From positions 1 through 39,088 of the forward strand of contig JAJVHY010000030.1 of the NCBI GenBank assembly GCA_022072455.1: a DNA stretch of 39,088 bases. The letters are read 5' to 3'. The notes under the pieces were generated by a model. The model worked only from the letters and a program-made list of their open reading frames with translations. It had not been told where the DNA came from and ran no database searches. Of this stretch, positions 1 to 39,088 are shown piece after piece (positions within the stretch are counted from its first letter, which is position 1; every line of letters starts with the position of its first letter). Made by a program: the position numbers and the translations under genes. Origin of the DNA: Verrucomicrobiia bacterium (lineage in GTDB: Bacteria > Verrucomicrobiota > Verrucomicrobiia > Palsa-1439).

Positions 1-123
1 ACGCGAACAACGAAAGGTACAAATGGCACTAGCTGCCTGACCGACGAAAAATTTGCCCCTCCCCTCGGGGAGGGGCAAACGGGAGAACTACCAACTCAAT
101 TACTGAACTTGACGGACACAACT
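1..123. repeat. Left copy of 123-bp terminal inverted repeat
   Basis: Positions 1-123 are the exact reverse complement of 38963-39085 at the other end of the window. The copy carries a 13-bp-arm palindrome at 52-79. Nothing inside it codes convincingly and no transposase lies nearby. It may be a dispersed intergenic repeat at which the assembly stopped, or a true inverted pair flanking this 39-kb block; the window alone cannot decide. Confidence 0.95.
47..79 (-). terminator. Terminator-like hairpin in left repeat
   Basis: Two 13-base arms (52-64 and 67-79) pair perfectly around a two-base centre. Read leftwards, the hairpin is followed by five T residues (complement of 47-51), the usual form of an intrinsic terminator. 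It would stop transcription moving out of the window to the left, or coming from an unseen gene. No gene seen here runs into it. Confidence 0.6.
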
Positions 124-238
124 AAATTTATATTTGCGCCACCATCAACTGGACTGTCGGCGGCAAATTGACTACTCAACCTCCTACGCCGGCATGTTCC
201 CAGTCGCGCGTCCCGACGCGAGCCGCCGACAACACGAA

Positions 239-256
239 CTGGCAAACACTTTGCTT
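239..256 (+). promoter_or_regulatory. Sigma-54-like promoter before adenylation-PCP gene
   Basis: The sequence has CTGGCA and TTTGC with GG (241-242) and GC (253-254) exactly ten bases apart, the hallmark of -24/-12 promoters read by RpoN. The predicted transcript start, about 266, falls just before the ATG at 268, so the message would be nearly leaderless. A 9-base inverted repeat (156-164 with 222-230) lies upstream. The match is by eye. Confidence 0.45.
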
Positions 257-267
257 TGATAGGGTCC

Positions 268-2115
268 ATGTCTGTGTGTAACGATTTTACCCAACGCTCT
301 ACGCTTAATGCAACCGAGTCACCGGCTTTTCTGCATTCCTTGTTTCTGGTTCGGGCAAGGGAACATCCCGATGATTTCGCCGTCATCACACCGCACTACC
401 GCCTGACGTATGGTGACTTGCACCGCCGCGCCTTGCAAATCAGCCAGCGATTGCAGACAACCGATGTGCTGCCGAATACGCTCGTGGCTGTGGTGATGAA
501 CAAAGGGTGGGAGCAAATCGTGGCTGTGCTGGGTGTGTTGTATGCCGGGGCGGCTTATTTGCCCATTTCGGCGGATTTACCGGCAGAGCGGCGCTCCCAT
601 TTACTCCGGCATGGCGAGGTCAAGGCTGTGTTGACGCAGGGAATGGTCGACCGGGCGACTGTCTGGCCGGCGGATGTTCAAGTGATTCGTGTTGATGAAG
701 AAGGCGAAGCCGCCACCGATTTTCCAGCGCCACGTCAACAACCCGAGGATTTGGCGTATGTGATCTACACTTCCGGCTCCACGGGAATGCCCAAAGGCGT
801 CATGATTGAGCATCGCAGCGCGCTCAATACGATCCTCGATATGAACCGGCGGTTTGGCATCACCGCGACCGATCGGGTGTTATCCGTTTCGGCGTTGAGC
901 TTTGATCTTTCAGTCTACGATATTTTTGGAATGCTGGCGGCTGGCGGGGCCATCGTCCTGCCGGCCGCGGAGGATTCCCGCGATCCGGCGCACTGGGCCG
1001 AATTGGTGCTTAAGGAGGGCGTCACCATCTGGAACAGCGCGCCGGCCTTGATGAATCTGTATTGCGATCATGTGGCCACCCAACCGGCGCTGGCCGCGCG
1101 CTCGCTGCGCTGGGTGTGGTTGAGCGGGGATTGGATTCCCCTCAAGTTACCGGCGCGGATCCGCAGCCTCTCCCCGCAGACGCAAATCTGCAGCCTCGGC
1201 GGCGCAACGGAAGCTTCGATTTGGTCCATCTTGTTTCCCATCGACTCCGTCGCCCCAGCGTGGAAGAGCATCCCCTATGGCCGGCCAATGGAAAACCAGA
1301 CTGTTCAAGTGCTCGACGCTGACCTCGAACCGGCGCCTCTTTTGACCGCCGGCGAAATTTATATCGGCGGGCTGGGAGTGGCGCGCGGCTACTGGCGTGA
1401 CCCGGAAAAAACAGCCGACCGGTTTATCCGCCACCCCAAAACCGGGGCGCGGCTCTATCGCACCGGCGACCGCGGCCGGTGCTTGCCGGACGGCAACATT
1501 GAGTTATTGGGGCGGGTTGATTTCCAGGTCAAAATTCGCGGCTTCCGAATTGAGTTGGACGAAATCGAGGCCACCCTCCGGCAACATCCTGGCTTGACCG
1601 CCGCCGTGGTCACGGCCTACGGCAAACGCCTCGGCGAACAATCCCTCGCCGCCTATGTGGTCGCACGCGACACTGCGCCAACACCGGGCGAACTGCGCCG
1701 ATTTTTATTGCGGCATTTACCGGACTACATGGTGCCAAACACATTCATGGTGCTACCGCAATTACCACTCACCGCCCACGGTAAAATCGATCGGCAAGCG
1801 TTGCCGGCACCCCGCCCGCCGGCCCGAAGGGATGATCCCACCCTCGTCGCGCCACGGTCACCGACGGAACAACAAGTCGCTCGCATCTGGTCGGAGGTAC
1901 TCCGCGTTTCCCCCGTCGGCGTGCATGACAACTTCTTTGATTTTGGCGGCACCTCCTTGCTGGCGGTGCAAATCATCTCGCGATTGAATGAGGTGCTGGC
2001 TTACCCACTCCCGGTGCGCGTTCTGTTTGACCACCCAACCGTGGCCAGCCTCAGCGCGCAGATTGTTCAGAAGCGGCGAGCTTTGAACGCCGATGCAGTG
2101 ACGGGTGATTTGTAG
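268..2115 (+). CDS. Free-standing NRPS-type adenylation + carrier (A-PCP) protein
   Basis: A 615-residue protein with an amino-acid adenylation domain (about 20-510) followed by one peptidyl-carrier domain (about 530-600). Visible core motifs: A3 YTSGSTGMPKG at 167-177, A5 GATEAS, A7 YRTGD, A8 KIRGFRIE, and the A10 lysine in AHGKID near 506. The carrier has DFGGTS with Ser563 as the likely phosphopantetheine site. There is no condensation, thioesterase or reductase domain. Read along the usual specificity positions, the pocket is D-L-Y-N-W-S-L-I, close to cysteine codes (DLYN-L/M-SLI), so cysteine is the best guess and alanine is possible. The start is ATG268; a TTG at 256 is in frame but has no better ribosome-binding site. 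The protein would load an amino acid on its own carrier for a partner enzyme outside the window or in trans. Confidence 0.9.
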   Translation: MSVCNDFTQRSTLNATESPAFLHSLFLVRAREHPDDFAVITPHYRLTYGDLHRRALQISQRLQTTDVLPNTLVAVVMNKGWEQIVAVLGVLYAGAAYLPISADLPAERRSHLLRHGEVKAVLTQGMVDRATVWPADVQVIRVDEEGEAATDFPAPRQQPEDLAYVIYTSGSTGMPKGVMIEHRSALNTILDMNRRFGITATDRVLSVSALSFDLSVYDIFGMLAAGGAIVLPAAEDSRDPAHWAELVLKEGVTIWNSAPALMNLYCDHVATQPALAARSLRWVWLSGDWIPLKLPARIRSLSPQTQICSLGGATEASIWSILFPIDSVAPAWKSIPYGRPMENQTVQVLDADLEPAPLLTAGEIYIGGLGVARGYWRDPEKTADRFIRHPKTGARLYRTGDRGRCLPDGNIELLGRVDFQVKIRGFRIELDEIEATLRQHPGLTAAVVTAYGKRLGEQSLAAYVVARDTAPTPGELRRFLLRHLPDYMVPNTFMVLPQLPLTAHGKIDRQALPAPRPPARRDDPTLVAPRSPTEQQVARIWSEVLRVSPVGVHDNFFDFGGTSLLAVQIISRLNEVLAYPLPVRVLFDHPTVASLSAQIVQKRRALNADAVTGDL

Positions 2116-2211
2116 GGCGCGCATTCGCGAATTTGAGAGCCAGCGAATCCGACCGGCAATGCGAAATTGATTGTCCGCGAGCAACCCCGTTGCTAAGTCT
2201 CCCGCCATCCT

Positions 2212-5200
2212 GTGAAAACAAACGCCCATTCTCCCTGGCCGGTTCTGAACCGGTATGACGCCAACCATCTCCGCCGGATCGCGCTGCCTCTCGGCGGCAT
2301 CGGCACCGGCACCGTCTCGCTGGGCGGTCGCGGCGATCTGCGCGACTGGGAACTAGTCAACCGTCCGGCCAAGGGCTTCATCCCGCCGGCCGAAGGACGC
2401 ATCGGTCCGTTCTTCGCCGTGTGGGTGAAACCGAAAGGCGGCCAGCCGGTGGCGCGCTTATTGGAGGGACCGTTGCCTCTTGAGACGTACGAAGGGTCAA
2501 TGGGGGCCACGCCGCTCAATCACGGCTTGCCGCGGTTTCGCGATTGCGAGTTCCACGCGGCGTATCCGTTGGGACAAGTCGTGTTGTCGGACCCAGCCAT
2601 GCCAGTGGATGCGCGACTCGAAGCGTTCAATCCCCTCATCCCCGGCGATGCCGACGCGAGCGGAATCCCAATGGTGGCGCTCCGGTATGTCCTGCACAAT
2701 CGCACCGGCAAGCCGCTCGAGGCGGCGATCTGCGGGATGGTGCCGAATTTCATCGGCGCTGATGGAGAGAATTCGACCGGCGTTGATTGGCTCGGCGCCC
2801 AACAATTTAGCGCACGCTACAAGGGAAACCAGAACGAATTCCGGCAGGGGCGAGGCGTGCATGGGGTTTATCTGTTTTCCAAGCAACTCGATCCCACGTT
2901 TGTCCAGTGGGGCACGCTGGCGTTGGCAGTTCTCGGTCAGCGCGCCGCCGCCGTGAGTTACCGGACGGCGTGGGCGGAAAAAGGTTGGGGCGATTCGACG
3001 CTCGATTTCTGGGAAGATTTCCTCGCCGATGGCCGGCTGCAGGAACGCGCGCAGGGCAAAGAAGGCGCGCCGAAGGCGACGCTCGCCACCCGGTTCACAA
3101 TTCCCGCGCGGGGCACAAAGTCAGTGACATTTCTCCTGACGTGGCACTTTCCAAACCGACAAAACTGGTTTCCACCGCGACCGGAAGATCGATCCGCCGA
3201 ATCTTCCCGGCCGCTCACGCCGTTCGTAATCGCGCCGCGCGTCAGCGAGTTACTGCCGTTTGCAGGCGCGATCGCCGGCTTGGAATATCCACCGACGCTC
3301 ACGGTCTCGCCCCGGGTCTTCGCGAACGCGCAGCAGTTCTGCAATGTCCGTGACGAGATTCTCGCGCGCGGCACCGCCAACACCCTCGTCTATTTCCAGA
3401 CGAAAATCCGCTGCGCCGAACCGATGGAATTGGATGCGCTGCTCGGCTACGACGGCCCGGTCGCCCTCTGGGTGAATGGCGCGAAAAGATTTATTGATTC
3501 GCACGGGACAAATCCGGCCGCGCCGGACACCGTCCGCGTGCCGTTTTCCGTACCGGCAGGTGACCACGAAATCCTCGTCGCGCTCAGCTCCAACGCCGGC
3601 AAAGCATGGGGAATCTACCTGCGGTTCGAACGCAAGAACGTGCCGCAACACACGGCCACGGTGCTCTTGCCGGTATTGTTGGACGCCCCACCCGCCAATA
3701 AACCCGCCGCCGCCGCCGCGGTCTGGACCGGCAATTATTACGCGACGCAATATCAGGACGCGTGGGATGTCGCGGTCAAGGTCGCGCCGCGCTTGCGGGA
3801 ATTGGAGCGGCGCACCGTGGCTTTTGTCCGGGCATTCGGTGATTCGGATTTGCCGGCCGCAGTCAAAGAGGCGGCGCTCAACAACGTCAGCACCTTGCGG
3901 ACACAGACGACGTTCCGAACGGCGGACGGTTTCTTGTTCGGTTGGGAAGGTTGTGCCGATCACGTCGGCTCCTGTTTTGGGTCGTGCACACACGTGTGGA
4001 ACTACGAGAACGCCCTCGGTTTCTTGTTCGGTGATTTGTCGCGCGGAATGCGCCGGGTCGAGTTTGAGCACGCAACGCTCCCCAGCGGGCTGATGTGTTT
4101 TCGCGTCGGACTGCCGTTGACGAACGCCCACGAATTTCCGAAAGCCGCCGCCGATGGCCAGTTGGGCGTCATCATGCGGTTTTACCGGGACTGGAAACTG
4201 TCCGGCGACGAAGCGTTTCTCCGGTCACTCTGGCCCAAGGTGCGGAAGGCGCTGGAGTTTTGCTGGATTCCCGGTGGCTGGGATGCCGACCAGGACGGCG
4301 TGATGGAAGGGTGCCAACACAACACGATGGACGTCGAGTACTACGGTCCGAATCCGCAGATGGGCATCTGGTATCTCGGTGCGTTGCGGGCGGCTACCGC
4401 AATGGCGGAGCACGTCGGCGACGATGATTTTGCGCAAACCTGCCGGAGTTTATTCGAACGCGGGCGCGACTGGATTGAGAAAAACCTGTTCAACGGCGAA
4501 TACTATGAGCACCAGATTTGGTCGCCCAAGGGGCCGATCGCGGATGGCTTGCGTATCGGCATGGGCGGCAGCGAAGTCGTGCCGGAGTATCAACTCGGGG
4601 CCGGCTGTCTGGTGGATCAACTCGTCGGACAATACATGGCGCACGCCATCGGGTTGGGGTACCTGATTGATCCCGGCCACGCGAAGACCACGTTGCGCAG
4701 TATCATGAAGTACAACTTCAAGGAAAGTTTCCACGATCACTTCAATCAATTACGCAGCTACGTCCTTGGCGACGAAGCAGCGCTGTTGATGGCCAGTTAC
4801 CCGCGCGGCAACCGGCCGGCCGTGCCGTTCCCGTATTACACCGAAGTGATGACCGGCTTCGAGTACACTGCCGCCGTCGGCATGCTCTACGAAGGGCTGA
4901 CGGCGGATGGTTTGAAATGCATCCGCGCCATTCGCGCCCGGTACGATGGCCGCAAACGCAGCCCGTGGAACGAAGCCGAGTGCGGCCACCACTACGCGCG
5001 GGCCATGGCGAGTTGGACGGCGGTATTAGCGCTGACCGGTTTCCAGTATTCCGCCGTGACCGGGACGATGGAGTTTGCCGCGTCGAAAAGACCGGTCACC
5101 TGGTTCTGGTCCACCGGTGCCGCTTGGGGCACCTGCCGGCAAGTGCCGCACCACGGAAACATTCAAGTCATGCTGCGAGTCGAGCATGGCACCGTGCGCC

Positions 5201-5295
5201 TCCGCCGCCTCCGCTTGGCCGGTCGCGGCGAGTCGGCCATCAAGGAACGCGTCCTCCGCGCCGGTCAGCAGTTGCAACTCCGTTGCCAAGGTTGA
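2212..5295 (+). CDS. GH116 family glycosidase (GBA2-like) with inserted domain
   Basis: A 1027-residue protein with no signal peptide, so probably cytoplasmic. The N-terminal GH116 domain has the family signature PLGGIGTGTVSLGGRGDL. The C-terminal alpha-helical catalytic domain (about 505-950) has QHNTMDVEYYGPN, with Glu709 the probable nucleophile, and CLVDQLVGQ, with Asp802 the probable acid/base by family analogy. Relatives (human GBA2, Thermoanaerobacterium GH116) remove beta-linked glucose, xylose or N-acetylglucosamine. About 185 residues (320-503) sit between the two domains and include a beta-rich stretch with LWVNGAKRF and VPAGDHEILVAL, resembling a carbohydrate-binding-like sandwich. 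Start is GTG2212 with no clear Shine-Dalgarno sequence; the gap of 96 bases from the gene before holds nothing recognised. The substrate cannot be told from sequence. Confidence 0.88.
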   Translation: MKTNAHSPWPVLNRYDANHLRRIALPLGGIGTGTVSLGGRGDLRDWELVNRPAKGFIPPAEGRIGPFFAVWVKPKGGQPVARLLEGPLPLETYEGSMGATPLNHGLPRFRDCEFHAAYPLGQVVLSDPAMPVDARLEAFNPLIPGDADASGIPMVALRYVLHNRTGKPLEAAICGMVPNFIGADGENSTGVDWLGAQQFSARYKGNQNEFRQGRGVHGVYLFSKQLDPTFVQWGTLALAVLGQRAAAVSYRTAWAEKGWGDSTLDFWEDFLADGRLQERAQGKEGAPKATLATRFTIPARGTKSVTFLLTWHFPNRQNWFPPRPEDRSAESSRPLTPFVIAPRVSELLPFAGAIAGLEYPPTLTVSPRVFANAQQFCNVRDEILARGTANTLVYFQTKIRCAEPMELDALLGYDGPVALWVNGAKRFIDSHGTNPAAPDTVRVPFSVPAGDHEILVALSSNAGKAWGIYLRFERKNVPQHTATVLLPVLLDAPPANKPAAAAAVWTGNYYATQYQDAWDVAVKVAPRLRELERRTVAFVRAFGDSDLPAAVKEAALNNVSTLRTQTTFRTADGFLFGWEGCADHVGSCFGSCTHVWNYENALGFLFGDLSRGMRRVEFEHATLPSGLMCFRVGLPLTNAHEFPKAAADGQLGVIMRFYRDWKLSGDEAFLRSLWPKVRKALEFCWIPGGWDADQDGVMEGCQHNTMDVEYYGPNPQMGIWYLGALRAATAMAEHVGDDDFAQTCRSLFERGRDWIEKNLFNGEYYEHQIWSPKGPIADGLRIGMGGSEVVPEYQLGAGCLVDQLVGQYMAHAIGLGYLIDPGHAKTTLRSIMKYNFKESFHDHFNQLRSYVLGDEAALLMASYPRGNRPAVPFPYYTEVMTGFEYTAAVGMLYEGLTADGLKCIRAIRARYDGRKRSPWNEAECGHHYARAMASWTAVLALTGFQYSAVTGTMEFAASKRPVTWFWSTGAAWGTCRQVPHHGNIQVMLRVEHGTVRLRRLRLAGRGESAIKERVLRAGQQLQLRCQG

Positions 5296-5319
5296 CACCC
5301 TTCCGCGGCGGGCTAGACT
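5292..5319 (+). promoter_or_regulatory. Sigma-70-type promoter, leaderless arrangement
   Basis: TTGACA (5292-5297), a 16-base spacer and TAGACT (5314-5319) form a near-consensus promoter overlapping the stop codon of the gene before. The GTG start at 5326 is only six bases beyond the -10 box, so transcription would begin at the start codon. No Shine-Dalgarno sequence is present, which fits a leaderless message. Confidence 0.65.
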
Positions 5320-5325
5320 GCGCCC

Positions 5326-5631
5326 GTGTCGGACGACGTCAAACTCTGCGCCAAAAGCCGAAAAGTCGTTGCCGCCTGCTGGCTCGATATTTCGCGCGTC
5401 CGCATTCGGGTGACGCGCGGCATCATCCACTTGCAAGGGACGGTGATTCGCATTGGGGAAGACCCGCGCGACCCGGAAGCCAACGAGCCGTACTTGGAAA
5501 AACTTGACGAACAATTACACACCCTGCCCGGCTTTCGCGCCATTCAATACACGTTCGACAACTGGCGCCGCGAAACCAACGGCAGTTGGCGGTACCTCGG
5601 CAAGAAACCCCGGAGCGCGAAGAAACGTTAG
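5326..5631 (+). CDS. Small BON-like hypothetical protein
   Basis: A 101-residue basic protein. The middle reads IRVTRGIIHLQGTVIR and later LHTLPGFRAIQYTFDNWRRE, which resembles the beta-alpha-beta pattern of BON domains (G-I-x-L-x-G-x-V, then a helix ending in a glycine turn and a final strand). There is no signal peptide or membrane segment, and the C-terminus is lysine/arginine rich. GTG5326 is chosen because a near-consensus promoter ends six bases upstream. The function is not recognised; the BON resemblance is inference. Confidence 0.65.
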   Translation: MSDDVKLCAKSRKVVAACWLDISRVRIRVTRGIIHLQGTVIRIGEDPRDPEANEPYLEKLDEQLHTLPGFRAIQYTFDNWRRETNGSWRYLGKKPRSAKKR

Positions 5632-5655
5632 CTCGCCGGGCGCTTGGGGTTGAGC

Positions 5656-5676
5656 TATAATCCAGCCGTAAGGAGG
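5656..5676 (+). promoter_or_regulatory. -10 box and Shine-Dalgarno for usp gene
   Basis: A perfect TATAAT (5656-5661) is followed by AAGGAGG (5670-5676), five bases before ATG5682. No good -35 box is seen at the right distance. The strong ribosome-binding site fixes the start of the universal stress protein and contrasts with the SD-less genes nearby. Confidence 0.6.
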
Positions 5677-5681
5677 CTGCT

Positions 5682-6530
5682 ATGTTTAAGACGATTCTCG
5701 TGGGAGTAGACGGCTCAACCGGGGCCGACAGCGCCACGCGGTACGCCATCATGCTGGCGCAGAAACTTCAGGCGCGGATTCTCGCGCTCCATGTCACGGA
5801 CGTTCGCCTGTTGGAAGGCCCGTGGTTGGCGGATCTTTCCGGTGCGCTCGGCGCGCAACCCTACCCGGCCCTGCTCGCGCAAGTCCGCGAAGTTCAAGCC
5901 ACCCGCTCCCAAACGATTCTCGCTGCCGTCACCCAGCAGTGCCAGACTCACGGCGTCCCTTGCGAGGTCGCGGCCGCCACCGGCAGTCTCGTGCATACGT
6001 TCTTGGAATTCGAAAAACGCGCCGACCTCGTCGTCCTCGGCCAACGGGGCGAACACGCGCAATGGCATGCTGACATGCTCGGCGCCGGCGTCGAACGCAT
6101 GGTGCGCGCCTCGCAAAAACCGTGTTTGATCGTCCCCGAGAAATTTGCCCCGACAACCCACATTCTCCTCGCTCATGATGGCAGCGATGAATCCACCAAA
6201 GCGCTCCACCGCGGCCTGAACCTAGCGGTCGCCCTCGCCGCTGCGGTAACCATCGTCATCGCCTGCCCGCACGACCAAGAAGCCAACGCGGCCAAGATTT
6301 TGGAACACGCCCGCGAACTCGCGTTGGCGCGGGGCCTGACGACACACGGCCAATTACTCCACATGGATCCCGAACTAGCCATTCTGCAGGTCGCTACGGA
6401 AGTCGGCGCCAACTTGATCGTGATGGGCGCGTACGGCCACACGCGGATCCGGGAATGGATTCTCGGTTCCACCACCTCGCACGTCCTGCGCAAAGCACGC
6501 GTGCCAGTCCTGCTGGCGCGCGGCGAATGA
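5682..6530 (+). CDS. Universal stress protein, tandem UspA domains
   Basis: A 282-residue cytoplasmic protein of two fused Usp domains (about 1-150 and 155-282). Each begins with the family strand and Asp (ILVGVDGS; ILLAHDGS). The second ends with GAYGHTRIREWILGSTTS, which fits the ATP-binding pattern G-x2-G-x9-G-S/T. The first has a looser version with GQRGEHAQWHADMLGAG. Proteins of this kind bind ATP or AMP and help cells survive stress; the exact role varies. A perfect Shine-Dalgarno sequence sets the start. The stop overlaps the next start as ATGA, so the two genes are co-translated. Confidence 0.93.
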   Translation: MFKTILVGVDGSTGADSATRYAIMLAQKLQARILALHVTDVRLLEGPWLADLSGALGAQPYPALLAQVREVQATRSQTILAAVTQQCQTHGVPCEVAAATGSLVHTFLEFEKRADLVVLGQRGEHAQWHADMLGAGVERMVRASQKPCLIVPEKFAPTTHILLAHDGSDESTKALHRGLNLAVALAAAVTIVIACPHDQEANAAKILEHARELALARGLTTHGQLLHMDPELAILQVATEVGANLIVMGAYGHTRIREWILGSTTSHVLRKARVPVLLARGE

Positions 6531-7255
6531 AACCGGTCATCGCTGTCACACCGGAAGCGATTCACTTACCGGGCCGGTTCGACGGGCGCGGAGCATTCTG
6601 CGGCGTGTCGTATTCACAAGCCATCGAATTGGTCGGCGGGATACCGGTCATCGTACCGTTGACGAAACGCCGGGCAGTCCTCGACCATTTTCTCGATAAC
6701 TGCGCCGGCTTGTTGCTGACCGGGGGCGGGGATGTGAGTTTCAAGTTTTACACTCCCCGACGGCGTGCAAAAATCTCCGGGGTGGATGAAGTCCGGGATG
6801 AGATGGAAATCTATCTCGTCCGCGCCGCGCTGAAACGCGAGTTGCCGGTGTTGGCGATTTGCCGGGGGATTCAGGTGTTGAACGTCGCCCTCGGCGGCAC
6901 CTTGATCGCGGATTTACCGGGTCACCGTAATCCCCAGCCGGACGCGTTGTGCGACGCCCTGACCTGGACGGCGGATTCGCGGATGCGAAAGTTACTGGGT
7001 CGCGCCCCCGGCAAGGTGAACACTTCGCACCATCAGGCGCTCGGCGTGGTGGCGGCACCGCTGCGGGTGGTGGCGCGCTCCGCGGATGGCGTCATCGAAG
7101 CGGTCGAACACAAAACCGCGCGGCTGTGTTGGGGCGTGCAGTTTCACCCCGAACGGTTGGTGTACGTTGCGCCGCAATTCCGGCGGTTGTTCCGCGCGCT
7201 GGTCAGTTCGCGGCCGGCGGCTCGGACTCGTCGGTCTGCCGGCGGGGGAGTTTGA
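6527..7255 (+). CDS. Gamma-glutamyl-GABA hydrolase-like class I amidotransferase (peptidase C26)
   Basis: A 242-residue protein with the class I glutamine amidotransferase fold. The nucleophile elbow AICRGIQVLNV has Cys112, GLLLTGGGDV forms the oxyanion region, and GVQFHPER supplies His207 and Glu209. The family (PuuD and relatives) hydrolyses gamma-glutamyl bonds, for example gamma-glutamyl-GABA in putrescine breakdown; no other putrescine genes are here, so the substrate is open. The ATG overlaps the stop of the usp gene by four bases. The last 53 bases overlap the convergent foldase gene. Confidence 0.87.
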   Translation: MKPVIAVTPEAIHLPGRFDGRGAFCGVSYSQAIELVGGIPVIVPLTKRRAVLDHFLDNCAGLLLTGGGDVSFKFYTPRRRAKISGVDEVRDEMEIYLVRAALKRELPVLAICRGIQVLNVALGGTLIADLPGHRNPQPDALCDALTWTADSRMRKLLGRAPGKVNTSHHQALGVVAAPLRVVARSADGVIEAVEHKTARLCWGVQFHPERLVYVAPQFRRLFRALVSSRPAARTRRSAGGGV

Positions 7256-8846
7256 AGTCCACCTGCTCGGCGTGGACGAGGGCTTGAATCCAGTCGTTGA
7301 ACAGCGCGGACCGGTCGCGTTGGAGGATTTGCCGGGTGATCATTTCGCGGTCTTTTTCAAACGCCGCGACATCGGCCGGTTTCCGTTCGCGGAGATGGAA
7401 GACCAGTCCGCCCGTGGCGGTGCCGATGAGGTCGCTGACAGCGCCGACCGGCATGGCCAGTGACGCTTGTTGGATGCGGCCGCCGCCCGGCAACGTCACT
7501 TTCTCGTCAGCCACGGTGAACGGGGGCGGGGTTTCGATTTTGAGTTTCAACGCGGCGCAGGCTTGCGCAAAGGTTTTGCCGGCCGTGATGAGTTTCTTGA
7601 GTTCGGTGATGGTTTGCTCGGCGCGTTGGAGGGTCGCGGCGTAGGTGCGGATGCGTTTGACTTGCTCGGCCACTTCAGTTTGGACTTCCTCGAACGGCGG
7701 GATGTGGCTGGGTTTGGCGTCAATGAATTCGAGGACGTAGTAAGTGTTGGAGGTGCCGAGCGGATCGCTGATCGGTTGGCTGGGCGAAAGGTGATGCGCT
7801 TGCGCGGCAAAGTCCGGGAAATTCGTGATACCGGGGACTGGATCAAACGCGCTGATGTATTCCGTGGTAACCGGCTTGACGCCAAATTCGGTGCAGACCT
7901 TGGCAAAATCCGGTTTGGTTTGTTGGGCAAGGGTGACGCTAAACTCCGTGGCGCGATCGGCCGCGGCCCGGTCAGCGCGGAGGTTGAGGAGTTCGGCTTG
8001 GACTTGGGGTTTGACGGCTTCCAAGGTCGGCGGGACGGCGTTCGTGCCGGCATAGCGGAATTGGTTGCGGGTATAGAAGTCGGTGAGTTCGTCATCCGTG
8101 AGTTTCACCTGTGGCCTTGCAGCCTCCGCGGTGAACGCGGCGTATTGGACTTTGACTTTGGCCGGGACGCGGAAAGACTCCTGATTCTGGTCGTAGTAGG
8201 TGCGGACGAGTTCATTCGAGACCACGACCGGCTCGTGGTAGTCAGCCACGTCAAATTGCACGAGGTCAACGGTCAGGCTTTCGTGGAGCGGTTGGTAGGC
8301 TTGGAGAACCGCAGTGGGTGTGGCTTTGGCTGCGGAGGCGACGAGGGCTTGCAGTTTTTCAATGATCAGTCGCTGGCGCAGCACTTCCTCAAACATCCCT
8401 TCGCTGACGCCATTGTTGTTGAGCACGATCAGAAATTGCTGGAGCCGCTCACGATCGAACTGACCGGCGCTGTTTTGGAAGACCGGCTGGGACAGAAACG
8501 CATTTTGCAGTTCCGGTTCGCTGACGGAAACGCCCATCGCCTGTGCCTTTTCAAGTAACAACATCTGGATGACGGCTTCCTGCTTGATTTGGTCTTGCAT
8601 TTGCGCCGTGCGGCCCACATCGCGCCCCCGCAACACCACGTATTGCGCGCGCACCAAGTCTTTCATCTGCTCGAACGCGGCGGCATTGACGGGCTTGCCG
8701 CGGACGATGGGCAATTCGCCCGCGCGCCGGTCGGACTCCCGCGATTGCGTAAATAACATGACAAAACTCGGGATCAGCAGGAGCAAAACGCCCGCCATGA
8801 TCCACCGCGCGTGTTTTCGAACTTTGTGGCCGTGAGCAATAAACAT
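7203..8846 (-). CDS. PpiD/SurA-like membrane-anchored peptidyl-prolyl isomerase
   Basis: A 547-residue protein with one N-terminal membrane anchor (IMAGVLLLLIPSFVMLF, about 17-33), a SurA-type N-terminal chaperone helical domain (about 45-190), a parvulin-like region (about 290-390, with GTSNTYYVLEFIDAKPS) and a helical tail. PpiD-like proteins sit in the inner membrane facing the periplasm and help newly exported proteins fold. The parvulin part is divergent, so isomerase activity is uncertain and it may act only as a chaperone. ATG8846 has AAGGAA six bases upstream and its own strong promoter, so it is separate from the upstream operon. Its 3' end overlaps the convergent hydrolase gene. Confidence 0.85.
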   Translation of the reverse strand: MFIAHGHKVRKHARWIMAGVLLLLIPSFVMLFTQSRESDRRAGELPIVRGKPVNAAAFEQMKDLVRAQYVVLRGRDVGRTAQMQDQIKQEAVIQMLLLEKAQAMGVSVSEPELQNAFLSQPVFQNSAGQFDRERLQQFLIVLNNNGVSEGMFEEVLRQRLIIEKLQALVASAAKATPTAVLQAYQPLHESLTVDLVQFDVADYHEPVVVSNELVRTYYDQNQESFRVPAKVKVQYAAFTAEAARPQVKLTDDELTDFYTRNQFRYAGTNAVPPTLEAVKPQVQAELLNLRADRAAADRATEFSVTLAQQTKPDFAKVCTEFGVKPVTTEYISAFDPVPGITNFPDFAAQAHHLSPSQPISDPLGTSNTYYVLEFIDAKPSHIPPFEEVQTEVAEQVKRIRTYAATLQRAEQTITELKKLITAGKTFAQACAALKLKIETPPPFTVADEKVTLPGGGRIQQASLAMPVGAVSDLIGTATGGLVFHLRERKPADVAAFEKDREMITRQILQRDRSALFNDWIQALVHAEQVDFKLPRRQTDESEPPAAN

Positions 8847-8872
8847 GGGAAATTCCTTCGAAAAGTGCGCGC

Positions 8873-8901
8873 AGAATACCGACCGCGCCCCACCCCGTCA
8901 A
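8873..8901 (-). promoter_or_regulatory. Sigma-70-type promoter of PpiD-like gene
   Basis: On the minus strand, TTGACG (complement of 8896-8901), a 17-base spacer and TATTCT (complement of 8873-8878) lie in the 74-base gap before ATG8846. The predicted leader of about 20 bases contains the Shine-Dalgarno-like AAGGAA. This gives the foldase independent expression from the nine-gene operon upstream. Confidence 0.65.
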
Positions 8902-8920
8902 ATGCCAAAACAGCCCGTGC

Positions 8921-9493
8921 CTACGGCTCTTTCTGGCGTTCCCGCACCACGTCGCGAATCGGCCGGCCATCCACGAACAATTCCTCCAGCACGCCGTGCC
9001 CTTGCCGGATCCGCACCAACGCATACGTATTGAGATTCGTCTGCCCGCGCCGGTTGTTGTCCCAATACGCCCGCTCCGCCATCGGTGCCTTCGTCTCCTC
9101 CATGTAATACCGGTCAAACGGCAACGTGAAGTACGCCATCCCGGCGTTTGTCCCCCACCCGGAATAATGCACCATCACCCGCAAAAAATCCCCCGCTGCC
9201 GGTCGCGTCAGCGCCAGCTCGCTCACCACCGCAAACCCGTCTGTTCCCTCCACCACCGTCGCAAACGCCGGCATCCGCCGCACCACGTTCGTCCCCGTCC
9301 AAGCCGCGTGATCCTGCGCGTACCGCAACGCCACATACCGGCCCCGAAACGCATCATACGGATCCACCGGCGCCGTCTTAAACTTATACGCCCGCCCCTC
9401 GCGCAACGTCTGCTCCTGCCGGTGAATCATGTACCCCGGTATCCCCAGTTGTCCCACCGCCACCACCGCCAACAGAATCAACGTCAATTTCAT
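8921..9493 (-). CDS. GDYXXLXY domain protein
   Basis: A 190-residue protein with an N-terminal membrane or signal segment (LTLILLAVVAVGQLGIPGYMI) and DPYDAFRGRYVALRY, the family signature region. The rest is predicted to be extracytoplasmic. The family is uncharacterised and typically accompanies DUF2157 or DUF4401 membrane proteins, as here. Its ATG overlaps the stop of the DUF2157 gene by four bases. It is the last gene of the nine-gene operon; the next gene has its own promoter. Confidence 0.85.
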   Translation of the reverse strand: MKLTLILLAVVAVGQLGIPGYMIHRQEQTLREGRAYKFKTAPVDPYDAFRGRYVALRYAQDHAAWTGTNVVRRMPAFATVVEGTDGFAVVSELALTRPAAGDFLRVMVHYSGWGTNAGMAYFTLPFDRYYMEETKAPMAERAYWDNNRRGQTNLNTYALVRIRQGHGVLEELFVDGRPIRDVVRERQKEP

Positions 9494-10767
9494 TGCGCCT
9501 CCCGCGTCCGTTTGATCAACACAATGTTCGTCACCAAAAAACCCACGCCAACCGCGATGAACGCCAGCGCGCGCACCACGATGCTCATGTTACTGTCAAA
9601 AAACCGCGCGATGATCAGCACCGACACCACCAGCAACCCCAGATTCACCACGCCCAACCGCCGGTCGCGCACTCCCAAGCCAATCAAAGCCACGCCCAAC
9701 CCCAGCACATACAAATTCATCGCCACCACCATCAATCCGCCCGGCACAAATCTTCCCGCCACCGTCACCACCGGTAACGCGCCAAACAACAGCGCCACCG
9801 TGTTGCGGCGCGCCCAAGCCCAACCCCACAAACCGACCGCCACCGCCGGCATCACCAGCAACGGCGATTTCATCAAGAGCAACCACTCCTTCCGCTGGGC
9901 CCAATGCCGCCAGTAATCCTCGAACGTCAAAATCACCGCCAACGTGATCACGCCCAACGCCCCGATGGTCTGCAATGGTCGCTGCCAAATCGTGCGGCCC
10001 TCCCCCCACCACAACTCCCCAATCAGATACAACGCCGCAAAATAACTCGTGAACACCGGCACCCACACCGCGCCCCGGTAGTGATCCAACCCAAACCCGG
10101 TTCCAATCGCCGCACAAACACCGAGCGTCCACAACAACCACGCGACCCGCGGCCGATACCGGTCCACGCGTGCCACCGCCCACAAATGCGGCACCGCCAA
10201 CGCCGCCACCACCCAAAACCACCCGCGACCCGGCGCTTCCCAATACAAACTCCCAGCCCAACTCGTCGCCCCGACCCAAAACAGCATCGCCGCCGTGCTC
10301 GAATTCAACAGATAAACCACCGGCAGCGCTGCCAGCGTCCATGTCAGCAAAAACGCCGGTAAATCCCCACTGATATGATAGGTCTGCGCCACGAGCGAAA
10401 TGGACGCGCCGATGGCCAACACCCAAAACACCCCCACGCCCTCCCGCCACGCCCCACTTTCCGACTTACGCCAAATGACAAATGCCGCCAACGCCTGCGC
10501 CACCAGCAACGGCAACAGCGACAACACCGTCCGCGTCGGCCGGCCAAATTCATCCCAATTATGCGCCAGCAACAAAATCAACCCCGCCCCGATCAACGCC
10601 CCGCCCAAAATGCTGAACACTAGAATTGCGCCGCGCTTCCCGCCGCCTTCCCCACCCGCGCCATAGTGCGCCCGAATCCGCTCCGCCACGTCCGCCGGCA
10701 CAACCCCCGCGCCCGTCAGCTTCGGCAACTCCGCATTCAACCACCGCACATATTTTTGATCGCTCAT
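9490..10767 (-). CDS. DUF2157 multi-pass membrane protein
   Basis: A 425-residue protein with a soluble N-terminal helical segment (about 1-45) followed by many hydrophobic segments, about ten by eye. LVAQTYHISGD in the third to fourth segment is typical of DUF2157. The function is unknown; the family usually pairs with a GDYXXLXY protein, found directly downstream. Both ends overlap neighbours by ATGA, so expression is coupled to the GH3 gene before it. This ties an uncharacterised membrane pair to the radical SAM/GH3 cluster. Confidence 0.85.
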   Translation of the reverse strand: MSDQKYVRWLNAELPKLTGAGVVPADVAERIRAHYGAGGEGGGKRGAILVFSILGGALIGAGLILLLAHNWDEFGRPTRTVLSLLPLLVAQALAAFVIWRKSESGAWREGVGVFWVLAIGASISLVAQTYHISGDLPAFLLTWTLAALPVVYLLNSSTAAMLFWVGATSWAGSLYWEAPGRGWFWVVAALAVPHLWAVARVDRYRPRVAWLLWTLGVCAAIGTGFGLDHYRGAVWVPVFTSYFAALYLIGELWWGEGRTIWQRPLQTIGALGVITLAVILTFEDYWRHWAQRKEWLLLMKSPLLVMPAVAVGLWGWAWARRNTVALLFGALPVVTVAGRFVPGGLMVVAMNLYVLGLGVALIGLGVRDRRLGVVNLGLLVVSVLIIARFFDSNMSIVVRALAFIAVGVGFLVTNIVLIKRTREAQ

Positions 10768-12086
10768 GTTTTTACCGCTGCAAGTTCCCGCAGCCGTCGT
10801 CCTTTAAAGTGCTCAACCCACCCATCCTGCCGACTCAACCAAACCGGCTTCACATCCCCGAGGCGTTGACCGCGCGCTTGGCAAACCGCCAAGTATGTCG
10901 CCGCACCTCCAGTCACGATCCGAAAAGCTTGGACCGGCTCCAACTGTCCCAACTCCCGACAATACCGGTAGTGAACATTTTCTCGAAGCGCCATCTCCAA
11001 TTTCTCTGCCCAGACCTCCAAAGTTTCGTCAGCCATCTCCGTCTCCGCAAACAAGGTATACGCCCGCCCTTCACAAGCCACCAACACAAACTCCGCCGAC
11101 AACCCAACCAGCGCCGCTGCCACCTGCAACTCACTGACCTTCTCGCCGAACCGATCGCTCACGTTCGTCTCTTTACCAACAAATCGGAGCAGCGGACATT
11201 CACACTCAAACCCAGTCACGAGAATCCGGTCATTCAACCGGTACCGCTTCAATCCGCCACTTGTCGTCAACACCACGGAATACTCCCGTCCCGCCACCAA
11301 CTCATGCGCCAGCCACGACTTGCCGGCGCCGTCGAGGAATTCAAAGAAGTGCGACCGCAACGCCAACGCCGCACCCTCGCGACCCCACAGTGGTAACGAC
11401 ACAAAACCTTCCGTCGCAATCAAACCCTTCGGTTGAATCGTCGCCTGCGGAAGTTTTTCCCGCAACTCCGGCGCGTCATCCCAACAACTGATCACGCGCA
11501 ACTTCGGCCAGTCGGGTTCGACACCTTCCAGCAACAACGTCAAAAAGCTCGGATGCCATACCGAGATGAACGTCAAATCCCGGCACGCCAGCAAATGGCA
11601 CAGCGTTTCCTGCCGCCACTCCTTCGCCAATCGCACCGACGCCGGCACCGCCAGTGTTGCCGCGACCCATTTCCGCGCCGACCCAAGATATTCCGTGTCG
11701 TCGCCAAACTCCGCGCCTGTCTCGCCCACCGGCGAGATCGCCCAATACGACTTGCCGGCCAACATGCCGGGATTGTGGGAGAAAAGATCCACGATCCACG
11801 GCGCGATGCCGCGCTGGAACTCTTGGTAGAGCGACGCCGTGTACGGAATCCATTTCGTCGGCCCGGTCGTCCCGCTCGTCGGCAATCGGCGCACCACCGG
11901 CTCGTGCGGTTCACCGATCTCGTCCGTCAGAGGAAATCGCTCGAGAAATTCTTCCACCTCGCAGCCGGTAATCCGGCGCAAGACCAGCCGCTGCGTGCCG
12001 GCCACATTGCGCGTCGCGCGCAAGAACGCTGCTGCTTCCGGCAGGCACGACGCGAACCAGAGCGAGTTGGCCACGAGCGGAATCAC
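10764..12086 (-). CDS. GH3 family acyl-adenylating (acyl acid-amido synthetase-like) protein
   Basis: A 440-residue protein of the GH3 family, best known from plant enzymes such as JAR1 that adenylate a carboxylic acid and join it to an amino acid. The ATP-binding loop TSGTTGPTK lies at 70-78, near the start as usual, and later segments such as YSVVLTTSGGLKRYRLNDRI and FDGAGKS-like spacing fit the family. It is slightly shorter than typical plant members (about 600 residues), as is common in bacteria. GTG12086 is chosen because it overlaps the stop of the gene before as GTGA, matching the junction one gene upstream; an ATG at 12140 is possible. It probably activates the acid made by the radical SAM/GNAT part of the operon; substrate and partner are unknown. 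Confidence 0.85.
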   Translation of the reverse strand: MIPLVANSLWFASCLPEAAAFLRATRNVAGTQRLVLRRITGCEVEEFLERFPLTDEIGEPHEPVVRRLPTSGTTGPTKWIPYTASLYQEFQRGIAPWIVDLFSHNPGMLAGKSYWAISPVGETGAEFGDDTEYLGSARKWVAATLAVPASVRLAKEWRQETLCHLLACRDLTFISVWHPSFLTLLLEGVEPDWPKLRVISCWDDAPELREKLPQATIQPKGLIATEGFVSLPLWGREGAALALRSHFFEFLDGAGKSWLAHELVAGREYSVVLTTSGGLKRYRLNDRILVTGFECECPLLRFVGKETNVSDRFGEKVSELQVAAALVGLSAEFVLVACEGRAYTLFAETEMADETLEVWAEKLEMALRENVHYRYCRELGQLEPVQAFRIVTGGAATYLAVCQARGQRLGDVKPVWLSRQDGWVEHFKGRRLRELAAVKT

Positions 12087-12715
12087 AATGCCACCAACCT
12101 CCGGCCTGCCGCCGTCTGGTTCGCAGCCGTCAACGGACAAAGACAGACCAATTCATCGCCGGACGCGTGGCCGGGATTTTGTTGGGCGAAAAACTGGATG
12201 TGCGGATCGGCCAGCCGGCCCGACGGAATCTCTTTCAATCCATTGCGCAACATTTGCGGTTGGTGAAAATGCACTAGGCCATCCCGGTACAGCGAGCCAA
12301 AGCGTTGCCGGGCCAGCGTCTCCAGCAATGCCGGGCGGACCGGCGCATCATGCCGGGGCCAAAACTCTTTCCAGAACACCGGCAAAAACCGGTACGTCCG
12401 AAATCCCGACGTGATCAGCAGCCAATACTCCGGCTTCAACTCCCGGATCGTCTCCAACCATGTCCGCGCCAACGCCGTGCTACCCCACGCGTCGCGATGC
12501 ACAATCGTGTCACCCGAATGCACCACGCCATCGTGCACCAGCAACGTCGAAAACCCACGCAACACGCCGGCATCCTCCAGCAAAATCACCCAGTTCTTTT
12601 CGGCCAGGTCGCGCTCGAATTGCTCGCCTGTCACACCGACAAAATATTCCTGCAGCAGCGCCAGCATCGCAGCCTGTTCGTTCACGTCTTCGCGGCGGAC
12701 GAGTCGTCCTTTCAC
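12083..12715 (-). CDS. Uncharacterised conserved protein, possible acyltransferase
   Basis: A 210-residue soluble protein that I do not assign to a named family. The middle has GDTIVHRDAWGSTALAR and TSGFRTYRFLPVFWKEFWPR, and near the C-terminus DPHIQFFAQQNPGHASGDEL, which look like conserved blocks of a protein family. The N-terminal half (EKNWVILLEDAGVLRGFST) has a GNAT-like beta-strand rhythm, so an acyltransferase fold is possible but not shown. The start is GTG12715, overlapping the stop of the GNAT-like gene as GTGA; no sensible ATG exists, because upstream sequence in frame is the shadow of that gene. It lies between the GNAT-like and GH3 genes and is probably part of the same pathway. 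Confidence 0.75.
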   Translation of the reverse strand: MKGRLVRREDVNEQAAMLALLQEYFVGVTGEQFERDLAEKNWVILLEDAGVLRGFSTLLVHDGVVHSGDTIVHRDAWGSTALARTWLETIRELKPEYWLLITSGFRTYRFLPVFWKEFWPRHDAPVRPALLETLARQRFGSLYRDGLVHFHQPQMLRNGLKEIPSGRLADPHIQFFAQQNPGHASGDELVCLCPLTAANQTAAGRRLVAL

Positions 12716-13497
12716 AGCCACGCCACCTCCCAACGTACCGGCCCATCGAACGGCGCGCCCGGTTCGTGTACGACATACAGTTGGCTCTCGTACACGCGCG
12801 GCCGGTAGCGCCGACGTAGCTCCGACAATTGTGGATGCGACGCCGGCAGCGCCAGCACCACCCACCGGCAATCCGCCGGCACATTTCCCGAACCGTCCGC
12901 ATAGGCAATCGGCAACACGCTCCCGACCGGCAACCGCAACCACAACTGCGCCCAAATCGAGTCATACCCCCGCACGACGACTTGCTTGTGCTCGCGCAAA
13001 TCACGCGCGCCAAACCCGGCGCGAGCCGGCAACAGCAGCGTCACGATTTTCTCGATGGGCCGGTAAACTGGCAGCCCCGGCAAGCCGGCTTCGAGCACGC
13101 GACGCGCGACGTGGTTGTCGCTGACAATCGTGGTGACATCATACGGCGCTTCATCCGCGGCGTGTGACTCGCGCAACATCCGAAAGCCGACTCGCAAGAA
13201 TTGCCGGGTGAGATGCCGGTGCGACGGGGCGATGCGGAGTTGATGGAGGTATCCCACGCCGGTCGGCCAAACGGTCCGACTGGCCATCGCAACGATCTGG
13301 CCGGCTTCGCGGGCGCAGACGGTGTAATGCCGGCTGCCTTCGCGGCGGACCGAGGCGAAATAACTCGGCTCGCGCTCGAAGCTCAACCGGATCGCGCCGC
13401 CGATGGGCGTTTCGCGCAGCAATACGCGCAAGCCGGCATCGTCGGCGTCCGTGGCGAAACCGCAGGTCAGTTGGCTTGTAAGAGTTGTCCCTGCCAT
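12712..13497 (-). CDS. GNAT-like N-acetyltransferase family protein
   Basis: A 261-residue soluble protein. The N-terminal 150 residues read like a GNAT domain: REAGQIVAMASRTVW, then YLHQLRIAPSHRHLTRQFL, which resembles the strand plus acetyl-CoA loop (here without the full Q/R-x-x-G-x-G/A motif), then TIVSDNHVARRVLEAG, the typical N-x-x-A-x-R-x-L helix. The C-terminal 100 residues (YDSIWAQLWLRLP onward) are not recognised. ATG13497 is preceded by GGAGA at a good distance. It overlaps the end of the radical SAM gene before by 31 bases, the only junction in the operon that is not a 4-base overlap. The substrate is unknown. Confidence 0.75.
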   Translation of the reverse strand: MAGTTLTSQLTCGFATDADDAGLRVLLRETPIGGAIRLSFEREPSYFASVRREGSRHYTVCAREAGQIVAMASRTVWPTGVGYLHQLRIAPSHRHLTRQFLRVGFRMLRESHAADEAPYDVTTIVSDNHVARRVLEAGLPGLPVYRPIEKIVTLLLPARAGFGARDLREHKQVVVRGYDSIWAQLWLRLPVGSVLPIAYADGSGNVPADCRWVVLALPASHPQLSELRRRYRPRVYESQLYVVHEPGAPFDGPVRWEVAWL

Positions 13498-14789
13498 GCT
13501 TCGTCTCCGAGCGGAAGGCCGTCGCGTTGTGCAATCTCGCGACGGATCATTGCGTTGATCATGAAATAGTGGCCCGGCAAACAATCCTGCCGGCGCTTCC
13601 AGATGCCGCCGAGTCGGTAAAACCGCCGCCGCGCTTCGAGGCATTGCCGCTGCAATTCTTCGGGCGGCATGTGTTTCACGCGGTAGGGAATCATGTTGTA
13701 GCGGTAGCGTTCGTCGAGCCACCAAGCGTCGTAGAGCAGCCGGCTTTCTTTCGCGAGCCGTTCGTAGAGCGGCGTGCCGGGGAACGGCGTGAGATGATTG
13801 AACGCCGCGATGAACAAGCCTTGCTCCTCCGCAAATCGCACCGTCTCGGTAAAGACCTCCGGCGTGTCGTCGTCGTAGCCGAAAATAAACGTGCCATACA
13901 CGCCAAGGCGATGCCGGCGCAGATTGGCGAGCGCGCCCTCGAAGCCGGCGTTCCAACCCTTGTGCATCGTCCGCAGGTTGTTTCGATTCAAACTCTCGAA
14001 GCCGATGAGCACCGCCTGGCAACCGGCCCGCGCGAGCAATTCGAGAAACTCCTCGTCGTGCGCCGCGTTGATGCTCGCTTGGCTGACCCAGCGGATGCCG
14101 AGCGGCGCGAGCGCGCGGAGGAAATCTTTCGCCTGTTCGAGATTTGACGTGATGTTGTCGTCCACGAAAAAGAAATACCGGTGCCGCAACCGACGCAGTT
14201 CGGCCACGATTTCGTCGGGCGGCCGGCGGGTCTGCGTCGCGCCGAAGACCGATTGCACAGCGCAAAACTCGCAACGGAACTGACAACCTCGACCTGCTTC
14301 CACAAGTCCGAGTTTCACATACCGCTTGCCGGCGAAGATGCTCCGGTCCGGTTGGAGTCCCACCAACGAAGGCCGGGAAGTCTGCCGGTAAAACTTCTGC
14401 GGCGTCCCGTGCCGGTAATCGTCAATCACGCGCGGCCAGATCCCTTCCGCCTCGCCAATGACGACCGACTCCGCAAACCGCGCCACTTCCGCCGGGCACA
14501 GGGTCGCGTGAAACCCGCCCATCACCACCGGCACGCGCCGTCGCCGGTATTCCGACGCGATTTGATACGCCCGCCGGGCGGTGTACGTCTCGACGCTGAT
14601 GGCGATGAGGTCGGTCGGCTCATCGAATGGGATCGTTTCCATCCGGTCGTCGTAGAATTTCACGGCGACATCTTTGGGAGTCAGCCCGGCAATCACCGCG
14701 GCCGGCAGCGATTCCATCTGCCACGTCCGCAAATACCGCCGGTCGCCGCGATGCCGGCCTATGCAGGGATGGATGATCGTGAGTTTCAT
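13467..14789 (-). CDS. B12-binding-type radical SAM enzyme (third of three)
   Basis: A 440-residue enzyme with an N-terminal cobalamin-binding-like Rossmann domain (about 1-135, with VVMGGFHATLCPAE) and a radical SAM barrel whose [4Fe-4S] cysteines are Cys169, Cys173 and Cys176 in GRGCQFRCEFC. The C-terminal helical region has PFPGTPLYERLAKE and MPPEEL, as in HpnP/BchE-like groups. The family carries out methylations and other hard C-H chemistry using SAM and often cobalamin; the classical DxHxxG is absent, as in many of the group. ATG14789 overlaps the stop of the second radical SAM gene by four bases. Its substrate is unknown, but the three tandem enzymes suggest successive steps on one molecule. 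Confidence 0.9.
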   Translation of the reverse strand: MKLTIIHPCIGRHRGDRRYLRTWQMESLPAAVIAGLTPKDVAVKFYDDRMETIPFDEPTDLIAISVETYTARRAYQIASEYRRRRVPVVMGGFHATLCPAEVARFAESVVIGEAEGIWPRVIDDYRHGTPQKFYRQTSRPSLVGLQPDRSIFAGKRYVKLGLVEAGRGCQFRCEFCAVQSVFGATQTRRPPDEIVAELRRLRHRYFFFVDDNITSNLEQAKDFLRALAPLGIRWVSQASINAAHDEEFLELLARAGCQAVLIGFESLNRNNLRTMHKGWNAGFEGALANLRRHRLGVYGTFIFGYDDDTPEVFTETVRFAEEQGLFIAAFNHLTPFPGTPLYERLAKESRLLYDAWWLDERYRYNMIPYRVKHMPPEELQRQCLEARRRFYRLGGIWKRRQDCLPGHYFMINAMIRREIAQRDGLPLGDEAWQGQLLQAN

Positions 14790-16129
14790 ACCGGCTGCAA
14801 CATTGGTGGAATCGGCGTACCAACAAACGCATCGCAAGTGTAAAACCGGCGCAGGTTGTGGGCGTAACGCCGGTACGTCAGGTTGGCGGCCCAGATGAAT
14901 GGGGGCAAAGCCGGCGAGGCGCGCAGACGTTTGGCGATGGACGCGAAACTGTACGCGTGTTTCCACGCCGCTTCCGCCCCGCGCTGTAATTCATCCACGC
15001 TCATCTGTGCCGGCTGATAAACAACATGTTGGGCGTCGTAGAGTTCCCAATCGCGCGTCAGGATGCGGCCTTCGCTTTCCAAGCGCCGGTAGAGCGCCGT
15101 GCCGGGAAACGGCGTTGCGATGGCGAACCGCGGCAGATCAATCTTCGCATCCACCGCAAACTGCGCCGTCTTCAGAAACACGTCCGTCGTGTCGTGGTCC
15201 GCGCCAAACACAAAACACGCATTCAACGCGATGCCGTGCGCGTGCAGCCGCTCGACAATCTGCACGTAATCCTCCGGCGCGTTGAAACCCTTCTTGCAGT
15301 CGCGCAATGAGTCTTCCGAGATGGACTCGAACCCCATCAACACACCCCGGCAACCACTACGTTGCGCCAGTTCGAGCATCGGAAGGTCATTCCCAAACAT
15401 CGTCGTCACCAACCCATGCCATTGCACCTGCAATGGAACCAACGCCTCAAACAACTCCTTCGCATACGCTCGATCGGCATACAGATTGAGATCCACGAAC
15501 AAGATTTGGCGTTTACCGTGTTGCCGGATGTCCGCGACGACATCGGCCACCGGCTTCTGGTAAAGTTTGCGCCCCCACGCCGCCGGCACGACGCAAAACT
15601 CACAGTCATGCAAGCACCCGCGTTGCGCCTCGAATACTGCGTCGGTGATGTAGCGGTTCGGCAACAACTCGCGCCGCGCGAACGCCCGGTCGGCCAGGCT
15701 CAAAGTCGGAGACTGATCATACCGGGCGCGCATCTGACCGGCGGCGAAGTCCCGCAATAATTCCGGCCACGTATCCTCGGCATACCCGACCACAATCGCG
15801 TCTGCGTGTGGCTGCGCGTCTTCGGGGATCAACGTAACATGTGGTCCACCAAGCACGACCGGAATGCCCCGCCTCCGAAAATGATCGGCCAATTCATACG
15901 CGCGCATCGCCGTCCCGGTAATGACCGTCATCCCGATGAGGTCAGCTTCGATGTCGAGAGGCACGTCTTGAATGCCCTCGTCGACGAGCTCAACGTCGAA
16001 ATCCGGTGGTGTCAACGTCGCCAGTGTCGTCAATGTCAACGGCTTGTAGCGGAGCGCGCGACCAAAAATGCCGCCACGATGCCGGTAGAGCGGCCCTTTG
16101 GGCGAGATCAATACAATGCGTTGCATCAT
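14786..16129 (-). CDS. B12-binding-type radical SAM enzyme (second of three)
   Basis: A 447-residue enzyme built like its neighbours. The B12-binding-like domain spans about 1-130 (VVLGGPHVTLIPED), the SAM cluster cysteines are Cys172, Cys176 and Cys179 (RGCLHDCEFC), and the C-terminal region has PFPGTALYRRLESEGRIL and an MSVDELQRG stretch, typical of the DUF4070-like tails of HpnP relatives. The N-terminal KGPLYRHRGGIFG and the whole N-half differ from the other two copies, so this is an old paralogue and not a recent duplicate. ATG16129 overlaps the stop of the first radical SAM gene (ATGA). The substrate is unknown. Confidence 0.9.
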   Translation of the reverse strand: MMQRIVLISPKGPLYRHRGGIFGRALRYKPLTLTTLATLTPPDFDVELVDEGIQDVPLDIEADLIGMTVITGTAMRAYELADHFRRRGIPVVLGGPHVTLIPEDAQPHADAIVVGYAEDTWPELLRDFAAGQMRARYDQSPTLSLADRAFARRELLPNRYITDAVFEAQRGCLHDCEFCVVPAAWGRKLYQKPVADVVADIRQHGKRQILFVDLNLYADRAYAKELFEALVPLQVQWHGLVTTMFGNDLPMLELAQRSGCRGVLMGFESISEDSLRDCKKGFNAPEDYVQIVERLHAHGIALNACFVFGADHDTTDVFLKTAQFAVDAKIDLPRFAIATPFPGTALYRRLESEGRILTRDWELYDAQHVVYQPAQMSVDELQRGAEAAWKHAYSFASIAKRLRASPALPPFIWAANLTYRRYAHNLRRFYTCDAFVGTPIPPMLQPV

Positions 16130-17463
16130 ACGGCCATTGCTTCGGCGTGGATTGTAGAGCGTGCCCGCCATTCTTGGAAGAACTTCCCGCGCCGGTCCGT
16201 CGTGCATTCGTCACTGTAAAGCTCCGTCGTCAGCCAGCGCATACCGGACTGCAACTCGGCAACGCTCATTCCGCGCGGCCGGTAGTTCACGTCGAAGAGC
16301 GTGCACAAGTCCCACCGGCCCGGCTCGATCACGCGACCTTCCCGGAGCAATCGCGCGTACAGCGGCGTACCGGGGAATGCCGTCAGCACCGTGATCTGCA
16401 CGTCGTAGAGCGACACTTGCCGGGTGAAGTCGAGCACTTGCTCGAAGATGCCGGTGTCGTGGCCATCCAAACCGAGAATGAAGCAGCCGTTCACCGTGAT
16501 GCCGTGCGCCTGGATGCGCGCGATGGCACTCGCATACCGGTCGAACCAGCGCGCCTTGAAATCCCGGTTCATTTCCAACCCATGCAACGGTTCGCGCGCT
16601 GGACTCTCCAACCCAATCAACACCTGCCGGCACCCGGCGGCGTGCATCAAGTCGAGCAACTCCGCATCTTCCGCCACCGAAATGTCAGTCTCGGTAAACC
16701 ACTTCAACCGCAACGGCGCCAGCGCCCGGCACAACTGTTTGCCCCACGTCTTGTCCACAAACGTGTTGTCGTCGGCAAACTCGATGAACGGTCGCTCCCG
16801 CATTTGCTGTATCGCGCCGATGTCACGGATCACGTCCCACACCGGCCGTTTCCGGTACGGCTGACCGAGCATGACGTTTGACGCGCAGAACTCGCACCGC
16901 CACGGACACCCCCGCGTCGTCTGTACTGTGAACCGGTTGTATGGCCGGTCGCCGAGCAAATCATAGCGCGGTACCGGCAACCGCATCACGTCCACGGCTG
17001 GATACATTTTGGCCGAAAACGTCCGCGCCGGTGCCTCGCGCTCCGCTGCGCGCACCACTTCCGGCCACACATTCTCGCCTTCGCCAACGACCACGTAGTC
17101 CGCGTGAGCGAAAGCCTCTGCCGGCAACGCCGTTACATGCAGGCCGCCCATCGCCACCTTCACCCCGGCCAGTCGGAGCCGGTCGGCAATCGCGTAGGCC
17201 TCGAATACTTGCGCTGAAAACGTGCTGATCGCGACGAGGTCGCAATCATACACCGCCGCTGGTTCCTTGCCGTCGGCTTCTGCCTCGAAGTACTCGAGAT
17301 CGTGGCCGGCCGGCGTGGCGGCAGCCAGATACAACAAGCCCAAACTCGGCAACGACGCAATCGCCTTGCTGCGCTCGACAAACCCCGGCAGCGTCAAGCC
17401 GAGTTCGAGCAATTCCGGGTCATGCGCCCGAATACCGCTCATTGCGAGAAAGCCAATTTTCAT
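16126..17463 (-). CDS. B12-binding-type radical SAM enzyme (first of three)
   Basis: A 445-residue enzyme. The B12-binding-like domain covers about 1-140 (MGGLHVTALPAE) and the cluster cysteines are Cys186, Cys190 and Cys193 (TRGCPWRCEFC). The barrel continues to about 400 with FADDNTFVDKTWG and LTAFPGTPLYARLLREGRV, followed by a helical tail with RGMSVAELQ. ATG17463 has GGAGG seven bases upstream, the best ribosome-binding site in the operon, and overlaps the stop of the small membrane protein. It is the most upstream enzyme of the set, so probably the best expressed. Reaction and substrate are unknown. Confidence 0.9.
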   Translation of the reverse strand: MKIGFLAMSGIRAHDPELLELGLTLPGFVERSKAIASLPSLGLLYLAAATPAGHDLEYFEAEADGKEPAAVYDCDLVAISTFSAQVFEAYAIADRLRLAGVKVAMGGLHVTALPAEAFAHADYVVVGEGENVWPEVVRAAEREAPARTFSAKMYPAVDVMRLPVPRYDLLGDRPYNRFTVQTTRGCPWRCEFCASNVMLGQPYRKRPVWDVIRDIGAIQQMRERPFIEFADDNTFVDKTWGKQLCRALAPLRLKWFTETDISVAEDAELLDLMHAAGCRQVLIGLESPAREPLHGLEMNRDFKARWFDRYASAIARIQAHGITVNGCFILGLDGHDTGIFEQVLDFTRQVSLYDVQITVLTAFPGTPLYARLLREGRVIEPGRWDLCTLFDVNYRPRGMSVAELQSGMRWLTTELYSDECTTDRRGKFFQEWRARSTIHAEAMAV

Positions 17464-17870
17464 TTTGAACCTCCATCGTTCTTCTCGGCCACGACGGAGC
17501 GTGGCCCTCCAAGGGTTATGGAGGGACGCGCTCCGTCGCGTCCGCCGCTGAGCATAATGATCACCCCCACCACCAAACTCACCACCGGCACGAAAAACAG
17601 ATGCCGGAACGGCTTGCGCCACGCCGTGAGAAAACAAACCGCCGGCATCGTCACGCTCCCGACCGCCAACCAGAGTGAAGCGACTGGCGACAGCCCGACG
17701 ATCAAATTCAACATCCCCAACGCCGCGCACGCGATGTGACCGAGTCGCAGCATCCGTCGCTGAAACGAACCGTAGCCACCGAGAAATCCGTCGCGATGGA
17801 AAAACAACCCCAAGACCGCTCCACTCAGGAAGCCCGCCAAGATCAACCACCAACCAATGATCCAGTTCAT
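17460..17870 (-). CDS. Small four-segment membrane protein, first gene of the operon
   Basis: A 136-residue protein with about four hydrophobic segments (WWLILAGFLSGAVLGLFF; GHIACAALGMLNLIVGL; ASLWLAVGSVTMPAVCFL; LFFVPVVSLVVGVIIML). The family is not recognised. The hydrophilic C-terminal tail, about residues 110-128, is encoded by a palindromic repeat (17487-17543). ATG17870 has a GGGAG Shine-Dalgarno sequence. Its stop overlaps the start of the first radical SAM gene. It could anchor the enzymes or move their substrate, but nothing in its sequence shows this. Confidence 0.75.
   Translation of the reverse strand: MNWIIGWWLILAGFLSGAVLGLFFHRDGFLGGYGSFQRRMLRLGHIACAALGMLNLIVGLSPVASLWLAVGSVTMPAVCFLTAWRKPFRHLFFVPVVSLVVGVIIMLSGGRDGARPSITLGGPRSVVAEKNDGGSK
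17487..17543. repeat. Palindromic element A, in frame in membrane-protein gene
   Basis: Two 25-base halves (17487-17511 and 17519-17543) are reverse complements at 21 of 25 positions, around a 7-base centre. Each half also folds on itself (CCACG/CGTGG; GACGCG/CGCGTC). The element contributes the hydrophilic C-terminal tail of the small membrane protein without a stop codon. Its words (ACGGAGCGTGGCCCTCC) look like those of a dispersed verrucomicrobial repeat. Confidence 0.8.
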
Positions 17871-17883
17871 ACGCCAATCTCCC

Positions 17884-17902
17884 TTTGCTACCGGCGTGCC
17901 AA
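17884..17902 (-). promoter_or_regulatory. Sigma-54-like promoter of the radical SAM operon
   Basis: On the minus strand the sequence is TTGGCACG, four bases, then TAGCAAA. GG (complement of 17899-17900) and GC (complement of 17887-17888) are exactly ten bases apart, and TTGGCACG matches the consensus fully; TAGC replaces TTGC. The divergent gene 90 bases away encodes a sigma-54 activator. Against it, the predicted transcript start (about 17875) is only five bases from ATG17870 and lies beyond the Shine-Dalgarno sequence. Confidence 0.5.
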
Positions 17903-17989
17903 TGCGACTGTTTGCGATTTCACGGGGATTTCAGAGCGACTCGCAATCGCCGATAGACAGAAATTGACTATCAGTGGTACAAATTATGT

Positions 17990-19399
17990 ATGAATCTCAC
18001 CGGGGCACAGCGGGAGTTTCTGACGCTCGTGACGCGGGCAGCGGCCTGCAATCCATTCAGCGACGAGTTCGCGCAGTTGCAGGCCCGCATCACCGGCGGG
18101 CGGAAGGTGAGCCTCGTCGACCGGTGGAACACCGAACTCCACAATCTCCAAGCGGCCGGCTTCACCAGTTTCAAACAAGCCGAGGGCGCCGACCGCGAGA
18201 TTCTCCGGTACGCGAGCCTGTACGAAATCTATCACCGGTATCTGGCCGCGTTCGATGAACTGATCGCGGCGCAATTGTCTGCCGGCGACCGCAGCGTGCC
18301 CGTCCCGTTTGCCGGCAAAGCACTGACGCTGTTCGCCCGGCGCGGATTCAACGCGGAGGAGGCGCGCCGGCATTTTGCGATCATGTTTCAGATTCGCCGG
18401 GCTTTCCGCTTTATTGATCGCGGACTGGTCGGCCAGAGCGAATGCATGAAGGAACTCCGCCGGCATCTCTGGAACAATGTTTTTACTCACGACATCCGAT
18501 TTTACGCCGAGCATTTGTGGAATCGGATGGAAGACTTTTCCACGCTGTTGCTCGGCGAGACCGGCACCGGCAAGGGCGCGGCGGCGGCGGCGATAGGCCG
18601 GTCGGGGTTTATTCCGTTCGACGAGAAGCGCGGTTGTTTCGCGGAGAGTTTTACACGGACATTCCTCCCATTGAATCTGTCACAATTCCCGGAGACGCTG
18701 CTTGAATCGGAATTGTTTGGTCACCGGAAAGGTGCGTTTACCGGGGCGATCGCGGATCATGAGGGCGTGTTTGCGCGGTGCAGTCCGCACGGCGCGATCT
18801 TCCTCGACGAAATCGGCGATGTCAGCGGGCCGGTGCAGATCAAACTGCTGCACGTCCTGCAAGACCGGACGTTCACCCCGGTCGGCAGTCACGACCAGAT
18901 CCGGTTTCGTGGCCGGGTGATCGGTGCGACGAACAAACCAATTGAACAACTCCGCCAGACCGGCCAGTTCCGCGACGATTTCTTTTACCGGCTTTGTTCG
19001 GATGTGATCATCGTCCCGCCGCTCCGGCAACGGATCGCGGAAGATTCAAGCGAATTGGACGATCTGATCGCGTTGATTACGACGCGACTGACCGGACAAC
19101 CCGTACCCATCGCCCTGGGATTGCCCGCGCACTACGCGTGGCCCGGCAACGTCCGTGAACTGGAGCAGGCAATCCGGAGGGTGTTGTTGACGCAGCGGTA
19201 TACCGGCGATCAACGCGCGGTGGCGCCGGATGTGGCGGGGCGGTTGCAGGCCGGGGTCGCCGACGGTTCGCTGGATGCGGATGCATTGTTGGCGGGGTAT
19301 TGCCGGTTGTTGTATGAGCGGCACGGCACTTACGAGGAAGTGGCGAGACGGACGAATCTCGACCGGCGCACCGTGAAGGCGTATATCGGAAAACAATGA
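17990..19399 (+). CDS. Sigma-54-dependent transcriptional activator (AAA+)
   Basis: A 469-residue regulator. The N-terminal 145 residues match no response-regulator, GAF or PAS pattern that I recognise, so the signal it senses is unknown. The AAA+ domain has Walker A GETGTGKG (189-196), an intact sigma-54 contact loop GAFTGA (248-253), Walker B AIFLDEIGD (about 269-277) and PGNVRELEQAIRR. The C-terminus has a short helix-turn-helix (VARRTNLDRRTVKAYI). It should hydrolyse ATP to open RpoN promoters. The divergent radical SAM operon has a GG-N10-GC site and is its likely target. The ATG is at 17990; no good Shine-Dalgarno is seen. Its stop overlaps the next start as ATGA. Confidence 0.92.
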   Translation: MNLTGAQREFLTLVTRAAACNPFSDEFAQLQARITGGRKVSLVDRWNTELHNLQAAGFTSFKQAEGADREILRYASLYEIYHRYLAAFDELIAAQLSAGDRSVPVPFAGKALTLFARRGFNAEEARRHFAIMFQIRRAFRFIDRGLVGQSECMKELRRHLWNNVFTHDIRFYAEHLWNRMEDFSTLLLGETGTGKGAAAAAIGRSGFIPFDEKRGCFAESFTRTFLPLNLSQFPETLLESELFGHRKGAFTGAIADHEGVFARCSPHGAIFLDEIGDVSGPVQIKLLHVLQDRTFTPVGSHDQIRFRGRVIGATNKPIEQLRQTGQFRDDFFYRLCSDVIIVPPLRQRIAEDSSELDDLIALITTRLTGQPVPIALGLPAHYAWPGNVRELEQAIRRVLLTQRYTGDQRAVAPDVAGRLQAGVADGSLDADALLAGYCRLLYERHGTYEEVARRTNLDRRTVKAYIGKQ

Positions 19400-21171
19400 A
19401 CGCGCGGTGGCGATTCTTGATCTGTTTGTTGCTCGTGGGCGTGCTCTATGCCGGGCATGTCGGGCTGAAGCTGGCGAAGATTTACAATCATCCGACCTGG
19501 GATGCGCAGGACGAGGTGGGACAGTTTTGGAGCGAGTTTGCGTTTCATTACCGGTTCGCGAAGTTTTTTGCGACACACGCTGACTGGAGCGAGTTGAGCC
19601 GGGATCGGCAGGTGCAGTACCCGGATACGATTGATGATTGGGCGGAGTTCACTGTCGCGATGGAGGTGCCGGTGGGGGTGCTGTACCGGTGGCTGAAGCC
19701 GGCAGTTCCGTTGCATGTGTTCGTGGTTTGGTACGGGTGTTTGGTGTCGAGTTTGACTCTGTTTGGGGTTTTCTTTTTGGCGCGAGCCTTGTGGCGGAGC
19801 GCTGGGGCCGGGGTGTTGGCGAGTGTGTTGTACGCGACGTTGTATCCGAGCTATGGGCGGACAGTGAAGAATCTGTTTCTCCGGGAAGACTTCGCGATTC
19901 CGCTGATTGTGTTCGCACTCTACTTCACGGTTTGCGCACTGCAGGATAAACGCCGGTGGCAGCAAATTGGGGCGGCCTTGTTCTGGTTGGCGGCGCTGGC
20001 GAGTTGGCATTTGACGCAGTTTGTGTTGGCGGTGGGCGTGGGCGCGGCGGTATTGGTGTACCTCGGCAAGGGCGAGACTCCGCGAGTGCCGTGGTTTGTG
20101 TTGGTGCTGACCGCCGGCAGTGTGGTCATACCGGTGTTGTGGGCGAAACAACTATATCTGTCGCCAGTGATGTGCGTGGTGTACGCGCTGTCGCTGGCGG
20201 TGTGGATCAATGGGGGGCGGAAAAAGGCGACGCTGGTTTTTGCCGGGTGGTTGGTTGTGTTTCTGGCGGCAAGTTTCTTGTTGCGGAAGTCGTACGGCGA
20301 GTACGCGCATGTTTACCAATTGTTTTTCTACAAGCTCCGGTATCTGGGGGTGAAACCCGAGGATCCGGCCTTGCTGCCGTGGGAGGCGCGGTGTCTGTGG
20401 GAAGGCGCATTCAACACGGCTCCGCTGGGCGAGTGGTGGCACAGTTTGGTGTGGTGCGGGCCGTTGGCAGTCGTGGGCATCGTAGCGGCGCTCTTTGAGC
20501 GCCGTTCAGGTAATCAACTGGACAGCGACGGTCATAGACCGCCGCTACAGATTTTTGCTGTCTTCACGTTAATGTTGGTGCCGTTATCGTGGATGGTGGT
20601 CCGGTATTTTACATTTCTCGGTTTTGCAGCGGCGGTGGTGGCGGCGGGGTTGATGACCCGGCGAATCTGGTGGCGGGCGGCGGTCATTGTCGCCGCTGGT
20701 TGGCAAGTGGCGTTGCTGAATTTTGAGCCGTTGGATCGCACCCCGGTCGTGCCGGACAATTACAAGCCGCTCGTGAAATGGATCAATGCGAATACGTCGA
20801 CGAATGCGGTGTTTCTCGCCAGCATCGCGGAAGCGCCGGTATTCCTGGCGCATACCGGGCGACCGATCATTTTGCACTCGAAGTTTGAGAATTGGGAGAT
20901 TCGCGAGCGGTACCGGCAGTTTCTGGCGGCAGTTTATGGGACGCCGGCGGAGTTGGTGGAGTTTTGCCGCCGGTATGGGGCGGATTATTTGGTGTTCGAT
21001 GCCGGCTTCTTTATCACCGCGAAGGATTCACGCCGGTATAAGGCGGATAAACTTGGGGAGCTGGCGCCGGATTGCGCGGCGGTTTTGTTGGTGACGCAGC
21101 GGGTGCCGGAGTTTGAGCCGGTGTTCAGCGCCAACGGTTACACGATCTTGCGCGTCAAGGCTGCACCATGA
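19396..21171 (+). CDS. Multi-pass GT-C/STT3-like membrane protein
   Basis: A 591-residue protein with one N-terminal membrane segment, an acidic first loop (HPTWDAQDEVGQFW, then HYRFAKFF), about ten more membrane segments and a soluble C-terminal domain of about 150 residues (from VKWINANTSTNAVF). The layout resembles GT-C glycosyltransferases, especially the STT3/PglB/AglB group, whose first loop carries acidic catalytic residues; the WWD motif of STT3 is not seen, so oligosaccharyl transfer is not established. Residues 363-385 (loop between membrane segments) come from palindromic element B. It overlaps the sigma-54 activator by four bases, so the two are co-expressed. The last 17 bases overlap the convergent binding-protein gene. 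Confidence 0.7.
   Translation: MNARWRFLICLLLVGVLYAGHVGLKLAKIYNHPTWDAQDEVGQFWSEFAFHYRFAKFFATHADWSELSRDRQVQYPDTIDDWAEFTVAMEVPVGVLYRWLKPAVPLHVFVVWYGCLVSSLTLFGVFFLARALWRSAGAGVLASVLYATLYPSYGRTVKNLFLREDFAIPLIVFALYFTVCALQDKRRWQQIGAALFWLAALASWHLTQFVLAVGVGAAVLVYLGKGETPRVPWFVLVLTAGSVVIPVLWAKQLYLSPVMCVVYALSLAVWINGGRKKATLVFAGWLVVFLAASFLLRKSYGEYAHVYQLFFYKLRYLGVKPEDPALLPWEARCLWEGAFNTAPLGEWWHSLVWCGPLAVVGIVAALFERRSGNQLDSDGHRPPLQIFAVFTLMLVPLSWMVVRYFTFLGFAAAVVAAGLMTRRIWWRAAVIVAAGWQVALLNFEPLDRTPVVPDNYKPLVKWINANTSTNAVFLASIAEAPVFLAHTGRPIILHSKFENWEIRERYRQFLAAVYGTPAELVEFCRRYGADYLVFDAGFFITAKDSRRYKADKLGELAPDCAAVLLVTQRVPEFEPVFSANGYTILRVKAAP
20482..20548. repeat. Palindromic element B, in frame in STT3-like gene
   Basis: The outer arms GTAGCGGCG...CGCCGCTAC are reverse complements at about 19 of the first 23 positions. 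Each half is itself a hairpin: CGGCGCTC-TTT-GAGCGCCG is perfect, and CGACGGTC-ATA-GACCGCCG has one mismatch. The element is translated as a polar stretch (ERRSGNQLDSDGHRPPLQ) between two membrane segments. The words resemble a dispersed verrucomicrobial repeat. Confidence 0.85.
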
Positions 21172-22615
21172 CGTACCGGAACAGGATGTCCCCGGTGATT
21201 TCGTAGCGGATACCGGTGATGTTCGCCCGGCAAGCCAGCATGGCCGGGGCGTGCGCGAGCGGGACCATCGGGACTTCGTCGGCAATGATTTCTTGTGCTT
21301 GCCGGTAGAGGGCGGCGCGTTTGGCCGGATCGGTTTCGCGCCGGGCGGCGACGACGAGTTTGTGGTAGTTCTCGTTTTTCCAAAAGCAGATGTTCAATGC
21401 GGAGCCGAGGGTGGCGGTGTCTTTGTCGAGGAGGGTGTAGAGGAAATTGTCGGGGTCGCCGTTGTCGCCAACCCAGCCGAGGAGGGCGAGTTCGTGTTCG
21501 CCGCGACTGGTGCGACTGAGGTGCGCGCCAAATTCGTTCGAGACGATTTCGATGGGAATGCCGGCTTTGGCACAATCGGCTTTAATCAACTCGGCGGCGC
21601 GAATTGGATTTGGCAAATAGGCGCGCGGGTTGGTCATGACCTCCAAGCGGAGAGGCGCGGGTCGAGTGGTGAGGGGCGGGGACGGTAGGCGTTCAGGTGT
21701 GGCATCGTTGTGACCGAGAAGCGCTGGCGGCAAGGGGTTTTTGGCGATGGTGCCGTGGTTGCGATAGACGATGGCAAGGAGGTCTTTTTTGTTGATCGCG
21801 GCGGCGATGGCGCGGCGGAGGTTTTTGTCTTTGAGTTTGTCGCAGTTGAACGAGAGGTAGGCGACGTTGAGGCCAGGAGCCGAGATGAGTTTGACTTTCT
21901 TGTCGCGCTGGATGAGCGGGATGTCGTTGGGGTCGAGGCCGTCCATCGCTTGAATCTGGCCGGTCTGGAGTTGGATGAAGCGCGTGGCGGAATCGGGTAC
22001 GACTTTGAAGATGAGTTGGGCGAGTGGCGGGGCGCCGTCCCAATAGTCGCGATTGGCGGCGAGGGTGATTGTCTCGTTGGGTTTCCATTCGACAAACCGG
22101 AAGGGGCCGGTGCCGACAACTTGTTGTTGGTTGATGAATTTTGGACTGATGAGGCTGGCGGAGAAACTGGCAAGGTTGGCGAGGAATGGGGCGTGGGGTT
22201 CGCGAAGCCTGAATTCCAGCGTGCCGGCATCGAGTGCTTTGACAGATTCGACCATCGCGAACATCGAAGTCCAGTAGGCGAAGGTGCCGGCCTTGGGACG
22301 CGCTGGGTGGTCCTTGTCCTTTTGCCGGAGGAACGAGACGAGGGCGGTATCGGCATTGAGCGGGGTGCCGTCGTGGAATTTGACGCCTTGCCGGAGTTGG
22401 AAGGTGTAGGTGAGACCGTCGGGGCTGATCTTCCAAGAGGTGGCGAGACAGGGTTCGATCTCGGCGGTGCCGTGTTTGAAACGGACGAGTCCTTCGCAGA
22501 CGTTGAGGAGGACTTTGACGGACTCGCCGTCGTCCACGTCGGCGGGATCGAGTTTTTGCGAATCAGCACCGCGGGCGAAAATCAGGGCGGCAGCCAGCAA
22601 CGGGAGGAAGTTCAT
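21155..22615 (-). CDS. Family 5 (DppA/OppA-type) extracytoplasmic solute-binding protein
   Basis: A 486-residue protein with a short signal peptide (MNFLPLLAAALIFARGA) and the SBP_bac_5 fold: VKVLLNVCEGLVRF at the start, PDGLTYTFQLRQGVKFHDG (the family signature) near 75-95, and FNCDKLKDKNLRRAIAAAI in the middle. Such proteins deliver peptides or similar solutes to an ABC permease; no permease or ATPase gene is beside it, so it may serve a transporter elsewhere. ATG22615 is chosen over longer in-frame starts because a signal peptide begins there and a promoter ends seven bases upstream. It is divergent from the exosortase gene and its 3' end overlaps the convergent GT-C gene by 17 bases. Confidence 0.88.
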   Translation of the reverse strand: MNFLPLLAAALIFARGADSQKLDPADVDDGESVKVLLNVCEGLVRFKHGTAEIEPCLATSWKISPDGLTYTFQLRQGVKFHDGTPLNADTALVSFLRQKDKDHPARPKAGTFAYWTSMFAMVESVKALDAGTLEFRLREPHAPFLANLASFSASLISPKFINQQQVVGTGPFRFVEWKPNETITLAANRDYWDGAPPLAQLIFKVVPDSATRFIQLQTGQIQAMDGLDPNDIPLIQRDKKVKLISAPGLNVAYLSFNCDKLKDKNLRRAIAAAINKKDLLAIVYRNHGTIAKNPLPPALLGHNDATPERLPSPPLTTRPAPLRLEVMTNPRAYLPNPIRAAELIKADCAKAGIPIEIVSNEFGAHLSRTSRGEHELALLGWVGDNGDPDNFLYTLLDKDTATLGSALNICFWKNENYHKLVVAARRETDPAKRAALYRQAQEIIADEVPMVPLAHAPAMLACRANITGIRYEITGDILFRYVMVQP

Positions 22616-22622
22616 AGGCGTG

Positions 22623-22651
22623 ATGTTACTGGAGCGCGCGGAGACCGGCAA
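22623..22651 (-). promoter_or_regulatory. Sigma-70-type promoter, leaderless arrangement (binding protein)
   Basis: On the minus strand, TTGCCG (complement of 22646-22651), a 17-base spacer and TAACAT (complement of 22623-22628) end seven bases before ATG22615. The transcript would begin at or next to the start codon; no Shine-Dalgarno sequence is visible. Confidence 0.5.
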
Positions 22652-22661
22652 GGGGCGGCGT

Positions 22662-22690
22662 TTGACTTTGCCGGGAGCGACTACTAGACT
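22662..22690 (+). promoter_or_regulatory. Sigma-70-type promoter of exosortase operon
   Basis: TTGACT (22662-22667), a 17-base spacer and TAGACT (22685-22690). An in-frame TTG at 22698 lies seven bases past the -10 box, and ATG22719 lies 28 past it. No Shine-Dalgarno sequence precedes ATG22719, so a leaderless start at TTG22698 is possible. Confidence 0.6.
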
Positions 22691-22718
22691 ACTGGCCTTG
22701 AAAGTTGTCGAAACCGGC

Positions 22719-23843
22719 ATGAGTAATAGTTCCGCCAGCGTTGCCCTACGTGTTTCCCCCTTGCCCGTGGCGTGGGGGACAATGGTTTTGGGTGTGACGT
22801 TGGTCGGGCTGGTGGTGTTCGCCTTTGGAGTGCAAAAAGCGGAGAATGAGTTGTCGTGTTACGGCTGGCTGACGGGACACTGGAGTAATGTCTCGAATTA
22901 CTCGCATGGTCCGTTGATTCCCCTGATCGCGTCGTTTTTGTTGTACTGGAACATTTCGCATCGCGCGCCGGCCGAGACGAACTGGAAGCCGTATTGGAAC
23001 GCCGTGACTGCCGGCGGGGTCACCTTGGGGATATGGTTCGTGGCCGGGATGCTGAACAAGGATTGGGAGGCAGCGGGGTACCGACTGGCGATGAATCTAT
23101 TGCCTCTGCCCGTGGCGTGGCAGGTGTGGACGCTTCGTGAATATTTACGCGGCACAACCCGGCCAGCCACCACGGCAGGCTTGCTGGTTTTCCTCGGAGC
23201 AACCGCGTTGTACTACGTCGGCATCAAAGCCGTACAACCCCGTTTGGTCGTCATCGCCGGGGTGTTCATGTTATATGGGATCGCCCTCTCGCTGCGGGGG
23301 TGGGATGTCTTTCGGCTGGTGTTTTTTCCCATCAGTTTTCTTTTTCTGATGGTCCCGCTCAACTTTCTCGACAACGTCATCGGGTTTCCGCTGCGGCTGT
23401 TTGTGGCCAACGCGGCGACGCTGGTGCTCAACCTCATCGGGATTGAAGCCATTCAGCGGGGCTCGGGGATTATCTCCGCAGTGTTTCGGTTTGACGTCGC
23501 CGACCCTTGCAGTGGCATCCGGTCGTTAATGGCACTCACCACAGTCACGGCAGCGTACGCGTATGTCACCCAAACCGCGCAGTGGAAGCGCTGGTTCTTA
23601 TTCCTCTGTGCGATTCCGTTGGCGGTTCTGGGTAATCTGGCCCGCGTGATTTCGATTGCGGTCGTCGCCCAGGTCTACGGCCAAGAACTGGCCACCAAGG
23701 TCTATCACGATTGGTCTGGTTTTATTCTATTCCCGGTCGCACTGGTGGCCATGGTCATCGTCGGGTTCCTGTTGAATCTCGACTTCCGCCGGTGGATCCA
23801 GCACCTTATGCAACCGCCGGCCAAGCCACGCACTCATGAATGA
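22719..23843 (+). CDS. Exosortase (XrtA-like membrane sorting protease/transpeptidase)
   Basis: A 374-residue multi-pass membrane protein (about eight segments). The three family catalytic residues are present: Cys264 in DPCSGIRSLMAL, Arg309 in LGNLARVISIAV and His330 in YHDWSGFILF. Exosortases recognise PEP-CTERM-type tails of exported proteins, cut them and attach them to the surface or exopolysaccharide matrix. No PEP-CTERM target gene was seen in this window. The start may be seven codons earlier (TTG22698). It is followed with an 8-base overlap by EpsI, the usual partner, then by exopolysaccharide genes. Confidence 0.93.
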   Translation: MSNSSASVALRVSPLPVAWGTMVLGVTLVGLVVFAFGVQKAENELSCYGWLTGHWSNVSNYSHGPLIPLIASFLLYWNISHRAPAETNWKPYWNAVTAGGVTLGIWFVAGMLNKDWEAAGYRLAMNLLPLPVAWQVWTLREYLRGTTRPATTAGLLVFLGATALYYVGIKAVQPRLVVIAGVFMLYGIALSLRGWDVFRLVFFPISFLFLMVPLNFLDNVIGFPLRLFVANAATLVLNLIGIEAIQRGSGIISAVFRFDVADPCSGIRSLMALTTVTAAYAYVTQTAQWKRWFLFLCAIPLAVLGNLARVISIAVVAQVYGQELATKVYHDWSGFILFPVALVAMVIVGFLLNLDFRRWIQHLMQPPAKPRTHE

Positions 23844-24588
23844 TCCAGCCGCAGCTCCAGTCACTCCATCGCCCCAGTCGCACGGACCGAGCGTGCTGCA
23901 ACTCGGCATTGTCGTTGCCATCTTGGCAGCCGGCATCCTGCTCACGGCGTTGACCTCTGATGTAACGCGGGTCTCGGAGCCCGGGATTCAACTCAAGGAT
24001 GATCTCCCCTTCCTGCCGGTCACCGCCGGCGAGTGGATGGGTGGCCCACAAGGCGGGTTGACCAAGGAAGAACGCGATGTGTTGCCGGCCGACACGGAGG
24101 GTGTGCGACGCGTCTACACTAACCAAACCGGGCAGGCGATCTATTGTTCCGTGGTGTTGGCAGGCCGGGATGTCACCAGTATTCATCGCCCCGAATTATG
24201 CCTGAGCGGCCAAGGGTGGAAATTGCAGCAACTCCAGACCGAGCGCATCGCTGTCCCCACCGTTCCCGGCGGCAACCTCCTCGTCTCACGCCTGAATGCC
24301 AACAGCACCCTCGAAGCCAAAAATGGAAAATCTCCGCAGGCGTATTCCGTGTTTGTTTATTGGTTTGTCGGCAAAGAGCGGACCACGCCACACCACTGGC
24401 AACGCATTTGGTGGACGTCGCTGGATCGCGTCCTCCACAACCGCAATCACCGGTGGGCCTATTTCTTGATCAGTACCATCGTCCCCCCGGATCAAGTCGG
24501 CTCCGACCCAGCCGCCAGCCAGGATGCAGCGATGAAGTTGGTGGATAATTTCGTGCGCGCGGCCTATCCGCAATTGATACCGCACTGA
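23836..24588 (+). CDS. Exosortase-associated EpsI-type protein
   Basis: A 250-residue protein with one N-terminal membrane segment (LGIVVAILAAGILLTAL) and an outward EpsI domain. The signature SIHRPELCLSGQGW lies in the middle (about 115-128), with IYCSVVLAGRD before it. EpsI domains are often fused to the exosortase; here they are split, with an 8-base gene overlap. The role is in exopolysaccharide or exosortase-dependent surface assembly; the chemical function is unknown. Confidence 0.92.
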   Translation: MNDPAAAPVTPSPQSHGPSVLQLGIVVAILAAGILLTALTSDVTRVSEPGIQLKDDLPFLPVTAGEWMGGPQGGLTKEERDVLPADTEGVRRVYTNQTGQAIYCSVVLAGRDVTSIHRPELCLSGQGWKLQQLQTERIAVPTVPGGNLLVSRLNANSTLEAKNGKSPQAYSVFVYWFVGKERTTPHHWQRIWWTSLDRVLHNRNHRWAYFLISTIVPPDQVGSDPAASQDAAMKLVDNFVRAAYPQLIPH

Positions 24589-24593
24589 CCGCC

Positions 24594-25985
24594 ATGCCGA
24601 CCAAACAACGCGAGATCGCCGCTCAATTCAGCCAAATCACCGACGCGCTATTGATCGCGCTGGTTTTCTGGCTGGCGCATGCGCTCCGGTCGGAATTGGC
24701 TTATCTCTACCCCGGCAATTTTTCCATCATCGCACCGTTTCGCTATTACAAATGGTTGTACCTCATCATCCTGCCGGTCACCCCGCTCTTGCTCGATGTC
24801 AACGGCTACTACGGGCGCCCGCTGGCCATCGGGCGCGGGCCGACCCTCTGGATTCTCCTCAAGAGCGTCACCGTCAGCGCATTGCTGGCCATCGCCGTGA
24901 TCTACTTTCTCAACCTCGGCACCTTGAGCCGGGGTGTCATTCTGTTATTTGCCGGATTGAGCGTGGTGGCCCTCTTCATCAAGGATGAAATTGTCCGGGC
25001 CTATCGGCGCAACGCGGCTCGGCAACCCGAACTCGCCACCGCCTGCCTGCTCGTCGGCCCCCCGGACAAAAACTCCGAATTTGAAAATCTCCTCCTCCAA
25101 CACCCCGAATGGCGGCTCCGCGTCGCTGCACGCTTGGAGCCAGCCACCAACTGGCTGACCCAACTCCCCGAGATTCTCCATCGCGAACCGATTGGCTGCG
25201 TCATCTTCAACATCGGCCAGACCTACTTCAACGAAGTCGAACAAGCCATTCTCGCCTGTGAAACCGAAGGTGTTGAAGCATGGCTGGTGGCCGACTTCGT
25301 CAAAACCTCCATCGCCCGCGCGACCATTGATGAATTCGGTGGTAAACCAGTCCTCGTCTTCCGCTCGACGCCCGACATTTCCTGGCAACTCGTGGGCAAA
25401 CGCCTGCTCGACATTGCCGGCGCTACCTTCGGTTTATTGATTCTCGGCCCCTTGGTCATGGCCCCGGCTGCCCTCGCCATCCGCCTGACATCACCGGGAC
25501 CGATCCTCTTCCGGCAAAAACGGAGCGGCCTGCATGGCCGGCTGTTCACCATGTACAAATTCCGGTCGATGGTGGACGAAGCGGAAATGCTGCGCGTCGA
25601 ACTCGAAGTCTTCAACGAAGCCAGCGGCCCCGTCTTCAAAATGAAACAAGACCCGCGCGTCACCCCGGTTGGCCGCTTTATCCGCCGCACCAGTATTGAC
25701 GAACTCCCCCAACTCTGGAACGTCCTCAACGGCGACATGAGCCTCGTCGGCCCCCGCCCCCCCATTCCCAGTGAAGTCTCCAAGTACGACCCGTGGCATC
25801 GCCGCCGGCTCTCCATGAAACCCGGCCTCACCTGCCTCTGGCAAATCAGCGGCCGCAGCACCGTCGGCTTCGAACAATGGATGAAACTCGACCTCGAATA
25901 CATTGACCACTGGTCGCTCTGGCTCGACATCAAAATCCTCCTCCGCACTATCCCCGTCGTTTTCGGCGGCTTTGGAGCCCACTAA
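24594..25985 (+). CDS. Polyprenyl glycosylphosphotransferase starting exopolysaccharide synthesis
   Basis: A 463-residue protein of the WcaJ/WbaP type. It has four N-terminal membrane segments, a central nucleotide-binding-like domain (about 140-260), one further hydrophobic segment ([16 protein letters not shown]) and a C-terminal bacterial sugar transferase domain with [28 protein letters not shown] and CLWQISGRS. It should move a sugar-1-phosphate from a UDP-sugar onto undecaprenyl phosphate at the inner membrane, the first step of repeat-unit synthesis. It is five bases after EpsI and three before the sugar-nucleotide gene. The sugar cannot be told from sequence. Confidence 0.93.
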
Positions 25986-25988
25986 ATT

Positions 25989-26936
25989 ATGGCCACCAAA
26001 AAGAAACCAGTCTCAGTCGTTACCGGCGGGGCCGGCTTCCTCGGCTCCCATCTCACCGACCGGCTCCTAGCCGAAGGCCTCCGGGTCATTGCCCTCGACA
26101 ACCTCATCACCGGCAACACCGACAACCTCGCCCACCTCGCCGGCAATCCCGATTTCTCCTTCATCAAACAAGACGTCACCAATTACCTCTACCTGCCCGG
26201 CCCCGTCGACTACGTCTTTCACTTCGCCTCACCGGCCAGTCCGATTGACTACCTCGAAATCCCGATTCAAACCCTCAAGGTCGGCTCCCTCGGCACCCAC
26301 AACGCCCTCGGCCTCGCCAAAGCCAAGGGCGCAAAGTTCTTCCTCGCCTCCACCAGCGAATGTTACGGCGACCCGCTCGTTCATCCCCAGACTGAAGACT
26401 ACTGGGGCAACGTCAACCCCATCGGCCCCCGTGGCTGCTACGATGAAGCCAAACGTTTCGCCGAAGCCATCACCATGGCCTACCACCGGCATCACAAAGT
26501 GGACACCCACATCGTCCGCATCTTCAACACCTACGGTCCCCGCATGCGTCTCCGCGACGGCCGCGTCGTCCCCGCCTTCATCGGTCAGGCGTTGAAAGGC
26601 CAACCGCTCACCGTCTTCGGCAAAGGCCAACAAACCCGCAGCTTCTGTTATTGCAGCGACCTCATTGACGGCATCTACCGGCTCAGCCAAGTCGACTACC
26701 ACGAGCCGGTCAACATCGGCAACCCGACCGAATTCACCATCCTCGACTTCGGCAAACTGGTTCTGAAGATGACCGGCAGCAAAAGCAAATTCGTCTACAA
26801 ACCCCTCCCGACCGACGACCCCAAACAACGCCGCCCCGACATCACCAAAGCCAAAAAACTCCTCGGCTGGGAACCGAAAGTAAAATTGGAAGACGGCCTC
26901 AAGCAGACCATCGAGTATTTCCGCGATAAGGTCTGA
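25989..26936 (+). CDS. UDP-glucuronate decarboxylase (UDP-xylose synthase-like)
   Basis: A 315-residue short-chain dehydrogenase. It has the NAD-binding [10 protein letters not shown] at the start, the family [16 protein letters not shown] stretch, STSECYGDP, the catalytic YDEAK and FNTYGPRM. These fit UDP-glucuronate decarboxylase, which makes UDP-xylose; other extended SDR sugar epimerases are less likely. It is the last gene of the exosortase/exopolysaccharide set and presumably supplies a nucleotide sugar for it. It ends seven bases from the convergent HAD gene. Confidence 0.9.
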
Positions 26937-26943
26937 CTGTAGC

Positions 26944-27609
26944 TTACGCCTCGCCTACTAGCAGCTCCGCACAATCCGCCGGCATCAACTCATCCAACTG
27001 ATGCACCACCCGGTCAGCATCAGCGATGGACGCGGCGGGATGCGTGGTCGCGACGCCGATGACTTTCATCTGCGCGCGCCGGGCGGCTTCGATGCCGACG
27101 TGGGCGTCTTCAAACACCACGCAGCGCTGCGCCGGGAAGCCGAGCCGTTTAGCGCCAAGCAGAAAAACCTCGGGGTCCGGTTTCCCATGCGTCACATCTC
27201 CGGCGGCCACGATCTCGGGGAAAAAATCACTCAAGCCGACCAGCTTCACGACCAAATCAATATTCTCACGCGGCGTCGAGGAACCGATGACGCGTGGTAC
27301 TCCGGCATCGCGGAGCCGTTCCAGAAACGTCCGCACACCGGGCAACGCCTCAATCCCCGTCTCACGGACAATGTCCCGATAATGCTCTTCTTTCACCCAT
27401 GCCAACCGCTTGATCTCGGCGGGATCGGTCGTCCACTTCAGGACTTCCGGGAAGATGCGCTCGTTTTTCATCCCGAAACTTTTCTGAAAGTGTCCTTCCG
27501 GCAAGGTGCGCTTCTCGGATTTTGCCAACCTTTCCCAACTCGCGGCGTGTTGCCGGGAGGAATCGATGATCACGCCGTCCCAATCGAATATCGCCGCCCA
27601 TTTGTCCAT
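26944..27609 (-). CDS. HAD-superfamily phosphatase, beta-phosphoglucomutase-like
   Basis: A 221-residue soluble protein with all four HAD motifs: DWDGVIIDS (nucleophile and acid/base aspartates), GSSTPRENI, KPDPEVFL and VFEDAHVGIEAA. The helical cap between motifs I and II is of the beta-phosphoglucomutase/phosphonatase subfamily. The substrate may be a sugar phosphate. The ATG at 27609 follows a promoter by six bases. It is divergent from the ACT-domain gene. Confidence 0.88.
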   Translation of the reverse strand: MDKWAAIFDWDGVIIDSSRQHAASWERLAKSEKRTLPEGHFQKSFGMKNERIFPEVLKWTTDPAEIKRLAWVKEEHYRDIVRETGIEALPGVRTFLERLRDAGVPRVIGSSTPRENIDLVVKLVGLSDFFPEIVAAGDVTHGKPDPEVFLLGAKRLGFPAQRCVVFEDAHVGIEAARRAQMKVIGVATTHPAASIADADRVVHQLDELMPADCAELLVGEA

Positions 27610-27615
27610 GCGGCA

Positions 27616-27644
27616 TTCCTAACGTGCCGGTTTCGCGGGCGCAA
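27616..27644 (-). promoter_or_regulatory. Sigma-70-type promoter, leaderless arrangement (HAD gene)
   Basis: On the minus strand, TTGCGC (complement of 27639-27644), a 17-base spacer and TAGGAA (complement of 27616-27621) end six bases before ATG27609. The -10 box is imperfect. No Shine-Dalgarno sequence is seen. Confidence 0.4.
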
Positions 27645-27667
27645 CACCTGTGTTACCTTCCCAGTGG

Positions 27668-27675
27668 AAAGGAGG
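27668..27675 (+). promoter_or_regulatory. Shine-Dalgarno deciding ACT-gene start
   Basis: AAAGGAGG lies five bases before ATG27681. It rules out the longer in-frame GTG start at 27624, whose extra residues do not resemble the family. Confidence 0.8.
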
Positions 27676-27680
27676 CCGAT

Positions 27681-28082
27681 ATGTTAAAGGCGAAAATCGC
27701 CAAGGAAGTGCTCGTCAAGGTGCACAACGAGATCGGCGTGCTGGCCAACTTGACCAAACTCATCGCCGAAAAAGGTATCAACATCCTCGCCGCCAGTGCT
27801 TGGGTGAATGGCAGCGAAGCCCTCATCCATCTGGTGACTGACGACAATCTCCGCACCAGCGACACGCTCCGCGCCAAGAGCTACAACCCGCGGGAGATGG
27901 ATGTCGTCTTGCTCGAATCGCCGCATAAACCGGGCTTGCTCCGCCACATCACTGAGCGGCTCGCGGGCTCGGGGATTGATATCCATCATCTCTACGCCAG
28001 CGCGGCGTTGGACCAAGAGCGGTGTCTGATTGTATTCGCGTGTGCCGACAACGACCGGGCCGTGGTGTTGCTGAATAGCTAA
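27681..28082 (+). CDS. Tandem ACT-domain protein
   Basis: A 133-residue soluble protein of two ACT domains. The first (about 1-65) has VHNEIGVLANLTKLIAEKGI, the second (about 70-133) has SPHKPGLLRHITERLAGSGI. ACT domains bind amino acids and regulate enzymes of amino-acid metabolism; stand-alone tandem proteins are usually regulators. No catalytic domain is attached. The start is fixed by a strong Shine-Dalgarno sequence. It ends two bases from the convergent oxidoreductase gene. Confidence 0.88.
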   Translation: MLKAKIAKEVLVKVHNEIGVLANLTKLIAEKGINILAASAWVNGSEALIHLVTDDNLRTSDTLRAKSYNPREMDVVLLESPHKPGLLRHITERLAGSGIDIHHLYASAALDQERCLIVFACADNDRAVVLLNS

Positions 28083-28084
28083 GA

Positions 28085-30064
28085 TCACCCGACGGTGGGC
28101 AGAATCGCGGCTTGACCGGTCTGCACGGACTTGAGGATCGCCAACGTCGCGCGCGTGGTGGCGATGATTTCCTCAAACGCAATGGGCATTTTTGTTCCAG
28201 CTTTGACCGCTGCCACGAATTGCCGGACTTCCTCCGCCTGACCCTTGTCCCGAAAGTCATCCACAATCACATGCCGGCCCCCGCCGAACATTTCGAAATG
28301 TTCCTTAGCGAGCGATGAATCGGCCACGCTGAAGTAATCAATTGCCCCAACCGAGCCGTCGGCAAAACGCAGTGCGATTTGGACGTTGTCCTGCCCAAAA
28401 GTTTGCGCGAACACGGAAACCGGCCGCGCCCGCGCCATGCAGTGCAGAAAATCCACAAAGTGACACACCTCGCCGAGAATCCGGCCCCCACCCGTCACCG
28501 GATCGTTGACCCAATGATCTTTTGGCAACGGCGTCACGCTCACCCGGTACCGCATCACCAACGGCCCCGGCAACGGTTTTGCAAACGGCGCAAACCGGCG
28601 GTTGAAGCCGACCATCAAGCGCGTGTTACCAGTATTGAGGATCTCATCGAGTTCATCTTCCCGGAGACACAGCGGCTTTTCGCAAAAAACGGTCTTACCG
28701 GCTTGGAGCGCGGCGGCGGTAATGGTCGCATGCAAATCGTGCCGGGTGGCGACGAGGATGGTGTTGATATCCCTGTTGGCGATGACCGATTGCCAGTCGG
28801 TCGTGCAGCCGGCGAAGCCGAATTTTTCCTGCGTCTTTTTCGCGTTCACGCCGGTCGCCGTGCAGACGGTATGAAGAGTGACGTCGGGATTCGCTTTGAA
28901 CTGCGGCAAGAGCACACCTTGCGCATAATTGCCGGCGCCGATGACCCCGAGGACGACCGCAGTATGTGGGAGCGGCATTCTGGCCGCGACCGGTCGCGAC
29001 GGGGATGTCGCTCCCACGGGATACTGCAAAAGCACGCCCACGAAACGTTCCTTGCTCGTGATCAACTCGTACGCTTTCGGCGCATCATCAATTTTGAAAG
29101 TGTGGGTAATGAGCGGCGCAAGATTCAATCGCAACTGGAGGAAGGCTTCCATGTTGCGTTGCTCCGTCCAACGGACGTAGCCGATGGGATAATCCAACCC
29201 GTGTTCCTCGTACGACGGGTCGTACCGGCCGGGGCCGTAGCTGCGGCTGAGACGGAAATCGAGCTCCTTGCGGAAGAAAATGTCGCGCGGGATTTCCATG
29301 CCGGTCACGCCGACCATGACGACCCGGCCGCGGTCGCGGCAGAGCTGGCCGGCCAAGCGGATCGGCTCGTTGCTGTCGGTCGCGGCAGTGATGATGACGG
29401 CATCCATCGAATCCGGCTGACCGGGTTCGACGCCGGCCAGCGCGACGGCTTCCGGTTTCAAGTCGTGACCAAAGACCCGGCAGCCGGCCGCCTTGAGGAG
29501 TTGAACCGCCAGTTGCCCGACAAGACCAAGACCGATGACAGCAACGTTTTCACCGAGACGGACGTCGGCTTGCCGGACGCCCTGGAGCGCGATTGCGCCA
29601 AGAGTCGTAAATGCAGCATGCTCGAAGACCATGCCTTCCGGAATTTTCGCGACGAGGTTTTGCGGTACACAAACGACTTCGGCGTGGCTGGCGTAATCCT
29701 GACCGGCACAGGCGACGCGGTCGCCGACGGCGAGGTCAGTGACACCAGCCCCAACTTCGATAACGGTGCCGGCAGTCGAGTAACCGAGTTCCTTCCACTG
29801 ATCGAGCCGGGAACGGATTTTATTGATGGTCGCGCCGACGCCTTCGCGTTTGACGGTATCGAAGACTTGCCGGACGAGGTCGGGGCGTTTGCGCGCCTTG
29901 CCGAGCATGGAGGCCTGCGCCATTTCGACGGTCGAGCGTTCGGTACCGGCGCTGACGAGGGAGCAGGCGTTTCGAACAAGGACGCACCCCGGTTGGCAGG
30001 CGGGCGGCGGGACGTCAACGAGTTTGATGTCGCCGGTCTTGAAATCTTGGACGAGCTGTTTCAT
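28085..30064 (-). CDS. Two-domain oxidoreductase: zinc-type alcohol dehydrogenase + Gfo/Idh/MocA
   Basis: A 659-residue fusion. Residues 1-348 are a medium-chain dehydrogenase with a GroES-like part and a Rossmann part (VAVIGLGLVGQLAVQLL). Residues about 370-659 are a Gfo/Idh/MocA dehydrogenase with VIGAGNYAQGVLLPQF and the catalytic-lysine motif CEKPL. The linker (350-367) is encoded by palindromic element C. Such fusions occur near exopolysaccharide genes, so a sugar or sugar nucleotide is the likely substrate, but this is inference. ATG30064 is chosen over longer frames because the family starts there (MKQLVQDFKTG) and a promoter ends eleven bases before it. Confidence 0.88.
   Translation of the reverse strand: MKQLVQDFKTGDIKLVDVPPPACQPGCVLVRNACSLVSAGTERSTVEMAQASMLGKARKRPDLVRQVFDTVKREGVGATINKIRSRLDQWKELGYSTAGTVIEVGAGVTDLAVGDRVACAGQDYASHAEVVCVPQNLVAKIPEGMVFEHAAFTTLGAIALQGVRQADVRLGENVAVIGLGLVGQLAVQLLKAAGCRVFGHDLKPEAVALAGVEPGQPDSMDAVIITAATDSNEPIRLAGQLCRDRGRVVMVGVTGMEIPRDIFFRKELDFRLSRSYGPGRYDPSYEEHGLDYPIGYVRWTEQRNMEAFLQLRLNLAPLITHTFKIDDAPKAYELITSKERFVGVLLQYPVGATSPSRPVAARMPLPHTAVVLGVIGAGNYAQGVLLPQFKANPDVTLHTVCTATGVNAKKTQEKFGFAGCTTDWQSVIANRDINTILVATRHDLHATITAAALQAGKTVFCEKPLCLREDELDEILNTGNTRLMVGFNRRFAPFAKPLPGPLVMRYRVSVTPLPKDHWVNDPVTGGGRILGEVCHFVDFLHCMARARPVSVFAQTFGQDNVQIALRFADGSVGAIDYFSVADSSLAKEHFEMFGGGRHVIVDDFRDKGQAEEVRQFVAAVKAGTKMPIAFEEIIATTRATLAILKSVQTGQAAILPTVG
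28966..29017. repeat. Palindromic element C, in frame in oxidoreductase linker
   Basis: A 52-base palindrome of two 26-base halves, matching as reverse complements at about 21 of 26 positions, with GTGGGAGCG at each outer end. Each half has its own hairpin (GCGGC/GCCGC; GCGAC/GTCGC). On the coding strand it is read as VGATSPSRPVAARMPLPH between the two enzyme domains. It looks like a mobile palindrome that landed in a tolerant linker. Confidence 0.85.
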
Positions 30065-30075
30065 GAGGCGTGCCG

Positions 30076-30104
30076 ACTCTAGCCAAGTGCCTCCCCAAGA
30101 GCAA
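30076..30104 (-). promoter_or_regulatory. Sigma-70-type promoter of oxidoreductase gene
   Basis: On the minus strand, TTGCTC (complement of 30099-30104), a 17-base spacer and TAGAGT (complement of 30076-30081). ATG30064 lies eleven bases past the -10 box, leaving a leader of about five bases and no Shine-Dalgarno sequence. The rest of the 211-base gap (30065-30275) holds the ankyrin gene promoter and nothing else recognised. Confidence 0.5.
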
Positions 30105-30228
30105 GCCACCCTGGTTGCCCTCACGTGATAGTTAGCGTCGATGACTGGTCGAAGTCGACGGCATGCAGGAGACAGCTGGACTTGTGTCGCAGGATTTACC
30201 CCGGTACTGAAGGGGGCCGCTTTTTGAT

Positions 30229-30256
30229 TTGCAGCTGCCTGTTCATCTCGTAACAT
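30229..30256 (+). promoter_or_regulatory. Possible promoter of ankyrin gene
   Basis: TTGCAG (30229-30234), a 16-base spacer and TAACAT (30251-30256) precede ATG30276 by 19 bases. No clear Shine-Dalgarno sequence follows. The match is moderate. Confidence 0.4.
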
Positions 30257-30275
30257 CCAGCCAACTAGATTCAGC

Positions 30276-31775
30276 ATGGCTAGACGCTACCTAAGTTATT
30301 GGATTGCTTGCCTCCTGATGTTTTGCGGTTGTGCTGACATTCACCGCGCGGCTCGGAAGGGCGATGTTCAAGCTGTCAAGTCGCTACTCGAGTCTCATCC
30401 TGATTTGGCCTTCAGCAATGACGAACGCGGCCAGACGCCATTGCACTTGGCAGTGGGAAGTCACCAAACAGCGGTTGTGGAGGTGCTCTTGAATCACCAT
30501 GCTGATCCCAATGCTCGGGATAGATCCGGCTACACTCCGTTGCATTTTGGCATGCGCAACAAGGATATAGTCGAGTTGCTCTTGGCTCATTCGGCCAATG
30601 TTAATGCCAAGACCGCTTCCGGCATCACACCGTTGCACCGTGCCTCGGGCCCGGAAGTTGCCGGCTTACTTCTCGCACATAAAGCGGAAGTTAACGCGCA
30701 GGATGACCGGGGGCAGACACCATTACACTTAGCGGCCTCGGAAGGTAACAAACAGTTACTGGAATTTTTGTTGGCCAACGGTGCGGCGATTAACACTCAG
30801 GATAATCGAGGCGATACGCCACTGCATCTGGCGACGACGAGGCGACACAAGGACGCAGCTGCGTTCTTACGTCACCATGGCGGCAAAGACTTCACCACCG
30901 GAATACACGAAGCGGCGAGTTACGGGGACTTGGAACAAGTTAAGGCGCTCCTCCAGGACACACCTGAGATTGTTTCGAGTAAAGATGGTGAAGGACGGAC
31001 TCCGTTGCACTCCGCCGTAACGTTTGGTCGGTGGATTTACTCGCACGGAGATAGCGAACAAAGCAAGATCGTGGAACTACTTTTAGCTAATAACGCCGAA
31101 ATTAATGCCAAGGATAAATGGGGCTACACGCCCTTGAACATAGCGGCAATGAGCGGGCGCAAGCCGCTTGTAAAACTCCTTTTGGCCCACAGTGCCGAAT
31201 ACACAATTCATGACTTAGTAAACATCGGTGACATTGAAAAAATCAGCATGTTACTAAAGATCAACCCAGATCTTGTTTTCAATAGAAACCGGGGTGGCGA
31301 AACGCCTTTACATAGGGCAGTGCTAAGTGGTCGCGATGACATGGTGGAATTGCTTCTGGGTAACCAAGCGGAAGTTAATGCCAAAGACGCACAAGGTGTC
31401 ACGCCGCTGCATCTGGCGTCGGGTGAAGGCAGAACACGCATCATGGAACTGCTGGTGGTCCACAAGGCTGACGTTAATCTCAAAGACAACGAAGGCTATA
31501 CGCCGCTATACATAGCAACCTTGGTGGGTAATCGAGACACCGCAGCATGGCTGCTAGCAAAAGGAGCCGATGTTAACTTGAAAGCCAAAATGGGCGAGAC
31601 GCCGCTGTTTAACGCAGCGGACAATGGCTATGAAGCAGTAGCGGAATTACTGTTGTCGAATCACGCCGAAGTGAACGCTAGGGATGATAAAGGCTGGACA
31701 CCTTTACGCCATGCACTGGAGACTCGTCACAAGAACGTCGCCAAGATATTGCGAATGCATGGCGGTCACAAATAG
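30276..31775 (+). CDS. Ankyrin-repeat lipoprotein with three internal modules
   Basis: A 499-residue protein with a signal peptide (YWIACLLMFCGC) whose Cys after Gly could be a lipobox, so it is probably exported and lipid-anchored. The rest is a chain of about 13 ankyrin repeats (GxTPLHLA...VELLLAxxAxVNAKD). Three stretches start alike: ADIHRAARKGDVQAVK (about 20), TGIHEAASYGDLEQVK (about 207) and YTIHDLVNIGDIEKIS (about 308), so the gene consists of three modules. Ankyrin arrays bind proteins; the partner is unknown. By eye the gene has lower G+C than its neighbours and many A/T-ending codons, suggesting transfer. A terminator follows. Confidence 0.9.
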   Translation: MARRYLSYWIACLLMFCGCADIHRAARKGDVQAVKSLLESHPDLAFSNDERGQTPLHLAVGSHQTAVVEVLLNHHADPNARDRSGYTPLHFGMRNKDIVELLLAHSANVNAKTASGITPLHRASGPEVAGLLLAHKAEVNAQDDRGQTPLHLAASEGNKQLLEFLLANGAAINTQDNRGDTPLHLATTRRHKDAAAFLRHHGGKDFTTGIHEAASYGDLEQVKALLQDTPEIVSSKDGEGRTPLHSAVTFGRWIYSHGDSEQSKIVELLLANNAEINAKDKWGYTPLNIAAMSGRKPLVKLLLAHSAEYTIHDLVNIGDIEKISMLLKINPDLVFNRNRGGETPLHRAVLSGRDDMVELLLGNQAEVNAKDAQGVTPLHLASGEGRTRIMELLVVHKADVNLKDNEGYTPLYIATLVGNRDTAAWLLAKGADVNLKAKMGETPLFNAADNGYEAVAELLLSNHAEVNARDDKGWTPLRHALETRHKNVAKILRMHGGHK

Positions 31776-31857
31776 CTGAATCCTCATTCTGGCGTTCCGG
31801 CAAATGCGGGCTTAGTTTCAGGCCAAGCCGACGCAGTAGTTTCGGTTACTCTTCGTC

Positions 31858-31895
31858 GCCCGTCAATCAGTGAGGGTTGACGGGCCGTTTGTTTT
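31858..31895 (+). terminator. Intrinsic terminator after ankyrin gene
   Basis: A nine-base stem GCCCGTCAA/TTGACGGGC (31858-31866 with 31877-31885) with a ten-base loop is followed by CGTTTGTTTT. It lies in the 180-base gap between the ankyrin and asd genes; nothing else was recognised in that gap. Confidence 0.75.
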
Positions 31896-31955
31896 CGCGC
31901 ATCGAAATAATTCACTTGCTGGAAGGGGCGGTTTTGGGCATTTTGTCGCCCCCTT

Positions 31956-32957
31956 ATGAGCAAGACCTACAATGTAGCGGTAGTCGGTGCGACCGGCGCG
32001 GTCGGCATCGAAATGATCAAGACGCTGGAGAAACGCAATTTCCCGGTCGGCAAACTGACGCTCCTCGCGTCGGGCCGTTCCGCCGGCAAGAAGCTGAAAT
32101 TTCAGGGCAAAGATGTCACGGTCCAGGAACTGACGAAGGACTCGTTCGCCGGCATCCACTTCGCGTTGTTCAGCGCGGGCAGCGGCATCTCGAAGGAGTT
32201 CGGGCCAATCGCTGCGAAGGCGGGCTGTGTCGTCGTGGATAATTCGAGCTGCTTCCGCATGGACCCGAACGTGCCGCTCGTCGTGCCGGAGATCAATGCC
32301 GCGGACGCGAAACAGCACAAGGGCATCATTGCGAATCCCAATTGCACGACCGCAATCACGTTGATGGCGTTGTATCCGTTGCACGCGGCGTTTGGCTGCA
32401 CCCGCATTTTTGCGTCGAGCTACCAAGCCGTGTCGGGCACCGGCGCAAAGGCGATTGCGGAGTTGGAACGGCAGGTTGACCAAGTAGTGAAAGGACAGCC
32501 GGTCACCAAGGAAGTGTATCCGCATCAGATCGCGTTCAACGTGTTGCCGCAGGTCGATTCATTCCTGCCGACCGGCTACACGAAGGAAGAAATGAAGATG
32601 GAGAACGAAGGCCGCAAGATCATGCATCACCCGAAGTTCCGGGCGAGCGTGACCTGCGTCCGCGTGCCGGTCTATCGCGCGCACTCGGTCGCTGTCTCCG
32701 CGGAATTCGAGAAACCGGTGACCGTCGAAGCCGCACTGGCCGCGCTCCGGAAGGCTCCAGGTCTGGATGTCATTGATAACCCCGACAAGAGCGAGTACCC
32801 GCTGCCGTTGTATCAGACGGACAAATACAACTGCGCCGTCGGCCGCCTCCGCAAGGATTGCGCGCTCGATAACGGCCTGTGTTTCTGGGTCAGTGGCGAC
32901 CAGTTGCTCAAAGGCGCCGCGCTCAACGCGGTGCAGATCGCGGAAGTGTTGATCTAA
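31956..32957 (+). CDS. asd: Aspartate-semialdehyde dehydrogenase
   Basis: A 333-residue enzyme that reduces aspartyl phosphate to aspartate semialdehyde with NADPH, at the branch to lysine/diaminopimelate, threonine and methionine. NADPH-binding VVGATGAVGIEMI opens the protein, the catalytic Cys130 is in NPNCTT, and the second domain has YPHQIAFNVLPQVDSF and the VPVYRAHSVA stretch with the active-site histidine. Length is normal. The start is ATG31956, with no clear Shine-Dalgarno sequence. The last four bases overlap the convergent small gene. Confidence 0.96.
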   Translation: MSKTYNVAVVGATGAVGIEMIKTLEKRNFPVGKLTLLASGRSAGKKLKFQGKDVTVQELTKDSFAGIHFALFSAGSGISKEFGPIAAKAGCVVVDNSSCFRMDPNVPLVVPEINAADAKQHKGIIANPNCTTAITLMALYPLHAAFGCTRIFASSYQAVSGTGAKAIAELERQVDQVVKGQPVTKEVYPHQIAFNVLPQVDSFLPTGYTKEEMKMENEGRKIMHHPKFRASVTCVRVPVYRAHSVAVSAEFEKPVTVEAALAALRKAPGLDVIDNPDKSEYPLPLYQTDKYNCAVGRLRKDCALDNGLCFWVSGDQLLKGAALNAVQIAEVLI

Positions 32958-33160
32958 CGGGGAGATTGCGACGGACTGTTGGTAGCTGGCTTCGGAATGA
33001 AGCCGGTCCGGTCGTAGATCTCATCGGCCTCACGCATTGCTTCGTAAAAAACGAAGAAAAGCACTGTGGCACCGATCGCGGCGAGGAGGAGAATCCATTT
33101 GAAGGCGCCGCCCGTCGTGCGATAGCCCGACCGCATGCCGGGGATGATGGGCCCGGCCAT
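32954..33160 (-). CDS. Small single-pass membrane protein after ruvA
   Basis: A 68-residue protein with one membrane segment (WILLLAAIGATVLFFVFY, about 22-39), a short glycine-rich N-terminus and a proline/serine-rich tail. No family is recognised. It starts three bases after the ruvA stop, so it is probably the last gene of the yebC-ruvC-ruvA operon. Its stop overlaps the end of asd on the other strand. Confidence 0.6.
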   Translation of the reverse strand: MAGPIIPGMRSGYRTTGGAFKWILLLAAIGATVLFFVFYEAMREADEIYDRTGFIPKPATNSPSQSPR

Positions 33161-33163
33161 CGT

Positions 33164-33751
33164 TCATCGACCGCGCAACGCCGCGCGGACCAACTCTTCG
33201 ACCGACGCACTCGTCCCGAGCGATTTACCGGCCACGGTGACGGCGCTTTGTGCGTCGGCGGGTTTGTAACCGAGCGAAACCAATGCTGCAGCGGCGTCGG
33301 CTTCTCGGGGATTCGCCGGGGGTGCCGGGACGGCTTCCGTGCCGGAGCCGACCTTTTCGCGCAACTCCAAGACCAATCGCTCCGCGGTCTTTTTCCCGAT
33401 GCCGCGCAAGGACGAGAGGGTCTTCGTGTCGCCGGTGGCGATGGCAGTGCGCAGGCCGGTCACGGACGCACTGGAGAGAATGTTGCAGCCAAGTTTCGGG
33501 CCGATACCGGAGATGCTGATGAGCAGCAGAAACATGTCGCGCTCTTCTTCGGTCGCGAAGCCGAAAAGCTGTTGGGTGCCGTCCTGGGCAATGACGTGAT
33601 GGTAGGTGATCAGCTTCACGACGCTGCCGACTGCCGGCAATTTGCTGAAGCTGGAGACCGGGATGAAGACGGAGTAGCCGACGCCATGGCAGTCCACGAT
33701 GACGTGCGTGGGGGTGGCGGCAGCAAGTTGACCTTGAAGGTATGCGATCAC
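33164..33751 (-). CDS. ruvA: Holliday junction branch-migration protein RuvA
   Basis: A 195-residue protein that binds four-way DNA junctions and, with RuvB, drives branch migration. The N-terminal OB-like domain begins IAYLQGQL, the middle has QLFGFATEEERDMF and helix-hairpin-helix motifs (ISGIGPKLG; LRGIGKKTAERL), and the C-terminal small domain has ALVSLGYKPADAQSAV. GTG33751 fits the family start; a long in-frame extension upstream is the shadow of the TPR gene. TAAATT lies eight bases before the start, so an own promoter is possible. The 40-base gap before it contains an AT-rich word often repeated in related genomes. No ruvB is in the window. Confidence 0.95.
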   Translation of the reverse strand: MIAYLQGQLAAATPTHVIVDCHGVGYSVFIPVSSFSKLPAVGSVVKLITYHHVIAQDGTQQLFGFATEEERDMFLLLISISGIGPKLGCNILSSASVTGLRTAIATGDTKTLSSLRGIGKKTAERLVLELREKVGSGTEAVPAPPANPREADAAAALVSLGYKPADAQSAVTVAGKSLGTSASVEELVRAALRGR

Positions 33752-33791
33752 GGGAGCGGAATTTAACCGCGGACGGCAGGGATTACACGGA

Positions 33792-35510
33792 TTAAAATGC
33801 GGCCTCGAAATCCGCGCGCCGGGCGGCGAAAGCCGGAGAGAGTTTGGCGGCAGTCTCGAAGTGTTGCCGGGCTTCGGGGGCGCGACCGGCCCGAGCCAGC
33901 GCCAACGCGAGAAAATAGTGCGCTTTGGCATACCGGGGATCAAGACGCAACGTGGTTTGGTACGCGGCAATGCTCGCGGCAATCTGCCCCTGCTTTTCCA
34001 AGGCGACGGCCAGATTGTATTGCGCCTCGACGTTGTCGGGTTGGTGTTTCAGGATTTCGGCGAATTGCTGACTCGCTTCTGCATACAATTCCTGCCGGGC
34101 GAATGCCATGCCGAGGTTATATCGCGACGTGTGGTCGGTCGGCTTCAGTTGCAAGGCCATTTCATATTGCTGTACCGCGCCCCGGTAATCGCCCTGACTG
34201 GCCAGTGCCAACCCCCAGTTGTAGTGCGCCAGTGAATAAGCCGGGTCGTGCCGGAGCGCTTCCTGGTAAAACTTGATTGATTCCGCCAGGCGGGTCGAAT
34301 CTTCACCGACCGCATTCCCGAGATTGGTCAAGGCGCGCGCGTTGCGCGGGCTCTGCGCCACGGTATCGCGCCAGAGCGATTCAGCGGTCCGGTAATCAAG
34401 ATTCCGGCGGATCGTCAAGCCGGTGAAACCGATGGCCACGATCACCGTCAACAGCACCGCGAGGTGGGGAGCCCGCCGCAAGCCCCGGTCCACTCCGAGC
34501 GCGGCCAGCGCCACGAGCGCCACCAACGCAAGATACATCCGGTGTTCCACGGCCACGTCTTGCACGGGGATGAAACTCGAAGTCGGTGCGAGCAGAATGA
34601 AAAACCACGCGCCCCAAAATCCCAAGTTCGGTCGCCGCACCAACGCCCAAATCGTCCAACCCAGGCCCACGCTGACCACCGACAGCGCCGGTATGACCGC
34701 GCGAAAGTCAGTCACCACTGGCCACCGGTAATCAAAACACAACCCGACCGGCCACACGGCGAGTCGGAGGTAATGCGTCACCACCTTGGCTTGCGTGCGG
34801 GCATACTCCAGCGGCGTGATGGCGACTTGCCCGATCCCCGCCGAACCTTTCCAATCCGCCGGCCCATTGGCCAGCACAACCGGGAGAATCAACCAAGTCG
34901 CTGCCAAGCCAAGATACAGCCCTCGCCGTTCCCGCCAGGACCGGCCGAAAAACGTGACATCCATCAACAGCGCCACCAGCGGCGCGATGGCCATGATTGG
35001 CTTGCACAACATTCCCAACGCACACGCGCCAACAGCCAGCGCCGTCCACCGGCGCGCCACGCCATATAACATCAAGAGCAAAAACAGACTCATCAGCAAT
35101 TCGCCGCGTTGGATGACGTAGTTGACCGGTTGGGTCACGAGCGGATGAACTTCCCAGAGCAGCGCCACCGCCAACGCAAGTCCCGCGCGCTCCGGCCAGA
35201 GTCGACGCAGCAGACCGAACAACGTGAGCGCAGTCAAAAGATGGATCGTCAGATTGAAAATGTGATAACCGACGACCGACTCACCACCGATGGCGTAATT
35301 GAGCGCGAGGGAGAGTTGCACCAGCGGCCGGGAAGTTCCCAGCAACACATCAGACAACGGCCAGAGCGAACGGATGCGCGGGTTCTCGGGAATACTGCGC
35401 ACGTCATCGAGTACAAATGGAATTTGGAATGTATTATGAAACGCAACCAACCCCAAACCAACAATTGCCAGGAACGGCGCCCACTTCCGAAAATTGTTTT
35501 CGCCAGTCAT
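33792..35510 (-). CDS. TMTC-like GT-C membrane protein with TPR repeats
   Basis: A 572-residue protein. The N-terminal 370 residues have about nine membrane segments, with an acidic motif in the first loop (IPFVLDDVRSI) and HPLVTQPVNYVIQRGELL, a pattern seen in TMTC/GT-C proteins. RLAVWPVGLCFDYRWP resembles the DUF1736 region of TMTC proteins, the eukaryotic O-mannosyltransferases. Residues about 400-572 hold four to five TPR repeats (AHYNWGLALASQGDYRGAVQQ and so on). It may transfer a mannose-like sugar to exported proteins, but this is inference. It overlaps the ruvC stop by ATGA, an unusual place for such a gene. Confidence 0.8.
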   Translation of the reverse strand: MTGENNFRKWAPFLAIVGLGLVAFHNTFQIPFVLDDVRSIPENPRIRSLWPLSDVLLGTSRPLVQLSLALNYAIGGESVVGYHIFNLTIHLLTALTLFGLLRRLWPERAGLALAVALLWEVHPLVTQPVNYVIQRGELLMSLFLLLMLYGVARRWTALAVGACALGMLCKPIMAIAPLVALLMDVTFFGRSWRERRGLYLGLAATWLILPVVLANGPADWKGSAGIGQVAITPLEYARTQAKVVTHYLRLAVWPVGLCFDYRWPVVTDFRAVIPALSVVSVGLGWTIWALVRRPNLGFWGAWFFILLAPTSSFIPVQDVAVEHRMYLALVALVALAALGVDRGLRRAPHLAVLLTVIVAIGFTGLTIRRNLDYRTAESLWRDTVAQSPRNARALTNLGNAVGEDSTRLAESIKFYQEALRHDPAYSLAHYNWGLALASQGDYRGAVQQYEMALQLKPTDHTSRYNLGMAFARQELYAEASQQFAEILKHQPDNVEAQYNLAVALEKQGQIAASIAAYQTTLRLDPRYAKAHYFLALALARAGRAPEARQHFETAAKLSPAFAARRADFEAAF

Positions 35511-36004
35511 AACTGCCGGGGCGGTTGAAGTTGCACTCCGCGTGTGCTCTGCGCGTGACAGAGCGCAATCGCGAGTGCATCCGCGGCGTCGGGCGGGGGT
35601 AGTTCGCGCAATCCGAGTTGAGCTTTGATCAATGCGGCAACCTGTCCCTTACCGGCGTTGCCTTGGCCGGTGACACTCTGTTTTACTTTGCGCGGGGCAT
35701 ATTCAAAGATCGGCAGTCCGCTCTTGGCGGCGGCGGCGAGGATGACGCCACGGACTTCGCCGAGCGTGAAAGCAATCTTGGTGTTTTGGACGAAAACGAG
35801 CCCCTCGATGGCCATGACTTCCGGTTGGTGTTGCGCAATCAGTTGCGTGACGACATCCGCGATCTTGACGAGGCAGCGAGACGGAAGAAGTGAGGCCGGA
35901 TTCTTGATCTCACCGGCGACGATGGCGGCGAACTCGTTACCGGCGGCGTTGATGATGCCGTAGCCGGTCGAGCGCAGACTCGGATCAATGCCGAGAATCT
36001 TCAT
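35507..36004 (-). CDS. ruvC: Holliday junction resolvase RuvC
   Basis: A 165-residue endonuclease that cuts four-way DNA junctions. The acidic catalytic residues are Asp7 (GIDPSL), Glu67 (AIEGLVF) and Asp139/Asp142 (PPDAADALAIALCHA). Length is typical. Its ATG overlaps the yebC stop and its stop overlaps the TPR gene start, both by four bases. Confidence 0.96.
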   Translation of the reverse strand: MKILGIDPSLRSTGYGIINAAGNEFAAIVAGEIKNPASLLPSRCLVKIADVVTQLIAQHQPEVMAIEGLVFVQNTKIAFTLGEVRGVILAAAAKSGLPIFEYAPRKVKQSVTGQGNAGKGQVAALIKAQLGLRELPPPDAADALAIALCHAQSTRGVQLQPPRQL

Positions 36005-36735
36005 CCAGCCAACAGCTTTTCCGGTATGTCTTCGCTCGAATACACGTTCTGGACATCATCGTTGTCTTCGAGCGCTTCGAGAAGATTGAGAATGGCGCGG
36101 GCAGTTTTTTCGTCGGTGACCGGCACGGGCGTGATGGCCAGGTAGGCGAGTTCCGCCGATTGGGCCTTGATGCCTTTCGTTTCGAGCGCTTTGTGGACGG
36201 CTTCAAATTGCGGTGGGTCGGTGAGGACTTCGTAGTTCTCGGGGTGAGTCTGGACATCCTCGGCGCCGGCATCGAGGGCGATGGCGATCAAATCGTCTTC
36301 GGCGATCTGGTCTTTGGCGATGAGGAACTGGCCTTTGCGGTGAAAGAGGTGTTTGGCGGGGGAAAGATTGCCGCCGTGTTTGGTGAAGATGGCGCGGATT
36401 TCGCCGGCCGTGCGGTTCTTGTTGTCGGTGAGCATTTCGACGAGGACGGCGACGCCGCCGGGAGCATAACCTTCGTAGGTGAGTTCCTCGTAGCTGACAC
36501 CGCCAAGTTCGCCGGTGCCTTTCTTGATGGCGCGTTCGATGTTGTCAACCGGCATGCTGGCGGCGCGGGCCTGCATCAGGATGGTGCGCAACCGGGGATT
36601 AAACGCCGGGTCGCCGCCGCCATGTTTACACGCCACGGAGATCTGTTTGCCGAGTTTGGCGAAGATCTTGCCGCGTTTGGCGTCGATTCCGCCTTTGTAA
36701 TGCTTAACCTTCGACCATCTGGAATGTCCGGACAT
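36001..36735 (-). CDS. yebC: YebC/PmpR-family protein
   Basis: A 244-residue protein of the YebC family, described as DNA-binding transcriptional regulators and, in recent work, as translation factors that relieve stalling at proline-rich sequences. Family signatures are SGHSRWSKVKHYKG at the start, RGKIFAKLGKQISVA, and EELTYEGYAPGGVAVLVE. ATG36735 is the family start; longer in-frame sequence upstream is non-coding. A TAGATT lies eight bases before the start, without a clear -35 box. It leads the ruvC-ruvA operon, a common bacterial arrangement. Confidence 0.95.
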   Translation of the reverse strand: MSGHSRWSKVKHYKGGIDAKRGKIFAKLGKQISVACKHGGGDPAFNPRLRTILMQARAASMPVDNIERAIKKGTGELGGVSYEELTYEGYAPGGVAVLVEMLTDNKNRTAGEIRAIFTKHGGNLSPAKHLFHRKGQFLIAKDQIAEDDLIAIALDAGAEDVQTHPENYEVLTDPPQFEAVHKALETKGIKAQSAELAYLAITPVPVTDEKTARAILNLLEALEDNDDVQNVYSSEDIPEKLLAG

Positions 36736-36819
36736 GGGGAGAGAATCTAAAGCAGCAAGCCGGCATCTGGCTAACCATTTTTTCCGCAACTCTTCCCGGC
36801 TCGCGGGGTTGAAAAGGTT

Positions 36820-38961
36820 ATGCACTGGCTTGAGGTCGCCGGCAAGGGACGAATCGTGGCGCGATTGTGCTTGTTGCTGGCGTTGGGGCCGGGCGTGGCT
36901 TTCGCTTCCACCAACAATCTCGTTGTGAATGGCTCCTTTGAGTCCGGCGCCGCCGGTTGGACGTTGTTTGGCTTGGGGGCCGGCGTGCAGTATTCGCTCA
37001 CCAACTTGGCCGCTCACGGCAACCAAGCACTGCGCGCCACCAACCGGACACTCCTCACCCATCATGTCGCGCAGGACATCGCGGCGAATCTGACAGCCGA
37101 AGGCAACGGCGTGCCGGTCGGGATTGGCTTTGCGGTTTACGTGACCGCGCCGGTCAGTGTCCGTTGTCTTCTGCAAATCACCGATGATGGCGGCACCCGC
37201 CATCTCATTCTTGCGGAAAAAATGATCACGGCGGAAACCAACACCTGGGTGGACGTGCGGGGTGGTCGCAGCCTGACTTGGCAAGGAACCGTGTCCAATG
37301 CCCTCGTGCGATTCGAGATTGGGCAAATCGTCGAAAAGTTTTACCCGGCCACAATCCTCGACAACATCCGCGTCATTCGCGATTCCGATCAGGATGGGCT
37401 GACGGACGACGTTGACCCGGCACCGAGCAATGCGGACATGAACAGCAATCAGATCCCCGACGGTTGGGAATCCCGGTACGGCCTCGCGCCGGAAAGCACC
37501 GATGCCGATTTCGATGGCTTCACCAACTTGCAGGAGTATTGGGCGGCGACGGACCCGACGAATTCGTTATCCCTGCCGGCGCAACCCGCCAACACCAACG
37601 CCACCCCCGAAGCGCGCGCCCTCCTGAAATATCTCGCCCTGCTGCCCAGCCAACCGACCAACCGCGTCCTCATCGGGCAAGTGGTCACCACGACGGCTTC
37701 CGATTACACGAACCAATTCATCGCCCTCGCCGCCCAAACCGGTAAGTGGCCCGCCATGCTCGGCGTCGTCTACGACATGATCAACGGCCCCATCAACCAT
37801 CCCGTCATCACGCCCCACGCCACCAATTACTGGAATGCCGGCGGCCTCGTCCACATCCAATGGAATCCCGATAACCCGTGGACCGGCGGCTTCTCCGGCG
37901 ACACCAACGGCATTGACTTCGCCACGCTCTTCACCCCCGGCACCACCGCGCACTCCAACTATCTCGCGTCCCTCGACGAAGTCGCCACCGGTCTCCGGCA
38001 ACTCGGCGATGCCGGCCTCACCGTGCTCTTTCGTCCGCTCAACGAATGCAATGGCGGCTCCAACTGGTTTCAGCGCCGCGCCCGCGCCGAGTACATTCCG
38101 CTCTACCGGTGGACGTTCGATTACCTTGCAAAAACACAGGCGCTCAATCACGTCCTCTGGGTTTTCGACACACTCAACAATCCGCACACCAGCATTCCCG
38201 TCACCTACTACTACCCGGGCGATGACGTCGTGGATGTGTTCGGCGTGAACGTCTACGATGACGACTGGGTGCTGCCGTTCGACCTCGACCGTTTGTCGCG
38301 CGACTATCCCAAACCGCTGGGTATTCCCGAAGGCGGCTCCGAGACGATCTTTAACGGCACCTTCAGCAACCTCACCTACATCGCCGGCATCACCAACGGC
38401 TTCCCGCGCCTCTCCTACTTCAACATCTACAACAGCTTCACGACCGGCGGCGGCGCCATCACCAAGAAATACGCCTTGGTGGATAACATTGACGCCGCCG
38501 GCCTGTTCAATCATCCGTGGATCGTCACGCTGGACGAACTCGCTTGGCGCGCCAACCTTGGCCCCTTCGGTGCCTGGCAACTCCAACAGTTCACCACCAA
38601 CGCCAACAACACCAGTCTGGCCGGCCCGCTCGCCGATCCCGACGCCGACGGCACCCTCAACCTCGCCGAATATGGCCTCGGCACCGATCCGCATTCCACC
38701 ACTCCGCCCGGCATCACCCCGACAGCGACCGGCCTGAACTTTCCCCGCAACCTCGCCGCCACCGACCTCACCCTTGCCGTCGAAGCCACCTCCGACCTCA
38801 CCGCCAACGACTGGACGCCGATTGCCGTCAAAGCTGGCGCCGCCGCCTGGGTCATCAACCCCGGCCTCGCCCTCACCGATCCCGGCACTGGCAACGTCGG
38901 CATCAGCGAACCCGGCAACTTCCCGGCGCGCTTCTGGCGGCTGAAGATTACCGGTCCGTAA
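36820..38961 (+). CDS. Secreted GH26 glycosidase (mannanase-like) with CBM and calcium repeats
   Basis: A 713-residue exported protein: signal peptide (ARLCLLLALGPGVAFA), a CBM4/9-like domain (about 30-185, NLVVNGSFESGAAGW), thrombospondin-3-like calcium repeats (DSDQDGLTDD to about 245), a GH26 barrel (about 265-590) and a C-terminal domain usual in secreted proteins of Limisphaerales-type bacteria. The acid/base is probably Glu409 (RPLNECNGG) and the nucleophile Glu504 (GIPEGGSE). GH26 enzymes usually cut beta-mannan. The histidine normally just before the acid/base is replaced by Asn408. A GTG at 36856 with AAGGGA before it would give a shorter signal peptide and may be the true start. The stop lies one base before the right terminal repeat. 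Confidence 0.9.
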   Translation: MHWLEVAGKGRIVARLCLLLALGPGVAFASTNNLVVNGSFESGAAGWTLFGLGAGVQYSLTNLAAHGNQALRATNRTLLTHHVAQDIAANLTAEGNGVPVGIGFAVYVTAPVSVRCLLQITDDGGTRHLILAEKMITAETNTWVDVRGGRSLTWQGTVSNALVRFEIGQIVEKFYPATILDNIRVIRDSDQDGLTDDVDPAPSNADMNSNQIPDGWESRYGLAPESTDADFDGFTNLQEYWAATDPTNSLSLPAQPANTNATPEARALLKYLALLPSQPTNRVLIGQVVTTTASDYTNQFIALAAQTGKWPAMLGVVYDMINGPINHPVITPHATNYWNAGGLVHIQWNPDNPWTGGFSGDTNGIDFATLFTPGTTAHSNYLASLDEVATGLRQLGDAGLTVLFRPLNECNGGSNWFQRRARAEYIPLYRWTFDYLAKTQALNHVLWVFDTLNNPHTSIPVTYYYPGDDVVDVFGVNVYDDDWVLPFDLDRLSRDYPKPLGIPEGGSETIFNGTFSNLTYIAGITNGFPRLSYFNIYNSFTTGGGAITKKYALVDNIDAAGLFNHPWIVTLDELAWRANLGPFGAWQLQQFTTNANNTSLAGPLADPDADGTLNLAEYGLGTDPHSTTPPGITPTATGLNFPRNLAATDLTLAVEATSDLTANDWTPIAVKAGAAAWVINPGLALTDPGTGNVGISEPGNFPARFWRLKITGP

Positions 38962-38962
38962 C

Positions 38963-39085
38963 AGTTGTGTCCGTCAAGTTCAGTAATTGAGTTGGTAGTT
39001 CTCCCGTTTGCCCCTCCCCGAGGGGAGGGGCAAATTTTTCGTCGGTCAGGCAGCTAGTGCCATTTGTACCTTTCGTTGTTCGCGT
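38963..39085. repeat. Right copy of 123-bp terminal inverted repeat
   Basis: It is the exact reverse complement of 1-123. It begins one base after the stop codon of the GH26 gene and leaves three bases at the window end. The inner edge differs from the left copy immediately, so the identity ends sharply. Confidence 0.95.
39007..39039 (+). terminator. Terminator-like hairpin in right repeat, after GH26 gene
   Basis: The arms 39007-39019 and 39022-39034 pair perfectly and are followed by TTTTT (39035-39039). It is well placed to end the GH26 transcript 45 bases after the stop codon. It is the same element as at 47-79. Confidence 0.75.
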
Positions 39086-39088
39086 AAC

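Follow-up and report, generated by a model that had tools for sequence, protein, structure and literature searches.

Results

The window, i.e., the whole stretch of 39,088 nucleotides that was analysed, carries nine minus-strand ORFs (g1 to g9) between positions 17870 and 8921, which were re-derived from its sequence with intact frames and are listed in Table 1 together with the divergent gene beside them. As the initial annotation had stated, the ORFs are joined by seven exact 4-base overlaps, five of the ATGA type (g1/g2, g2/g3, g3/g4, g7/g8, and g8/g9) and two of the GTGA type (g5/g6 and g6/g7), and by one overlap of 31 bases (g4/g5). These overlaps go beyond chance because several of the couplings recur in relatives, where 4-base overlaps are seen again at g3/g4, g5/g6, and g6/g7, and where seven cases have a start codon positioned such that g4 and g5 could likewise overlap by 31 bases. 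The view that the nine ORFs are expressed together and follow a pathway logic not recognised so far is supported.

Table 1. Genes of the operon and the adjacent divergent gene, with positions in the window.
Feature	Coordinates	Strand	Description
g1	17460..17870	-	136 aa, four membrane-like segments, no family; accompanies g2, not the core
g2	16126..17463	-	B12-binding radical SAM protein, CPWRCEFC; separate clade, homologues elsewhere in the class
g3	14786..16129	-	B12-binding radical SAM protein, CLHDCEFC; core; single clade across several phyla
g4	13467..14789	-	B12-binding radical SAM protein, CQFRCEFC; core; <=69% identity to relatives
g5	12712..13497	-	261 aa, short copy of a double-GNAT, N-myristoyltransferase-like family; C-terminal Leu kept
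g6	12083..12715	-	Single-domain GNAT-fold protein
g7	10764..12086	-	GH3-type acyl-acid ligase, 440 aa
g8	9490..10767	-	DUF2157 membrane protein; probably an older neighbour, outside the core pathway
g9	8921..9493	-	GDYXXLXY protein, partner of g8
Sigma-54-type AAA+ protein	17990..19399	+	Divergent; near g8-g9 in a relative without g1-g7

A recent foreign origin of g1-g7 was rejected, as their GC and GC3 values resemble those of the surrounding genes. A sigma-54-like site with one mismatch lies upstream of g1 on the minus strand (17886-17901), beside the divergent AAA+ gene; it was discarded as a promoter candidate, since the window holds 21 such sites against 20.9 expected. Elsewhere in the window, a Dpy19-family membrane protein adjoins the AAA+ regulator (19396-21171), genes for an EpsH-type exosortase, a DUF3485 protein, a sugar transferase, and an epimerase stand in line as an exosortase/polysaccharide cluster (22410-26936), and a large protein of the GH116-type beta-glucosidase family is encoded at 2212-5295.

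A conserved core of five genes

Relatives of g4 were taken from named genomes and 33 of their loci were closely inspected; a GH3 gene is also present in 22 of them. Genes g3, g4, g5, g6, and g7 share a locus in records with the labels Verrucomicrobiota, Acidobacteriota, Chloroflexota, Deinococcota, Pseudomonadota, Spirochaetota, and Bacillota, and incomplete sets occur under the labels Planctomycetota and Bacteroidota. This makes about nine phylum labels overall, which come from the record titles of mostly metagenome-assembled genomes and may be wrong in some cases. The core order is found in two arrangements, g3g4g5-g6g7 and g6g7-g3g4g5. Eighteen further g5 loci in the phylum were considered, and a matching radical SAM gene accompanies g5 in 16 of them, as does g6 within a short flank in 16. 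A survey of 384 genomes of the class detected a GH3 relative (E < 1e-40) in 10 genomes and a strong g3 match in 8, all of which were among the 10; the corresponding P value of 4e-15 assumes independent genomes and, these being related, overstates the independence. Among 11 genomes of the order, g6 was found only in that of the window, and no g4 relative was found in viral contigs. Altogether, g3-g7 may well constitute a core pathway, so far uncharacterised, whose genes have been kept together in many bacterial phyla.

The scattering of the genes in relatives that would speak against a joint function was thus not found for g3-g7. The initial proposal extended to all nine genes as a unit, and in this form it had to be given up: a single nine-gene pathway is rejected because g1-g2 and g8-g9 are both found without the core. 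The g1-g2 pair recurs in many genomes of the class with no core beside it, g2 homologues are located on contigs other than that of the core in two core genomes, and g2 orthologues show no clear enrichment among the core genomes (2/7 vs. 27/376, P = 0.09, window genome excluded). The pair appears to have joined the core in the lineage of the window. At five loci, g2 homologues have beside them another membrane-type protein of about 250-415 aa (cluster c3), which matches no family above cut-off. As to g8-g9, one family member (G008) has a homologue of the AAA+ regulator (70% identical) and g8-g9 within about 1.2 kb, with short unrelated ORFs between them and g1-g7 absent. This suggests that g8-g9 were probably at the site earlier, and that g1-g7 either entered the junction between the AAA+ gene and g8-g9 or were lost elsewhere, the alternative state being seen in one relative.

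The surroundings of the core vary. Rieske, FA_desaturase-family, PAP2, and SnoaL-like proteins are encoded near it in part of the loci, and SPASM radical SAM proteins are found nearby in Chloroflexota. In genome G222, g6-g7-g5 are accompanied by desaturase-type, AurF-like, and Rieske proteins, and neither g3 nor g4 was detected at the locus; oxygen-dependent enzymes may substitute for the radical ones there. Further radical SAM paralogues are carried by core loci of Chloroflexota, Trueperaceae, and Clostridia-like genomes, and at seven loci from Chloroflexota and Clostridia-like genomes two extra B12-type paralogue lineages adjoin the core. On one contig (L039) g6 and g7 are matched twice, at 1-1931 and 11861-14205, with equal g7 scores, which represents a tandem copy or an assembly repeat.

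Radical SAM enzymes

The assignment of g2, g3, and g4 as B12-type radical SAM enzymes was confirmed, as the B12-binding and Radical_SAM domains exceed the Pfam cut-offs and the CxxxCxxC motif is present in each. In the phylogenetic tree each of the three forms one clade; the g3 and g4 clades span many phyla, and g2 was sampled solely from genomes of the window's class. Among NCBIfam models, the radical SAM proteins obtain their highest scores with HpnJ, BchE, PhpK, and the ladder-lipid family, all of them far below cut-off. HpnJ, BchE, and the TIGR04072 ladder-lipid enzymes share the B12-binding and radical SAM architecture with g2-g4, but their gene neighbours differ and the best scores of 97.9, 81.2, and 76.6 bits compare with equivalog cut-offs of 577.6, 481.35, and 360, respectively, thus the hopanoid (HpnJ), BchE, and ladderane pathways were rejected. 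Methylation or rearrangement of an acid had been proposed as a possible role of these enzymes; since the best models, all sub-cut-off, are HpnJ, BchE, and ladder-lipid, methylation is not preferred to remodelling of the skeleton.

Two GNAT-type proteins and a GH3 ligase

The protein g6, which the initial annotation had left as uncharacterised, is predicted with high confidence (pLDDT 95.6) to adopt the fold of the GNAT superfamily as a single domain, with a structural Z of 12.8 to GCN5 (2.8 A over 149 residues).

For the g5 family, the structure was predicted from the relative L030 and not from the g5 of the window. The L030 model (pLDDT 85.4) is a double GNAT that aligns with N-myristoyltransferase (NMT) at a structural Z of 20.2 (3.9 A over 286 residues), and the fifty highest structural Z values among Foldseek's top chains all belong to NMTs. 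The NMT alignments extend to residue 360, the last of the model, and likewise reach the terminus of the NMT chains. Beyond its last strand the model has a tail of 21 residues, for which pLDDT is about 90. When ranked by Foldseek E-value, a tandem GNAT of the clavulanate pathway (2wpx) comes first; it is, like the g5 family, a double GNAT from a bacterial biosynthetic cluster, but the match is only one of fold, with no counterpart when PDB sequences were searched with a profile. The same profile search retrieved no NMT, and no NMT family was among the Pfam matches of 22 g5 members. The predicted resemblance of the g5 family to NMT is a strong parallel, but a structural one.

Thirty-nine distinct g5 members give a hit that extends to the end of the model; the last residue is Leu in 38 of them and Met in the remaining one. 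Five more distant members, in which the hit falls short of the model end, terminate in Leu (two), Val (two), or Ile (one). The ends of g3, g4, g6, and g7 in the same loci are variable in both length and residue. A by-product of gene overlap was rejected as the origin of the terminal Leu, as all six Leu codons are used, all three stop types occur, and Leu is kept even where g6 does not follow downstream. In NMT, the C-terminal carboxylate acts as the catalytic base (PMC7048800), a feature that has been described as setting NMT apart from all other GNATs (PMC4964394), and the double-GNAT protein HisAT stops right after its last strand (PMC12219266). Eukaryotic NMT and the modelled g5 family thus have in common the double-GNAT fold, a C-terminal tail after the last strand, and an end at which the fixed residue of g5 aligns with the catalytic end of NMT; they differ in that sequence homology is not detectable, g5 belongs to a bacterial biosynthetic cluster, and the window copy is without part of domain 2. 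The fixed end is what would be expected if the terminal carboxylate of g5 served as a catalytic base.

All three GH3 domains (N, M, and C) of g7 exceed the Pfam cut-off, and equivalents of the three nucleotide-binding motifs are present as TSGTTGPTK, IATEG, and GGLKRYRLND, which are divergent from those of plant GH3. This is the sole GH3 match found in the window's genome, and its first description as a GH3-type acid-activating enzyme is well founded, g7 being a likely acid-amine ligase.

Both g5 and g7 of the window are shortened. Relatives of g5 have mostly 345-390 aa (about 370) and relatives of g7 about 500-555 aa; g5 is missing stretches within its second GNAT domain, and g7 also lacks segments. 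Invariant residues of the families or motif equivalents are retained in both proteins, which may either work in a compact form or be in decay; the g5 of the window is possibly reduced or altered in its function.

Discussion

No characterised pathway was found that matches the core, in agreement with the initial annotation, and no description of a g3-g7 cluster was found in the open-access literature searched. We propose, with a probability of about one half, that the core builds an acyl-amide, which is rather lipid-like than not, through ligation by the GH3 enzyme, NMT-like N-acylation, and radical remodelling. Gene order, folds, motifs, the invariant C-terminus of g5, and the neighbours are the observations from which we infer the reactions, their substrates, and the product. 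In this scheme, g7 would activate a carboxylic acid with ATP and join it to an amine, while g5 would move an acyl group, probably a long-chain one, from acyl-CoA to an amine, with the carboxylate at its own C-terminus serving as the base in the fashion of NMT. The g6 protein could act as another acyltransferase or as a partner, and g3 and g4 would use cobalamin-dependent radical SAM chemistry to remodel the skeleton of the acyl or amine part. The lipid reading is limited by the fact that GH3 enzymes act also on non-lipid acids and that the lipid-type neighbours occur at only part of the loci. Of the new lipid, signalling molecule, or natural product that was first envisaged, a lipid or a natural product is what we continue to presume.

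The most serious alternative, which we nevertheless consider rather unlikely, is a non-lipid natural product, for which the GH3 enzyme would couple an amine with an amino or aromatic acid, intermediates would be acetylated by the GNATs, and the scaffold would undergo methylation or rearrangement by the radical SAM enzymes. The broad range of acids accepted by GH3 enzymes fits such a product, as do the sub-cut-off matches of the radical SAM proteins to the methylase models PhpK and HpnR and the first rank of the clavulanate-pathway enzyme for g5, but the NMT-like tail and invariant C-terminus of g5 and the desaturase, Rieske, and PAP2 neighbours point away from it.

A bacterial GH3 enzyme that produces N-acyl ornithine is known, and the OlsH/OlsI pathway to ornithine lipids in planctomycetes (PMC12493201), in which a GH3 ligase is central and an amide is formed between a fatty acid and an amine as proposed for the core, is the nearest characterised relative in logic. 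The core could accordingly make an ornithine-lipid-like aminolipid, with g7 as an N-acyl amino acid synthetase of the OlsH type and the other enzymes modifying the acyl chain or the head group. The nucleotide motif equivalents in g7 agree with this, and the GH3 relative of L030 matches the OlsH model; OlsI is an alpha/beta hydrolase, and proteins resembling alpha/beta hydrolases (c7) are encoded near several cores. We regard this explanation as improbable, since the scores reach 21.3 bits for the window and 48.9 bits for L030 against an OlsH cut-off of 620, c7 has no Pfam match, and the cassette of the window contains no such hydrolase gene. The gene set also differs, and radical SAM enzymes are not mentioned in the paper on OlsH/OlsI. 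Least probable of all is a decaying pathway whose operon no longer yields its product after the loss of segments from g5 and g7, as all frames are open, the couplings are intact, the motif equivalents and the C-terminal Leu are retained, and the overall and third-position GC is similar to that of the neighbours.

Returning to the acyl-amide, we tentatively suggest that it could represent an undescribed, possibly lipid, class whose synthesis in many phyla relies on a pair of B12-radical SAM enzymes together with a GH3 ligase and a bacterial NMT-type enzyme that has a C-terminal carboxylate as its base. New in this analysis are the predicted single-GNAT fold of g6, the predicted double-GNAT fold of the g5 family, for which NMTs are the closest solved folds by structural Z, and the nearly constant terminal Leu of that family. 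If the proposal is true, a new bacterial small molecule or membrane lipid, formed in part by radical chemistry, would be spread across several phyla, and the existence of a bacterial protein with an NMT fold and a fixed catalytic end would bear on the origin of NMT chemistry.
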